Positions 1 through 64,000 of a stretch of 64,000 nucleotides of DNA are shown piece after piece; positions within the stretch are counted from its first letter, which is position 1, and each line of letters begins with the position of its first letter. The stretch lies in the NCBI RefSeq assembly GCF_034531395.1, contig NZ_JARVCO010000004.1, positions 62,001 through 126,000 of the forward strand, in the 5' to 3' direction. The notes below the pieces were generated by a model. It did not search any database and was not told where the DNA came from. It saw nothing but the letters and a program-made list of their open reading frames with translations. Both the position numbers and the translations under genes were made by a program. This stretch comes from Pontiella agarivorans. Lineage in GTDB: Bacteria; Verrucomicrobiota; Kiritimatiellia; Kiritimatiellales; Pontiellaceae.

Positions 1-1549
1 TCTCTTCAATCGAAAGACCTTTCGTCTCCTTGAAGGAGAAAAACAGAATCACCAGTCCAACGGCCACACAGACCGCATACGTCAGCAGCGTGGAAGCCAT
101 GCCCAGCGTATCAAGCTGTACCGGAAAAAACTTCGCCACACTCCAGCTGATAAAAGTACTGATAAATCCAAAAAGCGGAATCGCAATCCCGCGCAGAGCA
201 ATCGGAAAAATCTCCGAAAAAACAATCCACATAATCGGACCGATGGAAAAATGAAAGGCCGCAATGAAACTGAGCATGCAGATAAAAATCAGCATGGCAT
301 TCATCTGAGCGGCTTTCTGAATCAACAGGCTCTGATTATTCCGTGCATCCTTTTCCCCGAGCACCTCTGCAATGGCGGCCTTAAACTCCACATCACTGTG
401 GTATTCCACACCGGCAATCGCCCCCAGCCGTTCCGGTTGCGGAAACGTACCGGATTCCGCAAGCTCGACAACCGTGGTCTCCGGCAGGGTATAGGTCGCC
501 TGTGAAAAACTGTAGGCGCCGACACCGAGACTCGCAATAATCCAGAGCATACCGCCGACGATCAGCGGACGGCGGCCGAGTTTATCGACCAGCAGCAGCG
601 CCACAATAGTGAAGACCAGGCTCGCCACGCCAAACAGAACCGTCTGCGCAAAGGCGGCATCTGTGCCGAAACCCAACTGCTCCACCACCGTGGTAGCATA
701 AAACATAATGGCATTAATTCCCGATGCCTGCTGCGCAATGGCAAACGTCACAGCAATCACCAGAATCAGACGCATACGCCGACCGAAGATCTCCCTGAAC
801 TGCGTCAGGATATCGTGATCATGGGCATTTTCGGCCATACTTTCACGCATCTCATCAAGGTGATGGTCGATTTCATCATCGGGCAGCAGCTTTGTGAGTA
901 CGTCACGCGCTTCCGCCTCACGCCCTTTATAAAACAGCCACGACGGACTTTCCGGAATGAAGAAAAGAAGAATCAGCCAGATCGCCGCCGCCGGAATTTC
1001 AGAACCCAGCATCCAGCGCCAGGTATGATCCGCAAACCCCAGCGATTCCGCCCAGCCGGTGCCGGAAACCGAAGCTTTGAAAATCGCGTCGTTGATGAAA
1101 TAAGCCAGCGTCAGACCGATCACAATATTGATCTGCGTCATCGCCACCAGCTTTCCGCGCCAGCTCGGCGGAGAAATTTCGCCGATATACATCGAGGCCA
1201 GCGTGATGGAGCTGAATGCCAGTCCGCCGATAAAACGAGCAATAAAAAGGGTCCAGTAGCCCGGCGCAAAAGTGGAGCCGACGGCCGAAATCAGATAGAG
1301 CGTTGCAATCATCTGTATGACCCGTTTTCGGCCGAAGCTGTTGCACATCGGCCCGACAAACGGCAGTGCAATCAGCACGCCGAGCAACGTGGAGGAAACC
1401 ACATTGCCCAGCATATCCGGTGTAAGACCGAACTCTTCAGTAATATAGCTGGTCGTGCCGGAAATGAGTACGGCATCAATCCCGAATACCAGCCCGCCGA
1501 TCGCCACAATCGTGGCAAAGACAAAAGCATTTCTCTGATAGTTTTTCAT
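1..1549 (-). CDS. MFS sugar porter, 3' end cut by the window edge
   Basis: Inner-membrane sugar transporter of the major facilitator superfamily (Sugar_tr, XylE/GLUT type). I translated the minus strand from the ATG at 1547-1549: about 516 residues are visible with no stop, ending in ...FKETKGLSIEE, which is the family's conserved C-terminal signature, so only a short tail is missing. Other signatures are PESPSWLFYKGRE after the sixth membrane segment, DKLGRRPL in the second half, and YIGEISPPSWRG near segment 4. An AGGGGAA ribosome site lies between the upstream stop and this ATG. It is the last gene of the LacZ/GH42-like operon and starts about 10 bases after the GH42-like stop. This suggests import of galactose or short galacto-oligosaccharides. 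Substrate specificity is inferred from context only. Confidence 0.9.
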   Translation of the reverse strand, partial: MKNYQRNAFVFATIVAIGGLVFGIDAVLISGTTSYITEEFGLTPDMLGNVVSSTLLGVLIALPFVGPMCNSFGRKRVIQMIATLYLISAVGSTFAPGYWTLFIARFIGGLAFSSITLASMYIGEISPPSWRGKLVAMTQINIVIGLTLAYFINDAIFKASVSGTGWAESLGFADHTWRWMLGSEIPAAAIWLILLFFIPESPSWLFYKGREAEARDVLTKLLPDDEIDHHLDEMRESMAENAHDHDILTQFREIFGRRMRLILVIAVTFAIAQQASGINAIMFYATTVVEQLGFGTDAAFAQTVLFGVASLVFTIVALLLVDKLGRRPLIVGGMLWIIASLGVGAYSFSQATYTLPETTVVELAESGTFPQPERLGAIAGVEYHSDVEFKAAIAEVLGEKDARNNQSLLIQKAAQMNAMLIFICMLSFIAAFHFSIGPIMWIVFSEIFPIALRGIAIPLFGFISTFISWSVAKFFPVQLDTLGMASTLLTYAVCVAVGLVILFFSFKETKGLSIEE

Positions 1550-1558
1550 TGTTCCCCT

Positions 1559-3949
1559 CTATTGCGCCGCAACGTCCAGCAGCAGCACCCCGTTGGGTTC
1601 CAGCGAAAATGCAGAACCCATCGATTTCCCCGTAAGCACATCACCCGCATCCACCGGCTTTCCGTTCAGATCCTTCAGCTGCAGCTCGGCCGTGTGTTTC
1701 CCCAGATTAAGAATATTAACCAGATAACCTTCTCCGTTCGGATTTTTCACCACACGCCAGGTACAGCCTTTATGCGTTGATCCATTATCCTCCGAAACAA
1801 CTACCGGCAGTTTTGTTCCCGGGCTCAGGGCCAGAACCTTCTGCTGAATCTGCTCGACCGTTGCACTTTTCGGCAACATAACCAGCCGTCCTTTTCCGGC
1901 GGAAAGTTTTTCTGCACGGGGCTGCCCATACTGATTTTTTCCCAGGCTCAGGGCATCGACAATCACCGTACCGCCTCCGTCCAGATACTGCTGCAAAGCC
2001 GCAAATTCGGAATCGGTCACAAACGGGGTTTTATACACCACCACCGTATCCCACTGGCTGTGATCCTGTTTGCTCAGCATTTTTTCCGTCATATAGCCCA
2101 GCGGAAACCCTTCAAAAAACAGTTGTTCATACAACTCAAATTGTTCGCTCATGTGACGGTGTTTATTGATCGCCGAGGTTTCCGAATAGAACAGACGGAC
2201 CGGACGACGCTGCCGGCGAATCGCCATAATTTCTTCCGAAACACTGTTCAGGTCATACATCACCTGCGTCACTTCATTCACCACATGCGGCTGCTGATTG
2301 GCCGAAGCCGCATAAGAACCGGCCAGTGCCGGATCAAAGAAATTCAGTTCGCCTTCCATACGGTTTTCCGGAGATCCGTCCGGATCGCGTGCCCACCACC
2401 AGGCCAGATTCGCATCCATCCCCTGGATTGTCGCCAGCCAGTAAACGTTGCGCACATATTCCTCGGGCATATCCAGCTCGCGTACCCACGAAGCCGAAAG
2501 AAAATGATTTTCCGAATTGAAGTGAATCTTGTTCGGCGCAACTGATTCGAGGAAATCATACGTCATACTCAGCTCTTCCCAGAAATAGGCATAGTGCGCC
2601 TCCCATGGCTCAGGCTGTTTGGCATTCAGATTCCGGATCCATTTCGTTTTGGCATCATCGCCGATCATTGACGTCAGCTCCGTCAACGCCTCCACATCAA
2701 TGCCATGCGAGCGATAGTTTTCGGAAAAGAGATTGGGCTGCAGTTTGATGCTGGTATCCGCCTCCGGATTTCCTTTACGTAATTCGTTCTGAATATAGGT
2801 AAACCAATCCGTTACCCGGTCCATATTAAAGCGGCAGAAATCATACCACAGCGGCGAGCCCCGCAGCGAGCGCGGCAGCGGGAACGGATAGCTAATTTCA
2901 TCAAATGATTGAAATCCGGTTTTCCAGAGTGCATTCAGTTTTCCGATATCCCCGTTATAATTTTCCTTCAGCCACACTTTAAAGTTGGCCTTCGTATACG
3001 AAGAAATCGAATTCATCTCTTTATACCGCTGGGTCCAGTGCTCCTTCGCCGCATACCAGTGCGGCTCATTGGAAAGAATGTAGCCGAGCTGGGTCACTTT
3101 TTTTCCGCGGGTAAGCTCGCCGGACTTACGGGCGATTTTCCCCCACACCTCACGCACCAGCGGGTTATCGATATCATAGCCGGTGAAAAGGCTGCGCCCT
3201 TTATCCGCCTCCGGTTCTTTCTCCAGCACCCACTCCGGAATCCCGCCGTTCCAGAACAGCAGAAACCCGACGTTTGTATCAGAAATCCCGGTAATTTCTT
3301 TCAGCAGTTCCTCATCCCACGATCCGTCTTCTTTGAGCAGAAACGAGTTGATCGCCCGGTCGTGATCCACCGGATACAGGTTTTCACCCCCGTGAAAAAT
3401 CGCCCCCAGATGGTCATTATACACCTGTTTATCAGTCAGCGGACGGCCAACGGATTTGGAAAAATAATCATACAGAAAAATCGGTTTTCCATTGCTCAGA
3501 AGAACATCCTCAGCAACGTCAATATTCTCCCAGTCCACCCGCTTCACTGGACAGCGGACGATCTCACCGCGGATCACCGAATTCAACGTGGCAATGCCCT
3601 TGTCCAGCAGTTCAATCACTTTCTGCCGCTCAAAATCCGGCAGCTGTTCCGCCAGTTCCTTCTTCCGGCTTTTGAAGGGCTGATGGTAGACGCCGAACAG
3701 ATATTCATTCGCCTCCTTATGGGCTTCATCCCAGTCTGCAAATTTAATGAACTCCTTAGAAAACCACACTACGGTTTCTTCACGCGCCACACACAACTCC
3801 TTCGCGCGGGCCTGATCCATCAGCGTTTCCAATTCACCGATTTTCACCAGCGCCTGTTCCTTCAAGGAAACCTTTTGACCGGAACCGGCCGCCGTAGACA
3901 GCGCAAAAATGCACGCTAACGCTAAACCGTGTAATGTGGTTTTCTTCAT
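1559..3949 (-). CDS. secreted GH42-like glycoside hydrolase (clan GH-A)
   Basis: Putative exo-acting beta-galactosidase or related enzyme, 796 residues with an N-terminal signal peptide (about 1-22). A TIM barrel is suggested by SNEPHW (probable acid/base Glu295), followed by the GH42-typical run WLKENYNGDIGKLNALW and FDEISYP. HFNSEN (Glu480) is the likely nucleophile. A later segment, WDTVVVYKTPFVTD... with LQQYLDGGGTVIV, resembles the GH42 trimerisation domain. A coiled-coil-like helical region precedes the barrel (25-130), which is unusual for GH42. The gene sits 14 bases after lacZ with its own AGGAATG ribosome site and is followed directly by the MFS porter. Related clan GH-A families active on algal galactans (for example GH50 or GH167) cannot be excluded by eye. 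Confidence 0.75.
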   Translation of the reverse strand: MKKTTLHGLALACIFALSTAAGSGQKVSLKEQALVKIGELETLMDQARAKELCVAREETVVWFSKEFIKFADWDEAHKEANEYLFGVYHQPFKSRKKELAEQLPDFERQKVIELLDKGIATLNSVIRGEIVRCPVKRVDWENIDVAEDVLLSNGKPIFLYDYFSKSVGRPLTDKQVYNDHLGAIFHGGENLYPVDHDRAINSFLLKEDGSWDEELLKEITGISDTNVGFLLFWNGGIPEWVLEKEPEADKGRSLFTGYDIDNPLVREVWGKIARKSGELTRGKKVTQLGYILSNEPHWYAAKEHWTQRYKEMNSISSYTKANFKVWLKENYNGDIGKLNALWKTGFQSFDEISYPFPLPRSLRGSPLWYDFCRFNMDRVTDWFTYIQNELRKGNPEADTSIKLQPNLFSENYRSHGIDVEALTELTSMIGDDAKTKWIRNLNAKQPEPWEAHYAYFWEELSMTYDFLESVAPNKIHFNSENHFLSASWVRELDMPEEYVRNVYWLATIQGMDANLAWWWARDPDGSPENRMEGELNFFDPALAGSYAASANQQPHVVNEVTQVMYDLNSVSEEIMAIRRQRRPVRLFYSETSAINKHRHMSEQFELYEQLFFEGFPLGYMTEKMLSKQDHSQWDTVVVYKTPFVTDSEFAALQQYLDGGGTVIVDALSLGKNQYGQPRAEKLSAGKGRLVMLPKSATVEQIQQKVLALSPGTKLPVVVSEDNGSTHKGCTWRVVKNPNGEGYLVNILNLGKHTAELQLKDLNGKPVDAGDVLTGKSMGSAFSLEPNGVLLLDVAAQ

Positions 3950-3963
3950 CTTTTCATTCCTGT

Positions 3964-7242
<3,279 letters not shown>

Positions 7243-7261
7243 CTATTTATTGCCACAGGTT

Positions 7262-7353
7262 GAAATCAGCCAACATAGCTGATCTTATAAGATAACTGCC
7301 CGCGATTGCACTCCTGTACGAAGTTGCGATCCTTTTCCAAAGGCTGGAACATG
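7262..7353. promoter_or_regulatory. lacZ upstream region with three inverted repeats
   Basis: The 260-base gap between lacZ and the sulfatase gene holds ATCAGC-N7-GCTGAT (7265-7283), the perfect palindrome ATCTTATAAGAT (7282-7293), and TTCCAAAGGCTGGAA (7335-7349). The last belongs to a motif seen upstream of other genes in this window. All lie 77-160 bases upstream of the lacZ start. The operator role is inferred. Confidence 0.4.
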
Positions 7354-7448
7354 CTCCATGGAAAACATAAAAATACACCGGATCCGAAATGCGGCCCCGG
7401 TGGCTGAAAATCCGAAATTTTCCGGGTCACAGTCGAATCTTTTGCCGA

Positions 7449-8834
7449 TTAGTAATCGGCAGCAGGAGGCACCGAAAATTCATCGGCCCGGCGGGCCGAC
7501 AAGGCCTCCTCCTCACGACGAAGCATAAACCGCGGACGCTCCAGCTCCATTTCCCATTCAAACTGCTTTTTAAAGAGCTCCTTCACCAGATCCGGATATT
7601 CCGCCGCCAGATTCACCTGCTCCCCGGGATCCGTCGCCAGATTATGCAGGCGCGGCGGCCGATCAGGAAAACGCAGCAGTTTCCAGTCGCCGTCACGGAT
7701 CGCCCCGCGAGTCTCCATCTTCCAGTGCAGCGTCTGATGCGGCCGCTCCTTATTTTCCCCCAGCAGATACGGAAGCATATCGACCCCGTCCAGCATTTCC
7801 GCCGGAACTCCGCCGCCCGCAGTTACAAAAGTTGGAATCAGGTCCAGCGTAATCATCGGGAAATCATAGGTTCCACCCTTTGGAAGTTTCGCCGGCCAGG
7901 CCACCACGCCGGGAACGCGGATTCCACCCTCCAGCTGCGTGCCCTTCACCCCGGAAAACGGATAGTTGCTCGACCCGTTTTTATCCATCGGCCCACCGTT
8001 GTCGTTTGAAAAAACAATCAGCGTATTTTCGTAGAGCCCCAATTCCTTAAGCATACCGATAATTTTTCCGCACGCGCGGTCCAGCGAAAGCGTCATCTGC
8101 GCCACTTTGCGGCGGTTTCCTGTGAGCTGCGGAAACTCATCTTTATCTTTCGGATCCGGCTGCATCGGCGTGTGCACCGCATTGAACGAAACATAGGCAA
8201 AAAACGGCTTATCCCGGTGACGCGTGATAAAATCGCACGCTTCATCCGCCAGCGCGTCCGTCAAATAACCCTTGTGTTCTTTGTATTCCCCGAAATTCCG
8301 TTCCAGCAGATTTTCATGTTTCTGTTTCTCCGGCTGCGGATACGGGAAAAAGCTGCGCGCCCCGCCACGGAACCCGTAGAACTCATCAAAGCCGCGTTTC
8401 AGCGGATGATACCGGTCCGCCACCCCCATATGCCATTTTCCGAAAACTGCGGTTTTATAGCCCAGATCCTGCAGATAGTTTCCAAGGGTTGGAAAATCAG
8501 TCGGAAGGCCCATTTCGTCGCCCAGCAGTTTTGAATTCGGACTCATAATTCCCGGCACATTAATCTCTTCGAACCCGAAACGCTGCTGATAGCGCCCCGA
8601 CAGCAGACCGGCGCGCGACGGTCCGCACGTGGCCCCCGACACATAAAACTGGGTCAGCACAACGCCGTCCTCCGCCAGCGCATCCAGATGCGGCGTCCTG
8701 AAATGATGACTGCCCTGAAAACCGAAATCCCCGTACCCCGCATCATCCGCAAACAGCAGTACGATGTTCGGCTTTTCAAAAGCGCAAACAGACAGTGAGA
8801 ACAGCAGAATCATTAAACAGCTTTTAATCCACAT
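7449..8834 (-). CDS. S1-family sulfatase, exported
   Basis: Formylglycine-dependent sulfatase that removes sulfate esters, probably from algal galactan fragments. It has 461 residues with a signal peptide (about 1-19). The metal-binding start of the family is visible as NIVLLFADDAGYGD. The modification site is ATCGPSRAGLLSGR, with Cys70 the residue converted to formylglycine (C-x-P-S-R). KWHMG and the SNDNGG metal-ligand region follow. Length is normal for S1. A stem-loop, GCCGATT-AGT-AATCGGC (7444-7460), spans the stop codon. No maturase gene is seen nearby. The S1 subfamily and exact substrate cannot be read from the sequence by eye. Confidence 0.93.
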   Translation of the reverse strand: MWIKSCLMILLFSLSVCAFEKPNIVLLFADDAGYGDFGFQGSHHFRTPHLDALAEDGVVLTQFYVSGATCGPSRAGLLSGRYQQRFGFEEINVPGIMSPNSKLLGDEMGLPTDFPTLGNYLQDLGYKTAVFGKWHMGVADRYHPLKRGFDEFYGFRGGARSFFPYPQPEKQKHENLLERNFGEYKEHKGYLTDALADEACDFITRHRDKPFFAYVSFNAVHTPMQPDPKDKDEFPQLTGNRRKVAQMTLSLDRACGKIIGMLKELGLYENTLIVFSNDNGGPMDKNGSSNYPFSGVKGTQLEGGIRVPGVVAWPAKLPKGGTYDFPMITLDLIPTFVTAGGGVPAEMLDGVDMLPYLLGENKERPHQTLHWKMETRGAIRDGDWKLLRFPDRPPRLHNLATDPGEQVNLAAEYPDLVKELFKKQFEWEMELERPRFMLRREEEALSARRADEFSVPPAADY

Positions 8835-9072
8835 CGGAAATCTCCTTCAGCCACAAGGTCACTGAAACCACGGAAAGGATTCCCGGTGATTGTCAGTGCC
8901 TTTCTATATTTTCACGACCATTAAAACAGAATGGATATTAAAGAACATGGTGATTCCTACAGTAGAACCATCTTAAATTGCACTTCCTTGAAAGTTGCTG
9001 TTTGCCGTATCGGGGAACCCGTTATTTCGGGTATGATTTTCATTCAAAAGACACCGAATGCAGGAGGAGAGC
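8835..9072. other. divergent intergenic region, sulfatase and thioredoxin-like genes
   Basis: About 240 non-coding bases between divergent genes, so it should carry promoters in both directions. The only structure I see is a short GGGAACCC...CGGGT inverted element at about 9013-9030. No further gene is supported. Confidence 0.5.
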
Positions 9073-9573
9073 ATGGAAAACGAAAAAACGCCCGAAATCC
9101 CTGAAACCCAGCAGCGTCCCGGCATAAAGAAACGAATATCGCAGATATTCTGGCTCGCCTTTCTTGCCTTTTCGCTCGCCGCTGCCTGGTATTGCTTTTA
9201 CGCCCCGTCCAACGACGTTGCCTGGGCAGGAAGCTACACCGAAGCTCAGAAGACCGCGCTGAAAACCGATAAACCCATGATTCTGTTTTTCACTGCCGCC
9301 TGGTGTTCGCCCTGCCGGATCATGAAACGCACTGTGTGGGCCGACAACGAGATCGCCGCCGAAGTCAACAAACACTTTATACCTGTGGAAATCTACGCCG
9401 ACAGTTCTGGTGCAGCTGAACTTTTCACCCGTTACAATATAACCGGAACTCCCGTCACACTCATCACACATCCCGACGGAACCGTAATCGACTACGCCGC
9501 TGGGAAAACCGACAAAACCGGTTTGAAGGAACTCCTCCGGAAACAGTTTACGCACTCCGGCCGCTCACTCTGA
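9073..9573 (+). CDS. membrane-anchored thioredoxin-like protein
   Basis: Thiol-disulfide exchange protein of the thioredoxin fold (thioredoxin_7 / DsbD C-terminal type). It has 166 residues from the ATG at 9073, chosen because AGGAGG lies five bases upstream; an in-frame ATG at 9058 would put that site inside the gene. One N-terminal membrane segment (about residues 24-44, IFWLAFLAFSLAAAWYCFY) anchors the catalytic domain outside the cytoplasm. The redox motif is AAWCSPCRIMK, followed by a cis-proline loop, ITGTPVT. It is one of the few plus-strand genes and forms a pair with the small membrane protein downstream. A role in keeping exported sulfatases or other secreted cysteine proteins reduced is possible but only inferred. 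Confidence 0.88.
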   Translation: MENEKTPEIPETQQRPGIKKRISQIFWLAFLAFSLAAAWYCFYAPSNDVAWAGSYTEAQKTALKTDKPMILFFTAAWCSPCRIMKRTVWADNEIAAEVNKHFIPVEIYADSSGAAELFTRYNITGTPVTLITHPDGTVIDYAAGKTDKTGLKELLRKQFTHSGRSL

Positions 9574-9676
9574 AGCCGCCTGAATAATCCGGCATTGTAT
9601 TTCCCGATTGCGCCGGAATAATAGGAAATGAACACTCAGTCAATCACACAACCTATTGCGAACAGGGGAGATACCA

Positions 9677-10105
9677 ATGAACACAGAAGAGACCAAGCAG
9701 CTCCGTCTACTTGCCCTTTTTCATTATGTCGCAGGCGGCATAACGGCGCTCTTTTCATGCATGCCGTTCATCCATGTTTTTATGGGGCTGGCCATCATTT
9801 CAGGCACATTCTTTGAGGAAGCCGACGGAACCCCGCCGCCGGCTCAGATTGGCTGGATGTTTGTTATCATGGGATCCCTGTTCATCCTCACAGGCTGGGT
9901 CATCTCCATCGGCATGATTGTAGCCGGACGAAAAATCAGCCAACAGAAAAGCCGGATATACTGCATGGTTATCGCCGGAATCGAGTGCATGTTCATGCCG
10001 TTTGGAACGGTGCTCGGAGTCTTTACCCTCATCGCACTGAATAAAGAATCGATCAAAGATGCTTTTCAGTCCGCAACGCACCGATCCAACCGGAACATCA
10101 CATAA
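9677..10105 (+). CDS. small multi-pass membrane protein of unknown function
   Basis: 142 residues from the ATG at 9677, which has GGGGAG six bases upstream. Three to four hydrophobic segments are visible (about residues 11-45, 59-83 and 93-118), separated by a short acidic and proline-rich loop. The look is that of small DUF-type membrane proteins common in PVC bacteria. I do not recognise a function. It follows the thioredoxin-like gene by about 100 bases on the same strand. Its last 8 bases overlap the 3' end of the convergent GH29 gene, so no terminator separates the two transcripts. Confidence 0.75.
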   Translation: MNTEETKQLRLLALFHYVAGGITALFSCMPFIHVFMGLAIISGTFFEEADGTPPPAQIGWMFVIMGSLFILTGWVISIGMIVAGRKISQQKSRIYCMVIAGIECMFMPFGTVLGVFTLIALNKESIKDAFQSATHRSNRNIT

Positions 10106-11570
10106 ATTCCACCTTAAAAACATAGGCAGCTTCGCAGGGCTTTTTACCGCGGACATTCAGTTCGAGCCCTTTGCGGGTCTGCTTCCATCTCAGGTGATTC
10201 TTTCCGCTGACAAACTGCACGGATTTAATACGGCGCGATTCATGGGGATTCTTCTTCGCCAATGATTTGATCAGGAATTTCCCGTTTTTCGGCCAGCCGA
10301 GCGCCGTGGCATACAGGACATCATCTTTCGCGGTGAAACGGATATCCTTATACCCAGCGTCCTCGTTGTGCTTTTCGGAATGGTGGCCTTTATTCACTTT
10401 AGTCGGGCCTTCGCCGTAGATTTTCCACGGGCGGGTATCAAACAGCGCCTCGCCGTTAATATTCATCCACTCGCCCATCGACAGCAGAATCGCCTCGGCT
10501 TCGGGCGGAATCGTACCGTCCGCTTTCGGCCCGATATTGAGCAGCAGACATCCGTTTTTACTGACAATATCAATCAGCTCGTCTAACAGGTAATCGGCGG
10601 TTTTATATTCCTCGTTTTCGATATAGCCCCAGGAAATCTTTCCAACGGAGGTGTCGGTCTGCCACGGATATTTATAGATTTCAGACATGCGGCCGCGCTC
10701 GATATCGAGCACGATGACATCTTCCGGAAAACAGTGGTATTTCATATTTTTATCCTGAAACACCACGCCTTTGTTCCATTCCAGGCCTTGGTTGTAATAA
10801 TAGGCCAGAATTTTTTTGTGCACCGATTCCCAACCGGGTTTATCCAGCCCGTAATCGAACCAAAGCAGGTCAGGCTGATAGCTGTCGATGATGTCCGTAG
10901 TGCGCTTCCACCAGAGATCGAGAAACTCCTGATCCGGTTTTGAATCCTTATCGCGCGGATACCAGTACAGATCGGCATACTGCGGGTCGTTGGTATCCCA
11001 ATCCGGCTCCGTTGTTTTGTAATAAATCCGGTTCAACGCAAAATGGGAAGACGCACCGAATTTCATACCTTCGGCCCGCACAGCATCGGCCAGCAGACGC
11101 ATTGTATCTTTTTTCGGACCCATATTTTTGACATTCCAGCGGGTGTGCTTCGATGCATACATGGCAAAACCGTCATGATGTTCCGCCACCGGAACCACAT
11201 AACGCGCACCGGCCTTTTTAAAGAGCCGGGCCCAGGCTGCGGCATCAAACTTTTCGGCTTTGAACATGGGGATAAAATCCTTATATCCGAATTCCGAGGG
11301 ATCGCCGTAGGTTTCCTGATGATGCCGAAACGCATTCATGTCGCCTTTATTCCAGCCGGGATCATACATACCGGGGGCATATTTTTCCGACATATAGGCC
11401 GGAACCGCATAGGGCCCCCAGTGAATAAAAATACCGAACTTCGCATCGCGGAACCAGTCCGGCACCTGATACCGGCTCCGAATGGAATCCCAATCGGGCT
11501 CGTAGCGGAAGTCGTCCGCCGATGCTCCGATCACACACAGGGCTAAAAACAGAAATACACGTTTCATCAT
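10098..11570 (-). CDS. GH29 alpha-L-fucosidase-type hydrolase, exported
   Basis: Retaining alpha-L-fucosidase family enzyme with 490 residues from the ATG-ATG at 11570 (AAGGAA upstream; signal peptide MMKRVFLFLALCVIGASA). Family signatures are DAKFGIFIHWGPYAVPA, VAEHHDGFAMY, and the nucleophile in PDLLWFDYG (about Asp239). WGYIENEEY and SKNGCLLLNIGPKADG follow, with a short C-terminal beta domain. Length matches the family. In an agar/porphyran locus the substrate may be alpha-L-galactose rather than L-fucose, since the sugars differ only at C6 and porphyran contains L-galactose. That is inference. The gene lies upstream of and converges on the small membrane protein gene. Confidence 0.9.
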   Translation of the reverse strand: MMKRVFLFLALCVIGASADDFRYEPDWDSIRSRYQVPDWFRDAKFGIFIHWGPYAVPAYMSEKYAPGMYDPGWNKGDMNAFRHHQETYGDPSEFGYKDFIPMFKAEKFDAAAWARLFKKAGARYVVPVAEHHDGFAMYASKHTRWNVKNMGPKKDTMRLLADAVRAEGMKFGASSHFALNRIYYKTTEPDWDTNDPQYADLYWYPRDKDSKPDQEFLDLWWKRTTDIIDSYQPDLLWFDYGLDKPGWESVHKKILAYYYNQGLEWNKGVVFQDKNMKYHCFPEDVIVLDIERGRMSEIYKYPWQTDTSVGKISWGYIENEEYKTADYLLDELIDIVSKNGCLLLNIGPKADGTIPPEAEAILLSMGEWMNINGEALFDTRPWKIYGEGPTKVNKGHHSEKHNEDAGYKDIRFTAKDDVLYATALGWPKNGKFLIKSLAKKNPHESRRIKSVQFVSGKNHLRWKQTRKGLELNVRGKKPCEAAYVFKVEFM

Positions 11571-11746
11571 AAAATTCCTTTCAAATACCGGACGTAAGTT
11601 ACCCACAGAATCATCCATAAGAATACTTAACCTTTTGGTCATATTTGATATTCCGGAATTTCAGCGTCAGACTCGCCCTTTCACCGAAACGATAAAACAC
11701 GTCCTCGGCATCGACTCAGGCCTGCCCGATCCTGAACCGCTGTGAT

Positions 11747-12886
11747 TTACCGGGATGTGGAGCCGAAGCGGTATTCCTTACGATAAGCGGAAGGCGTTTT
11801 TCCGGTCTCTTTCCGGAAGGCCGCATTAAAGCGTTCGCGCGAGCTGTAGCCGCAGGCCTCGGCCAGAACCTCAACCAGCATATCGGATTCCCGAAGCAGC
11901 CGGCAGGCGCGTTTAATCCGGGAACGCCGGATCTCTTCGTGCAGCGTACGGCCGACCTCCGCCTTAAACCGTTTTTCAAGTACACGACGATTACAAAACA
12001 GTGCATCCGTGATTTCCGTCACGGTGAGCGGCTGATGGGCGTGCTCGCTGATGAACCGCAGGGCGCGCGCCACCAGTTCATCGTTCACTTCCAGAATATC
12101 CGTGGAATGCCGCTGCACCACCCGCTCCGGTGCCACCATGATCGGCTCCTCCGGAACTGCGGCACCGTTCATCAGATCATCGAGCAACTGGGCGGCCTGA
12201 TAGCCGATTCGCTCGGCCCCCAGCTCAACGGTTGTTAATCCGGGTTTTACCATCTCGCAGATAAACGGGCTGTTATCGACCCCGATAACCGCAACGTCTT
12301 CAGGGACCCGCAGCCCCTGATCCTGACAGGATTCAATGACCATCCGGCCCAGATAATCCTCCGCCGCAAAAACGCCGACGGTCTCCCCCTTCTGCAGATC
12401 GAGGCAGCGCTCCGGCCGGGTGATGTCTTTCTGATTTTCCAGCCGACGGACCAGATGACCGCGCTTTTCCAGGGTCTGGATAAATCCGCGGATCTTCAAT
12501 TCACCGCTCGCTCCTTTGATCGACCAGCAGGTCGCCGCAAAACGACTGATTCCTTTATCCAGAAAATGTTCCGCAGCCATGCGGCCGATAGCCATGTTAT
12601 CCATCAGCACCGAGGCCACCGGAAGATTGAGATAGTCCGACTTCACGTTCACCGCCGGAATACCGCGATGCTGCAGATCGGCAATCACCTCGGGGGTCAG
12701 ACGGCCGATCACCCCGGCGCCCGTCCATTCTTTCAGATCCTGTTTGGAAATCTGCGGAAATCCGCGATTCGTGTAAAACCGCCAGCCCTTGAGGTTGCTG
12801 TAACGCGCAACACCGCTGACAATGCTGCGATAATAGTTGCTGTTATAATCGATACACAGCGCAATTTCTGTGGCTTTTTCGGGCAT
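11747..12886 (-). CDS. XylR-like regulator: periplasmic-binding-protein sensor plus AraC DNA-binding domain
   Basis: Sugar-responsive transcription factor, 379 residues. Residues 1-265 form a LacI/PBP-like effector domain (IALCIDYNSNYYRSIVSGV..., VGVFAAEDYLGRMVIESC, VAVIGVDNSPF, TTVELGAERIGYQAAQLL). Residues about 275-372 form an AraC helix-turn-helix pair ending in CGYSSRERFNAAFRKETGKTPSAYRK. This is the architecture of E. coli XylR. It lies downstream of the anhydrogalactose operon on the same strand, and probably controls it or the adjacent GH29 gene. No clear Shine-Dalgarno precedes the ATG. Two direct GTTAACGG repeats lie 21-50 bases upstream, so autoregulation is plausible. The effector is unknown; anhydrogalactose or galactose derivatives are guesses. 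Confidence 0.92.
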   Translation of the reverse strand: MPEKATEIALCIDYNSNYYRSIVSGVARYSNLKGWRFYTNRGFPQISKQDLKEWTGAGVIGRLTPEVIADLQHRGIPAVNVKSDYLNLPVASVLMDNMAIGRMAAEHFLDKGISRFAATCWSIKGASGELKIRGFIQTLEKRGHLVRRLENQKDITRPERCLDLQKGETVGVFAAEDYLGRMVIESCQDQGLRVPEDVAVIGVDNSPFICEMVKPGLTTVELGAERIGYQAAQLLDDLMNGAAVPEEPIMVAPERVVQRHSTDILEVNDELVARALRFISEHAHQPLTVTEITDALFCNRRVLEKRFKAEVGRTLHEEIRRSRIKRACRLLRESDMLVEVLAEACGYSSRERFNAAFRKETGKTPSAYRKEYRFGSTSR

Positions 12887-12906
12887 GAAATAAAAAACCG
12901 GATTCT

Positions 12907-12936
12907 GTTAACGGACCATCCAACCGCCGTTAACGG
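12907..12936. promoter_or_regulatory. candidate AraC-type operator, two GTTAACGG direct repeats
   Basis: GTTAACGG occurs at 12907-12914 and again at 12929-12936, exactly 22 bases apart, about two helical turns. That is the spacing usual for AraC-family dimer sites. Each copy contains the palindrome GTTAAC. The pair is immediately upstream of the XylR-like gene. The repeats are seen directly; binding is inferred. Confidence 0.5.
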
Positions 12937-12971
12937 TCACGCAGGATGAACGCTTTCCATATAAACACAAC

Positions 12972-12993
12972 GGGGCGGACTTTCATCCGCCCC
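12972..12993 (-). terminator. stem-loop after the SDR gene
   Basis: A perfect 8-bp stem, GGGGCGGA/TCCGCCCC, with a 6-base loop lies 10 bases beyond the SDR stop codon. The minus-strand sequence after it (GTTGTGTTTAT) is only moderately U-rich, so termination may be partial. Confidence 0.6.
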
Positions 12994-13003
12994 TGCAGAA
13001 CGG

Positions 13004-13804
13004 TTAAACGACGTTTTCGCCTTTAACATAACCGAAGTTGGCTGTAATGCCACCATCCACATACAGGACGTGTCCATTGACAAACTGGCTGGCTTTCGAG
13101 GCCAGGAAGAGCGCCGCATTGCCCACGTCTTCCGGCTCGCCCCAGCGATCGGCCGGCGTGCGGGTCATCACGAGATCATTGAACGGATGCCCGCCTTCGC
13201 GGATCGGAGCGGTCTGCGCCGTGGCAATATAGCCCGGGCCGATGCCGTTCACCTGAATGTTATACTTTGCCCACTCGCAGCACATATTGGCCGTCAGCAT
13301 TTTCAGGCCGCCTTTTGCCGAAGCATAAGCCGAAACAGAGTTGCGGCCATAGCGGCTCATCATCGAACACATATTGATGATTTTACCTTCGCGCTTTTTG
13401 ATCATATTCGGTGCAACACGTTTGCCGACGATGAACGGAGCCACGAGATCGACGTCGATCACCTGCTCGAACTCCTCCACCGGCATGTCGAGAATCGGCA
13501 CGCGCTTGATGATGCCCGCGTTGTTGACCAGAATATCGATCTCGCCGACGTCCTGCTCAATTTTAGAGATACCGGCATCGACATCAGCTTCATTGCAGAC
13601 ATTGAACACCAGCGTATAGGCATCGATGCCCGCCGCCGCATATTCCTTCTTCGCGGATTCCAGCTTCGCTTCATCAATATCATTCACACAGATTTTAGCT
13701 CCGGCCTGCCCCAGCACCATGCCGACCGCCATTCCGATACCATGTGTTCCGCCGGTGACCAGCGCCACTTTGCCTTTGAGATCAAACAGATCCATTACAC
13801 CCAT
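13004..13804 (-). CDS. KduD-like short-chain dehydrogenase (2,5-diketo-3-deoxygluconate reductase candidate)
   Basis: Classical NAD(P)-dependent SDR, 266 residues. It has the cofactor motif TGGTHGIG (about 17-24), NNAGI, and the catalytic Ser/Tyr/Lys set in CSMMSRYGRNSVSAYASAKGG. The C-terminal YVDGGITA is typical of the gluconate 5-dehydrogenase / KduD group. In the anhydrogalactose pathway a KduD-type enzyme would reduce 2,5-diketo-3-deoxygluconate to 2-keto-3-deoxy-D-gluconate. This gene is the last of the ALDH-cycloisomerase-ADH-SDR operon, 18 bases after the ADH, with AGGAG upstream of the ATG. Direction and substrate are inferred from the operon. Confidence 0.88.
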   Translation of the reverse strand: MGVMDLFDLKGKVALVTGGTHGIGMAVGMVLGQAGAKICVNDIDEAKLESAKKEYAAAGIDAYTLVFNVCNEADVDAGISKIEQDVGEIDILVNNAGIIKRVPILDMPVEEFEQVIDVDLVAPFIVGKRVAPNMIKKREGKIINMCSMMSRYGRNSVSAYASAKGGLKMLTANMCCEWAKYNIQVNGIGPGYIATAQTAPIREGGHPFNDLVMTRTPADRWGEPEDVGNAALFLASKASQFVNGHVLYVDGGITANFGYVKGENVV

Positions 13805-13822
13805 TGTTCTTCTCCTGTTAAT

Positions 13823-14839
13823 TTATGAACACTTAATCAAACTCTTCATCGCCGTCGCATTACCGTCCAATGCCTGGAATGCCTTGGTAATATCTTCCAG
13901 TTCCTGAATATCGGTAATCAGCGTCTCGCAATCGATGTCACCGTTCACTACCAGTTCAATTGCTTTTTCATAGTCCGCCGCTTCATAGACACGCGCCCCC
14001 ATCAGTTCCAGCTCGCGCCAGAAAAACTTGAACATATCCACTTCCGGCTTATTCGCAAAAATCGCCACCATTACGATCCGGCCGCGCACCGCCGCCGCTT
14101 CAGTCATGGTTTCAATGCCTGGTTTTGACCCGGAAACTTCAAAGACCACTTCCGCCCCTTTGTCACCGGTACGTTTCCACATCTCTTCGGCCACATTGAC
14201 CTTCCGCGGATCCAACGTCTGGAAACCGAGTTTTTCCGCCACTTCCAGGCGATAGTCACTCACTTCGGAAATCACCACGTTACCGCCCGCCTGTCGCGCA
14301 ACCATCGCCACCAGCAGACCAATCGGACCGCCGCCGATCACCAGCACATCTTCGCCTTCTTTAATTTTTGCACGGCCCACATCGTGGCAGGCCACCGCCG
14401 TCGGCTCAATCAGTGCCGCATAATCAAGACGCATTTCGGCCGGCACTTTATGCAGCGTATGCGCCGGCAGCGTCCACATTTCCTGCATGGCCCCTTCGGT
14501 ATCCAGTCCCAGAAACTTCAGATTCTGGCAGACATGAATATAGCCTTTTTTACACGCCGCACATTCACCGCAATGACTCAGCGGACGTACCACCACCGGA
14601 TCGCCGACCGCGAGGCCTTCGACTCCGGGACCAATTGCATCAACCACGGCCGAACACTCATGACCGATCACACGATTGGTGGTTACCCGCGCATCCATGG
14701 AACCGTGATACACATGCAGATCGGTTCCGCAGATACCGCAATAGGCAATTTTAATCCGTGCATCGCCCGGCCCCGGCTCTTTCGGCTGATCCTCTTTGAT
14801 CGTGAAACTTTTATCTCCTGAATAATATGCAGCTTTCAT
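13823..14839 (-). CDS. zinc-dependent alcohol dehydrogenase (2-keto-3-deoxy-L-galactonate 5-dehydrogenase candidate)
   Basis: Medium-chain dehydrogenase of the threonine/sorbitol dehydrogenase type, 338 residues. The catalytic zinc ligands are visible in CGICGTDLHVYHG and GHECSAVV. The structural zinc cysteines are in HCGECAACKKGYIHVCQN, and the Rossmann motif is VLVIGGGPIGLL. It lies between the enolase-superfamily gene and the KduD-like SDR. It is therefore the natural candidate to oxidise C5 of 2-keto-3-deoxy-L-galactonate before the SDR reduces the product, inverting that centre. The ribosome site AAGGAA precedes the ATG. Alternative polyol substrates fit the family equally well. Confidence 0.87.
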   Translation of the reverse strand: MKAAYYSGDKSFTIKEDQPKEPGPGDARIKIAYCGICGTDLHVYHGSMDARVTTNRVIGHECSAVVDAIGPGVEGLAVGDPVVVRPLSHCGECAACKKGYIHVCQNLKFLGLDTEGAMQEMWTLPAHTLHKVPAEMRLDYAALIEPTAVACHDVGRAKIKEGEDVLVIGGGPIGLLVAMVARQAGGNVVISEVSDYRLEVAEKLGFQTLDPRKVNVAEEMWKRTGDKGAEVVFEVSGSKPGIETMTEAAAVRGRIVMVAIFANKPEVDMFKFFWRELELMGARVYEAADYEKAIELVVNGDIDCETLITDIQELEDITKAFQALDGNATAMKSLIKCS

Positions 14840-14938
14840 TTTCCATTCCTTTATTTAAAAAATTCATGTGGAAAGAATTCAGGGTTCAACGGTTGAAAAA
14901 ATGTACATTCCAAGCCCTGGACCCTTTAATCCTTTTAA
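14840..14938. other. 99-base spacer inside the anhydrogalactose operon
   Basis: The other gaps in this operon are 2 and 18 bases, so this spacer stands out. It contains TTCAA-CGG-TTGAA (14885-14897) and TTCCAAGCCCTGGA, a relative of the window's TTCCAA...TTGGAA motif. No gene is visible. An internal promoter or processing site is possible. Confidence 0.4.
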
Positions 14939-16030
14939 CTATTCAACCTCATACGGTTTGAGCTTTTCCCAGTTAAAGACAACGCCGGTCCCCGGCTCAT
15001 CGGAAGCGACCGCACGATGGTTCTCCACCACGAGCGGCCGGGTTGTATATTCATCGATCGGGAAACTGTGCACTTCCAGCCAGCCGGAATTCGACTGCGC
15101 CGAAACGAGGCTGACGTGCAGTTCCTGCATCCCGTGCGAACAGACCGGAAGATCATATTTCCGCGAAAGCTCCGCTGCAGCCAGCCAGCCGGTAATGCCG
15201 CCGCAGTTGGAAGCATCGGGCTGAATGAATGAGAGCTTCGACTGTTCCAACGCATAGCCGAATTCATGAATCGTATGCAGATTTTCCCCCATCGCCAGCG
15301 GCATCCCGGTAGCATCGGCAATCTTCGCGTAACCCGGATAGTCGTCCGGAATTGTCGGCTCTTCAAACCAGGTAATGTCATATGGTTTAAAACGCTTCGC
15401 CGCTTCAATGGCTTTTTCCACACTCATCGAATAGTTGGCATCCACCATGAAGGTGACTTCCGGACCGATCAGTTTACGGACCGCGGCAATCCGCTCAATA
15501 TCCTCATCCAGATTTTCGCGGCCGATTTTGATCTTCACCGCATTGAACCCGGAGGCCAGATAGCCGCGAATGTTGTTCAGCAGTTTTTCCAGCGGGAACA
15601 TCAGGTCAATCCCGCCGCAGTAGGCTTTACAGCTGTTTCCCGCCCCGCCGGCCATTTTCCAGAGCGGCTCGCCGGCCGTTCTGCATTTGATATCCCAAAG
15701 CGCAATATCGATGGCGGAAATGGCAAACGAAGCAATTCCTCCCCGGCCGACATAATGAATATGCCATTCCATGAAATCATAGATTTCAGCAATGTCCGCT
15801 CCATCCCGGCCGATCAGCACCGGTGCCAGATCGTGTTCAATCATGGCCTTGATCGCATAGCCGCCTTTACCGCCGGTATATGTATAGCCCGTGCCTTCGC
15901 TGCCGTCTTCAAGGGTGACGGTTACCGTGACCAGCTCGAAGTAATGATGATCACCGTGTTTTGCATCCGACAGCACTTCCGCCAGCGGAACTTCGAAGAG
16001 GCGTGTTTTGACTTTTTTAATTGCGCTCAT
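14939..16030 (-). CDS. enolase-superfamily enzyme, probable 3,6-anhydro-L-galactonate cycloisomerase
   Basis: 363 residues of the mandelate racemase / muconate-lactonising group. The active-site set is complete: the KIK pair in AVKIKIG (Lys166, Lys168), metal ligands in FMVDANYS (Asp197), WFEEP (Glu223/224) and MGEN (Glu249), and the general base in CSHGMQELH (His299). In characterised agar degraders a member of this family opens 3,6-anhydro-L-galactonate to 2-keto-3-deoxy-L-galactonate. The gene follows the aldehyde dehydrogenase by only 2 bases, and GH117, which releases anhydrogalactose, is next to that. The assignment therefore rests on strong context. Other acid-sugar dehydratase functions remain possible. 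Confidence 0.85.
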
Positions 16031-16032
16031 AA

Positions 16033-17475
16033 TCAGTTGTAGTTCACATAAAAGGTTTTCTTTTCGAGATACTGCTCGAAGCCGTACTTGCCGTCTTCGC
16101 CGCCGGTGCCCGAAAGCTTATATCCGTTATGGAAACCCTGATGCTGCTCACCGTGACCGCGGTTCACATAGATTTCGCCGCATTCCAGTTCATCCGTGAG
16201 ACGCAGGATATTTTTCATATCCTTTGTGCAGATCATGCAGGCCAGCCCGTAATCGGCATCGTTGGCATATTCAATCGCCTGATCGATCCCCTTGAATTTG
16301 ATGACCGGAAGAATCGGACCGAACGACTCTTCGTGCACAATCGTCATATCCTGCGTCACATCCGTCAGAATCGTCGGCTCAAACCAGTTGCCGCCCTCAA
16401 AACCGGGGACATCGGCCACCTTGCCGCCGTGGGCAACCGTAGCGCCCTCTTTCACACTGACAGCCACGAGCTCTTTCATATGTTCCAGTTCTTTCGCATT
16501 CACTTTCGGGCCCATATCAGAAGATTCATCCATCGGATCCCCCACCTTGATGGCCTCAACCATCGGCATGAAAATCTTCATAAAATCATCGTAGACGGAT
16601 TCCTCAACATACATTCGCTCATTGCAGGTGCAAACCTGACCGCAGTTGTCGAAACGGGAATGCAGCGCCGCTGCAGCCGCCTGCTCGAGGTCGGCATCTT
16701 CGAGGACGATAAACGGGGCCTTGCCGCCGAGTTCCAGCTGGCAGTGCGCCATATTTTCAGAAGCGGCCTTGAGAATCGCCTGGCCCGCCGGCGTGCTGCC
16801 GGTCATGGTAATCATCTTTGTAATCGGATGGCGGCAAAGCGCATCGCCCATCGTACGGCCGGGACCGGTCACGATATTCAGCACGCCGTCGGGAATTCCG
16901 GCTTTTTTGGCCAGCGGCCCGAGCTCCAGCGTCGACATCGGCGTTTCCGAGGTCGGTTTCATCACGATCGTGTTACCGGCCACCAGAGCCGGGCCGATTT
17001 TACGGCCCGCCAGTGCCATCGGGAAATTCCAGGCCGTAATGCCCACCACGACCCCGCGCGGAATTTTGTGAATCCAGATGTGTTCGTTTTCGTTATCGGA
17101 CTTCACAATATCACCGTCCATCTGACGGGCCCAGTCGCACGCATATTCAATAAACGAACAGCAGACATCCACTTCAAAGCGGGCGACGGTCAGCAGTTTG
17201 CCCTGTTCAGCAGTCAGCAGCTGTGCCAGCTCCTCACGGTTGGCCTGAATCTCTTTGCAGAAATTACGCAGCAGGTCGGCCCGCTTGCGCGGCGGAATCT
17301 TCGCCCAGGATTTCTGCGCTTTTTCAGCGGCCCGCAGGGCGATTTGCGCATCCTCCTCATTTCCGTCCTGAATGGTTCCGATGACTTCACCGGTAGATGG
17401 ACTCAATACGTTATCGATTCGGTCGGATACGGAATCAACCCATTCCCCGTTAATAAACTGTTTGTATTCTTTCAT
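16033..17475 (-). CDS. aldehyde dehydrogenase, probable 3,6-anhydro-L-galactose dehydrogenase
   Basis: NAD(P)-dependent aldehyde dehydrogenase of 480 residues, full length for the family. Motifs in order are [10 protein letters not shown] and the cofactor Lys in VMKPTSETP. The general base Glu248 is in [11 protein letters not shown], and the catalytic Cys282 is in [20 protein letters not shown] follows. The aldehyde oxidised would be anhydrogalactose released by GH117, giving 3,6-anhydro-L-galactonate for the next gene product. It is the first gene of its operon, with a strong AAGGAGG ribosome site 7 bases from the ATG and a palindrome upstream. It is cytoplasmic, so anhydrogalactose or its disaccharide must be imported. 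Family certain; substrate inferred. Confidence 0.88.
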
Positions 17476-17534
17476 TACCCAGCCTCCTTGATGGTTAAAA
17501 AATCAGCGGTCAGTTTAGAATTTATCCACGCCGC

Positions 17535-17557
17535 GTAAACACGCATTATGCGTTTAC
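17535..17557. promoter_or_regulatory. palindromic operator candidate upstream of the aldehyde dehydrogenase
   Basis: The core ACGCAT-T-ATGCGT (17541-17553) is perfectly symmetric and is flanked by GTAAAC on the left and TTAC on the right. It lies 60-82 bases before the ATG of the operon's first gene. The form resembles LacI- or GntR-type operators. No regulator of either type is encoded in the window. Confidence 0.5.
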
Positions 17558-17590
17558 TATGTGACATTTTACGAATTTAAACCCGAGTGA

Positions 17591-17625
17591 AAAATAGGCG
17601 CCTCGCCCATCCGCACGAGACGCCT
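17591..17625 (-). terminator. Rho-independent terminator of the GH2-GH117 operon
   Basis: On the minus strand AGGCGTCTCG pairs with CGAGGCGCCT (one mismatch, 10-base loop) and is followed by ATTTTTC. It lies 14-43 bases beyond the GH117 stop codon. Confidence 0.8.
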
Positions 17626-17638
17626 GTCCCCTCAAACA

Positions 17639-18943
17639 TCAATCCCGCACCAGCTCTTTGTTTTCCGGATGCTCCGGAACGGCATCCTCTTGAGCAAGAT
17701 CCTCTATGGCCAGCTCCCGAAGCCGTTCCTTAGCTCCTTCGGAAAGGCCGTCACGGAAATAGACTTCCGGCGGCCAGTTATGCGACGGATCTTTCATCTG
17801 CGGATCATGATAATCCAGACTCAGGTCGCAGTCGAAACGGCCGAGCATGCTGTGCATTCTTCCCTGCCCGCCCACTTGAGTGAAATGGCATAAGCCCCAG
17901 GTAATTCCTCGACCGTCCCCTGAATCGGTAAACGCATCGGGCACATAGGGCCCCGCCGCCACCGGCAGCAGCGTAGAATTCGCCTCTTCCCGGAAATTGA
18001 TTCCGTCCGGCGACCACTGAATACTTTCCATTTCATTTCCATGCCGGCCGGCCAGCGCTGCAATACCGCCTTTAAACGGAAAGTATGCGGTTTCATGCCC
18101 CGAATTGAGCACCGGGTTCAACGGACATTTTTCAAACGGCCCCAGCGGATGGTCCGCTGTTGCGAGCCCTTGAGCACGAATCAGTTCAGGGCGACCGTTA
18201 AAATCAGATTTATAGTAGAGATAAATGCGGCCTCTGTAGACCAGCGGATAGGGATCATGAATGGAATACTGATCCCACGCACCGGCCGGACCGTTGGGAA
18301 TCACAGTCCGGTTCAACGGAGTCCACGGACCGTCCGGCGAATCGGCCCAGGAAACCGCCACCGGACAGTCATCGCCGCGCTTCCCCGGCATTTCCTGAAA
18401 TGCCTGATAGTAGAGATAATATGTTCCCTTCCAGACCAGAATATCCGGCGTGGACACGGAACGCCAGCCGGGAGCAGGCTTCGGCGGACGCCGCACAGCA
18501 ACCCCCTGTTCCTTCCAGGTAAATCCGTCCTCCGACGTGGCATACCAGATTTCCGACATATCCCAGTCGAACGAAGGCAGTGTTTCCGAACCGCCCTGGG
18601 CTCCCTGCGGCGGCACCTCGGTTTTGCGGCAGGTATACCACACATAATACCGCCCCGCATGTTTGATCACTTTTGAAGGATCCCGGCGGGTAACGGTTCC
18701 GTCGTGGTTGCTGTAATCCAGCCCTTCAATCGGAGTGTAGCGGAATTTGGAGAAGAGCTCGTTCCACCAATAAGTCGGGGACGCATAATCGTCATACACC
18801 CGTTCCATGGCCTCACTGAGCGGTATATCCGGCTTTTCCATCGGAAGTTTATACGGAAACGATTGCTGCTCCGCCGCGTTTCCGGGGATTGGAACAATGA
18901 GCACGGCTAACAGACCGTATATCATGCACCCCTTCTTCATCAT
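17639..18943 (-). CDS. GH117 alpha-1,3-(3,6-anhydro)-L-galactosidase, exported
   Basis: Exo-enzyme that removes 3,6-anhydro-L-galactose from the non-reducing end of neoagaro-oligosaccharides. It has 434 residues with a signal peptide (about 1-24). Family-like features of the five-bladed propeller are HAGRYYVWYTCRKTE, FDWDMSEIWYATSEDGFTW, RSVSTPDILVWKGTYYLYYQAF and YSIHDPYPLVYRGRIYLYYKSD, then GHETAYFPFKGGIAAL. The N-terminal helical extension (EKPDIPLSEAMERVYDDYASP) matches the swap region of the family. The start codon overlaps the GH2 stop (TAATG), so the two are translationally coupled. The product would feed the adjacent anhydrogalactose operon. The signal peptide implies release outside the cytoplasm, so an importer is needed. 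Confidence 0.92.
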   Translation of the reverse strand: MMKKGCMIYGLLAVLIVPIPGNAAEQQSFPYKLPMEKPDIPLSEAMERVYDDYASPTYWWNELFSKFRYTPIEGLDYSNHDGTVTRRDPSKVIKHAGRYYVWYTCRKTEVPPQGAQGGSETLPSFDWDMSEIWYATSEDGFTWKEQGVAVRRPPKPAPGWRSVSTPDILVWKGTYYLYYQAFQEMPGKRGDDCPVAVSWADSPDGPWTPLNRTVIPNGPAGAWDQYSIHDPYPLVYRGRIYLYYKSDFNGRPELIRAQGLATADHPLGPFEKCPLNPVLNSGHETAYFPFKGGIAALAGRHGNEMESIQWSPDGINFREEANSTLLPVAAGPYVPDAFTDSGDGRGITWGLCHFTQVGGQGRMHSMLGRFDCDLSLDYHDPQMKDPSHNWPPEVYFRDGLSEGAKERLRELAIEDLAQEDAVPEHPENKELVRD

Positions 18944-21480
18944 TATCTCTCCGTTATAACGGTTGCCGCAGCATCCGACAGTCCTTCACCCGATGCCCGG
19001 ATAACATATTCTCCCGCCGCATCTGTTGCCTGCACAATAAGCAGTGCGCGGCCTTTATGCGTCCGAATGGTATCCGACTGAAAATCCTGCACGTTATCCG
19101 CCGCACCGTTATCCACGCCCAGCCGTTTCAGCCCTTCCGGAATGGAAAAAGTGATTTCGCGGTTTTCCGTATAAACCGGGAACCCCTGTTCGTCCTGCAG
19201 CTGAACCACAATGTGGGCCACATCATAACCATCCGCCTTAAGCCGGCGGTTTTCCGTCCGCAGCGTCATACCCACCGGTTCACCATGCGTTGAAAGGGTA
19301 CGTTCAAACCGTTTCCCGTCTTTCCAGCCCCTCGCCGTCAGCGTGCCCTCTTCAAACGGCACGGCCCATTTGACGATATGATCCTCAAAAGCAGCCTGTT
19401 TTTTCCGCCCCAGCGATTTCCCGTTCAGCAGCAACTCAGCCTCTTCGCAATTGGTGTAGAGTTCCACCACCGTCATACGGCCTTCTTCAAAGTTCCAATG
19501 ATTGAAAACCGGCTGCCAGCTCCAGAGCATCTGCTTCCAGCTGTCCGGATTTTTCAGCACCGCATTTCCGTCTGCATCCAGCTCATAGAGCGCTTTTCCG
19601 CGGTGTTTAATTTCCTCGATATAATTGATCCCGAAAGCCAGATGCGGCTCATCGCGCCAAAGTGTGCGATACATGTGCCAACTGCCTTTTTTGAAACCGG
19701 CTGTATCCAGCATGCCGCTGCCGTTGACCTTCACCGGATAATCCCCGCGCACTTCGCCCATATAATCGATACCGGTCCAGAGAAAGGTTCCGGCAATATG
19801 ATCCCGGTCCATAACCGCCTTCCACTCGTGATACTGCGGAACATTTTCCGTACCCATAATCGGCTTGTCCGGAAGGATTCTATGGCCGTAGTCATACAGC
19901 ACCCGGCGATAACTGTAACCGACCATGTCCAGCGCATCGGCATATCCCGAAAAATGGCTGGCCGAAGGCAGAATACAATTGGCCGTAACCGGCCGCGTGG
20001 TATCCAGCTCCTTCGTCCAGCGCGAAAGTTTCTGAGCCGTTTCCCCGATGTCGTACCGCCCGCGCGGCAGTGTTGCGAGCTGGTGTTTAATTTCTTCGGT
20101 ACTGAACGGGGGCTCGCTCCAGAAATAGTTTCCGTCCCAGTTCATGTTGTTGAAAAAACCGGTGGCGGCTTTGTTGCGCGGATAGGTCCACTCAATCTCA
20201 TTCCCGATGCTCCACTGAATAATGGATGGGTGATTCCGATGACTCAGCACCGTAGACTTCAGGTCCTTTTCCGCCCATACCTGAAAGTGCTCACCGTAGC
20301 CCTGCGTTTCGTAATGAACGTCCCGCTGGTTCATATTAAACCGTTTATCCTTGGGGTTATCCCACTCATCGAAAAATTCATCCTGAACCAGAACGCCCAT
20401 TTCGTCGCACAGATCAAGGAGCACGGTCGAAGCCGGATTGTGCGCACTGCGGATGGCATTGCATCCACCTTCTTTCAGAATTTCAAGCCGACGACGCCAC
20501 ACCCCTGCCGGTACCGCACTGCCGACCAGACCGCCGTCGTGGTGCAGACAGACGCCCTTGATCTTCATGCTGCTTCCGTTCAGCGAGAACCCGGCATCCG
20601 GATCAAACTTAAAGGTACGGATGCCGATCCGGGCAGAAGAGGCATCCACCGTTTCTCCATCGGCAACCAGCTCGGTTTTCGCCGTGTAGAGATAGGGATC
20701 GCCGATGCTCCAGCGCCGGGGATTTTCAACCCGGATTTTCTGCTCAATCGTAATGTGCTCCCCGCCGTTCAGTTTAATCCGTTTGGCATCCGAGCCGACC
20801 CTATGACCCTCCGCATCCAGAATGGAGGTGATGACCCGGAACTTCCGGATATCGGAATAATCGTTCTTCACCCGGATTTCCGCATCTATTTCGGCTGATT
20901 TTTCCGATGCGGTGATCGTGGAATAAAACGTGCCCCAGATCGGAATATGCAGTTTATCCGTAGTGATTAATTCTACATCACGGTAGATCCCTGCTCCGGT
21001 ATACCAGCGACTGTCGGCATAACGGGTGTGATCCACCTTCACCGTAAGCACATTGGTTCCGTTTTCTTCGAGATGCGGGGTAAGATCAAAATGGAACGGC
21101 GTGTAACCGTTCGGATGAAAGCCGAGTTTACGGCCGTTGATCCAGACCTCGGAATTATTATACACCCCGTCAAAAAGAACCTGCACCTTTTTACCGGCCA
21201 GCGCCCCGGTCTCAAACGTCTTGCGATACCAGCCTATCCCTTTTCCCGGAATGACCCCGGTGGCCTGATAAAACGGGAGATTAGACTGACATGAATTTTC
21301 CACCACCCAGTCGTGCGGAAGATTCAGCTGACGCCATGTCGAATCGTCGTAATGTTCATCCTGCGGCACGCCTTCAGCATCGAGTGCAAAACGCCAGTTT
21401 CCGTTGAAATCCGCCACGCGCTGCGCCATAGACACCACACTTACTGCGGCCAACGCCGTCATCATTAGAACCCTGTTCAC
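18943..21480 (-). CDS. exported GH2 beta-galactosidase coupled to GH117
   Basis: 845 residues from a GTG at 21480. I prefer this start because GGAGAGG lies 7 bases upstream and it begins a signal peptide ([20 protein letters not shown]); the open frame reaches further up to 21669 without a signal. The sandwich domain includes LPHDW and [18 protein letters not shown]. The barrel has the acid/base in [12 protein letters not shown] (about Glu428) and the nucleophile in [11 protein letters not shown] (about Glu545). The C-terminal DUF4982-like and GH2_C5-type Ig domains follow. It is paired with GH117, consistent with an agarolytic beta-galactosidase that acts alternately with GH117 on agaro-oligosaccharides. 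The pairing is seen; specificity is inferred. Confidence 0.9.
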
Positions 21481-21570
21481 TACACAACCTCTCCATAATT
21501 CAATCGCACTGAAAATGATATGATGAAGTGTTGAAATGCGTACATTGTTCAATTGGACTATACGACGATC

Positions 21571-21645
21571 CGTTCCGGAAACGGCTACGCCATTCCGAAA
21601 CGTGAAATTCAATCCGGCCGGACTGGAACGGCACACCGTTTCCGG
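21571..21645. promoter_or_regulatory. inverted CCGGAAACGG / CCGTTTCCGG pair upstream of GH2
   Basis: CCGGAAACGG (21575-21584) and its exact reverse complement CCGTTTCCGG (21636-21645) stand 61 bases apart in the 233-base region before the GH2 start. The first overlaps the palindromic CCGTTCCGGAAACGG, and the second overlaps AACGG-CACA-CCGTT. Possible paired operator; function unproven. Confidence 0.35.
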
Positions 21646-21713
21646 TGAATCAGTAAAAGAACCGCACAATCAACGCAGCCCCGGAACCGGTTTAAGACCG
21701 TTCATCGCATTCC

Positions 21714-24572
21714 TTATTCAATAGAATACGGCCTTTCAAAAGTCACTGCGTTCACCTGCACCCCGCTTAAGCCCGAACCACGGCTTCCGGGGCTGATTGA
21801 CTGAATGAAACCGTATGCACCATCTCCAGTCAGTGCAGTATAGATGGCGCTATCCACACCGGTTACAGTACCGGTCCCCGAATCGGTTCCGTCCGTCAGA
21901 TTCTGCAGCCGCACGGTGTAAACAGTATTTGCGGCATCCACCCCCAGAATCAGCTCATAGTCAAATTGCAGAATATCACCGGCATCCAGAACTCCGGTCA
22001 CATTTTCCGCACCGGAAATGACACTGTAATTATTAAGCAGACGATAGGTATCAGCATCCTTGAAAATCTGAATATTGGCATCAGCAGCATCGCCTCCGGT
22101 GCTGACAGGGGCATCCTCGTTGCTCGCTTTCAATCCGCCGAGGAACGTATACACCCAGTTGGTCGGAGTTGAATAAACCCCTCCGAATTCCAGGTTAACA
22201 CTCAACCGATAACGTTCGCCCACTTCAAGTTGAACAGCAGGGGTCAAAACCGCCGCGCTTCCGTCTTCATCCGTCCGGGCATAACCGGCTCCGGCCGAAT
22301 CACCGATAATCCAACCGGCTTCCGCATTCCAGTTCTGCTGGCCGTCCAATGTGCCGTCACTGTAGTCGGGGGAGGTAAACGTAATAACACTCACGACCGG
22401 CGAAGGCGATGCCGGCGCCTCACCTTCAAACAGCCGGAAAAATTCCTGCGGAACTGTAATCGGGTTCGTCACCGAACCGGCACCCGTGGCATCCACGGGA
22501 AGATTCGCCTGCACAACCGACCAGCTCGTATCCATCAAATTGGTTTTAGACTGCAATTCAATCCAGCCGTTAACCGGACCGTTGGTGAAACTGAGCAGCA
22601 CATTGGTTCCAACCACTGAAAAATCCGCAATGGGAATCCATCCGGACATTTCATCCTGCAGTTGCCAGGAAAAAGAGGACGGCGTCCAATCCGGCCCCGG
22701 AACCCAGCGGGAGCCTCCGTATTCATAGGCCCCGATATCCGGAGCGGAACCGGCATGCCCGTCTGTTACCCCGGCAATGAACCAGCCCTGATCCACAATA
22801 TCGGGATCATTCACCGGCATGAAATTTTTATCGGCAATGGAAACAAAGGGTGACGAGGCCTCCTGAATATTGTTGGAAAACACGTTATCGAGGGTTTCAT
22901 CTTCGGTATAGCTTCCGGCCCCCGAATCCCACCAGTCACGCACATCCGACAGATTGTTGATGAGCGTATTGTCCCGCACATCTTTTCGTCCATCACCGAA
23001 ATCCGGCACCCAGCACAGAATAACCGCCTCGTTGGTCCCGACATTCCAGAAGGTGTTGTTGTAGATTTCATTCTCCAGAGCATCCCAGTTAAAATGCAGA
23101 CCGCCCCATTGGACATCCCACACCACATTATGATGCACCTTGTATCCTGCGGTATCATTATCCAGATAAATACCGGTTGCCTTGATACCGGCATACGACG
23201 GCGAATAAGCATCATAAAACCAGTTATAACTGAGCTCCACATTCCGCGGAACACTATTCCCGGTAACATAGAACAGCCCGCCGTCTGCACACGCTTTCAG
23301 TCCGTCCGACACGTCGTTATAGCTGAATACCGTCCCCTCTCCGGTCGCCCGGGTAACGTCACGTGCAGAGCCGGAAATTCTGTTGCTCACAATGAGGGCA
23401 TCCGGGCCGTTCGAGCGAATCGGGCAGCAGTGATTGCCCTGCTGATTAAAGTTTTGAATGATGTTATTGCGGATGACGGTACGGTCTGCATTTCCGCCGA
23501 CGTTAATCCCGTTGGATGACCCCTCTTCCAGCAGACAGCGTTCAATCCGGTTATCATCTCCGGTAACCTGAACCGCCGCACCGCCGGCCGTGGATGCCCC
23601 CGAGGTATCAATGTCAGGAATCAGCCCGGCAATACAATGGCGCAGACGCAGATTTTCCAATGCACAGTGGTGCCCCCCCATATCCACAAACGCTCCGAAC
23701 AGATTAAGCCCCTCAACCTCGATATAATTTTTACTCAGATCAAGCGTCTTGTCGCGAACGGCAATCTCAACAACACCGGTGGATGGATCGACTCCGCCCG
23801 GCGCATAAAAATAGAGCGTTTGCGCGCCGGCGTCATAATACCATTCGCCCGGCGCATCCAATGCTTCAGGGCGGTTCAGCAGATAGAAAATTCCACGGTG
23901 TCCGTTTTCATAGGTTAACGGCGAATGATTGCTGAACGGCCATTGTCCCGTGGGCATCGGTGTAAACGAGAGTCGATGCGTTCCGGGATCAAACCCGGTG
24001 ATACTTCGCTGAATGGAACAGCCGCTGTGTGCTCCGAGCCAGAAGATCATGCCGCTGGTCCAGTAGTCCGGAATTTCATCATTCGTGATGTATGAATCAG
24101 AATAGGTTCCCGAGCCGGTTTCCGCAAATTCGGCATCATAGGTATAAGGATCGCCATCCAGATCATTCGGCCAGCGGGCCAGCTGCATAGCCTCGCTGTT
24201 GAAAAAGACCATGTTCTTATTTCCCATTGGCATATTCACACCGGTGGCTTTGTAGACATTCCCTGTATGCACCTGCCAGTTATCGACCACCTCGGTTCCC
24301 GAAACAACCACCGGATCATCGCTGTACGCCGTATACCGGATCGGCGAGCCGGAGGAACCATGCTGAAGCGGCTCAACGGTTTCCCGATAAATCCCCCGAT
24401 GAATATAACAGGTATCGCCCGCCGACATCACCCCCGATGCCTGGGCGATGGTTCGGAACGGATACGCGGCAGAACCGTCTTCATATATTTCAGGCGAAGC
24501 CTGATCCACATGATAATCTGACGCCCACGTCAACACAGGAAGTATGGCGAACCAAACCAACCGTTTTTTCAT
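21714..24572 (-). CDS. secreted right-handed beta-helix protein with two C-terminal accessory modules
   Basis: 952 residues with a signal peptide (1-16). Residues about 17-640 form a parallel beta-helix: a DUF1565/PL9-like entry (YPFRTIAQASGVMSAGDTCYI), then many short N-rich turns (NRIERCLLEEGSSNGINVGG, NVELSYNWFYDAYSP, NEIYNNTFWNVGTNEA). Residues about 665-730 carry the TNGP...TNL...QEFFR module. Residues about 735-952 carry the DGQQ-W module shared with the neighbouring GH86. It follows that GH86 by 25 bases in an operon with a sulfatase. Beta-helix enzymes include polysaccharide lyases and several GH families. I cannot name the family, so a galactan-active hydrolase or lyase is only a guess. 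Confidence 0.82.
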   Translation of the reverse strand: MKKRLVWFAILPVLTWASDYHVDQASPEIYEDGSAAYPFRTIAQASGVMSAGDTCYIHRGIYRETVEPLQHGSSGSPIRYTAYSDDPVVVSGTEVVDNWQVHTGNVYKATGVNMPMGNKNMVFFNSEAMQLARWPNDLDGDPYTYDAEFAETGSGTYSDSYITNDEIPDYWTSGMIFWLGAHSGCSIQRSITGFDPGTHRLSFTPMPTGQWPFSNHSPLTYENGHRGIFYLLNRPEALDAPGEWYYDAGAQTLYFYAPGGVDPSTGVVEIAVRDKTLDLSKNYIEVEGLNLFGAFVDMGGHHCALENLRLRHCIAGLIPDIDTSGASTAGGAAVQVTGDDNRIERCLLEEGSSNGINVGGNADRTVIRNNIIQNFNQQGNHCCPIRSNGPDALIVSNRISGSARDVTRATGEGTVFSYNDVSDGLKACADGGLFYVTGNSVPRNVELSYNWFYDAYSPSYAGIKATGIYLDNDTAGYKVHHNVVWDVQWGGLHFNWDALENEIYNNTFWNVGTNEAVILCWVPDFGDGRKDVRDNTLINNLSDVRDWWDSGAGSYTEDETLDNVFSNNIQEASSPFVSIADKNFMPVNDPDIVDQGWFIAGVTDGHAGSAPDIGAYEYGGSRWVPGPDWTPSSFSWQLQDEMSGWIPIADFSVVGTNVLLSFTNGPVNGWIELQSKTNLMDTSWSVVQANLPVDATGAGSVTNPITVPQEFFRLFEGEAPASPSPVVSVITFTSPDYSDGTLDGQQNWNAEAGWIIGDSAGAGYARTDEDGSAAVLTPAVQLEVGERYRLSVNLEFGGVYSTPTNWVYTFLGGLKASNEDAPVSTGGDAADANIQIFKDADTYRLLNNYSVISGAENVTGVLDAGDILQFDYELILGVDAANTVYTVRLQNLTDGTDSGTGTVTGVDSAIYTALTGDGAYGFIQSISPGSRGSGLSGVQVNAVTFERPYSIE

Positions 24573-24597
24573 GATTTGTCCTCTTTTTATTCATCGG

Positions 24598-27500
24598 TCA
24601 CGGCAACGTTACAGTCACCGAGTTCACCTGCAGACCGTCAAAACCGACATCGCTCTGCGTCAGGTTGTGGGATTGAAAAAAGCCGTAGGCACCACTGCCG
24701 GTGAGCGCATTATAGATCGCATCGTCCACACCGTTCACCGTACCGATCCCCGTATCATCTCCATCCGTCAGATTCTGCAGGCGCACCGTGTACGACGTAC
24801 TGGCCGCATCCACCCCGAGCGTAAGTTGATATTCAAACTGAAGAATATCCCCGGCATCCAGCGTGTTAGCAATCGTGGAAGCCCCGATACCGCTGTATTC
24901 ATTCAGCAACCGGTATTTATCTTCTCCGGTGTAAATCTGGATATTGGCATCAGCAGCCGTTCCGGCAGTGCCTACAGAAGAAGCAGTTTGACTCTCTTTC
25001 ATTCCGGCCAGGAAGACATACGCCCAGGCCGTCGGTGTGGAATAGGTCCCGCTGAATTCCATATTTATGGTAAGATGGTAAGTTTCTCCGACCCCCAGCT
25101 GGACCGCATTGGTCAGAATCGCCGCGCTTTGATTATCCGGAGTGAATGCCATTCCGCTCCCCGTCGAATTTGAAACAGTCCAACCGGATTCTGCAGCAAA
25201 GAGCTGCTGTCCGTCCAACGGTCCATCGCCATAATCCGGAGCCGTGAATGTAATAACCGGTATCCAGTTCGGGTTCTCGATGATTACCGGTTGCGTACCT
25301 ACGGATTCACTGCCCCCGTCCGTCGAATTGAAGCTGGCGAACAGATAATAAAAATTATCGGCCGGCAACTGATCGCTCGGAATGATGTCCTCCGGAATCC
25401 AGATCTGAGCTTCCGACGCGCCCGCCGCCGTGCCGGCCGCACCGGCATCCTCGGCCGTATAATCCTGCACCACGCTCCAGGGACCCGCAGAGGCATCAAT
25501 CTGCCTGAGCTTATAACTGATCCCGTCCGACGGAGAGAGAACCGTATGCCCCGCACCGGCCTGATATTCAGTCTTCACCGTCAGATACGTCCCATTGGTA
25601 AACTGCTGGTTTCTGTATTTGTTCACGTCATCGAAAACAATATCCGCAGCAGTGGACCCGACAGAAATGGAGCAGCTGTCAGTGAAGCCGCCATCGACAG
25701 TTTCCCCGGTAATAATTGCACTTCCGGAGGAAAGAGCGGTAACAATCCCGCCGGAAACCGTTGCAACCGCTGGATCGCTCGACGACCAGATTATACGTTT
25801 GTCCGCAGCATCATCCGGAGACAGACGGTAAAGCAGACGAAAGGTCCCGCCGGTACTGACGGATCCGACATCCGGCTCCATCGCGAATCCCGACACGGGA
25901 ATGCCCGGCGCAGAACCCTCAACAATTCTATAGAATTCCTGCGGAGCTGTGATCCGATTGGTAATAACACTCTGTCCCGCAGCATCGGTCGGGAGACTCT
26001 GCTGCTGCACCATCCAGTTTCCGGAAACAAGGTTGGTTACCGCATGCAGTTCAATCCAGCCGTTGGCCGGACCGTCGGTTACCTCCATCAGAAATTCCGA
26101 ACCCTGAACCATCGCAGAATCAATCGGAATCATTTTTGCGCGGGTGCGGATATCAGATTCAAACCTGAAAGTCTGCAGAGCAACAGAAGAGATATGCCCG
26201 CCGTTATCCGGAAACTCCACAGATACCGTATTGTTGCTCTGCAACAGCTCGTACGGCACCGGTATTTCAAGCACCCCGAAAAAAGAATCCCGCGTGGCCT
26301 GATCATACCCGCGCCAGTCATCCGGAACCGGCACCTCAGCTCCATTAACGGTCAGTACCGGCTTCAACGAAAGTCCGTGAGCACGCCCCGCGCCCAGACG
26401 CAGCACCGCGTCGCCATACCGGGCCGAAACGTTTACATTGGTTATGGAAAATTCAATTGGAACACCGGCCGAGATCGGCTGCAGGTATGTGGTGGCATAA
26501 TATTTGGATTCGACGGATGTTTTTTCGGGGACCACCGGATCGGAAAACTGATAGTTGATCACCGCTGTTGATGAGGCCGGAAGCGTTAGGGCGGCCAGTT
26601 CATTGGTTACATAATGATCCAGCACAACATTACCGGCAGTATCCGCATAGGTATGCTTTACTTCAACCGCTTCAAACGGCCGGGAAGTACCAAACAGATT
26701 CAACTCAACCGTCTGCGGTCCGGTATGGTCCAGACTGCTGACGATTACAAATGCATTCGTTTCATCTACATAGGCATCAACCTGAATATCGGGATCATCG
26801 GAAATGGTATCCACCCGAGTTCCACGCACTTCGTTCCACAACTGCCAGTATTTTATCCGTTCAGTGAAAACAAACGGCCCGTCCTTATCCTTTGGAGAAC
26901 CCAGCAGTTCATCTTCGTCGTATAGCAAGCGTGTCGGATAGGGATAACCATTGGCACTCCGCCCCCATTCCGCCTGCACCATCATAAACGGAATGGTCTG
27001 AATCATACGGTCAGGACGTTCGAGCAGCTGCATCAGAATCGTCGAATAGGAACGGACATCCACCCAGTCGTTTTTCGGATCGTACGGAACATCACTTTCA
27101 ACCGAAAGGCTGCCGTATTCCGAAATATTGAACGGCTTGATTTCGCCGAGCGTCAGCATGCTGTAATGCTCAATCATATCCAGCAGTGCTTCTACGTTGC
27201 TTCCCGAACGGTACTGATGCTCCAGCACATTCGTACTGCCGCCCGGGTTATCGTAGAGATGCAGTGAAAAGAAATCCATATGCTCTCCGGCGATATCGAT
27301 AAACGTTTTCCAGTTGGCCTCCCAATGTCCGAAATTACTGCCCTCATACTGAGGGTGAGCCGCACAGTACCCGCCAACCAAAACATCGGGATGAGAATGA
27401 TGAATCGCCGCCGCAACATTGGTATGCAGCCGTGAAATATTAGCCCGTGTAGTTCCCAACTCATCCGCTTTGACAAACGGCTCATTCAAAACCTCAACCA

Positions 27501-28047
27501 TGGCCGGTTTCGGTGCACCGTCTGTTCCGCCGCTTCCGTAGAAATCGGTCAGAAACTGTTCATAATAATCCGCCAGCGCTTCGTAACTTCCAATCGCAAA
27601 TCCATTACCGTTGGTCTGCCCGTTGGGATACATTCCCTCCTGACCGCCAATCATCATTTTCCGGGCACGGGATTCCAGTGAATGGGCATGCGTGTCGGAA
27701 GCATAATTGGAGCGCGCACTGTTACCGCGACTCAGCATATCGGCATGATTACACCATCCGGGTTTCGATGGATCTTCCGTTGTCTGACTCAGATTCCACG
27801 GAAGCGTTCCGTTTGCACGGCCCAGATAAACATCATTTTCCGTTAGAAAAGCCGTTTCCTGCGCTTCCGAATCCCAGGTATTTTCTCCCGCGCCCGCATG
27901 CAACACAAAATAGGTTTCCCGGTCCAGTTCCGAAACTCCACCCACTTCATGACGGGTATCCAGATTAATATCGACCGAAACCTGAGCGATGGCACCGCTC
28001 AGCCCCAGCACCGTTACCGCCGTGATTTTCCCTACTCTTTTTTTCAT
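24598..28047 (-). CDS. GH86 beta-agarase/porphyranase with Big2 and C-terminal modules
   Basis: Secreted endo-enzyme of 1149 residues. Signal peptide 1-22; GH86 barrel about 23-500 with the acid/base in VEVLNEPF (Glu189) and the nucleophile in FNISEYG (Glu310). A beta-sandwich follows at about 505-635. Next come a TNGP-type module at 640-710, a Big2 Ig-like domain at 716-797 (IIWSSSDPAVATVSGG), an unassigned segment at about 798-925, and the DGQQ module at 930-1149. It lies 10 bases after the sulfatase and before the beta-helix gene, which favours a sulfated substrate such as porphyran. Catalytic-domain similarity to the other three GH86 proteins is clear, but the linker domains differ. Agarase versus porphyranase cannot be decided here. 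Confidence 0.9.
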   Translation of the reverse strand: MKKRVGKITAVTVLGLSGAIAQVSVDINLDTRHEVGGVSELDRETYFVLHAGAGENTWDSEAQETAFLTENDVYLGRANGTLPWNLSQTTEDPSKPGWCNHADMLSRGNSARSNYASDTHAHSLESRARKMMIGGQEGMYPNGQTNGNGFAIGSYEALADYYEQFLTDFYGSGGTDGAPKPAMVEVLNEPFVKADELGTTRANISRLHTNVAAAIHHSHPDVLVGGYCAAHPQYEGSNFGHWEANWKTFIDIAGEHMDFFSLHLYDNPGGSTNVLEHQYRSGSNVEALLDMIEHYSMLTLGEIKPFNISEYGSLSVESDVPYDPKNDWVDVRSYSTILMQLLERPDRMIQTIPFMMVQAEWGRSANGYPYPTRLLYDEDELLGSPKDKDGPFVFTERIKYWQLWNEVRGTRVDTISDDPDIQVDAYVDETNAFVIVSSLDHTGPQTVELNLFGTSRPFEAVEVKHTYADTAGNVVLDHYVTNELAALTLPASSTAVINYQFSDPVVPEKTSVESKYYATTYLQPISAGVPIEFSITNVNVSARYGDAVLRLGAGRAHGLSLKPVLTVNGAEVPVPDDWRGYDQATRDSFFGVLEIPVPYELLQSNNTVSVEFPDNGGHISSVALQTFRFESDIRTRAKMIPIDSAMVQGSEFLMEVTDGPANGWIELHAVTNLVSGNWMVQQQSLPTDAAGQSVITNRITAPQEFYRIVEGSAPGIPVSGFAMEPDVGSVSTGGTFRLLYRLSPDDAADKRIIWSSSDPAVATVSGGIVTALSSGSAIITGETVDGGFTDSCSISVGSTAADIVFDDVNKYRNQQFTNGTYLTVKTEYQAGAGHTVLSPSDGISYKLRQIDASAGPWSVVQDYTAEDAGAAGTAAGASEAQIWIPEDIIPSDQLPADNFYYLFASFNSTDGGSESVGTQPVIIENPNWIPVITFTAPDYGDGPLDGQQLFAAESGWTVSNSTGSGMAFTPDNQSAAILTNAVQLGVGETYHLTINMEFSGTYSTPTAWAYVFLAGMKESQTASSVGTAGTAADANIQIYTGEDKYRLLNEYSGIGASTIANTLDAGDILQFEYQLTLGVDAASTSYTVRLQNLTDGDDTGIGTVNGVDDAIYNALTGSGAYGFFQSHNLTQSDVGFDGLQVNSVTVTLP

Positions 28048-28057
28048 GTTCCTCTCC

Positions 28058-29920
28058 TCAGAGTTTATCTATGCGGCTGACCGGCTTTGGAATAATCTCT
28101 TTCGGAATCTCCAGTTTCCGGTCATGAGCCCCTTTCGCAAAATTATGCACCGTAAATTTATTTTCCTTCGTCCAGTCGCACTCCACCCGGCCGTCGCCCA
28201 ATATGATGCGACCCAGTTTATTCCTGAAAAACGCGGCAAGCTCGGCATACTCTTCAGCATAGGCCACATTCACCCGTTCCTTCGGATCCACCCGCAGATC
28301 ATAGAGCGTCATATCCACCTCTTCAGGCGGAGCATCCAGCCCCCATCGAATTTTTTCACCCGGCTCATACCCCTCGCCCGGTTTCGTCCAGAACGGGCGC
28401 ATCCGCATCGCAAACGCAAAATCCCCGCAACGGAGATAGGCCCGGTCGCCGCGCACCTGATTCATTTCCCCAATCACATAATCACGCTGCGGCCCCTTTT
28501 CCAGCGTCTGGAAAAGGCTGACCCCGTCAAGTCCGGGATGAACCGACGGATCGATTCCGGCCGCATCGTAAAATGTCGGTGCAAAATCCACATATTCAAT
28601 CCAGTCATTGGAAACTTTACCGGCCGGGATTTTCCGTTTATCGGATGAAGCCACAATCACACTGTCGTGTGTCGTCTGGAACCACGGGCCGAATTTTGCC
28701 TCGATTCCCTGTTCCCCTAAGTGCCAACCGTGGTCTCCGCAGACATAGACGATCAGCCACTCCTGCTGCTGCTTTTCACAATAGGCCTTAAAAGCATCAA
28801 CAGCCCGGCCGATCAAATGGTCGCCCATGGCGCAATAGGCATAATAATCCCGGATCGCCTGCTGTTTTTCAGCATCCGTCATTTTTGAAAAATCCATATC
28901 GTTACGCAGATCACGGATCGAACCCGTCAACAGTTCCGCCTCTTTTTCGCTGTACTCCGGAACCGTATACGTTTTACCCGCAAAACGATCACGAAATTCT
29001 TTCGAAGGCAACACCGGCGTATGCGGAAAGACAAATCCCAGGTTGATGAAAAGCGGCTTATCCGGTTCCGGTCCCCGTTCGATTTTTCCCGTAACCGCCG
29101 TGTATTCCTTCCCGACCTGGGAAAGATAGTTTTCCAAGGCCTGGACAATCGCTCCGTCCAGCGTGCCCTCCGCGGATCGCGGAGCCACACCCCCGATGAT
29201 CAGATCCGGATTGCTCCGGGTATACGAGCGCAGTATATCGAGCTCTTCCTCCACCGTTTTCCGATGTGCTTTTTCTTCCGCTGTAATGTTCCGATCCGCA
29301 CGTTTTTTCCAGAACCGCTCAACGCGGCCGTTTTCAAAACGGAATACCTCTTCGCTGCCGAGCACCATCCCCTTGCCGTTGTAATTTCCCCACGGTTTGT
29401 TAAACCAGAAGCTGCTGGCATCGGTCTTCTGCAGATCATTATTGGTGATCCAGGGATGGTAGTTCCCCAGCGGAGCCCACTGATGATACCCCTCCCAATC
29501 AAAAATATAGTAGCCCGGTTTACCGAACATCGACGACTGATAACCATACTCATTCATCACTTCCGGAATCACCCGGCTGGCGCAGTCTGCCGCCTGATGC
29601 GCCTTACGGAAACCATACATACCTGAACGGTGCGGATATTTACCGGTATGCATCGAACTGCGGCTCGGTGCACACGCCAGCGAGTTGCACCACGCCTGTG
29701 TAAACAGTGTTCCTTCCGCCGCCAAACGATCAATATTCGGCGATTCCACATAACCCAGCTCGCTTTCGCTTTTCCCGGTAACCGCCTCATTCCAGCACGC
29801 CAGAGAATCACTCCGCTGGTCGTCGGTAATAATCCATAGAATATTCGGCGCAGCCGCTTTTGCAACTGCGGTACAGACCAGTACAGTCATTGAACTGATT
29901 AAAATATATCGCTTCATCAT
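28058..29920 (-). CDS. S1-family sulfatase, exported
   Basis: Second sulfatase, 620 residues from the ATG at 29920, chosen because GAGGT lies 9 bases upstream and the signal peptide begins there; an in-frame ATG at 29944 lacks a site. The metal-binding start is [13 protein letters not shown]. The formylglycine site is [21 protein letters not shown] with Cys83. [19 protein letters not shown] and [13 protein letters not shown] follow. It belongs to a different S1 subgroup from the 7449-8834 sulfatase, being about 160 residues longer with iduronate-sulfatase-like features. As first gene of the sulfatase-GH86-beta-helix operon it probably desulfates the GH86 substrate or products. Confidence 0.93.
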
Positions 29921-30031
29921 GATGGTTAGACCTCGCTTATTCATTACAGTTGATTCTCAACATCTAACGGTAGACTCCGCTTCAAACAGACAAAATAAGT
30001 ACTGGCCTTAAGGCGTAGCATTTAAACAAAC

Positions 30032-30051
30032 AGGGCGCCCGTAGACGCCCT
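30032..30051 (-). terminator. terminator of the first PEP-CTERM gene
   Basis: A 6-bp stem, AGGGCG/CGCCCT, with an 8-base loop on the minus strand is followed by GTTTGTTT. It lies about 30 bases after the stop. TTCCAATGCCTGGAA (30062-30076) lies between stop and stem. Confidence 0.7.
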
Positions 30052-30079
30052 TTATGTAAATTTCCAATGCCTGGAAAAA

Positions 30080-30814
30080 TCACATCATGAAACGACGGCG
30101 GATAAACAGCACTCCACCTCCGAACACGGCAATCAGACCGAGAGTTCCCGGCTCCGGCACAATTTCGAATCCATAGCTCATGTTACGGGTCCAGCCGTTA
30201 ACCGTTGTATTGTCCCGCTGTGTCAGCTCCCACACAACCGAATCAGTCGCCGCAAAATCAACATTCTTATTTTTATACTGATACGCTCCCGTTCCATCCA
30301 TAACGTTGGTTACACCAATCCCGTTAATTAAGGCCGCCACAGAATCCCCGTTGGCAGTGGACGCATTGCCGCTTGTACCCAAACCGGCACTGGTAAATCC
30401 AGTGAAGTTGGCAGACAAACCTGCGGTATCTGCAGTCACGGATGAGGAAACGTACTCCAGAGTCAAAGTATCCCCAACCTGCCAGGCTCCGCCGCTCGCA
30501 CGCATGCCTTGACCGTTGAGATCAACATTTCCATTGCTTGAGGTAAGCCGAAACGTATAGTCGATATAATCATTATCAGCACCGACGTCATCCAGGTTTA
30601 ATCCGGTCCATCGCAGATCAAAGGTGAAGGTTGTCGCGGTATCATCATTGGCTCCAAACGTACCGGGAACCGGTTCAACAATATCACCCGCAGATTCTGT
30701 CCCCCCCACAACGCCTGTACGAAGGTCGGTATAGGCGGTATTCACTGATGTCAGTGCGGCCGATGCCACGCCGGCAACGGCTGCCATCGCAATGAGTATT
30801 CCTGTTTTTTTCAT
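30080..30814 (-). CDS. PEP-CTERM sorted secreted protein
   Basis: 244 residues. Signal peptide about 1-19; central 200-residue beta-rich, Asn/Thr/Gly-rich domain without recognisable catalytic motif; C-terminal sorting tail VPEPGTLGLIAVFGGG followed by LFIRRRFMM. The VPEP motif, hydrophobic helix and basic end are the diagnostic PEP-CTERM pattern, recognised by an exosortase that is not in this window. Function unknown; an envelope or extracellular matrix protein is likely. It lies downstream of the four-repeat secreted protein, with two strong hairpins between them, and has its own terminator. Confidence 0.9.
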   Translation of the reverse strand: MKKTGILIAMAAVAGVASAALTSVNTAYTDLRTGVVGGTESAGDIVEPVPGTFGANDDTATTFTFDLRWTGLNLDDVGADNDYIDYTFRLTSSNGNVDLNGQGMRASGGAWQVGDTLTLEYVSSSVTADTAGLSANFTGFTSAGLGTSGNASTANGDSVAALINGIGVTNVMDGTGAYQYKNKNVDFAATDSVVWELTQRDNTTVNGWTRNMSYGFEIVPEPGTLGLIAVFGGGVLFIRRRFMM

Positions 30815-30834
30815 GTTTTCTCCTTTTTACAAAT

Positions 30835-30889
30835 CGGCAGGGTTCAACCCTGCCGGATAAAATCAGTGCCCGGCGGGATACCCCGCCGG
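30835..30889 (-). terminator. two tandem GC-rich hairpins
   Basis: CCGGCGGG-N4-CCCGCCGG (30870-30889) and CGGCAGGGTT-C-AACCCTGCCG (30835-30855) follow each other in the gap between the 1015-residue protein gene and the PEP-CTERM gene. The first is 17 bases beyond the upstream stop. They are similar in sequence (CCGGC-GGG...CCC-GCCGG). A terminator or mRNA-stabilising pair is likely. Confidence 0.6.
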
Positions 30890-30906
30890 ACAAACAGAAG
30901 TATTGA

Positions 30907-33900
30907 TTACTTAGTGACTTCCAGTCGGATGAATACATTGTCGGCACTTTGGCCGATATTGCTGATGTATTCTTCGAGCACACCGTTATTGGATACCGGA
31001 ACGGTTTCATGTACGCCCCAGAGACTTTCCACGGCGAGATTGACGTTGGTCATCACGTTCACCGTCAGCGTGTCATCCCCGATCACAGAGAAGGTATAGT
31101 CCGAGCCATCGTAGGTCGGAATGACCCCGATATCACCGGCACCCGTTCCCGGCATCGGATCCCCGCCGAAGGCATACTCGCCCAGGTTGTTCATCCCGTC
31201 GCCATCAAGATCGGCATCGGCATCACCGTGCTCACCGACGAGTCCATAGGAAGCCACCCAGCTGGCATACCCGCTGACGACCGCTTGCGGTGCAATCAGT
31301 TCGAGGCTCATAACTTCAATCCCGGTAAGGCCGGAACCAAATCCCCCGGTTTCGAAGTACGGGTAGGCCGCGCCGTTTTCCAGTGCACTGTAGAAGATTT
31401 CACTCACGCCGCTTTCCGGAGTGCTATAAGCACCTCCGACTCCCGAAGTCAGGTTCGTGAGTGCTACACTGAATACAGTGGAAGCGGCGCTGTCACCCAT
31501 CGTCAGGTTATAACGGATTTCCCACTCATCGCCGTCCGTCAATGCAGTCCAGCCCGTTTGCGGACCGTTCCAGCCATCGCCGTAAACACGCAATGTATTT
31601 GCATTATTCTGCGCCTGCAATGTCGCCATGGCTCTGTTTTCACGGGTGGCACTTCCATCATAACCGACATCCGTTCCATCCGTCTTGGTGGTTAGACCAA
31701 TACGTGCGAGATATACAAATCCCGCCGGAACATGTGTTCCCAGAACTTTATATCGGACAGCAAACTCAATGGAATCGCCAACCGGCAGCGGAATGTCCTT
31801 CAGCAAGGTCATATTAATGTTATTGTTTGTGCAGGTAACCGTTCCTCCGGAAGCCGTATCCACCAACCAGCTTCCTCCGGCCACCCAGGAATTCTGGCCG
31901 TTGATCGCACCGTTGACATAATTTTCACCGGCGATGAATTCGATCTCGTTGGTGACCGTTACATAGTCCGGCGGCACAACAACAACGCCCGGAACAGAAC
32001 GCAGCCGGATGTTGTCGATGAAGTAGTTCGGTCCTGAAACCGGATCCGTTCCGTTGTCATCATTAATCAGAAGGGCTTCCACTGCGGTCAACGCCTCTGC
32101 ATCAGAATCAAATGTACCGGTCCAGGTGATGGTATTCCATTCATCCGGAACCAGCGTGCTGATGGCCTTCGAACCCCCGGCAACCCCCGCTACGCTGTAG
32201 GAGATGGTATCATCTGCAACATTGGCATCAGCCAGCTGGATAGAGGACACATAGATATCGAATGTCAGCGCCCAGTCCTGTCCCGCATAGAGTGCCCAGT
32301 AACGGTTTGACACACCATAGGAAGAGATGTCACCGCCGGTCAGATCAGCGGATTTGAACATGCCGATTTCTCCCTGTTCCGTGGCAAACGGATCTGAAAT
32401 CGAAGCCAGCATCATTCCGCCGTCTTCCGGAGCAACATCGACCCATAGATCGTCCGCGTCGTCGACTTCGGCCGGCGCAACAGCTTCAATTTTGAAGTTA
32501 CGCGCATAATAGTTCGGGCCTGAAGCCGGATGTGTATCCTGGTGGTTATTGATCAAGCGTATGTATGAATTCGTCAGAGCAGAAGGCTCATTCGTAAACA
32601 CACTGCTATGCGTAACAGTTACCCATTCATCAGCAATCATTTGATCTCCGACGGAGGTATAACCGGAACTTGCTCCGTCAATCTGGAAGAACAGACCGTC
32701 ATCTGTGACATTGGTATCTCCAGCCTGAGCTGAAGCAACATACATTTCAAAACTGAAAGTATAGGTTTGTCCTGCATAGGCAGACCAATCGTTGTTATAG
32801 CTTCCGTAATTTACATACCGGCCGAGGCCGTCGGAAGCAAACTCACCGATACCGGTTCCAAACGCGTTTGTAACCAGTGTGAATGCCATCGCACCACCCT
32901 CAGGATTCGGATCATTCCACAGCGTATCCATCGGCAATCCCGGAACAGCCTGAGTTTCAAATTTAAAGTTATCCATGTAAAGATTAGCCCCGGCCGGATG
33001 GGTGGCTTTGTCATTGAACAGGACTTGAGCACTGGCAGAGGTCAGATCATTCGGATTGATCGGCATGATGCCGAACCAAGTGACGGTATTCCACGAATCC
33101 GCCACGAAATTGAGATTACTGACTTCTGAATATCCCCCGGCATTTCCAGCAACACTGTAGTACATCGTGTCATCCAGAACCGCTGGATCCGCCAGCTGCG
33201 CCGAGGTAATGTAAATATCAACAGACAGCTGCCATTCAACGCCGGCATACTGCTCCCAGTTGTCAGAACCGGAATTATAATTCCCCCACTGACCGGTATG
33301 CGTGGCCGAATTGTACTCCCCGATATCACCATGACCGGTATCACTGCCGGTAACTGCAGTTTCTGTGGTCGCGCCCAGCATCATATTTCCGTTAACCGGC
33401 GCCTGGTCATCCCACAGCACCGCATCGTATACCGGGATGTTGCAGACCAGACTCAGATTATCCAATGTATAATTGGATCCTGCATCGTGTGTATCCTTGT
33501 CATTATTCACAAATGCAAAAGTCGCATTCGCAAGCGAAGCCGAGGCGGCCGGAAACGTCCCCTTCCAGATCACTGTGTTCCAGGCATCGGCCGTCCACCA
33601 GGAGGCATTGGCCAGCGTCAGATTTCCGCCGGAAGCAAGCACATCGGTTCCATCCAGCAGCTGCCAGGATATCGTGTCATCGTTAACGTTCGTGTTCGCA
33701 AGCTGCGCGGCTGTAATGTAAATATCAGCTGTAAACGTCCAATCACGGCCGGCATAGGTCGACCAGTCATTTCCTTCGGTCGCATAGGTCGACACATTGG
33801 TCCCTGACGTCGTTGCACTGGAATCAAATACGCCGGCCGATAAATTCATCGTGCCGCCGGCGGGATTCTGATCATCCCATAGGACGGTATCCTGCGCCTG

Positions 33901-33954
33901 GACAACAGCAGCCATCGATGCCGCCCCCAAGGCTGTGAACAGTAGTTTTCTCAT
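30907..33954 (-). CDS. secreted non-catalytic protein with four tandem beta-sandwich repeats
   Basis: 1015 residues. Signal peptide 1-20. Four repeats of about 150 residues at 24-171, 179-333, 344-489 and 503-652. Each begins LW(D/N/V)D...P..GG.M and ends with a HPAGxNYxxDNF-like strand, a CBM-like pattern. A diverged copy of the DGQQ-W module follows (about 669-890, INGQNSWVAGGSW...). A calcium-binding segment, DADADLDGDGMNN, and a closing beta domain complete the protein. No catalytic residues are evident. I infer a galactan-binding surface or scaffold protein, which could take the place of SusD/SGBP proteins in a phylum without them. GGAG precedes the ATG. It lies directly downstream of the first two-component pair. 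Confidence 0.85.
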   Translation of the reverse strand: MRKLLFTALGAASMAAVVQAQDTVLWDDQNPAGGTMNLSAGVFDSSATTSGTNVSTYATEGNDWSTYAGRDWTFTADIYITAAQLANTNVNDDTISWQLLDGTDVLASGGNLTLANASWWTADAWNTVIWKGTFPAASASLANATFAFVNNDKDTHDAGSNYTLDNLSLVCNIPVYDAVLWDDQAPVNGNMMLGATTETAVTGSDTGHGDIGEYNSATHTGQWGNYNSGSDNWEQYAGVEWQLSVDIYITSAQLADPAVLDDTMYYSVAGNAGGYSEVSNLNFVADSWNTVTWFGIMPINPNDLTSASAQVLFNDKATHPAGANLYMDNFKFETQAVPGLPMDTLWNDPNPEGGAMAFTLVTNAFGTGIGEFASDGLGRYVNYGSYNNDWSAYAGQTYTFSFEMYVASAQAGDTNVTDDGLFFQIDGASSGYTSVGDQMIADEWVTVTHSSVFTNEPSALTNSYIRLINNHQDTHPASGPNYYARNFKIEAVAPAEVDDADDLWVDVAPEDGGMMLASISDPFATEQGEIGMFKSADLTGGDISSYGVSNRYWALYAGQDWALTFDIYVSSIQLADANVADDTISYSVAGVAGGSKAISTLVPDEWNTITWTGTFDSDAEALTAVEALLINDDNGTDPVSGPNYFIDNIRLRSVPGVVVVPPDYVTVTNEIEFIAGENYVNGAINGQNSWVAGGSWLVDTASGGTVTCTNNNINMTLLKDIPLPVGDSIEFAVRYKVLGTHVPAGFVYLARIGLTTKTDGTDVGYDGSATRENRAMATLQAQNNANTLRVYGDGWNGPQTGWTALTDGDEWEIRYNLTMGDSAASTVFSVALTNLTSGVGGAYSTPESGVSEIFYSALENGAAYPYFETGGFGSGLTGIEVMSLELIAPQAVVSGYASWVASYGLVGEHGDADADLDGDGMNNLGEYAFGGDPMPGTGAGDIGVIPTYDGSDYTFSVIGDDTLTVNVMTNVNLAVESLWGVHETVPVSNNGVLEEYISNIGQSADNVFIRLEVTK

Positions 33955-34249
33955 CTTTTAATCTCCTCGTTTCACCGCCGTGCAGTCCTTTCCATGGCGC
34001 GGACCTCCTAACACGACCGTTAACATGAGTTGTTCTAACAAGGAGAGAAAATGCGAACTATGGGCCAAAAGACCCATACTTTTTACCCGCCATCATCCCG
34101 AACAGAATAAAAACCACAAACCATTAATTACAAGACTGTTGCGACGCAACCAAACCTTGTGATTTATCCCGGGAAAAACCGGATGAAAAGCGAACCGGAA
34201 ACGGCCGCAAAAATACCTTCACGGATGGCGGCCGTTCCGCAGAACCGCC
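33955..34249. other. 295-base non-coding region between the first response regulator and the repeat protein
   Basis: It contains TATGGG-N8-CCCATA (34059-34078) followed by CTTTTTAC on the plus strand, and GTTAACGG on the minus strand (34017-34024, CCGTTAAC on plus), the same octamer as the XylR-upstream repeat. A plus-strand AAGGAG...ATG frame of 19 codons (34051-34110) is present but unsupported. It is likely the promoter region of the 1015-residue protein gene. Confidence 0.45.
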
Positions 34250-34885
34250 CTACTCTTCGTCCAGTTTCAAAATGCCTTTTTTATAAGCAATTACCACCGC
34301 CTGCGTGCGGTCGGCCGCCCCGAGTTTTTCCCGGATGTTGGTGATGTGGTGCTTCACGGTCGACATCGAAATATTGAAATACTCCACGAGCTCTTTATTG
34401 CTGGTGCCCTGACCGAGCATCTGCAGCAGTTCCAGTTCCCGCGGGGTCAGCTCTTCCTGCTGTTTGCGCGCAGAAATTTTCCGGGCAATTGACGCCGGAA
34501 AAAAAGAATACCCCTCCGCCACCTCGTGAATGGCTTCCATCACATCCTCAACCGCGCTGGCCGATTTGGTCAGATAGCCCTTAACACCGGCCTGTACCGC
34601 TTTCCAAACCTCTTCCTCCGACTCAAAGACGGAGAAAAGAATCACCTTGGCATCGGGATCAATCGCCATAATTTTCTCCGTACACGCCACCCCGTCCTCG
34701 CCCGGCATGCGGTAATCCATGGTCACAATATCGGGTTTCATCTTCTGATAAAGTTCCACCGCCTCTTCGCTGCTCGACGCATCACCGGCGGCCTCCAGCC
34801 CCGGCTCCATATCAATCGCTCCCAGCAGCCCGAAACGCAACAACTGATTATCATCCACCACCATAACCCTTATGTTTTCACTCAT
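34250..34885 (-). CDS. NarL/LuxR-family response regulator (pair 1)
   Basis: 211 residues from the ATG at 34885, which overlaps the kinase stop as ATGA and has GGAG upstream. The receiver domain (about 1-120) has acidic residues in VVDDNQ, the phosphorylated Asp in [12 protein letters not shown], and the conserved Lys in LTKSAS. The LuxR-type helix-turn-helix is at the end: [43 protein letters not shown]. It is coupled in translation to the kinase. By position it should regulate the repeat protein, GH86 genes or itself. Family assignment certain; targets inferred. Confidence 0.95.
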
Positions 34886-37083
34886 GCCTGCTCCAGCTCC
34901 CATTCTTTTAGCGAGGCCAGTTTCACTGTAACTGTGGTCCCCTTGTCTATCTCGCTTTCAATCGTAAGTTCACCCTTAATCCGGTTGATTCGTTCATGCA
35001 TCCCCCGCACGCCGAAATGACCGGCCGGCGGTAACTGCTCGGGATCAAATCCTTTGCCGTTGTTATATATTGTCATAGAGAGAGACGACGCCCAATAGGT
35101 TAATTCAACACGGATTTCTGTTGGATTCCCATGACGCACCGCATTGGTGACCGCTTCACGCGCCACCATCAGCAGATTCCGGTCGGCGATCTGCTTCAGC
35201 CGTTTCGGCATACCCGACACCCGGATATCGAGCTCGGCCAGCCCTTCATCGGCCAGCGGTTGCAGCGCCTGCCTGAGCGCCGCCGGCAAATCCATTTTTT
35301 CCAGCAGGCCGCCGCGCAGATCGATAATGGAAGTCCGCGATTCATCCCCGCAATAAGCCAGCATCTCCTGTGCTGCAGCAAACTCATGCACATTCCGCCC
35401 CATATCCGCATCAAAACGCTCCGCCAGATTTTCCAGCGGCTGGAACGCATCGGCCATTTTCCAGAGTTCGGAGGAAAATGTTTCTGTATTGTGCTTCAGG
35501 AGACGACGGGAGCCCTGCAACTGAATCGCCGTACCGGCCAGCCCCTGCTCCAGATTATCGTGCAGCTCGCGTGCAATTCGCTGTCGCTCATCCAGCACCG
35601 CTTCCCGCTCCACCTTATCACTGATAATTCCGGTCTGGCGCTCAACGGTCTTGCGTAACAACAGGGTCCAGGCCACAAAAAGCAACAGAATGGTAAAGAT
35701 AATTCCCACCGCCCAGAGCAAGCGTTTCACCGTCCACCACGGGGCCGGCTTAATAACAGTAATGTCATCCACACCCCGCAGTTGAAGCCAGAGTCCATCA
35801 GCATAAAGCCGCCAACGCATATCTTCATTATGCATCAGATTACAGATCCCCGTAAGCTCCAGAACCGCACCGGGCTTCAGTTCCTCCGGCCCTTCCACCC
35901 CGATCGGAAGCCGCGCCTCAAAGGAGTTATCCCCGGAACGGCACAGCAGACTCACCTGTACCGCATTTCCACTTTTTTCAGCGGGGGCGGCAAAGGATTT
36001 CCCCACCTCCAAAAGCTGAGCCTGCATCCGAATCAGTCCATAGTTCAGCCGCGAATCCATCAGGTCTTCCGGAAGATCCGTTCCAAACAACTCGTCCAAC
36101 TCCACATCCACCGGTTCAGGCTGCTTCCCGGTATCGCTCAAAACACGCACTTTCAGCGCGCGGAAGGCCGGACTGACCGGCTGCGGCCAGGCAAATCCCT
36201 CCACTTCAACACGCTGCCCCACTTTCAGGCCATCGCTGTTCATCACGGCCACACGAAGAGCGGATTCCGCACCCCGCAGATAAATATCATTTCCCGATGC
36301 ATGCGTAACCAAACCGCGCGTGCGTACCGGCTTCTGAGGATCCATCGTGACCTGCATCAGCTCCTCAATCGGCACATTGACGGCAGCATGATGAAGCCCC
36401 TCCTCCTCGATCAGCTCAAAGTCCATAATCGAATCAGCAATAAAAACCCGCCCGGTCATCTGCCGCTGTGCGTTATAAATGGTTCCAACGATGGCATTAA
36501 ACCGAACCCGGCGAAACATGCAGTCGGGCAGCTTTTTCCACACCGGCACCACAGCCGGCATATTCACACCCAGCTGGATCGAATCATTGATCTCCAAAAG
36601 CAGATAAAAGCGCCCATAAGGAGCCGCCACATCGGAATAGCCGATCACGCGCCCTTCCACCGAGACCCAATCACAATCGCTGGCAGGACGGTTGATTTCA
36701 TCCAGCTGGAACGGCCGGCCCCGCGGCGGCGGTTTCCAGCCGTCCACCTTCACATCAACCGCCTCAATCGCCGGATAAAATTCACCGGGATACGTCTTCC
36801 CTTCGATTTTAACCAAAGCACCGGTATGCAAACGCGGCAGTATGGTATGGTCACCGGGCCGCTGAACATACGCTCCCCCGTTTTCCGTAAGAATAAAAAA
36901 ATGGGCTCCGCCCGGCGACAGACAGACCAGCTGACCGGAAACCTCAACCGGAATACCCATCGCCGCTTCCTCAACCGACAACTGCCTCAAATCCATTACA
37001 TTGGTAATCACCGACTGTCCGAAAGACGGACACGCCAGCAGCAACAGCATACACACACCTGAAAAAAACCGCATCAATATCAT
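34882..37083 (-). CDS. NarL-type sensor histidine kinase with OB-fold-like periplasmic domains (pair 1)
   Basis: 733 residues. Signal peptide 1-22; large periplasmic region 23-450 built of repeated OB-fold-like units (for example [44 protein letters not shown]-type endings). One membrane helix lies at about 455-477. A HisKA_3 domain follows with the phosphorylated His508 in [16 protein letters not shown]. The HATPase domain has [12 protein letters not shown] and [20 protein letters not shown]. It has no PAS, Cache or HTCS-type beta-propeller domain. Paralogous to the 43778-46663 kinase but lacks that protein's N-terminal domain. Two palindromes lie just upstream of the start. Placement among GH86 genes suggests a galactan-derived signal. 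Confidence 0.92.
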
Positions 37084-37095
37084 CGGTTATCTATA

Positions 37096-37127
37096 TTCCC
37101 ATAGGGGAAAAATTCCAAGCATTGGAA
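37096..37127. promoter_or_regulatory. two adjacent palindromes upstream of histidine kinase 1
   Basis: TTCCC-ATAG-GGGAA (37096-37109) and the perfect 15-base palindrome TTCCAAGCATTGGAA (37113-37127) stand 12-44 bases before the kinase start. Their position suits operators or a leader hairpin. Confidence 0.5.
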
Positions 37128-37214
37128 CCAGTAAAGGAAAATCGTAATGTGTGTGCTCCGCTGGATTTCAAAGGACTGTACTCAACAGCAACAGAAGTTA
37201 ATCATGCTTTTCAG

Positions 37215-37259
37215 GCCCGACTGGAGAATCAGGCCGAAGGGTGAGGCCTTCGATCGGGC
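37215..37259. other. structured non-coding element
   Basis: GCCCGA (37215-37220) pairs with TCGGGC (37254-37259), enclosing either AGGCC/GGCCT or CGAAGG/CCTTCG. A second small hairpin, CCGA-N7-TCGG, follows at about 37296-37310. The surrounding 230 bases (37130-37367) carry no credible gene. This could be an RNA element or an mRNA leader of the kinase gene. Confidence 0.35.
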
Positions 37260-37339
37260 AGTTTTGCATTGCGGTGGCGCGCTCACCAACTGCACCGACC
37301 CGGCATCGGTCTACATGCTAAAATTGTTGATGTTCCAAA

Positions 37340-37357
37340 ACTGCACTTGAAAGCAGT
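37340..37357 (-). terminator. terminator of the 900-residue GH86 gene
   Basis: The minus strand reads ACTGC-TTTCAAGT-GCAGT followed by TTTGG, 11 bases past the stop codon. The stem is short (5 bp). Confidence 0.55.
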
Positions 37358-37367
37358 CCAGAACATA

Positions 37368-40070
37368 TTACGGCACAATCTCCACAGCGAGATTATCTAT
37401 CCGGTTGTTCCAGGTCAGCACCGCTCCGTCCGGATCGTAAGGCGCACTCCAGATGATCTCGTCAATCGCCAGATTCAGTTCTCCTGTCGTGGCTGTCGTA
37501 TAGGTTTGGAAATTTCCGTTCTCCACAGGATCAATCGACCACTGTTCCACACCGTCGAGCATACCGCGCACCAGCGGTTCGCCTTGCGGAACAGCATCTG
37601 TGGATGCACTGATGTCAACAGAGGTCACCACAAACCGCTGACTCACTCCACCGATATTTACGGTGAACGTACCATCGACCTCATCCTGGCTGTAGGATGC
37701 TTTAAATGCATTTCCGTTTTCATGCGCCGTGGCCCGCCCGCCGTGCACCAGTGAAAGGCCGTTATCGGTTTCAACATATCCATATCCGTCTGACCACCAG
37801 GTACCGTTAAAATCCGACCAGTCAAACAGCGCGGTTAACGCGCCGGTCGGCGCTTCGCTTCCCACCAAACGGAAAAATTCAACCGTATGGGCCATCGGAT
37901 TAGTCACCGCACCGCATCCCGTTTCATCAATGGGAAGTTCCGTAAGGTTTGTGCTCCAGCCGGCCGTAACCAGATTAGTTTTGGAGAGCAGGGAAAAAAA
38001 TCCGTTCTGCGGGCCGTTGGTGAATCCCAGAATAAAACGGTTCCCGACCACGGAAGCGTAATCGATAGAAATGGAACCCTCCCTTGCGGCATGAATATCG
38101 GAACTGAATGTAAACACACGAAAACTCAAACTGCTGATGTGTCCGCCTGTATCCGGATAGGTAATTGAAACGATGTTGCTGGATTGAATCAGCCCATACG
38201 GTACCGGAATGTTAAGCTGCCCCATAAAATCATTCCGCCCATCGCCTTCATGCCCCATAAAATCGGTCGGCACATCCAGAGCCGTTCCGTTAAACCGCAC
38301 AACCGGCTGTCTGGACAGCGCCTGATTCCGTCCGGCACCGAGGCGCAAAACCCCTTCTCCGCAAGCATCTTCACTGACGTCATTGATGCTGAAAACGTTA
38401 GCCTGGCCGGAAACAATCGGCAGGAAATTGGTTGAGGCATAATATTTTACCTCATCCGCGGTTTCATCCACCTGTATTGAATCCGAAAAAGCATATTCCA
38501 GCACCGCTGCCCCTTCAGCCCGAAGCTGCACCTGCCCGGGATTACCGATGTGGACATTTTCTTCGAGGACCGTTTCTTCACCGTCCCAATACAGGTTTTT
38601 CTCCACCAGTGTCTGCACCGCATTACCGTATTTTCCGAAGAGGCTCAGATCCGCCTGAACTGAATTTTCATTCAGATTGTTCAGGACGACAAACAGCTGA
38701 TTGCTGCTGACATAGGCATCCACCTGAATATCCGGATCGGCCGTCGCGATACGCACCCGCGTACCACGAACATTTTTCCACAGATCATAGAATTTAATAT
38801 AGTCGGTATAAACCCAGTCGCCGGTATAGCTCGGCGTGGCGTTGGTCTCACCCTCTTTCCGGAATAGTCGCCAGTTATGCGGATATCCATAATAGTCCCA
38901 ATTCCACTCCTCCTTCAACATGATGAAAGGAATGGCTTTATCGATAATATGCGGCCGATCGGCAAAGCTCATGAGCATGGAATTCATGGATTTGATCGCG
39001 GCCCAGTCCCGCTCCGGCGTCCACATGATCGGCCGCCAGTCATACGCTTCGAGCCGGCGATCGCGTCCGCCGAATTCCGACACGACAAACGGAAGCGGCT
39101 GCCCTTTTTTCAGATAGCTGTAGTGTTCGATCATATCGAACGTAGCCTCCAGATTACTGCCTTTTTTAATATGCGGCCCGTCGGAAGCATAGTCGTCGTA
39201 GATGTCATAGATATGAATGCTGAAGAAATCCATATTGGTGGCGCAAATATCAAGGAAGCGTTTGTAGCGTTCCGTCCACTCTTCAAAATCGTGGTTCGAC
39301 AGATCCGGGTGCGACGGGCAGAAACCACCGATTTTCACCTCCTGATTCAAAAGCCGGATCTGATCCGCTACCGTATTGTGATAATTAAACAGCTCTTCCC
39401 AGGTGGATGTTCCATACATGGGATCACTGCTGCTGTCGAACAGCGGATAATCCGGTTCATTCAGGATCTCCACATAGGCCGGGAGCGGGCGCCCCGCGTA
39501 CCCATTCGCGGCCGTGCCGTAAAAATGATTCAGAAAATTGCCCATATGATTTCCCGTTGCAGAACCGAAAGGCTCGGCAGCGGTATCGGCGGCAGAAAAA
39601 CTCCATCCCCCGCGCATCGTTTCCGACCCCGGCCAGAAAGGTGAAAACTGCGCACATACAATATCCAATGCCGCACGTGATTCATAAGCATGCCGCCAGG
39701 TCTGGCCGGCATAACTGTTTCGGGAAGCGGCTCCCTGTGCGGCGATTGAATAGGTGCTTCCCGAAACCTGCGACCAGCCGGGTTTTACAGGATCCTCTTC
39801 AATCTGGTTTTTGCTGTACCACCCGATATATCCGGTATCGCGCCCGAAATAGACATCACGCCCGTTAATGAAATCATGCATCACGGTTTCATCCATATCC
39901 CCCGTCGTGTGCGAAGCATGTACCGTGGAAAACTTTTCACGATCAAACGTGGAGATTCCGCCCACAGAATGTTTTACATTCACGTCAACATCCACCTGTA
40001 CTGCGGCCCGGGCCGCAGCAGCAGTTCCAAGCAACACGGATAACAGTGCTGTCTTCCTCAACAAAATCAT
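37368..40070 (-). CDS. GH86 beta-agarase/porphyranase with FDW-type C-terminal module
   Basis: Secreted enzyme of 900 residues. Signal peptide 1-23; GH86 barrel about 24-495 with the acid/base in VEILNEPD (Glu205) and the nucleophile in FVVSEFGG (Glu332). A beta-sandwich follows (about 500-665), then a TNGP...TNL module (about 680-745). Residues 747-900 are the FDW-x-xF-x-G-x-WW module found also in the 770-residue and 1678-residue proteins. GAAGAGG precedes the ATG. It follows the 966-residue GH86 by 84 bases, so the two may be co-transcribed. The catalytic domain is close to that paralogue, but the C-terminal module differs, which suggests shuffling of accessory domains. Confidence 0.92.
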   Translation of the reverse strand: MILLRKTALLSVLLGTAAAARAAVQVDVDVNVKHSVGGISTFDREKFSTVHASHTTGDMDETVMHDFINGRDVYFGRDTGYIGWYSKNQIEEDPVKPGWSQVSGSTYSIAAQGAASRNSYAGQTWRHAYESRAALDIVCAQFSPFWPGSETMRGGWSFSAADTAAEPFGSATGNHMGNFLNHFYGTAANGYAGRPLPAYVEILNEPDYPLFDSSSDPMYGTSTWEELFNYHNTVADQIRLLNQEVKIGGFCPSHPDLSNHDFEEWTERYKRFLDICATNMDFFSIHIYDIYDDYASDGPHIKKGSNLEATFDMIEHYSYLKKGQPLPFVVSEFGGRDRRLEAYDWRPIMWTPERDWAAIKSMNSMLMSFADRPHIIDKAIPFIMLKEEWNWDYYGYPHNWRLFRKEGETNATPSYTGDWVYTDYIKFYDLWKNVRGTRVRIATADPDIQVDAYVSSNQLFVVLNNLNENSVQADLSLFGKYGNAVQTLVEKNLYWDGEETVLEENVHIGNPGQVQLRAEGAAVLEYAFSDSIQVDETADEVKYYASTNFLPIVSGQANVFSINDVSEDACGEGVLRLGAGRNQALSRQPVVRFNGTALDVPTDFMGHEGDGRNDFMGQLNIPVPYGLIQSSNIVSITYPDTGGHISSLSFRVFTFSSDIHAAREGSISIDYASVVGNRFILGFTNGPQNGFFSLLSKTNLVTAGWSTNLTELPIDETGCGAVTNPMAHTVEFFRLVGSEAPTGALTALFDWSDFNGTWWSDGYGYVETDNGLSLVHGGRATAHENGNAFKASYSQDEVDGTFTVNIGGVSQRFVVTSVDISASTDAVPQGEPLVRGMLDGVEQWSIDPVENGNFQTYTTATTGELNLAIDEIIWSAPYDPDGAVLTWNNRIDNLAVEIVP

Positions 40071-40154
40071 TTATCCTCTTCCCGATTATAATTCCGAGCA
40101 GAGTTTCCACCATATGCCGGGAACCGCAAATCGGTCATATGTCCGACGAAACAA

Positions 40155-43055
40155 TCAAGGCGTTATTGTGCGCATGACCGAATGAACCCGCACACCATTC
40201 AGCCCCGAATTATTGGCTCCCGGATTAATCGTCTGGAAAAAACCATAGGCTCCGCCGCCGTTCAGGGCACTGAAAAGCGCCGCATCCACACCACTCACCG
40301 TTCCTGTTCCGGTATCGGTGCCATCGGTCAGATTCTGCAGCCGGACCGTATAGGCTGTGCCCGCCGCGTCGGCGCCCATCGTCAGGACATAATCAAACTG
40401 CAGCAGATCTCCGGCATTCAACGGTGCTCCGGTGATATTGGATGCCCCCGACACCGTCGAATAATTACTCAACAGACGATAGGTATTTTCATCTTTAATA
40501 ATCTGGATATTTGCATCGGCAGCAATCGCATTTCCGGCTCCGACCGATTCCCCGGCACGGCTCTCCTTCAGGCCGCCGAGAAAGGTGTACACAAAGTTGG
40601 TCGGTGTTGAATCGCTGCCGGTGAATTCAAAACTGATACGCAGGCTGTAACTTTCGCCGGCCGCCAGTTGCACAGACTCATCGAGCACCGCCGCCTGTCC
40701 GCCGGCCGTGGTTTCAATCCGGCCCGAACCGGCGGCATCGACCACACTCCAGCCGGAGTCTGCATTCCATAACTGCTGTCCATCCAGCGTGCCGTCCGTA
40801 TAATCCGGAGCGGTAAATTCAATACGTCCTGGAATGGGAACTTCAGGCGCATCGGTTTCCAGCAGCCGGAAAAACTCCTGCGGATAAGCCACCGGATTCG
40901 TAACCGATCCTGCACCACCGGAATCAATGGACAAACCGGCCTGATTGGTCACCCAGCTCCCATCAACCAGATTCGTATTGGAAAGCAGCGAGAACCAGCT
41001 TCCGGCCGGACCGTTAGAAAAACCGAGAACGATATCGGTACCCAGCATTTCGTAATAATCAATATCAATATAAGACGGTGGCGTCTGTCCATCATCGATG
41101 ACCCGCAGCGCAACAGTACTGATATGCCCGCCACGGTCGGGAAACACCACTTCAACCAGGTTGTTTTCCTGAAGCTGTGCATGGTCCACCGGCACATGAA
41201 GCATTCCGAAATACTGAGATCGGTCATCCTCTTCGAATCCCATCAGATCGGCCGGAACCGCAACCGAAACCCCGTTCACTTTAACCGTCGGTTGCTGCGA
41301 CAATCCGTACGCCCGGGCAAAACCGATGCGCAGTTCCGCACGGCCCGACAATCCCGGCACAACACCGTTGATGCGGAATGAATTGGTTAAACCGGCATCG
41401 ATGGCTTTCAGGTAGGTGTCGGCATAATATTTGGATTCCGAAAGCGTCTGTTCAATCTGTATCGGGGAAGCCAGGGTGTATTCCAGAATCACACATCCTT
41501 CGCGCCCCACCTGAACCTGAGCAATATCACCGACATGGTTGGTTTCGACCAGCGCAACAGAACCGACATCCCCGACACCGTCCCAGTAAAGGTTTTTCTC
41601 CAGCACGCTCTGAACAGTATTGCTGTATGCATCGAACAGCGAAAGTTCCACGTCGGAGATTTCATCCACCAGATTATTAATGATCAGATAAACCTTATCA
41701 TCATCCGCATAAGCATCCACCTGGATATCCGGGTCGTCCGAAGTCACATCAAGCCGCGCACCTTTCACATTCGCCCACTGATCATAAAATTTCACGAGAT
41801 CGGTATAAATCCAGTCCCCGGTATAACTCTCCGGCTCATTCTCCTGCCGCAGCAGGCGCGGTCCGTAGGGTTCACCGGTCGATGAATTCCGCCCCCACTC
41901 CGCTTTCACCACCGTGAACGGAATGGTCTTCAGCATCATGTGCGGACGATCCATGAAAGCCAGCATCATGGCATTGCAGGATTTCAGACGCAGCCAGTCA
42001 CGATAGGCATTCCAGCCCTGATTATTATAATCATGGGTCTGCGCACCGTATTCTGAAATCATATACGGACGACGAACCCCCAGCTGTTTTTCACTGTAAT
42101 AATCGATCATATCGAACATGGCTTCCATGTTCGCCCCTTTGCGATATTTCTGCAGCCCGCCTCCAATGCTTGGAAAATCGTAAAGATGCAGGCTCCAGAA
42201 ATCCATTTTTTCGCCGGCGATGTCGATGAACGATTTCCACTCGTCGTCCCATTCCTGAAAATTGTCTTCATCGTGATCCGGAAAGGTGGTCACAAAACCG
42301 CCGATCAGCGAGTTGGTATTGTGCGCTCGGATTCCATCCGCCACCCCATTATGAAACCGCCAGATATCATCCGCCGTTGCGGAGCCGTAATCCGGATCGG
42401 ATGACCAATCGAGGATATGCCAGTCGGGTTCATTGATAATTTCCACAAAAGCCGGCGATGGACGACCGTTTCCGTTTTCCCCGAAGTTATCGTAAAAATT
42501 ATCCAGATAAAGGCCCATAAAATCGCCGGTTGCAGAACCCAGCGGCTCCGTCGGGGAATCATTCGTCGAAATGGCCCAGCCGTTATACTCGGCTCCGTTG
42601 GGCCAGAATCCGCTGTACTGAGCACATAGAACATCCCCTGTTGCACGGGATTCATAGGCATGCCGGCTCGTCTCACCGTCGTAGGAATTGCGCGACTTCG
42701 TCCCCTCGCTCACCATGGTCGAAGCATCCACCCATCCCGGGTTGGCAGCATCTTCGTCGATGTATGCATTCCCCCGCCGCTGCCAGCTGATACCGCCGGT
42801 TTCACGCCCGAAATAAACATCCCGCCCATTCATGAAATCATCCAGCAGGTCCGGCACGGCATTCGCCGCCCCCTGCTGCCCGCCATCCCAGTCGCTTTCG
42901 GTATGACTGGAGTGAATAGTTATGAATTTTTCCCGCTCAAAGGTTGAAACTCCGCCCGCTGCACGACCGGTATTCAGATCAACCTCAACCGAGACTCCGG
43001 CTGCACAAAACGGCAGAAGCAGCCCCACGGAAATAGTCCCTATATACATCTTCAT
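40155..43055 (-). CDS. GH86 beta-agarase/porphyranase with DGQQ-type C-terminal module
   Basis: Secreted enzyme of 966 residues. Signal peptide 1-20; GH86 barrel with the acid/base in VEIINEPD (Glu209) and the nucleophile in YMISEYGAQ (Glu335). A beta-sandwich with QQPTVKVNG and GFEEDDRSQYFGML follows. The TNGP...TNL...QEFFR module is at about 665-735 and the DGQQLW module at 745-966. GAGGGACG gives the ribosome site. It lies downstream of the second two-component pair, 106 bases after the response regulator stop, with a TATCCAATGGCTGGAA element in that gap. It is a good candidate for direct control by the pair. Confidence 0.93.
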   Translation of the reverse strand: MKMYIGTISVGLLLPFCAAGVSVEVDLNTGRAAGGVSTFEREKFITIHSSHTESDWDGGQQGAANAVPDLLDDFMNGRDVYFGRETGGISWQRRGNAYIDEDAANPGWVDASTMVSEGTKSRNSYDGETSRHAYESRATGDVLCAQYSGFWPNGAEYNGWAISTNDSPTEPLGSATGDFMGLYLDNFYDNFGENGNGRPSPAFVEIINEPDWHILDWSSDPDYGSATADDIWRFHNGVADGIRAHNTNSLIGGFVTTFPDHDEDNFQEWDDEWKSFIDIAGEKMDFWSLHLYDFPSIGGGLQKYRKGANMEAMFDMIDYYSEKQLGVRRPYMISEYGAQTHDYNNQGWNAYRDWLRLKSCNAMMLAFMDRPHMMLKTIPFTVVKAEWGRNSSTGEPYGPRLLRQENEPESYTGDWIYTDLVKFYDQWANVKGARLDVTSDDPDIQVDAYADDDKVYLIINNLVDEISDVELSLFDAYSNTVQSVLEKNLYWDGVGDVGSVALVETNHVGDIAQVQVGREGCVILEYTLASPIQIEQTLSESKYYADTYLKAIDAGLTNSFRINGVVPGLSGRAELRIGFARAYGLSQQPTVKVNGVSVAVPADLMGFEEDDRSQYFGMLHVPVDHAQLQENNLVEVVFPDRGGHISTVALRVIDDGQTPPSYIDIDYYEMLGTDIVLGFSNGPAGSWFSLLSNTNLVDGSWVTNQAGLSIDSGGAGSVTNPVAYPQEFFRLLETDAPEVPIPGRIEFTAPDYTDGTLDGQQLWNADSGWSVVDAAGSGRIETTAGGQAAVLDESVQLAAGESYSLRISFEFTGSDSTPTNFVYTFLGGLKESRAGESVGAGNAIAADANIQIIKDENTYRLLSNYSTVSGASNITGAPLNAGDLLQFDYVLTMGADAAGTAYTVRLQNLTDGTDTGTGTVSGVDAALFSALNGGGAYGFFQTINPGANNSGLNGVRVHSVMRTITP

Positions 43056-43103
43056 CGTCCCTCTTCCTTTCGGTTTTCGCCCTGCGATTCTCCTCCACAG
43101 CGT

Positions 43104-43160
43104 GTTAACCTCCCATAGGTCGAAAGAACGACAAATCAGCTATTTATCCAATGGCTGGAA
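43104..43160. promoter_or_regulatory. upstream region of the 966-residue GH86 gene
   Basis: It contains TATCCAATGGCTGGAA (43145-43160), CCCATAGG (43112-43119) and GTTAAC (43104-43109), all within 50-105 bases of the start. CCCATAG also occurs at the palindrome before kinase 1 and, inverted, before the 1015-residue protein. Confidence 0.4.
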
Positions 43161-43161
43161 T

Positions 43162-43785
43162 CTACAGGTGCACAATTCCCCGTTTTACGGCAGCAATCGC
43201 CGCCTGGGTACGGTCCAGCACGCCGAGTTTTTCAAGCACATTGGAAACATGCACGCGCACCGTGCTGGCCGAAAGATCGAGTTCCCCCATGATCTCCTTG
43301 TTGCTGTTTCCGGCAACAATCAACTTGAGGACCTCCAGTTCCCGCGGAGTGAGCGAAGCCTGCCCTTTCCGCGCTTCCAGCTTGCGGGCAATCGCGGCCG
43401 GAAAATAGCTGCGCCCCTCCGCCGCCTCGCGAATGGCTTCAATGATGTGCTCATACGCATCAGCTTTGGAGAGATACCCCGCCACGCCGGTCTGCCAGGC
43501 GTTCCAGATATCTTCCTCTCCTTCATACGTGGAAAGAAACAGAATTTTGGCATCGGGAAACTGCGAAAGAATCCGCTTCGATGCTTCGAGGCCGTCGAGA
43601 TCGGGCATGCGGTAATCCATGGTCACCACATCCGGGTGACATTCGCTGTAGAGCCCCACCGCTTCTTCACCGGTGGCGGCCTCCGCCACGGTAGTCATAT
43701 CTCCTTCATCCGAGATAATATCCTTCAGCCCGACACGCAGCAGTCCGTTATCATCCACAATCATAACCGAAATTTTATCACTCAT
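43162..43785 (-). CDS. NarL/LuxR-family response regulator (pair 2)
   Basis: 207 residues from the ATG at 43785, overlapping the kinase gene by 8 bases. The receiver motifs are MIVDDNGLLR, the phospho-acceptor Asp in [12 protein letters not shown], and the conserved Lys in YLSKADA. The C-terminal LuxR helix-turn-helix is LTPRELEVLKLIVAGNSNKEIMGELDLSASTVRVHVSNVLEKL. It is similar throughout to regulator 1 but differs in the recognition helix (ASTVRVHVSN versus [10 protein letters not shown]), so overlapping yet distinct operators are likely. Probable targets are the adjacent GH86 genes. Confidence 0.95.
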   Translation of the reverse strand: MSDKISVMIVDDNGLLRVGLKDIISDEGDMTTVAEAATGEEAVGLYSECHPDVVTMDYRMPDLDGLEASKRILSQFPDAKILFLSTYEGEEDIWNAWQTGVAGYLSKADAYEHIIEAIREAAEGRSYFPAAIARKLEARKGQASLTPRELEVLKLIVAGNSNKEIMGELDLSASTVRVHVSNVLEKLGVLDRTQAAIAAVKRGIVHL

Positions 43786-46663
43786 ACCTGCTCTCCAAAT
43801 GCGATGCATCCGTCCGCACCGTCAACTCAACCCGGGTTCCTTTTCCCGGCTCGCTTTCCATCGTTAAATGACCGGAAATTCTTCGTGCACGCTCCTGCAT
43901 ACCCAGCACGCCGTACCGCCCGGTCTCGGCAATGGCTTCCGGATCGAAACCACAGCCATCATCTTCAACAACAGCGGTAAATGTGGCCTCGCCGTACTTC
44001 ATGGAAACCGAAATCCGCTGCGGACTGGCGTGATGCGCCGCATTCACGGCGGCCTCAGTAATGATCCGAACCAGCTGATGCTCTACAAAAAGCGAAAGAC
44101 GAACCACTTTTCCCACGAGCCGGAACTGCAGTTTCGGGGCATCCTCATCCAGCCTCGAGATCAGCGTCTGTTTCACCGCAGCAGGCAGATCCACCTTCTC
44201 CAGCATGCCGTCGCGTAAATCCTTGATCGATGCGCGCGATTCCTCCTGACAGACCCGCAGCGCATTGACCGCTTTTTCCACCACCGGCAGATCTTCCGGC
44301 GAACTTTTCCGGATTTTATTCAATAATCGTCCCAGCTGCAGCGACAGTGCGGTCAGCCCCTGCTCAAGTGTATCGTGCAGCTCCCGCGCAATACGCTGAC
44401 GTTCATTCAGCACGGACTCCCGTTTAATCTGTTTTCCGATGGTACTGGTCTGTGCGGCAACCACCTTCCGCAACGAAAACACCCAAACCACCATGAGAAA
44501 CAGAATGCCCGAAACAATGATAATTCCCCAAAGCAGCCGCTGGGCCGTCCACCATGGGGCCTTGCGGATAATTTCGATTCCGGCCTCCCCGGAAAGTTCA
44601 AGCCAGAGAGCCGCAGTCATATTTTCAATCCGCGGATTTTTTGTTTCCGACACATGGCCGATTCCCGTCAGTTTGACCAAACTGCCCGGACGCAGGCCCT
44701 CCGGAAGCGGAACATCGCCGGGAAATCGTGCTTCCACCAGCCGACCGCCGGCACGGCACCACAGCGTCTGCACCTCAGGCAGCTGATCTGTTCCCCCATC
44801 GCCCGGAAACAAGCGTTTCTCGGCATAAACAAACTCGGCATCCAGTGCAATCAGGTCATAGTTCCAGCCGGAATCGATCCGCGAATTTTCCAGCGAAACC
44901 GTAAACGGCCGTACAGTCCGGCCGTGTTCCAGACACTGGATGGATACCGCCTGAAAAGACGGGCTGACCGGCTTAAGTTCAACATAGCCGACCAGTTCAA
45001 CCAGATCACCTTTCTGAAAAGGCTGCTCTCTGAAAATCGAAACCCTGAGACTGCATCCGTTTCCCCGAAGATACAGAGCATCTTCCGAACCGCCTGTAAC
45101 CACCCCTTTTGTTTTCACGAGAGCAAAGGTCTCTTTGCCATACTGCATCAGCTCATCGATCGAATAAAAGCGGGGTACAGAACCCAGAAAATCAGAAACC
45201 AGGCTGAAGTCATCCACGGAGTTAATATACAGAACCCGTCCGGTCATCTGCTTCATTTGATTGGCCTTGGTGGCCAGCACACCGGAAAAAGAAACGGGGC
45301 GGAACATAAAGCGCTTCATCCGCTCAAAAGCCCCCTGCTCATAAGGCACAAATATTTCAATCTGTTCGTTGCCGAAGCCCCGGGATGTTTCCAGTTTTAT
45401 CAGATAGTGCCCATAGGACTTGATGAATTCCATCGATACCGGCCGCCCGGTCACCTGCACCCAGTCCACATCAAAATTGGTGGAACGCGTGAGTGTACGG
45501 CTCAGCCGCATCGCTTCCGGCAACGCCCGTTGTCCGGTAACTCTCAACGATGAGGCCAGCAGCACCGGCGAATAGCCGCCGGACTCCGTAGTCCCTCTAA
45601 GCTCAACCAGACTGCCGGCCCGGAGATCCGTATATTCCGCAGCCGGCCGGGCCAGCTCAACATACATTCCGGCCTGATCGTCGTGCACAAACAGGCGCGT
45701 CTGCCGAGGATGCAGATTGAGTACCTGTGCCTCGATAATCACGGGGACCTTTTTTGCCGCTTCTTCATTCGTAAGCCGCTTAATGTCGAAAATTCGTTTT
45801 ATAACCGCTTCCGGTTCTCCGCCATAAGCCGGTTTACGGGCAAGCTCGCCCAACCGGGCTTCCGAAATTGGCGGCGAACGGCGCACCTCCAACGACAGGT
45901 TACTGACCCGCACATAGGATCCCAACGTGGAAAATCCCCCGGTCTCATCAAACTCGGCCGGAAGCCGCAGGAAAAAATAGAGCGGTTCCGCTGCGCAGTT
46001 ATTGTGGTTCGCCTGATTAATCAGACCGACAGCGGCCTGCTCAATACCGTTTACGTGATTCGAAGTGATTATTGTGGAAGGTCCGAACCCCTCCTCCGTG
46101 CGCTGCACATAAAAGGTTACAGTCAGCGGTCCACCGATATAACGGTCGTCCGAAGGCACCGCACAATGCGGATAGGGCTCGGTCCAGGAATCGGAGCGCA
46201 TATTCCAGAATGAAAACCCCGCATACTGTTCCGGACCACTTCCCGACAGTACCGAAGCATAGGCTCCGAGATCGCCGTGTATCCAGGGGGATTCTCCCCC
46301 TGTACGCAACCCGAATGAAAACCACCAGTGGTTCAGATTATCCGGGGATGTGATTCCCTTCGCTTCGAACACCATCTTAAAAACCGCATAGTCGCCGACC
46401 GCCAGCTGCACCGCATTCGTATTAAACATGGTGCCGCCTAAATCGGCGTCGCGGTAATCGCTTCTAAACGGTTCTCCCTTGATCCGTTCGCCATCCGAAA
46501 CCCACACCGGAGCCGTATTCGTCAAATGGTCGGTTTCATGCCACTGCACATTCCAACCCGAAAGGTCGGAACCGGATGTTTCAAAAACGGGTTTCGAAGC
46601 TCCGGACTGTGAAGCCGTCAGAAATGCAACGGCGAAACATATATTTTTAAACCCGGATATCAT
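43778..46663 (-). CDS. sensor histidine kinase with extra N-terminal beta-sandwich domain (pair 2)
   Basis: 961 residues. Signal peptide about 1-22. Residues about 25-265 form a beta-sandwich-like domain absent from kinase 1 (SGWNVQWHETD, NTNAVQLAVGDYAVFKMVFEAKG, GFSTLGSYVRVSNLSLEV). OB-fold-like units follow to about 705, including LYLRGNGCSLRVS, which matches [13 protein letters not shown] of kinase 1. One membrane helix lies at about 710-732. HisKA_3 has His763 in [14 protein letters not shown], and the HATPase has EDDGCGFDPEAIAETGRYGVLGM. The N-terminal domain resembles the DGQQ module of the secreted enzymes, which suggests it binds the same glycan. This similarity is by eye only. Confidence 0.92.
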   Translation of the reverse strand: MISGFKNICFAVAFLTASQSGASKPVFETSGSDLSGWNVQWHETDHLTNTAPVWVSDGERIKGEPFRSDYRDADLGGTMFNTNAVQLAVGDYAVFKMVFEAKGITSPDNLNHWWFSFGLRTGGESPWIHGDLGAYASVLSGSGPEQYAGFSFWNMRSDSWTEPYPHCAVPSDDRYIGGPLTVTFYVQRTEEGFGPSTIITSNHVNGIEQAAVGLINQANHNNCAAEPLYFFLRLPAEFDETGGFSTLGSYVRVSNLSLEVRRSPPISEARLGELARKPAYGGEPEAVIKRIFDIKRLTNEEAAKKVPVIIEAQVLNLHPRQTRLFVHDDQAGMYVELARPAAEYTDLRAGSLVELRGTTESGGYSPVLLASSLRVTGQRALPEAMRLSRTLTRSTNFDVDWVQVTGRPVSMEFIKSYGHYLIKLETSRGFGNEQIEIFVPYEQGAFERMKRFMFRPVSFSGVLATKANQMKQMTGRVLYINSVDDFSLVSDFLGSVPRFYSIDELMQYGKETFALVKTKGVVTGGSEDALYLRGNGCSLRVSIFREQPFQKGDLVELVGYVELKPVSPSFQAVSIQCLEHGRTVRPFTVSLENSRIDSGWNYDLIALDAEFVYAEKRLFPGDGGTDQLPEVQTLWCRAGGRLVEARFPGDVPLPEGLRPGSLVKLTGIGHVSETKNPRIENMTAALWLELSGEAGIEIIRKAPWWTAQRLLWGIIIVSGILFLMVVWVFSLRKVVAAQTSTIGKQIKRESVLNERQRIARELHDTLEQGLTALSLQLGRLLNKIRKSSPEDLPVVEKAVNALRVCQEESRASIKDLRDGMLEKVDLPAAVKQTLISRLDEDAPKLQFRLVGKVVRLSLFVEHQLVRIITEAAVNAAHHASPQRISVSMKYGEATFTAVVEDDGCGFDPEAIAETGRYGVLGMQERARRISGHLTMESEPGKGTRVELTVRTDASHLESRYE

Positions 46664-46730
46664 ATTTTTTCATACTACTCACCACACGCTCATTATCCAA
46701 GCCCTGCAGCAGATTATGTAAAAAGGCCTC

Positions 46731-46760
46731 CGCCGAAACGGAGGCCTTTACAACATTCGG
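46731..46760 (-). terminator. Rho-independent terminator
   Basis: An 11-bp stem, AAAGGCCTCCG/CGGAGGCCTTT, with a 6-base loop, flanked by A and T runs on both sides, lies 30 bases after the stop of the 770-residue protein gene. It could work in both directions. Confidence 0.85.
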
Positions 46761-46789
46761 CAGACCGGATTAAATCGCTTCGCTCCCCA

Positions 46790-49102
46790 TCACGGCATAT
46801 TGGTCGTAATCGTCGTTTTAAAGAACAGCCTGTCGCTGGTGCTCAGCTCCCGGGTGACGGCATCATACATAGCATCATGCGGCGTACGGTTGATTGAATC
46901 CCAGACGGCCGGGGTAAAGTCAATATTCACCAGATCCGGAGTCGTCAACAGATTATAGGAAATTCCACTGAGCGGATCCGTCAGCTCAACGATGGTGTAA
47001 TACACAACACCGTTGGAAACCGTCATTTCCGGAAGTACACCGACATCCGCCGGATTGGTGGGGTTCCCGGCCCATCCGTATTCATGAAGATTGAGCATTC
47101 CGTCCCCATCAAAGTCTTCATAGGCTCCGCTGTTCGGTTCACCGGCCATACCGTATTCTTCCAGAAAAGCATCAAACCCTTCCGGTTCCGGCGGGGGATT
47201 CAGCAGAATAACCGCCGCCAGATTATCTATTTCATACCCCGCCGGATTTGCGCCGCTGACAGCATCACCGTCACTCAGATCATCCGCAGTATAAATGCAG
47301 AAGTAGGTTGGATTATTGTAGGCCGCAGCATTCACAATGGCGATATCTTCAACACGGTACGACATCGCCGTTATTTTATTGGAAACCATCATGCTGCACA
47401 GCCAGGTATCAGCCACGGCCGTTTTCTTTGCGGTGTAGGAGACGGCCAGTTCATCGCTTTCGTGATCGGCCGTTCCGAGATCAATACCGAGATCAGACAG
47501 CGGAATACGCAGCACCGGCGGGGTGATCGCCATGTAATCATCATCGGCAGCAAAGGTGATCGCCACATCATTACTGTTCATGGTCTGGTACCAGGCAAAA
47601 CCCAGCTCTGTACCGGTCGCTCCGAAACGTTTAGCTGCCTGGTTACCCGTGGTTGAAAAAAACATATCAATGAACCGTCCGTCGTCCGAACCGTTCACAA
47701 ACATTTTCCAGTCGTAAGTAACCCGCAGGGTTTCGTTCGAAACCAGCACACGCGCCGGATCAGTGACATAAACACCGCGGTTAGCAAGACCGCCGACATT
47801 GGTATCCGATGGAATGCCGCCGAAACCGCCATCAGCCGGCAGGTCGGCCAGCCCCGGACGATGCTTGATGACCGTCGGACTCCCGGCAGTATCACCGCCG
47901 CTCCACCAATACTGATCGAAATTCAGCAAATCCATTCCATAAGTTGGAAGGTTCCAGCTGTACAGCGCATGCGGCGTCCAGAATGAACCCAGATTCCAGT
48001 TATATACCACTTCCAAAGCGGGCAATACGGTCCGGATATTCAGATTATCAATTTTATTATTAAAGGTCGCATTCGGATTCGAATGATACCCCACCTCCCA
48101 GACAATCTTTTCAATCGGAGCCGACAGGTCTCCCGAAGTTGCCGCCGTATACGTTACGAGTCCTGCATTGGTTACCGGCTCGATGACCCACTGCGCCAAA
48201 CCGGCAGCATAACCCGTCACCGTAGGATTCATGCTGCTCTCCGGCGGGTTGCCTTTATTGGCTTCGATATCAATGGATTCCACAACAAACCAGGACTTGC
48301 TTCCGTCCTTGTAGATTTCAAAAGTCCCCGGTTCCTGGTCGTTTGCCTCATAGGCCGCTTTCAAAGCTGTTCCATTTGCACCGCCCGGTCCATCACCGCC
48401 GCTGGACGCCGTTGCCCGGCCACCGACCTGCATGACAATGCCGTTATTCGTTTCACTGTAGCTGAAACTGGGAACCTCCCACCAGTTTCCGTCAAATTCC
48501 TCCCAGTCAAAAACCGCAGTGTCTTCCTGAAAAACCGGTTCATCCGCGGTCGTGATACTCAGGTTATCAATCTGGTTTTGATAGTTTGCCCCCGCATTGG
48601 TTGAAATGCCCGTATGCCAGACAATCTTACTGACCGGATTGGTTAAACTGCTCATACCGGCTGGTGTATAGGTGGTAAAACCAACCCCTTCTGCGGGAAC
48701 AATCGTCCAGACCACAGCGCCGTCTGCAGTTCCTTTAACCGTCGGGGTGTATTCCCCGTCGCCGAATGCACTGATATCAATGGAATCAATCACAAAATAG
48801 GTATCCACTCCGCTCTCCTGAAATGTGAATTCACCGGCAGAGCTATCCTGTGGATCATAATCCACTTTAAGGGCGGCTCCATTATCTCCGCCCGCACCGT
48901 CACCGCCGTCTACAGCCGTTGCCCGTCCGCTTGCATTCATCACTATTCCATTATTTGTTTCGCTGTAGCTGAAGCTGTTAATCTCCCACCACGCGCCATC
49001 AAATTCTTCCCAGTCAAACGTGGCGCTGAGGCCTGCGGCTCCAGTTTGTATTACCGCACAGGAAGCCAGCACTCCTCCCAGCAACAATGGTTTCATTTTC
49101 AT
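46790..49102 (-). CDS. secreted non-catalytic protein with two FDW modules and calcium-binding tail
   Basis: 770 residues from the ATG at 49102 (AAGGAG 8 bases upstream, signal peptide 1-23). Two copies of the FDWEEFDG-x-WWE module occupy about 27-185 and 196-357, each ending in a QIDNLSI/KIDNLNI strand. A 290-residue beta-sandwich follows (SWNLPTYGMDLLNFDQYWW...). Then comes a calcium-binding segment, EDFDGDGMLNLHEYGWAGNP, and a C-terminal beta domain. No catalytic motif is visible. The same module caps two GH86 enzymes here, so binding of agar or porphyran is a reasonable inference. It may be a surface glycan-binding protein. Confidence 0.85.
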   Translation of the reverse strand: MKMKPLLLGGVLASCAVIQTGAAGLSATFDWEEFDGAWWEINSFSYSETNNGIVMNASGRATAVDGGDGAGGDNGAALKVDYDPQDSSAGEFTFQESGVDTYFVIDSIDISAFGDGEYTPTVKGTADGAVVWTIVPAEGVGFTTYTPAGMSSLTNPVSKIVWHTGISTNAGANYQNQIDNLSITTADEPVFQEDTAVFDWEEFDGNWWEVPSFSYSETNNGIVMQVGGRATASSGGDGPGGANGTALKAAYEANDQEPGTFEIYKDGSKSWFVVESIDIEANKGNPPESSMNPTVTGYAAGLAQWVIEPVTNAGLVTYTAATSGDLSAPIEKIVWEVGYHSNPNATFNNKIDNLNIRTVLPALEVVYNWNLGSFWTPHALYSWNLPTYGMDLLNFDQYWWSGGDTAGSPTVIKHRPGLADLPADGGFGGIPSDTNVGGLANRGVYVTDPARVLVSNETLRVTYDWKMFVNGSDDGRFIDMFFSTTGNQAAKRFGATGTELGFAWYQTMNSNDVAITFAADDDYMAITPPVLRIPLSDLGIDLGTADHESDELAVSYTAKKTAVADTWLCSMMVSNKITAMSYRVEDIAIVNAAAYNNPTYFCIYTADDLSDGDAVSGANPAGYEIDNLAAVILLNPPPEPEGFDAFLEEYGMAGEPNSGAYEDFDGDGMLNLHEYGWAGNPTNPADVGVLPEMTVSNGVVYYTIVELTDPLSGISYNLLTTPDLVNIDFTPAVWDSINRTPHDAMYDAVTRELSTSDRLFFKTTITTNMP

Positions 49103-49274
49103 CGATCTCACTCCTTGGTTTGAATAACGGACCGTATTCACTGCGGGACAAATCCTGTTCCCACCTATTGATGCTGATACGTTAGGTCACTCTCCCGGCT
49201 TTCGGTATTGGATATCTATCCAAGGTTTGAAACCTCCCGGATCATCCCGCAGACTCTGCGGCCTGAATGCAAAA

Positions 49275-49303
49275 AGGGCTCACCCGAAAAACGGGTAAGC
49301 CCT
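49275..49303 (-). terminator. Rho-independent terminator of the TonB-like gene
   Basis: The minus strand reads AGGGCTTACCCG, a five-T loop, CGGGTGAGCCCT, then TTTTGC. The 12-bp stem has one mismatch and lies about 32 bases after the stop. Confidence 0.88.
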
Positions 49304-49334
49304 GTATGAGATGAAATCGATTCTATACGCCGCC

Positions 49335-51245
49335 TTACAGCGTAATGGTAAAGCGGTCCACATCCTTCGGCCGGTCCGGCATCACACGGTTGCAGTTTTT
49401 GTTAAAATGTTTTCCTACCGGAACATTCCGAAGATTATTAAGGTTTTCAAAAAGGAATTCGTGCGAAGCCTTATATTGGATAATATAACCGCGCTTGTCG
49501 GTAACTGTCACCAGATAGCCGCCATACTGGACCCCCCGCATAGAACCTTCGTCATTGACCGCCTGCACCTTCATTTCCACTTCATTATCGCCCATCAGCA
49601 CAAATTCACCCTGGTTCTCGGCCGAAGGCGTGAAGATGTCCGACTTACGATCCAGCAGCACATAGTTATCGCCGGTCGTTTCCTCGCCGAATACAAAATA
49701 TTCAACTTCGAGCGGATAAGTATAGTCTATACCTGAAGCAGCCGGCTTCAGCCGGGCTCCAAACCGGTAATCAACAATCTGAAGTCGCCTGTTGGCTTCC
49801 AGCCATGGTGTTGTATCCGGCAGCCTTCGCTGATTACTTGATTTTGAAAGATCGATTTTAAACTGCGGCGGATTCAGGAGACTGACATATTCGCGATCCT
49901 CCGGAGAAAGCATGGCCGTATCAACCTGCCGTTGCTTTTTCCTCGCATTTTCCAGCACCACCGTCTTTCCCAGCCCCGTTTTATAGATCGCTTCAAACTG
50001 GCTGTTATCCACGGTGGTCCAGGTGCGCATTTCCGGACCATGCTCCGCTGCAGTCACTGGTGGTGCAGGCTCAACCGGATTTGCATAGACAATCGGATTA
50101 CGCGAGGTCGGTGATACATTTGAATAGTCATTGAATACCGGACCCATTTCACAGGTAGCTTCCCCGGGATGCAGCTGGTTGTAAATCAACTCCGCCATAT
50201 CCGTTGTGAATTCTTCCGTTTTAAAAAACGGCAGCGTCGGTCCATTACGATGGGGGTTGCGGTCATATTCGACCCCTTCCACCTGAACACACAGCATGGC
50301 AGCAAAAATGCCTCCGTGTGACTCGCCGAGCAGAATCTCAATCTCCTTCGGTTCGTTGGCTTTCAGCTCAATCCAGTCCCCGACTTTAGAATGATGGTTG
50401 GCCATGGGATATTTTTCATTATCAGCCGATGTACTTTGCCACAGATGTTCGGTGTGTTCCTGAAAGTCAGTCACCCACTGCGGAAAACAGGATAGCAGCA
50501 CCAGTTCTCCGTCGACGCGTACCGCGAGTGCATCATCGCCAAAGCCCCAGAAACGAAATTTAATATCTTCGGGATAAACCAACTGCCCTTTATAATGCAC
50601 CAGCCAGCACCAGCCCTTCCCATTGGATTCACCGAACGCCTGCGGGGCCTGAGTCGACTGCAACGGCGGCATGGCAATGGATGTGGTGTAGAGTTTCTGC
50701 GGTGCACGATAATAGCGGCTGAACACACTCGGTGACCAGTCACGCATCAGAAATTTGGCCAGCAGGCCGGCAAGCTGCACCGGATCAGTTACACAGTCCG
50801 CTCCGGATCGCAACCGGTTAAAATCGTAATAGGTACCTTCGAGGTCGTTCCCTACGGAAGACGTTGCACCGAACTGCGAGACATCCTCGAGATCCGGCAT
50901 GATATCAAATCCCCCGATGCTGTCGCCCAGCCCGTCCGTCATGCCGCTCATTTCCGGCAACTGGATATCGGGCATGCTGGCCTGTTTGACTTTTGTAACA
51001 ATGCGGGTGGTGGATCTCGGTTTCGAAGTTTTTTTGACCTTCACCTTCGGCTTTTTGAGTTTCATCTTCGGCCGGTCAACGGGTTTGGGCGGTACAAACT
51101 TTTTCTCTTCTTTCTGCACAACATTAAAGACCACCAGCATACCCGCCAAAAGGAACGCAGCAGCATGGATCGCGATGCTGATAATAAATCCGCTGGGAGC
51201 CCCCTTAACGACCCCCTTATTTTTTTCAGCTGTCTTTTTCATCAT
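49335..51245 (-). CDS. TonB-like anchored protein with PA14-like domain, unknown function
   Basis: 636 residues. Short cytoplasmic N terminus, one membrane helix at about 20-43 (IISIAIHAAAFLLAGMLVVF, with the S..IH pattern of TonB proteins), then a Lys/Pro-rich stretch (about 48-90, PPKPVDRPKMKLKKPKVKV). The large extracytoplasmic part includes a PA14-like region (about 205-320: VHYKGQLVYPEDIKFRFWGF, DDALAVRVDGELVLL). The C-terminal half does not resemble the TonB receptor-binding domain. No ExbB/ExbD or TonB-dependent receptor is nearby. AGGAGAAACGG precedes the ATG pair. A carbohydrate-linked envelope or secretion role is possible; I do not assign a function. Confidence 0.8.
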   Translation of the reverse strand: MMKKTAEKNKGVVKGAPSGFIISIAIHAAAFLLAGMLVVFNVVQKEEKKFVPPKPVDRPKMKLKKPKVKVKKTSKPRSTTRIVTKVKQASMPDIQLPEMSGMTDGLGDSIGGFDIMPDLEDVSQFGATSSVGNDLEGTYYDFNRLRSGADCVTDPVQLAGLLAKFLMRDWSPSVFSRYYRAPQKLYTTSIAMPPLQSTQAPQAFGESNGKGWCWLVHYKGQLVYPEDIKFRFWGFGDDALAVRVDGELVLLSCFPQWVTDFQEHTEHLWQSTSADNEKYPMANHHSKVGDWIELKANEPKEIEILLGESHGGIFAAMLCVQVEGVEYDRNPHRNGPTLPFFKTEEFTTDMAELIYNQLHPGEATCEMGPVFNDYSNVSPTSRNPIVYANPVEPAPPVTAAEHGPEMRTWTTVDNSQFEAIYKTGLGKTVVLENARKKQRQVDTAMLSPEDREYVSLLNPPQFKIDLSKSSNQRRLPDTTPWLEANRRLQIVDYRFGARLKPAASGIDYTYPLEVEYFVFGEETTGDNYVLLDRKSDIFTPSAENQGEFVLMGDNEVEMKVQAVNDEGSMRGVQYGGYLVTVTDKRGYIIQYKASHEFLFENLNNLRNVPVGKHFNKNCNRVMPDRPKDVDRFTITL

Positions 51246-51358
51246 CCGTTTCTCCTCAGCTCCCCGGATATCCTGCGGGCTATACCCTGAATCTTATCCG
51301 AGCGTTGAAGGAAAATCTAATGAAAGCAGTCATAATTCGCTATCGGTCAAATGTACAA

Positions 51359-51392
51359 TGCGTTTCAAACGCAATACCTTACGAATAATTCG
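51359..51392. promoter_or_regulatory. two palindromes upstream of the TonB-like gene
   Basis: TGCGTTT-C-AAACGCA (51359-51373) and CGAAT-A-ATTCG (51382-51392) are both perfect and lie 115-147 bases before the start. The first shares ATGCGTTT with the palindrome upstream of the aldehyde dehydrogenase operon. The rest of 51246-51533 holds no gene. Confidence 0.45.
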
Positions 51393-51488
51393 CAAAACAT
51401 CACATTAAGTCATCCCCCTCACTGAATCCGCATGAATTGACGCTGAAAGCAGCTCAAACCTCGCGCAGATCGAGCGTTGAAACAAAAA

Positions 51489-51510
51489 GGCCTCCGATTT
51501 CTCAGAGGCC
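51489..51510 (-). terminator. terminator of the second PEP-CTERM gene
   Basis: The minus strand GGCCTC-N10-GAGGCC is followed by TTTTTGTTTC, about 24 bases past the stop. Confidence 0.85.
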
Positions 51511-51533
51511 GTTCCAATCACTGGGAGTTCACA

Positions 51534-52274
51534 TTACCTCATTAAACGACGGCGAACAAACAGCACCGCACCGCCAAAGAGTCCCACCAGCCCTATGGTC
51601 GCGGGTTCCGGGATCGTCTGGGCGTAGCTGTCCACACCGGCATTTGATCCGCCGTTATGCTGAATATGTCCGTACACATTGGCCGCGCTGTACATCGTGG
51701 CATCCGTTACAGTAAACGAATTGGCATACGCTCCGCCTCTGAAACTGACTGCCACATTAATTTCATTTTCCGTGGCCGACTTTGTAAAAGCCACAGTGTA
51801 GAGCTCTCCATTGGCCTGCCCCGCACTGACATCGAACCCGGTGTTTTCATTAATACCGCCACCGAACGCATAGATATCCCCGGTCGCTCTGGCATCGAAT
51901 TCAAAGCCGATCTTAGGAGCTCCGGAAGTATCGGCAATACCATCGGTGAGCCCCAGCCGGAATCGGGCGCGAACATTGGTGGCGTCATAAAAAACACCTG
52001 CTGTAAGTGTAATGGTTTCCCCCACCGCCCAGCTTCCGCCTGATCCCTTCTGGGTAAAAGCCGGCCCGTTGCCGAGCATCGTATAGCCATCAACCGCGGT
52101 ATTTTCTGTCACCTGAACTGCCCGGCTGTTCCAGCCGTCGATTTCATCAATCGAAGCTCCATCACTGAATCCATCCGCCGTATTAAAATCGGTGAAATAA
52201 CCGGTAAAAGGATCCGCAAGAACCCCGCCCGCCAAACAGATCGATGCAGCCAATAAACACATCTTTTTTTTCAT
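51534..52274 (-). CDS. PEP-CTERM sorted secreted protein
   Basis: 246 residues. Signal peptide 1-20; beta-rich central domain opening FTGYFTDFNTADGFSDG (a common PEP-CTERM opening) with WAVGETITLTAGVFYDATN. The C-terminal tail is IPEPATIGLVGLFGGAVLF then VRRRLMR. The tail is nearly the same as that of the 30080-30814 protein (GLxxxFGGxVLFxRRR). It is monocistronic, with its own terminator, and follows the 1678-residue GH86 gene. The biological role is unknown. Presence of two such proteins implies an exosortase elsewhere in the genome. Confidence 0.9.
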   Translation of the reverse strand: MKKKMCLLAASICLAGGVLADPFTGYFTDFNTADGFSDGASIDEIDGWNSRAVQVTENTAVDGYTMLGNGPAFTQKGSGGSWAVGETITLTAGVFYDATNVRARFRLGLTDGIADTSGAPKIGFEFDARATGDIYAFGGGINENTGFDVSAGQANGELYTVAFTKSATENEINVAVSFRGGAYANSFTVTDATMYSAANVYGHIQHNGGSNAGVDSYAQTIPEPATIGLVGLFGGAVLFVRRRLMR

Positions 52275-52319
52275 ATTTTCTCCTATTTGAACTTTTATAG
52301 TTGATACCCTGTCATTCCC

Positions 52320-52374
52320 GCAGGACCTCCGCCACTTGGACCAATATCCAGGTAAAAGAGGCGGACGACCCTGC
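52320..52374 (-). other. long imperfect stem-loop after the largest GH86 gene
   Basis: GCAGG (52320) pairs with CCTGC (52370-52374) and CCGCC (52329-52333) with GGCGG (52360-52364), closing over TGGA-N6-TCCA. It lies just past the GH86 stop, in the 109-base gap before the PEP-CTERM gene. No U-tract follows, so it may protect the 3' end rather than terminate. Confidence 0.45.
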
Positions 52375-52383
52375 AGACGTCAT

Positions 52384-55300
52384 TCACGGCGTATCGATTG
52401 TTACGTTCAGATTATCAATCGTGTTACCGAAGGTGGTGCCGGGATCTGCCGCTTCGCCGGTATTCCAGATCATGACATCAATATCCTGCGACAAGTCACC
52501 GGAGGTTGCAGACGTATAGGTCTGAAGACCCGTATTCTGCGTCGGAATAATTGCCCAGACCTGCACCCCGTTGGTTCCGCCGAGATATCCCTCCACCGAA
52601 GGAATCCAGGCGTTGGTCACCCCGCCGCCGATCCGGTTGGCTTCAATCTGAATCGAATTCACACGGAACACCTGCTCCTCGCCGTCGATCTGCATGACAA
52701 ACGTTCCCGGAGCTGCATCCTGGGCATAGGCAGCCTTCAATGCTGTACCTCCATCTGCCGCCGTAGCAGCCGCACGGCCTCCGGAAATCATCACCACACC
52801 GTTATTGGTTTCGGCATAATTGTACCCTTCCCACCAGTTTCCGGAGAACTCCGCCCAGTCGAACAGCGCGGAAATTCCCGATGGCAGCGCGGAGGGCACA
52901 TCGTCAATCCGGAAATACTCCTGCGGCAGAGCGGGCAATGTATTCGAAATCACCGCTTCACCGCTCGCATTGAACATCAGATTGGATTCAACGACTTCCC
53001 AGGGGCCATTCACCAGATTGGTGGTGGCATAAAGGGCAAAGGCAGCATCGCCCGGTCCGTTGGTCACACTGAGGACGATGTTGCCGTCCTGAATCAGCAG
53101 AGCCATTACCGAACCGTCAATGCCCGATCCGGCATCGACACGGGTCAGGATAAATTTATCCAGATTCCATTGCCACGCCGGTGATGACGACGCCGCCACA
53201 CGGGCCACATAAGATCCATTGCTGACAGCAAAATAGGAGGCCGACTGCAGAGTCACGTAGGCATCCCAGGCTCCGGTATTCGGAACGTCATCGCCGGCCA
53301 GCGAAACACCATCCAGCAGGAATTCAATTCCGGAGCCGTCATTCGGCGAAGCGATGACATACTCCAGTTTATAAATGCCGTCTTCCGGAAGAGTCACATG
53401 ATATTCCGCCCAGTCGTTGGCTTCGACATAGTTAATACCCACGCCGGAATTTGACACCCCGCCGGTATTGAAGAAGCTCTCCGCCTCTACGGTATAAACC
53501 GATCCGCCGGCGACCGCGTCAAAGACCGTGGTTTCATTGGTTGCGGAAAATCCGCCGTCCACCGTGGTTACCACAATCTGCGCAGAACCGCCCGCAACCC
53601 CGGTCACCAGACCGCTGGAGCTCACCGTTGCCACCGCAGGATTAAGCGATGTCCAGGTGACGGAGGGATCGGCAGCCGCAGACGGCAGCACCGTCTCATT
53701 CAGCTGAACGGTATCTCCAACCGCAATAAGACGGTTTGCCGGCGCCAGCTCGACCTCCGTCACAGCAATCGGCGGAGGCACGGTAATGATACTCGTATCC
53801 GTCAATCCTCCATCCGTGGAAGTCGCAGTTATGAGGGCGGTACCTTCAGCAACCGCGGTGACCACACCGGAGGCATCAACCGTGGCTACCGATGGATTAT
53901 CCGAACTCCAGGAAACCGTCTGCGTAGCCGCATTGGCTGGATACACCGTTTTCGTTAGCGGGGCAGTTTCGCCTGCCCGGATTACACGGGCCGCAGGATG
54001 CACAGCCACTTCAGCAACGCCGAACGGAACAAATGGATTCACGGTAATGACCGCAGTATCGCTGTACCCACCGTCTTGAGCCGTCGCGGTAATCGTAGCA
54101 GATCCCGCCGAAACCGCGGTGATCACACCCAGCTCATCCACGGTTGCGACTGCGGTATTATCGGAAGACCAGAGAATCCGTTTGTCACTCGCATCAGCAG
54201 GCGAGAGCGTCGCCTTAACCGTATCCGTCCGCTGCTCTATGATGGATCGTGCAGACGGACTTACACTGATTCCAGTCACGGGAATCGTAACGGCCGAGGC
54301 CGAACGCCCGGGAGTTTGACTGAACTCGGTAACCTGCAGACTGACGCAGGAATAAGTGACGTTGTTCAGAATCTCACAGGTGATGGAGTTGTTTGTCTGC
54401 AGATACGCTTTCGGCACCGGAATCTCAATCGTTCCGAACCAGCGCGGATTGCCGAGCGACTCGCCGCGCCAGTCACCGTGGAAGTCCAGCGCATTTCCGT
54501 TAATGGTAATCACGTTCCGAGCATCATCACTCATCACAAAGTCGCGAATGAACAATCCGCTGATTCGTAACACGGCCTCGGCATCCCCCGTCGGCACCGT
54601 CACTCCGTTGATCTGTGCGGTGAGTGTTTCCAGTGAAGCTTTTTCAACCCGGAAAGGTTCCGTGCCGCTCAGGCTCTCGCCATAGAACTTGGTTTCCTGT
54701 GCAGTTTCGTCAGGCATCTGTTCATCAGCGAACGCATAACAGAGAATCATGGTTGCTTCAGCACCGATCTCTACCGAGCCCGGAGGGGTCAATACCGTCT
54801 GATCGCTCAGCACCGGCCGACCATCTGTTCCCGACGAAAGATCCAGATAGAGGTGCTTAATCTGCACACTGCTCACTGTATTTGATGAAAGTCCAAACGA
54901 ATTGAGGTTCACAACCAGATTCGTCGGTTCAAGGTTGTTCAGAATCAGATATCCCCTGTTGCCGTCGACATAAGCATCGACCTGCATATCCAGATCGCTG
55001 GCTATGGTGTCCACTCGTATTCCATCCACATCGCTCCAGAGTTCATACCATTTAATGAATTCACTCCATTCCCAAACCCCGCTTCCCGGTGAGGTCTCAT
55101 CCAGCATCGTGCTGGGATAGCGATAAAGAACATCGTCGACATAATAATCTCCCCATGTTGCTTTAACCGGCGTAAAGGGCATCGATTTAACCACATAGTC
55201 GGGGCGTTCCAGAAATTGCATCATCATGGAACTGAAAGGCTTGAGATTTTCCCAATGCTGACGTCGGCGATCAATCGTCGGAGTATTCGCCTGATATGAA

Positions 55301-57420
55301 CCGCCCACCGCTCCATATTCAGACAGCACAACCGGTTTACGGTTGGAAACCCCGTTTTCGTGTACATCATACCATTCCAGCGTATCCAATGTTGCTTCCA
55401 CCGGGCCGCCGTGACGGAAGGTCCCGCTTCCGGAGGTCTCCCACGCCGGCCAGTCATACAGATGGACCGCATAGAAATCCATATTGCTTCCGGCATGGTC
55501 AATGAAGCCCTTCCAGACCACATCCCACTGCTCCCAGGAACCGAAGCCGCCGTCACCGGTAGGATAAGCAGTCGTCCCGGCATCTTTATAGAAATTGGCT
55601 CCGTTTGTTGCCGACGGATCATTACCCACGATCAGGTCATAGTAATGCTGTCCGTCGTAACGCGGCAAATCGCCCTGCCAGAGATCATGCAGCCCCCAGG
55701 TCATACCGCCGATTAGCGGCGCTTCATCCCCCAGACGCTCGCGGACTCCAGCGGCCACGAGATTGTGGTATTCCCACAGACTCTCCCAGTTGGATACCAT
55801 GAACTGACCGGTCATCAATTCCATATCGGGCTCGTTGATCACTTCCCAATACATCGGCAGCTGTTCACCGGATGTTTCTCCGTTTTTCCGGAAATACTGA
55901 TCCAGATATTCCACCATCCACTCCGCCGACGTTTCAATGTCCATCGGTTGCCAACCCGTCCAGGTAGAACCGTTCTCGAACCAGCTCAAAGTCGGATAAC
56001 TTGGATGCGGCGTCGTACCCATGATCATTTCATTCTGACGATCTTCATAAGCAATCCGTTCCAAATTCAGATCATATTGTCCACGCAGATAAGTCCCGTA
56101 ATTGGTCATAAAACTCAAGTCAGCCATGTTGGCCCGGTCAGGATCTTCTTCTGTTGCCCGGAATTTCCAACCCACAGATCCATTGTCGCGGCCGAAGTAC
56201 ACATCCAGATCGTTCATCAGATAGTCCATTTTGTCTTCTTCGCCATCCCAATCTGTTTCGATGAAGCTGGAATGTACCGTGATATGCCGCTCGCGGCCGA
56301 AGTCGGAAATGCCGTTAACCGAATGTTCAATATTCCAGTTCACATCCACATTCACGGTTCCTCCCGGCAGTACAGGAGAAGCTTCGCCGATGACTGTGAT
56401 GTGTATAGTTCCCGTTGACGCACCATCCACATCGGATGCTTCCACAGTAAAGACATTAAGCCCTTCATCACCGGTGAGCGGCGTTCCGGAAAGCCCGCCG
56501 TTTGCAGTCACGCTCAGCCAGGCCGGACCGCTGAGTTTAGTGAAGGTTACGGTATCCCCGTCCGCTTCTGAAACATCGGCCTCCAGACTGCCGGTATACG
56601 CAACGTTTACATCGGCATCCGTTTTTACGACTGGATTGGAATGAAAGAACGGCGGACCGGGTTCAGGCTCGGAACCCCCGCCTGATCCGTTCGGTGTAAT
56701 CGAAACGTTGTCAATGCCCAGCCCGTTTCCGGTTCCGTCGGCACCCCAGCGAATGAAGAAGGTTGCCCCATCGGCAATGTTCAGACCGCTGATGACATGC
56801 GAAATCCCCGCCACACGGTTGGCCGACAGATTACCGTCCCCCGTTGTCCACATCGCAAGTACATTCGGCGCAGTAAAGTCCAGCTGACTTACGGCGATCC
56901 AGGTTGCCCCCGCATCCATCAGCGAGGTGGCATCCAGGCTGTATTCAAAAGCCAGTCCGACCGTGGTATTCCCGCGATACCACTGCTCACCGTCATAGGA
57001 AACCGCAAGCTGGGTAATATTTGATCCCGTGTTATTCTGCAATTGAGCCCCGAATCCGCCCGGAGCCTGGAATCCCAGACCAAACGCCCGTTCAGCAGCA
57101 CCGTCCGATGAACCGAAACTGGCCACCCGCGAATGATTGGCGGAAACCGTCCCGCCACAGGCATATCCATAGGTCTGAGCACTATTGGCCCACCAACCGG
57201 TAGAGAGGTCCGCCCCTGCTGTTCCGGTCCAGAACAGCGCGTTGACGATTTCCGCATTCGGTGTAATCGACCCTCCGCCGCTCCCCCCCGAAGTCAGCAG
57301 GGAATCAAAGGTTTCCGTATGGGTTGGACCCGTCAGCGGAATCGGGCCGGCCAGACTGGACAACTGAAAAACAGCGGTACCGGCCAATGCAGTTATAATT
57401 ACTCTCAAGCGCCTCATCAT
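52384..57420 (-). CDS. giant multidomain GH86 with Ig, Big2 and CBM6 domains
   Basis: 1678 residues from the ATG at 57420 (AGGAGAGAGC upstream; an in-frame start at 57504 lacks a signal). Order: signal peptide 1-24; N-terminal beta domain with ETFDSLL opening 30-245; Ser/Gly/Pro linker; He_PIG/cadherin-like domain 258-346. Then GH86 about 355-900, with the acid/base in WEVINEPD (Glu530) and the nucleophile in VVLSEYGAVG (Glu701). A beta-sandwich 905-1035 and three Big2 domains about 1047-1300 follow. CBM6 lies at 1308-1427 (YTVEAESFFNTGG, WAEYHVTLPEDG, WQWNLDKFIL), a TNGP module at 1445-1507, and the FDW module at 1518-1678. It is the most elaborate enzyme of the locus and probably acts on insoluble polymer. 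Confidence 0.92.
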   Translation of the reverse strand: MMRRLRVIITALAGTAVFQLSSLAGPIPLTGPTHTETFDSLLTSGGSGGGSITPNAEIVNALFWTGTAGADLSTGWWANSAQTYGYACGGTVSANHSRVASFGSSDGAAERAFGLGFQAPGGFGAQLQNNTGSNITQLAVSYDGEQWYRGNTTVGLAFEYSLDATSLMDAGATWIAVSQLDFTAPNVLAMWTTGDGNLSANRVAGISHVISGLNIADGATFFIRWGADGTGNGLGIDNVSITPNGSGGGSEPEPGPPFFHSNPVVKTDADVNVAYTGSLEADVSEADGDTVTFTKLSGPAWLSVTANGGLSGTPLTGDEGLNVFTVEASDVDGASTGTIHITVIGEASPVLPGGTVNVDVNWNIEHSVNGISDFGRERHITVHSSFIETDWDGEEDKMDYLMNDLDVYFGRDNGSVGWKFRATEEDPDRANMADLSFMTNYGTYLRGQYDLNLERIAYEDRQNEMIMGTTPHPSYPTLSWFENGSTWTGWQPMDIETSAEWMVEYLDQYFRKNGETSGEQLPMYWEVINEPDMELMTGQFMVSNWESLWEYHNLVAAGVRERLGDEAPLIGGMTWGLHDLWQGDLPRYDGQHYYDLIVGNDPSATNGANFYKDAGTTAYPTGDGGFGSWEQWDVVWKGFIDHAGSNMDFYAVHLYDWPAWETSGSGTFRHGGPVEATLDTLEWYDVHENGVSNRKPVVLSEYGAVGGSYQANTPTIDRRRQHWENLKPFSSMMMQFLERPDYVVKSMPFTPVKATWGDYYVDDVLYRYPSTMLDETSPGSGVWEWSEFIKWYELWSDVDGIRVDTIASDLDMQVDAYVDGNRGYLILNNLEPTNLVVNLNSFGLSSNTVSSVQIKHLYLDLSSGTDGRPVLSDQTVLTPPGSVEIGAEATMILCYAFADEQMPDETAQETKFYGESLSGTEPFRVEKASLETLTAQINGVTVPTGDAEAVLRISGLFIRDFVMSDDARNVITINGNALDFHGDWRGESLGNPRWFGTIEIPVPKAYLQTNNSITCEILNNVTYSCVSLQVTEFSQTPGRSASAVTIPVTGISVSPSARSIIEQRTDTVKATLSPADASDKRILWSSDNTAVATVDELGVITAVSAGSATITATAQDGGYSDTAVITVNPFVPFGVAEVAVHPAARVIRAGETAPLTKTVYPANAATQTVSWSSDNPSVATVDASGVVTAVAEGTALITATSTDGGLTDTSIITVPPPIAVTEVELAPANRLIAVGDTVQLNETVLPSAAADPSVTWTSLNPAVATVSSSGLVTGVAGGSAQIVVTTVDGGFSATNETTVFDAVAGGSVYTVEAESFFNTGGVSNSGVGINYVEANDWAEYHVTLPEDGIYKLEYVIASPNDGSGIEFLLDGVSLAGDDVPNTGAWDAYVTLQSASYFAVSNGSYVARVAASSSPAWQWNLDKFILTRVDAGSGIDGSVMALLIQDGNIVLSVTNGPGDAAFALYATTNLVNGPWEVVESNLMFNASGEAVISNTLPALPQEYFRIDDVPSALPSGISALFDWAEFSGNWWEGYNYAETNNGVVMISGGRAAATAADGGTALKAAYAQDAAPGTFVMQIDGEEQVFRVNSIQIEANRIGGGVTNAWIPSVEGYLGGTNGVQVWAIIPTQNTGLQTYTSATSGDLSQDIDVMIWNTGEAADPGTTFGNTIDNLNVTIDTP

Positions 57421-57461
57421 GCTCTCTCCTTTTATGATTGGAGAAACATGATTGCACCGAT

Positions 57462-57483
57462 TATCCATCCGTCCAGCTGGATA
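57462..57483. promoter_or_regulatory. TATCCA...TGGATA inverted repeat upstream of the giant GH86
   Basis: TATCCA (57462-57467) and TGGATA (57478-57483) with 10 bases between stand about 42-63 bases before the ATG. It resembles the TATCCA-containing elements before the 966-residue GH86 and the 770-residue protein. Confidence 0.4.
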
Positions 57484-57512
57484 GATGTCCGAGTATATGA
57501 ACAAGCCCCGGA

Positions 57513-57542
57513 ACAGAAAATATCCGGGGCTTTTCAGAACAC
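57513..57542 (-). terminator. terminator of the SBP/CoA-transferase/GH2 operon
   Basis: The minus strand reads AAGCCCCGGA, a 10-base loop, TCCGGGGCTT, then GTTCAT. It lies 5 bases past the GH2 stop and is followed by the promoter region of the giant GH86. Confidence 0.8.
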
Positions 57543-57546
57543 CGGA

Positions 57547-59916
57547 TTAATCGAGTTCCAACGCTTCCGGGAAATAGCGATAATAGGTCGGGCCGTACTC
57601 CTCGATCCGCTTACCGTTGGCCTGATGCATGGCCTTCAGTTTCATCTTTCCTTCTTCCTGGCTGTCAATCAGCAGCGGATGGGTATTTTCACTCAGCATT
57701 TCGCCGGCGGCATTCATCAGCGCTACATTTACGTTGAAGAACTCAAAGCGCTCTCCTTCAACCGTCCAGCGGATCGGAGCAATGGCTGCTGCACTGTTCG
57801 ATTCAATATCCGCATCCACGGCACCCTCGGCAACCGTTTTACCGCCGGCAACAATTTCCCAGTTCAGCTTCGCACCGGAAAGTTCTTCGTGCAGATCATT
57901 GACCACCCAAAGCTCGGCCTCAAAGGTTTCCCCCGCATCCCAGCGCTTCTTTTCATAGTGCACACTGGCCAGCACCGGCTGATACGCCCGTTTTACATAA
58001 TCGAACGACAGCTTCTTGTCGCCGTAGTAATCGATGATGCCCCATTTGATGTCCGGCATATGCGTCATAAAATGACAGAGGGCCACACAGCTCAACCGCG
58101 GTTTCTGACGGCGGTAATATTCCAGTGCATACTGGAAAATGATTCCCTGAGCCAGCTGGGTCGCTTCAACAAACTCCTCCAGTGATCCCGTCTTTTCATC
58201 GCCGAACACTTCAACATTCAGCGTTTTCAGAATATCAATATCCGCCCAGTGATAACCCCAGCTCAAACCCATCGGCCAGAGTTCATCTTCCGGAATAAAC
58301 TTTTTCAGCGCGTCAACACTCGGAGCCGACGCCGCCGTCAGTTCGGGAATCACGCAATAATCCTGCGCCGGATAATACTCCTCCATCGGCTTCGCACCCG
58401 CACCGTAATAATGCTCGTTTGCATGCGCCGACTCGTTCGGTTTGTAGCCCAGCAACTGACCGTTCTCCGCACTCAGCGGCGAGGCCGGGGCATACGGAAC
58501 ATGAGTATGCTGATTCACGACTTTGCCGATTTCATCCATAAACAGCTTGTTGTCGCTCTCCAGATGCGCACCTGAAAAATAGACTTCCTCGCCCCCCATC
58601 CACATAATCGTTGAAGGATGGTTCCGGCGCTGCTTCACAATTTCCGCCGCTTCGCTCAGCGCCCCGCCCAGCACCTCTTCCGTGGCAATATAGCCCTGCG
58701 TCGCGAAGCTGAAGTTGGTCCACACCGTAATGCCGAGGCGATCGCACAGCTCGTAGAAATACGGTACTTCCGGCGGATGCCATCCGAAAATGCGCAGGTT
58801 GTTGATATTCGCTTCCTTCACCTGATTCAGACGCGATTCATATTTGGCATTCGTGTTCCGACCGTAAAGCATCGACGGCGGGCCGCCCCAGCAGGCCGAC
58901 CGCAGAAACGTCGGTTTACCATTAATCACAAAGGTCCACGGATACTCCACCTGATCTTCTGAAAAGCCCGGATTCATTTCCATCGTGATTTCGCGAATCC
59001 CGAAAACCTCTTTCGACACATCGCTGACATTCCCATCTCTGGAAACTTTAATCTCCGCTTCATAGAGATGCTGATCGCCCATATCCCACGGCCACCACAG
59101 CTTCGCGTCCGCCACAGGCACTTTGACGGACGCCGTCTGTTTACCCGGCTCAACCGAGACAGAAACCGTTTCAGAAGCCGTCAGCGGACTCTCAAAATTT
59201 TCGCCCTTAACCGTAATTTCCAGATCCGCAGTAACGGCCGCATCGGAGAGATTCTCCAGTTCAACCTCAAAAGACACATCCGCCCGGCGTCCATCGATAC
59301 TGGATTCGATGCGGGTATAACCGACTTTGATCATATCGGTTGCCACCACCTTTACCGGACGGTGAATACCGAAGGGAATTACGTCGGGCATGTAGTCGCC
59401 ACCGAAACAGAACTTCCGGCCGGCCACACGCCCATGGTTGCGCGGCGGCGGATCCAGGCGAATCATCAGAATGTTGCAGCCCTCGCGCCACTCGTCAAAA
59501 CGTACCGAATCGGTAACATCAAATTCAAATGCCGAAAACATCCCTTCGTGTGAACCGAGATACTGATTATTCAGCCACGCCTCACAGCTGTAATCCACAC
59601 CCTCAAAACGAACGGTGACTTTTTTGCCGGCCCACTCCTTCGGCGCATCAAACTTCGTGAAATACCAGTATTCCAGCTCCTGCACCCATTTGGCCCGCGC
59701 AAAATTTCGGCCGAAATAGGGATCGTCCAGTTCTCCCGCACGCTGCAGATCAGAATAAATATCCCCGGGAACCACCGCCGCATTCCAGTTGAAAAACGTG
59801 CCCTGATATTCCGACGGCATCGTGTGAAACCCTTCTTTCACCCCCTGCCCCGGACGGATTTTCTGCATTTTCCAGTGAATCCCGCTTAAATCAATTTCCA
59901 TTCTCTTTTCGCTCAT
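57547..59916 (-). CDS. cytoplasmic GH2 beta-mannosidase-like protein with altered catalytic motif
   Basis: 789 residues, no signal peptide. N-terminal sandwich with [27 protein letters not shown] and [21 protein letters not shown], typical of the beta-mannosidase branch of GH2. Ig-like domains and a barrel follow. The acid/base motif reads [11 protein letters not shown] (443-444), where the family normally has Asn-Glu, so the Asn is replaced by Glu. The nucleophile candidate is in [10 protein letters not shown] (Glu525). It is third in an operon after the fused CoA-transferase (gap 9 bases). The enzyme is intracellular, so it would act on imported or CoA-linked material. It could be active with changed specificity, or inactive. 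Confidence 0.82.
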
Positions 59917-59925
59917 ATCCCGCTC

Positions 59926-62232
59926 CTATTTAGTAAACTCTTCAATGATTGCTTCCGTATGTTCTCCAAGCTTTGGAGAACCTTTGGAGGTGAAAATGCG
60001 TTTACCGTCCAGCTTGACCGGACAGCGCGTGGTTCGATACGTCGACCCATCCGACAGTTCAACCGTCTGCTCCATTTCCAGACATTGGAACGCCTCCGAT
60101 GCACGCAGCATATTCCAATCAAGCACCTTCGCGCACCAGATATCCGCCGGCTCCAAAACCGCCAGCCATTCATCCGTTGATTGAGTCATCAGATGCTCCG
60201 CCAAAATGGCTTTCAGTTTATCCCGTTCCGTAAACCAGCTCGCCGGCTCCGGATAGTTCAGCAAGGCATCACAGCCGATCAGTTCGCCCATTCGCATCAA
60301 ATTCCCCATCGACAGCGCAAGGTAGCCGCCCGCAGTCTGATAAATGCCATACGGCGCACCGAGATAAGCATGCGCATTGTGCGTTTTCGTACGCTCCGGA
60401 GCCTGCCCCCCATCCTGGAAATAGACGGTCAGCGGTTCAAACTGAAAATCAAGCGCCGCCTCATACAGGCTGACAGCAACCCGACCGCCAACTCCGGCCA
60501 CCAGCTTGGATAAAATACCCTGGGCCAATTGCGCTCCAGCCAGAATATCCGTCACAGCCAGCCCCATCGGAACCGGACCGTCATCCGCATTGCCCGAAAG
60601 CCACGTCAGCCCGCTCACAGCCTGCACCAGCAGATCCTGCCCCGGTTTTTCACGCCACGGACCTTCCGTACCGTAACCGGAAATTGTGCCGTAAATAATC
60701 TCCGGATTCAGCGATGCTACGGTCTCATAACCGAAACCGAGCTCTTCCATTACGCCCGGACGGAAGTTATGAATCATCACATCCGAATTTTTGATCAGTT
60801 GCTGAGCAACCGCCTTTCCTTCATCGGATTTCAGATCCAGACAGATACTCTCCTTATTCCGGTTGATCGCATGAAACAGAGTCGATTCACCATTGAGCTG
60901 CACGTCGGTTACATAATGTTTCCGGCAGATATCGCCGCCGGGCTGTTCCACTTTAATTACCCGTGCTCCGAAATCCCCCAGCCGGAGTGACGCAGACGGA
61001 CCGGAAAGAAACTGGCTGAAATCCAGGACAACCTTACCTTCGAGAGGCCGCTCTTCCACAGCAGCAACATCCTCGCTGCCTGCAGTCGCAGAGGACAGCA
61101 AACCTGCATCAAGCTCCGCATTGGCATTTCCAAGAACGGGAGCCGCGACATCTGAAAAAATGCGTTCGCCGTCAATCCGTACCGGACAGCGCAAGGTATC
61201 GATTTTCACGCCGTTCGGGCGCGAAACGGTCTGTTTCATTTCCAGACTCCGGAAGGCCGGATGCTGCATCATCCGCTCATAATCCAGTACATCGGAACAC
61301 CAGAAATCCGCCGGCTCCAAAACCGCCAGCCAATCTTGCGTTGATTTTTTAACAAACTGTGCAGCTAACTGTTGATTGATTTCATCCCGCTCCGCATACC
61401 TCGTTTGAGCATCGGCCTCTTCCAGCTCCAGCCCGATCAGTCCGCCCAGTTTTTTCAACGACCCCATGGCAATGGCAATATATCCATCCAGGGTCTGGAA
61501 AATGCCGTAGGGCGCGCCGAGATAGGCATGCGCCGGATGGGTTTTCGAACGCTTCGGCAACTGCTCCCCGTCGTTGAGGTAGGTGGTTAAAAACTCAAAC
61601 TGCAGATCCAGCAGCGATTCCAGCAGACTCACCTCGATACGTGCCCCCTGTCCGCTTTTATTACGCCGAACCAGCGCCGCAAGAATCCCCTGCGCCAAAT
61701 GCGTGCCGCAGATCATGTCACCGATCGCCATGCCGAACGGCGTCGGCGGCGCATCGGCCGTTCCGGTCAGCCAGGTCAGGCCGGAAACCGATTGAGCCAG
61801 CAGATCCTGCCCCGGCTTGGCCACCCAGGGTCCTTCCCTTCCGTAGCCGGTTACTTCGCCATAAATAATGCGCGGATTCAGCCCCTTCACCGTATCAAAA
61901 TCGAGGCCGATTTTTTCCATTACGCCCGGACGAAAGTTGTGCGTCATTACATCGGCCGAAGCGATCAGCTTTTTCACGTTCCCCAGATCCTGCGGATCTT
62001 TCAGGTTGGCCGCATAGGATTTTTTATTCCGGTTAATCGTGTGAAAAACCAGACTGTCACCGTCCGCATACAGATTCTTGGTGGCCAGCTGACGACACGC
62101 ATCCCCGGAATCCGGACGTTCAATTTTAATGACGGTTGCGCCGAGATCGGCCAGCCGGAGGCCGGCGTAGGGTCCGGCCAGATACTGGCTGAACTCCAGA
62201 ACAGTGATTCCTTTAAGCGGAAGTGTTTTCAT
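59926..62232 (-). CDS. tandem-fused CaiB/BaiF (family III) CoA-transferase
   Basis: 768 residues formed by two complete family III CoA-transferase domains, about 1-375 and 397-768, joined by an Ala/Ser/Glu-rich linker. Both copies have the N-terminal motif (F)SQ(Y/F)L(A/S)GP.A.LRL.D.GA.VIK, the HNFRPGVME segment, GYG.EGPW..KPGQDLL, and the putative catalytic Asp (Asp172 in AIGDMICG, Asp562 in AVTDILAG). Canonical enzymes are interlocked homodimers, so fusion could make a monomeric ring or a double dimer. The start overlaps the SBP-like gene stop as TAATG, so they are translationally coupled. It would move CoA between carboxylic acids; the acid is unknown. Confidence 0.92.
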
Positions 62233-63383
62233 TATGAGGCCTTTGATTCGCGATACATTTTATTCAGTTGTTCAAGCACGGCTTCAGCACGTCCTCCGTT
62301 TTTCAGGAAGTCATGAATCGGCTGACCCGCCGCATCCTGAAAATCAAGATACCCGGCATAACGCGGCCGCACAAAGGCGCGGTCGAGCGTCGGCAGTGTG
62401 TTGCGGAAAAAGTCAGAGCAGACGGCATTGGTTTCCGGGGCCTCCCAGGCCTCGCGATGACCGGGCTGTCCGCCCGATTCAAAAAAGAGACCGCGCTGAA
62501 CTTCCGGTGAAGCCGTAAAACAGGCATATGCAGCAGCGATTTCCGTGTGTTTGCATTTTGCAGAAATCGCCAGCCCGGTTCCGCCCAGCATGGTGGAGCC
62601 CGGTCGCCCCGCTTCCATTCCGATCACATCATGAAAAGTCACAAGGTGCTTCGCATAACCCGGCCGAGAATAGTTGGTATAGCCATAGGTATATGGCGCA
62701 TAGGCAAACCGGTCGGTGGACGACATCACCTCCATAGTACGGATCGGATTCAGTTCAAAAAATTCCGGCGGCACCACATCAGCCAGTTGTTTCAGCTGTT
62801 CAAGAGCAAGCACCCCCGATTCTTTTTCCGCCACCTCTTCCTCATTAGGGAAAATAGACGCTCCGGCCGCTTTCAGCAGATTCAGGAAATTGCCGTAGAC
62901 ATCCAGCGGAATACTCGGACAGCACACCAGCCCCTTTTTTCCCAAAGCAATCAGTTCATCAAAGGTGCCCGGAATCCGCTCCCCGGCTTTTTCGAGCAGA
63001 TCAGGACGTGCGGCCGACACCGGGCACGCGGCATCAATGGCCAATGCCCACTGACTGCCGTTAAAATGATAACTCATGTGCGACTGCCCCACCGAGTTCG
63101 CCGCCTGATCTTCAAGATATTCCGCCGGAATTAATTTTTCCAGAGGCTGGAGAATTCCGCTCGCCGCCGCAAAGCCGGCCCACGGATGATCAATGACCAG
63201 AAAATCGTACGCCTCTGCAATTTCGGAAATCGGCTTATCGGCAAATTCCTGCAGCGAGCGTTTGTCCCACTGAATATCCACCTCGGGATGAAGCTCATGA
63301 AAACGCTGGGCGGTGGCAACCACAGAAACGTACCCTCGCGAATGATCCCAGGTCATTCCTTTCAACTGTATTTTATCGGCCAT
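62232..63383 (-). CDS. family 1 solute-binding-protein-like protein without signal peptide
   Basis: 383 residues from the ATG at 63383, chosen for GGAG 7 bases upstream. The sequence begins [17 protein letters not shown] with no hydrophobic leader. An upstream in-frame extension to 63434 adds only polar residues. The fold signature is that of sugar ABC transporter binding proteins ([64 protein letters not shown]). No permease or ATPase gene lies nearby. A cytoplasmic location suggests a sensor, carrier or enzyme derived from a binding protein. It is the first gene of the operon and divergent from an IclR regulator. Confidence 0.88.
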
Positions 63384-63572
63384 GCAGATGCTCCATCTTG
63401 TTTTATATGTGAATTTAAAATTTATATAGAACATCCTCTCTTCACATCAACCGCAACCAACCTGTACAAAAGACCGATACAAAAACATTGGAATGCCGTG
63501 CTTCTTACGGCCTAAATTGGTCCATCAGAAAAGTCTCTGCATTTTATATATAAACGCCTGTTTCGTATTCAG
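63384..63572. promoter_or_regulatory. divergent promoter region between the SBP-like gene and iclR
   Basis: 189 bases, AT-rich near both starts. It contains GCCGT-N7-ACGGC (63495-63511) and two similar TACAAAA boxes (63465-63471 and 63478-63484). Both are candidate IclR sites. TATATAAA-type -10 sequences are visible on the minus strand near 63421. Confidence 0.45.
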
Positions 63573-64000
63573 ATGATGAAAACTACAAAGAAAAAAACCA
63601 GTTACCAGGCACCGGCCCTCGAGAAAGGGCTGGATATTCTGGAATACCTTTCCGCCCAGCCCAAACCGCGAACGCAGCTGGAAATTGCCCAGGCTCTGGG
63701 ACGCAACCCCAGCGAACTCTACCGCATGCTTGCCTGCCTCGAAGAACGTGGTTACATCGCCAAAGGCGAATCCGGAAACGGTTACCGCATGACGCTGCGC
63801 CTGTTTGACCTCGGGCACCGCCAGCACACCGCCACCACACTTCGGAAGGCCGCGCACATTGCCATGGAAGGTCTGGCCGAGGAGATCGGACAGGCCTGCC
63901 ACCTCACCTTTCAGCACGGCACTTCCCTGATTGTAATGATGGAACGCATGCCGGCCCGTAAAGTCTGCCTCTCGATCGGCGAAGGCTCTGTATTCCCCAT
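63573..64000 (+). CDS. IclR-family regulator, 3' end cut by the window edge
   Basis: I translated from the ATG at 63573: about 142 residues are visible with no stop before the window ends. The N-terminal winged helix is QAPALEKGLDILEYLSAQPKPRTQLEIAQALGRNPSELYRMLACLEERGYIAKGESGNGYRMT. It is followed by the start of the GAF-like effector domain (LRKAAHIAMEGLAEEIGQACHLTFQHG...). This is the classic IclR layout. It is transcribed away from the SBP-like/CoA-transferase/GH2 operon and is its likely regulator, responding to an organic acid or sugar acid. Confidence 0.93.
   Translation, partial: MMKTTKKKTSYQAPALEKGLDILEYLSAQPKPRTQLEIAQALGRNPSELYRMLACLEERGYIAKGESGNGYRMTLRLFDLGHRQHTATTLRKAAHIAMEGLAEEIGQACHLTFQHGTSLIVMMERMPARKVCLSIGEGSVFP

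Follow-up and report, generated by a model that had tools for sequence, protein, structure and literature searches.

SusD feeds the SusC barrel, and the locus described here raises the question of how polymer is held by a cell when that pair is missing. For agar-degrading Kiritimatiellota without SusC/SusD, the literature that we found does not address polymer holding. The window (the whole stretch of 64,000 nucleotides that was analysed) lies on contig C4 of an assembly of 4,436,865 bases in 12 contigs, which was used for the genome-wide searches and is genome G000 in the comparisons below. According to PMC10880615, Pontiella agarivorans NLcol2 is an anaerobic bacterium able to grow on agar and carrageenan. 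As expected from that growth, the locus is an agar/porphyran cluster. It contains GH86 enzymes with porphyranase domains at 24598, 37368, 40155 and 52384, together with GH2 enzymes, an enzyme of the alpha-L-fucosidase family, a GH43-like enzyme, sulfatases, an aldehyde dehydrogenase, an enolase-superfamily enzyme and two kinase/regulator pairs, and it has an MFS sugar transporter of the inner-membrane type (2-1549). The first-pass annotation had described the locus as free of SusC/SusD, and this holds: the SusD profiles PF07980 and PF14322 found no match genome-wide, with a control Bacteroides genome positive, and the six places in the genome with a TonB-receptor barrel are all off contig C4. 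It had also put forward a secreted four-repeat protein as a possible SusD substitute, which is the subject of this analysis. As a separate observation, a 636-aa protein encoded on the complementary strand at 49335-51245 has no Pfam match. Its N-terminus is TonB-like, with a single membrane helix ahead of a stretch rich in proline and lysine, and the segment after this resembles PA14 on visual inspection.

The gene of the four-repeat protein (30907..33954 on the complementary strand, as for all coordinates written with dots below) is an open reading frame of 1,015 amino acids. Full-length relatives are found in genomes G025 (82% identity), G014 (contig SZUA-494, 58%) and G019 (contig SZUA-380, 47%), and the relative in G017 is a three-repeat form of 874 aa. 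Residues 1-21 (33892..33954; MRKLLFTALGAASMAAVVQAQ) read as a Sec signal peptide in which no cysteine was seen by eye, the lipobox cysteine being absent, and residues A16, Q19, A20 and Q21 are invariant in four relatives. The protein is presumably exported via Sec. The signal peptide is followed by repeats R1 (aa 22-175; 33430..33891), R2 (aa 176-343; 32926..33429), R3 (aa 344-497; 32464..32925) and R4 (aa 498-660; 31975..32463), which are homologous in all six pairwise BLASTP comparisons (34-41% identity, E 1e-24 to 1e-34). Next come a 228-aa module, here called module D (aa 667-894; 31273..31956), and a C-terminal tail module of 121 aa that carries the stretch DADLDGDG (30910..31272). Much of this agrees with the first-pass annotation, whose count of four repeats stands, with lengths of 154-168 aa in place of exactly 150, and whose description of the repeat ends matches the starts LWDD/LWND/LWVD and ends NYxxDNx. 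Its DGQQ-like module exists as module D, with the motif NGQNSW; DGQQ is the form in the enzymes of the locus. A terminator-like hairpin of 11 pairs, 9 of them G-C, was found 3' of the gene by pattern matching only (30867..30892); 11 such hairpins were observed in the region by this means, against 3.8 expected. Another strong one lies 3' of the neighbouring PEP-CTERM gene (30032-30051).

The whole protein had no match in Pfam (E up to 5) or in NCBIfam, the PEP-CTERM motif being among those absent, and none was found to PDB sequences or to plasmids; a scan of viral contigs revealed no relative. The repeats and module D reach Pfam at weak E-values only, CBM_11 being touched by one of 21 repeats (E 0.016, in a search that states no cut-off for members after the first). 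In the PDB, profiles of the two hit only designed or unrelated proteins, over short stretches and with low scores. The earlier statement that the protein has no catalytic residues stands only as the absence of a Pfam, NCBIfam or PDB sequence match.

An AlphaFold model of R2 was made from an alignment of 12 rows (window, L057 and L058), giving a mainly beta structure with short helices (pLDDT 87.2, pTM 0.83). Its structural neighbours by Foldseek and VIA-align were jelly rolls, with Z 10.6 for a GH51 arabinofuranosidase domain, 10.1 for PP2 lectin, 9.6-9.9 for CBM22-type domains and 9.8 for CBM27. Meprin MAM, Eph receptor and Stig cyclase domains were also among them, and the Foldseek rows included CBM8 and the surface glycan-binding protein SGBP-B 7k44. 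Since rows no more than 1 apart in Z are tied, R2 is best called a CBM-like jelly roll of unspecified family, and PDB entries missing from these fold lists rule nothing out. Compared with CBM22, CBM27 and CBM11, the repeat has the same predicted fold (Z 9-10), one that jelly rolls beyond CBMs have too, but it has no family match at cut-off, and jelly rolls of unrelated proteins score on a par with its best CBM rows. The rows stand barely above the background of Z 7-8 and include enzymes and protein-binding domains, so the fold alone is no proof of sugar binding. The first-pass annotation had named a non-carbohydrate fold of one repeat as an outcome that would speak against glycan binding, and this outcome was absent, with the qualification that MAM, Eph and Stig cyclase domains are jelly rolls as well. 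These protein-binding neighbours (MAM, Eph) would also fit an adhesin at the surface or in the matrix, with jelly rolls that bind not the algal food but other proteins or a sulfated exopolymer made by the cell itself. According to PMC7356697, close relatives make such sulfated exopolymers.

In model 2 (mean pLDDT 74.9), most of module D has pLDDT values of roughly 80-96 per ten residues. The predicted structure has the fold of the L-type (legume) lectins (Z 16-17 and rmsd 3.1-3.6 across about 200 residues), at about 10% identity. Three further copies lie in the window, each at a C-terminus: on the GH86 enzymes 24598-28047 (24601..25248) and 40155-43055 (40173..40823), and on the beta-helix protein 21714-24572 (21729..22373). 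Counterparts are present in G025, G014, G017 and G019, and the profile of module D matched 9 of 387 phylum genomes, four of them within the genus. Genome G262 combines strong module D matches with GH86, and in the distant genome G228 the module is joined to a GH30 domain, so that, like a CBM, it occurs on catalytic domains (two GH86s and this GH30). As G228 had no PF18040 (GH86) match, galactan specificity of module D is not obligatory. The repeat, by comparison, was seen on no catalytic enzyme in the loci examined.

The distribution of the repeat bears on what it might bind. Strong matches to the repeat profile were confined to five of the 28 genus genomes, and phylum-wide five of 387 genomes matched at E 0.001, the fifth, G267, weakly; weak cousins of the repeat also occur in G000, G025 and G014, one of them a PEP-CTERM protein. 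GH86 (PF18040) was found in eight of the 28 genus genomes, and all five repeat carriers are among these eight. The hypergeometric P for this co-occurrence, uncorrected for kinship, is 0.0006 over the 28 genomes and, likewise uncorrected, 0.015 over the 14 that are at least 90% complete. Three genus genomes (G005, G022 and G023) have GH86 and no repeats, showing that the repeat protein is not required for having GH86. The presence of GH86 in every strong carrier, the location of the gene with galactan-cluster genes in all five, and the module D that protein and enzymes have in common argue against the adhesin, which we consider unlikely.

Conserved gene order links the protein to its regulatory neighbours. 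The repeat gene was said to sit beside two-component pair 1, and indeed 295 bp separate it from a response regulator of the NarL/LuxR type (34250..34903), with sensor kinase 1 next upstream (34882..37083). On its other side is a small PEP-CTERM companion of 244 aa (30080..30814; TIGR02595 above cut-off), and the genome encodes a single exosortase. In G025, G014 and G017 the genes from the kinase through the regulator and the repeat protein to the PEP-CTERM protein are contiguous as well; G019 has the same gene order, but sulfatase-like genes separate the regulator from the repeat protein. The counterpart of kinase 1 in G025 (L026:4019-6057) is in two overlapping frames, due to a frameshift or an assembly error. 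In three of the four other carrier genomes the companion consists of one of these domains, the repeat in G025 (E 2.8e-57) and G017 (E 6.8e-14) and module D in G019; in the window and G014 it is neither. Upstream of the repeat gene, a block that includes a hairpin (34008..34078) is alike in the window, G025 and G017 and is a possible promoter or regulator site. Two conserved upstream stretches were searched for as a locus-wide regulatory motif; the sole exact match of each lay upstream of the repeat gene, and the second had one further match, with 3 mismatches, inside the repeat gene. Because the exact matches occur once in the window, these stretches are not a locus-wide motif.

The same kinase and regulator lie upstream in all five genomes, while the genes that follow vary, as would be expected if the protein were a substrate-sensing partner of kinase 1, which would read either the galactan after capture or the protein in its loaded state. 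Pair 2 likewise adjoins a second non-catalytic protein of several modules, which points the same way. Mere regulation of the repeat gene by the pair predicts this neighbourhood link equally well, however, and since the protein is presumably exported, its contact with the kinase is hypothetical; we regard a sensing role as quite improbable. The second protein (46790..49141) has two copies of another module, F, followed by a tail of the same type, and module F also occurs once at the C-terminus of each of the GH86s 37368 and 52384. Both tail-bearing proteins of the window, 30907 and 46790, adjoin a kinase/regulator pair. A broader arrangement of capture and sensing without SusC/SusD could be drawn from this, in which a non-catalytic lectin-like protein would be dedicated to each two-component pair (to pair 1 the one with four repeats and module D, to pair 2 the one with two modules F) and would share a module with local enzymes, the companion being one such domain sorted by exosortase as a PEP-CTERM protein. 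Glycan capture would then supply digestion and signalling alike, although we think it doubtful that the locus is organized in this way.

The acidic C-terminal tail had been described as a calcium-binding DxDxDG tail. The DxDxDG stretch is present, within the 121-aa module, but it is not specific to this protein: at an E-value of 0.001 or below, the tail profile found 55 places across the genome (for example L063, L064, L069 and L070), and the idea of a special calcium-binding feature was rejected in favour of a generic C-terminal module that many secreted proteins have. In 28 of the 30 best tail loci, which include the 30907 and 46790 proteins, a stop codon follows within 8 residues of the tail end. 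Pfam was run on 20 of these 30, most of which the 1.5 kb flank truncated on the 5' side; a family was found for 7 (GH16, GH42, GH10, CBM96, laminin-G, and sortilin twice) and for none of the other 13. The tail region of model 2 (residues 232-285) had a pLDDT below 50. As the tail is common genome-wide and C-terminal, also on GH16, GH42 and GH10 enzymes, sorting or retention is its most plausible role, and it would be a candidate sorting signal of the lineage. The contig also encodes, about 4.4-6.3 kb ahead of the window, a GH16 enzyme with the same tail (L033:13718-15553). A relative of the TonB-like 49335-51245 protein at L033:11368-12495 has a PEP-CTERM protein and two proteins with the tail nearby. 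The DxDxDG stretch is dockerin-like and, with modules common to protein and enzymes, could suggest a cellulosome-like scaffold that docks enzymes via their module D or tail. There was no cohesin or dockerin family match, the shared modules are of the same kind and not complementary pairs, and within the window the tail profile finds only the 30907 and 46790 proteins and none of the GH86s; such a scaffold is very unlikely.

When the modules were compared with G025, identities were 94% for R1, 79% for R2, 56% for R3, 90% for R4, 84% for module D and 94% for the tail. The dN/dS ratio was 0.04-0.15 in every module, which on these sequence comparisons indicates that the modules are under purifying selection. 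R3 is the divergent repeat: its dS is 2.8 (saturated), against 0.7-1.5 in the other modules, and its nucleotide identity falls to about 47% near aa 400-460. Since the divergence extends to silent sites, module replacement or conversion is its likely source. In a tree of the repeats, R2 and R4 of the window grouped with their counterparts of G025 and G014, and R1 with those of G025, G014 and G019; as repeats cluster with counterparts in other genomes, they are old and distinct and have not been recently amplified.

As a member of the SusD family the protein fails, because its fold differs, the lipobox is missing and it has no SusC partner. SusD has a helical fold, and what the four-repeat protein has in common with it is merely a proposed role: it has no SusD profile match or other sequence match to SusD, no lipoprotein signal, and no SusC-type TonB-dependent barrel was found on the contig. 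Without a lipobox cysteine it would lack the outer-membrane anchorage of a SusD or SGBP lipoprotein. A functional replacement that passes oligosaccharides to an outer-membrane transporter could be argued from the genome-wide absence of SusD and from the inner-membrane MFS sugar transporter of the locus. The lack of a TonB-receptor barrel on contig C4, the absent lipobox and the predicted beta-sandwich array, as against the helical SusD fold, make this the most improbable of the alternatives. These failures concern membership of SusD; in a wider sense the protein may still capture polymer for the cell. A closer likeness is to SusE, SusF and SGBP-B of Bacteroidota, which are also non-catalytic proteins of serial beta-sandwich modules (predicted in our case) encoded in a polysaccharide locus. 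The four-repeat protein differs from these in having no lipobox and therefore no outer-membrane lipoprotein signal, no SusC/SusD partner and one repeat family in four copies, and also in its L-type lectin module and its type of C-terminal tail. The neighbour at 30080-30814 and the single-repeat versions in other genomes belong to the PEP-CTERM surface proteins, but the four-repeat protein itself has another C-terminal tail.

The reading that we favour, and hold to be fairly likely, is that of a secreted, non-catalytic, multivalent glycan-binding protein of the agar/porphyran utilisation locus, which probably keeps the seaweed polymer close to the enzymes. Multivalent glycan binding, as the first-pass annotation had suggested, is supported by the predicted CBM-like fold of the repeats, the predicted lectin module and the presence of module D on agar/porphyran enzymes. 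The restriction of strong repeat matches to genus genomes with GH86, the shared gene order with a PEP-CTERM companion, the purifying selection and the growth of the organism on agar also speak for this reading. The four CBM-like jelly rolls and the L-type-lectin-fold module would bind algal galactan, the ligand suggested by the locus, and module D on the GH86 enzymes would direct these to the same polymer; the same lectin module on protein and enzymes would, we propose, gather enzymes and polymer in one place. The shared tail may sort the protein to the cell surface or matrix or retain it there, the small PEP-CTERM companion would be a second binding piece sorted by exosortase, and pair 1 may regulate the repeat gene. 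The repeat and module D are two module families without a Pfam match at cut-off and are possible probes for algal galactans. If confirmed, the protein would be a concrete candidate for polymer holding without SusC/SusD in agar-degrading Kiritimatiellota, and binding proteins of the phylum would be sought among lectin-like arrays in place of SusD.

Follow-up and report, generated by a model that had tools for sequence, protein, structure and literature searches.

What do two sensor kinases encoded among the enzymes of a polysaccharide locus detect, and which genes do they govern? The question is raised by a stretch of 64,000 nucleotides (hereafter the window) of the genome of Pontiella agarivorans NLcol2 (4,436,865 bp in 12 contigs), a member of the Kiritimatiellota. 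Pfam searches identified around the kinases four GH86-type genes with porphyranase domains, GH2, GH29 and a GH43-like gene, together with sulfatases, an AraC/PBP regulator and sugar-catabolic enzymes, and, as read from its sequence, the locus is a red-algal galactan (porphyran/agar) cluster. According to the available portion of an earlier study, agar, agarose and Porphyra all support growth of the strain, and kinases, regulators and TonB transporters occur in its GH/sulfatase neighbourhoods (PMC10880615); with that portion the present analysis has the genome and the general observation in common, and the sensor domain, the family, its fold and the paralogue count are added here. A preliminary description of this DNA had set it against the galactan loci of Bacteroidetes, a contrast that does not apply because the host belongs to the Kiritimatiellota, but the two NarL-type kinase/regulator pairs that it reported were both recovered complete and where it had placed them, as was their interleaving with GH86 genes. 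All genes of the window described below lie on the minus strand, along which the transcription order is HK B-RR B, two GH86 genes, HK A-RR A (34250-46663). The two GH86-type porphyranase/agarase genes that separate the pairs (porphyranase domains PF18206/PF18040), one downstream of RR B (40155..43055) and the other following it (37368..40070), are putative targets, as are a further GH86-type enzyme (24598..28047) and a large one with Ig-like and CBM35-like domains (52384..57504).

In HK A (34882..37083, 733 aa), Pfam matches and a structure model delineated, in order, a signal sequence, four tandem OB folds (approximately residues 45-116, 139-215, 253-317 and 350-445), a TM segment (450-480), HisKA_3 and HATPase_c; its partner RR A (34250..34903) consists of REC (phospho-Asp 63) and a GerE HTH. 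HK B (43778..46663, 961 aa), delineated by Pfam, modelling and homology to HK A, carries an L-type-lectin-like domain (~20-265), a four-OB array (~285-705) placed by that homology, a TM segment (706-738), HisKA_3 and HATPase_c, and is followed by RR B (43162..43809; phospho-Asp 65, GerE HTH). HisKA_3, HATPase_c, REC and GerE all exceeded the Pfam cut-off in both pairs, and the H-box, N-box, G2 and phospho-Asp were found in each; G1 of HK A (NNGKGFD) lies outside the strict pattern yet is of the expected type. Judged by these sequence features, both pairs are NarL-type systems, with a HisKA_3 and HATPase_c kinase and an adjoining REC-GerE regulator bearing the phospho-Asp, and phosphotransfer is predicted within each. 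The exported parts, previously given as periplasmic regions of 430 and 690 residues, indeed measure ~430 aa in HK A and ~685 aa in HK B, each followed by one TM. The gene overlap attributed to both pairs was likewise present, although its size depends on the start codon: 22 bp (A) and 32 bp (B) with the longest ORFs, and 4 bp (ATGA) in A and 8 bp in B with the likelier internal ATG starts.

AlphaFold modelling of the HK A exported region, with an alignment to its 10 paralogues as input, yielded four OB-type barrels (pLDDT 84.3, pTM 0.78). Foldseek matched this model to tandem-OB nucleic-acid binders (p204 HIN, CST, telomere proteins, RPA), and in VIA-align OB1 and OB3 reached Z scores of up to 12.5 over ~90 residues against AsnRS/AspRS and archaeal RPA OB domains, with OB4 at Z 11.2, while OB2, absent from the VIA-align rows, was assigned solely by the strand pattern of the model. 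As modelled, the exported region of HK A is four tandem OB folds; the OB-fold-like repeats proposed beforehand were therefore borne out for HK A and, by homology, for HK B, in which, however, ~250 aa of the exported region turned out to be a separate N-terminal domain. A fold held in common with nucleic-acid binders proves no function. No Pfam or NCBIfam model covers the tandem-OB exported region, and no significant PDB sequence match to it was found; a single distant family member passes the Pfam Rep_fac-A_3 cut-off, which provides an independent hint of the OB fold. Conserved positions in the array are mainly Gly and structural residues. Per-domain conservation was also tried as a means of locating the ligand-binding OB and was discarded, no OB domain being more conserved or more variable than the others. 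Literature searches on OB-fold sensor kinases returned nothing pertinent.

The ~250-aa N-terminal domain of HK B (45808..46606) was classed as probably lectin-like from its predicted structure. Close relatives of this domain were found only in G273, a genome of the same genus (91%), and L023 (49-50%). The alignment behind the model comprised three sequences (pLDDT 65, pTM 0.73). This moderate-confidence model aligned with L-type lectins at Z 14-15 (best 15.4, 203 residues aligned), and no Pfam match was obtained even at E 0.01. The model suggests that the domain likely adopts a lectin-like fold, and sugar binding by it is putative.

HK A and HK B are not isolated cases. The P. agarivorans genome encodes 20 HisKA_3 kinases, of which 11, these two included, carry the OB sensor, and its remaining sensor kinases gave no match to the OB profile. 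Each of the 11 OB kinases has a sulfatase within 20 kb (genome coverage 41%; binomial P = 6e-5), and 5/11 have a GH86 gene within 10 kb (coverage 5.1%; P = 1e-4); at 5 kb from a sulfatase the enrichment was gone (3/11, P = 0.37), which indicates that the kinases are linked to the clusters rather than to a neighbouring sulfatase. Because positions were treated as independent and three distances were examined, this test is supportive, not exact. Within P. agarivorans, OB kinases are linked to carbohydrate genes above chance. In another Pontiella kinase (L112), PA14 is fused to the array. Six more NarL-type kinases of this genome possess a second, unrelated exported sensor family without a Pfam model, discoidin-like by eye (L005 9504-11489, L006 9481-11532, L012 9524-11515, L014 8498-10552, L015 7581-10532 and L016 7825-10506, the last with an added LamG domain). 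These kinases, too, lie mostly in sulfatase clusters.

How, then, did two members of this family come to share one locus? The preliminary description derived them from a duplication, and a recent tandem duplication, with redundant control of one galactan regulon, would fit their common architecture, their common locus and their identity (30.5% across the sensor, 40% across the kinase). In a quick tree of 66 relatives (SH-aLRT support only), the Kiritimatiellales members formed one clade, and HK A was sister to its orthologue in L017 (Pontiellaceae bacterium B12227; 64% identity), whereas HK B grouped with L023 and L022, with strong support; these two of 11 paralogues thus occupy separate subclades with their own orthologues elsewhere and are not mutual closest relatives. 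Moreover, L017 carries A but no B block at this locus. There the order is a 49335-like gene (window genes being named here by their start positions), HK A, RR A, a 30907-like gene, a PEP-CTERM gene and a GH86 gene 69% identical to 24598; the window differs in that 49335 and HK A are separated by HK B, RR B, 46790 and two GH86 genes. A tandem duplication was accordingly rejected as very improbable, and the tree points to A and B as old paralogues brought together. Since G273 keeps both the A and the B locus in synteny and L017 lacks the B block, B and its GH86 genes would, with this one outgroup, either have been gained by the A locus or have been lost from L017.

The neighbouring genes offer candidate partners as well as candidate targets. 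Directly downstream of RR A, 30907..33954 encodes an exported protein of 1015 aa in which four repeats are visible by eye and Pfam detects no domain. It has a counterpart at the same place in L017 (38%) and G273 (82%) and is paired with a PEP-CTERM-like protein (30080..30814). Several Kiritimatiellales loci show such an arrangement downstream of the regulator, a large exported repeat protein and then a PEP-CTERM(-like) protein of ~200-270 aa (window 30080-33954, L007 11449-15060, L013 11374-15621, L021 12936-17324, L017 12652-15987). Upstream of 30907, the candidate regulatory DNA GTTAGAACAACTCATGTTAAC (34019..34039, minus strand) is conserved in G273 and L017. The palindrome TTCCAANNNTTGGAA, found in the window at 6698, 8480 and 37113, immediately precedes HK A as well as the relatives of HK A in L017 and L021. 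It had looked promising, in three genomes, as an operator common to the HK A upstream regions, and was rejected for lack of specificity, because the genome contains 334 sites, inside and between genes, versus 1 for the reversed control pattern. Upstream of HK B is a 783-aa exported protein without a Pfam domain (46790..49141), and 49335..51245 encodes a TM-anchored protein, again with no Pfam domain, in which a Pro/Lys-rich, TonB-like linker was noticed by eye. Large proteins related to 46790 adjoin several OB kinases, and the 49335 type recurs upstream of OB-sensor kinases (window 49335-51245, L017 7489-9429, L011 10421-12301), its L017 homologue (67%) lying directly upstream of the HK A orthologue. 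This recurrence of both protein types would suit an OB array that binds no sugar itself and instead serves as a stalk or protein-docking platform, through which the kinase reads the state of some partner, such as the exported repeat proteins, the TM-anchored protein 49335 or, in HK B, the lectin cap; so would the wide variation in array length, from 4 to ~10 OB folds across the family, and a conservation pattern in which Gly and structural residues dominate and no domain stands out. We nevertheless consider a docking role unlikely, as the partner families were not seen beside more distant members, in which the array is kept.

Those more distant members came from across Verrucomicrobiota, from Planctomycetota and from a single acidobacterial bin, in a retrieved set biased to HisKA_3 members because the contig query included the kinase core. 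The family is present in 24/195 sampled genomes of the Verrucomicrobiota phylum; Chthoniobacter flavus has 9 copies, Verrucomicrobium sp. has 6, and Brevifollis, with 7 matched stretches, has ~6. HK-RR linkage is kept in 55 loci, with the regulator directly downstream in nearly all. Whole-genome searches, outside the biased set, revealed hybrids beyond the HisKA_3 group that combine HisKA with REC, in two cases also with PAS, and have ~8-10 tandem OB folds (L101 5024-9568, L102 7521-11870, L103 7578-11480). In Verrucomicrobiaceae and relatives, a conserved bPH_2 protein (bacterial-PH-domain) is encoded directly upstream of the OB-sensor kinase (L034, L043-L045, L050, L052-L055, L067, L069) and is often preceded by a 164-194-aa protein.

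Within three genes, the 47 non-Kiritimatiellales loci contained PSD1 (23 loci), DUF1501 (19) and TonB receptors (7), while sulfatase/GH seeds were near only 1/47, and no GH family ranked among the 25 commonest Pfam entries in a tally of 92 other non-Kiritimatiellales neighbours. PSD1 is rare in the phylum sample (0-3 per genome), which may not represent the genera concerned. The association with CAZyme loci anticipated in the preliminary description thus held in P. agarivorans, where the family is tied to CAZyme/sulfatase clusters, and failed in the wider family, whose kinases lie mainly outside CAZyme loci; given this scarcity of CAZyme neighbours outside Kiritimatiellales, the sensor is not specific to algal galactan. 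That most neighbours elsewhere in Verrucomicrobiota are PSD1/PSCyt-DUF1501 genes (cytochrome-type domains) or TonB receptors, and that OB folds often bind nucleic acids, with RPA, CST, HIN and AspRS-type OB domains as the top matches here, might instead indicate a non-polysaccharide signal (redox/heme state, envelope stress, nucleic acid or another anion), the CAZyme clusters of Pontiella being everywhere and hence incidental. We regard such a signal as rather improbable: a single stress signal would hardly account for 11 paralogues in one genome, distributed among different polysaccharide clusters, the lectin-like and PA14 fusions point to glycans, and the PSCyt genes may themselves be carbohydrate genes, since He et al. 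2017 noted that they often carry CBMs and lie near sulfatases, and suggested a carbohydrate role for them (PMC5615132). Our literature searches on DUF1501/DUF1553 with polysaccharides found nothing pertinent. Some distant members adjoin GH106, GH43/LamG or DUF7133-cytochrome genes.

Overall, each pair is probably a carbohydrate-responsive two-component system that senses galactan products and controls neighbouring genes. The domain order, the OB fold, the kinase and regulator residues, the HK-RR linkage, the sulfatase/GH86 enrichment and the synteny of A with its GH86 gene are taken directly from sequence or model. The carbohydrate reading draws on the HK-RR linkage, the enrichment and the L017/G273 synteny; on the lectin-like (B) and PA14 (L112) domains fused to the array; and on growth of the strain on agar, agarose and Porphyra and the GH106 or GH43/LamG genes beside distant members. 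Weighing against it are the absence of enrichment at 5 kb, the kinases with another sensor in sulfatase loci, the few adjoining CAZymes outside Kiritimatiellales, the nucleic-acid binders as best OB matches and the pLDDT and three-sequence alignment of the lectin-like model. We infer a sugar as the ligand, to be bound by one or another OB, and the genes that would be controlled. In the periplasm, the four-OB array, joined in HK B by the lectin-like cap, would detect red-algal galactan breakdown products or a protein that carries them. The single TM helix would relay the signal to the kinase core (HisKA_3/HATPase_c), the core would phosphorylate the co-transcribed NarL-type regulator, and the regulator would switch the GH86, sulfatase and exported repeat-protein genes nearby. 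HK A and HK B would then be two specialised members of an 11-copy family distributed across the polysaccharide clusters of the genome. For the family as a whole, the most likely reading is that of two-component systems which respond to carbohydrates, occur PVC-wide and have multiplied in Pontiella over its polysaccharide loci. We further propose, tentatively, that the tandem exported OB folds may constitute an unnamed PVC receptor class that binds oligosaccharides directly, with a polysaccharide-specific panel of ~11 sensors in Pontiella and variants elsewhere (arrays of ~8-10 OB folds, PAS/REC hybrids, lectin caps, PA14 insertions).

Substrate sensing in Kiritimatiellota/Verrucomicrobiota, which degrade sulfated algal polysaccharides, is not established in the literature searched, and in Pontiella this family, through pairs such as A and B, probably informs the cell of the kind of algal polysaccharide around it. 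Its 11 copies over different sulfatase/CAZyme clusters offer a direct route to pairing polysaccharides with regulators, and its PSD1/DUF1501 linkage elsewhere offers a handle on the unexplained PVC genes of those modules. The family would also be an example of the OB fold, familiar chiefly from nucleic-acid binding, serving as an exported sensor.

Compared with known systems, the tandem-OB sensor kinases are an undescribed family, without a Pfam or NCBIfam model. The lectin-like domain of HK B resembles, in its predicted fold, L-type (legume, ERGIC-53) lectins and ConA-like domains, and differs from them in having no Pfam match, within a model of pLDDT 65. With NarX/NarQ-NarL and LiaS-LiaR, pairs A and B have in common the kinase core, the REC-GerE regulator and adjacent overlapping genes; NarQ, LiaS, MctS and UhpB gave the best NCBIfam kinase-core matches, none of which reached the equivalog cut-off, and the NarX/NarQ-NarL and LiaS-LiaR models do not cover the four-OB exported region. 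The repeat fold predicted for the HK A array (best Z 12.5) also occurs in RPA, CST, HIN-200 and the anticodon domains of AspRS/AsnRS, but the arrays of A and B, unlike these, are exported and fused to a histidine kinase, and have no significant PDB sequence match. In the HTCS of Bacteroidetes polysaccharide loci, one polypeptide combines a propeller/Y_Y_Y sensor with AraC output, and this large periplasmic sensor is presumed to detect oligosaccharides. A large periplasmic sensor and the polysaccharide-locus setting are common to HTCS and to A and B, in which we found no Reg_prop/Y_Y_Y Pfam match at E ≤ 1 and no AraC domain. The suggestion of a distinct way of sensing algal polysaccharide needs narrowing, as the family is not specific to algal galactan; what stands is that the sensors of this red-algal galactan locus differ from HTCS hybrids, with separate kinase and regulator genes, an OB-array sensor and GerE output.
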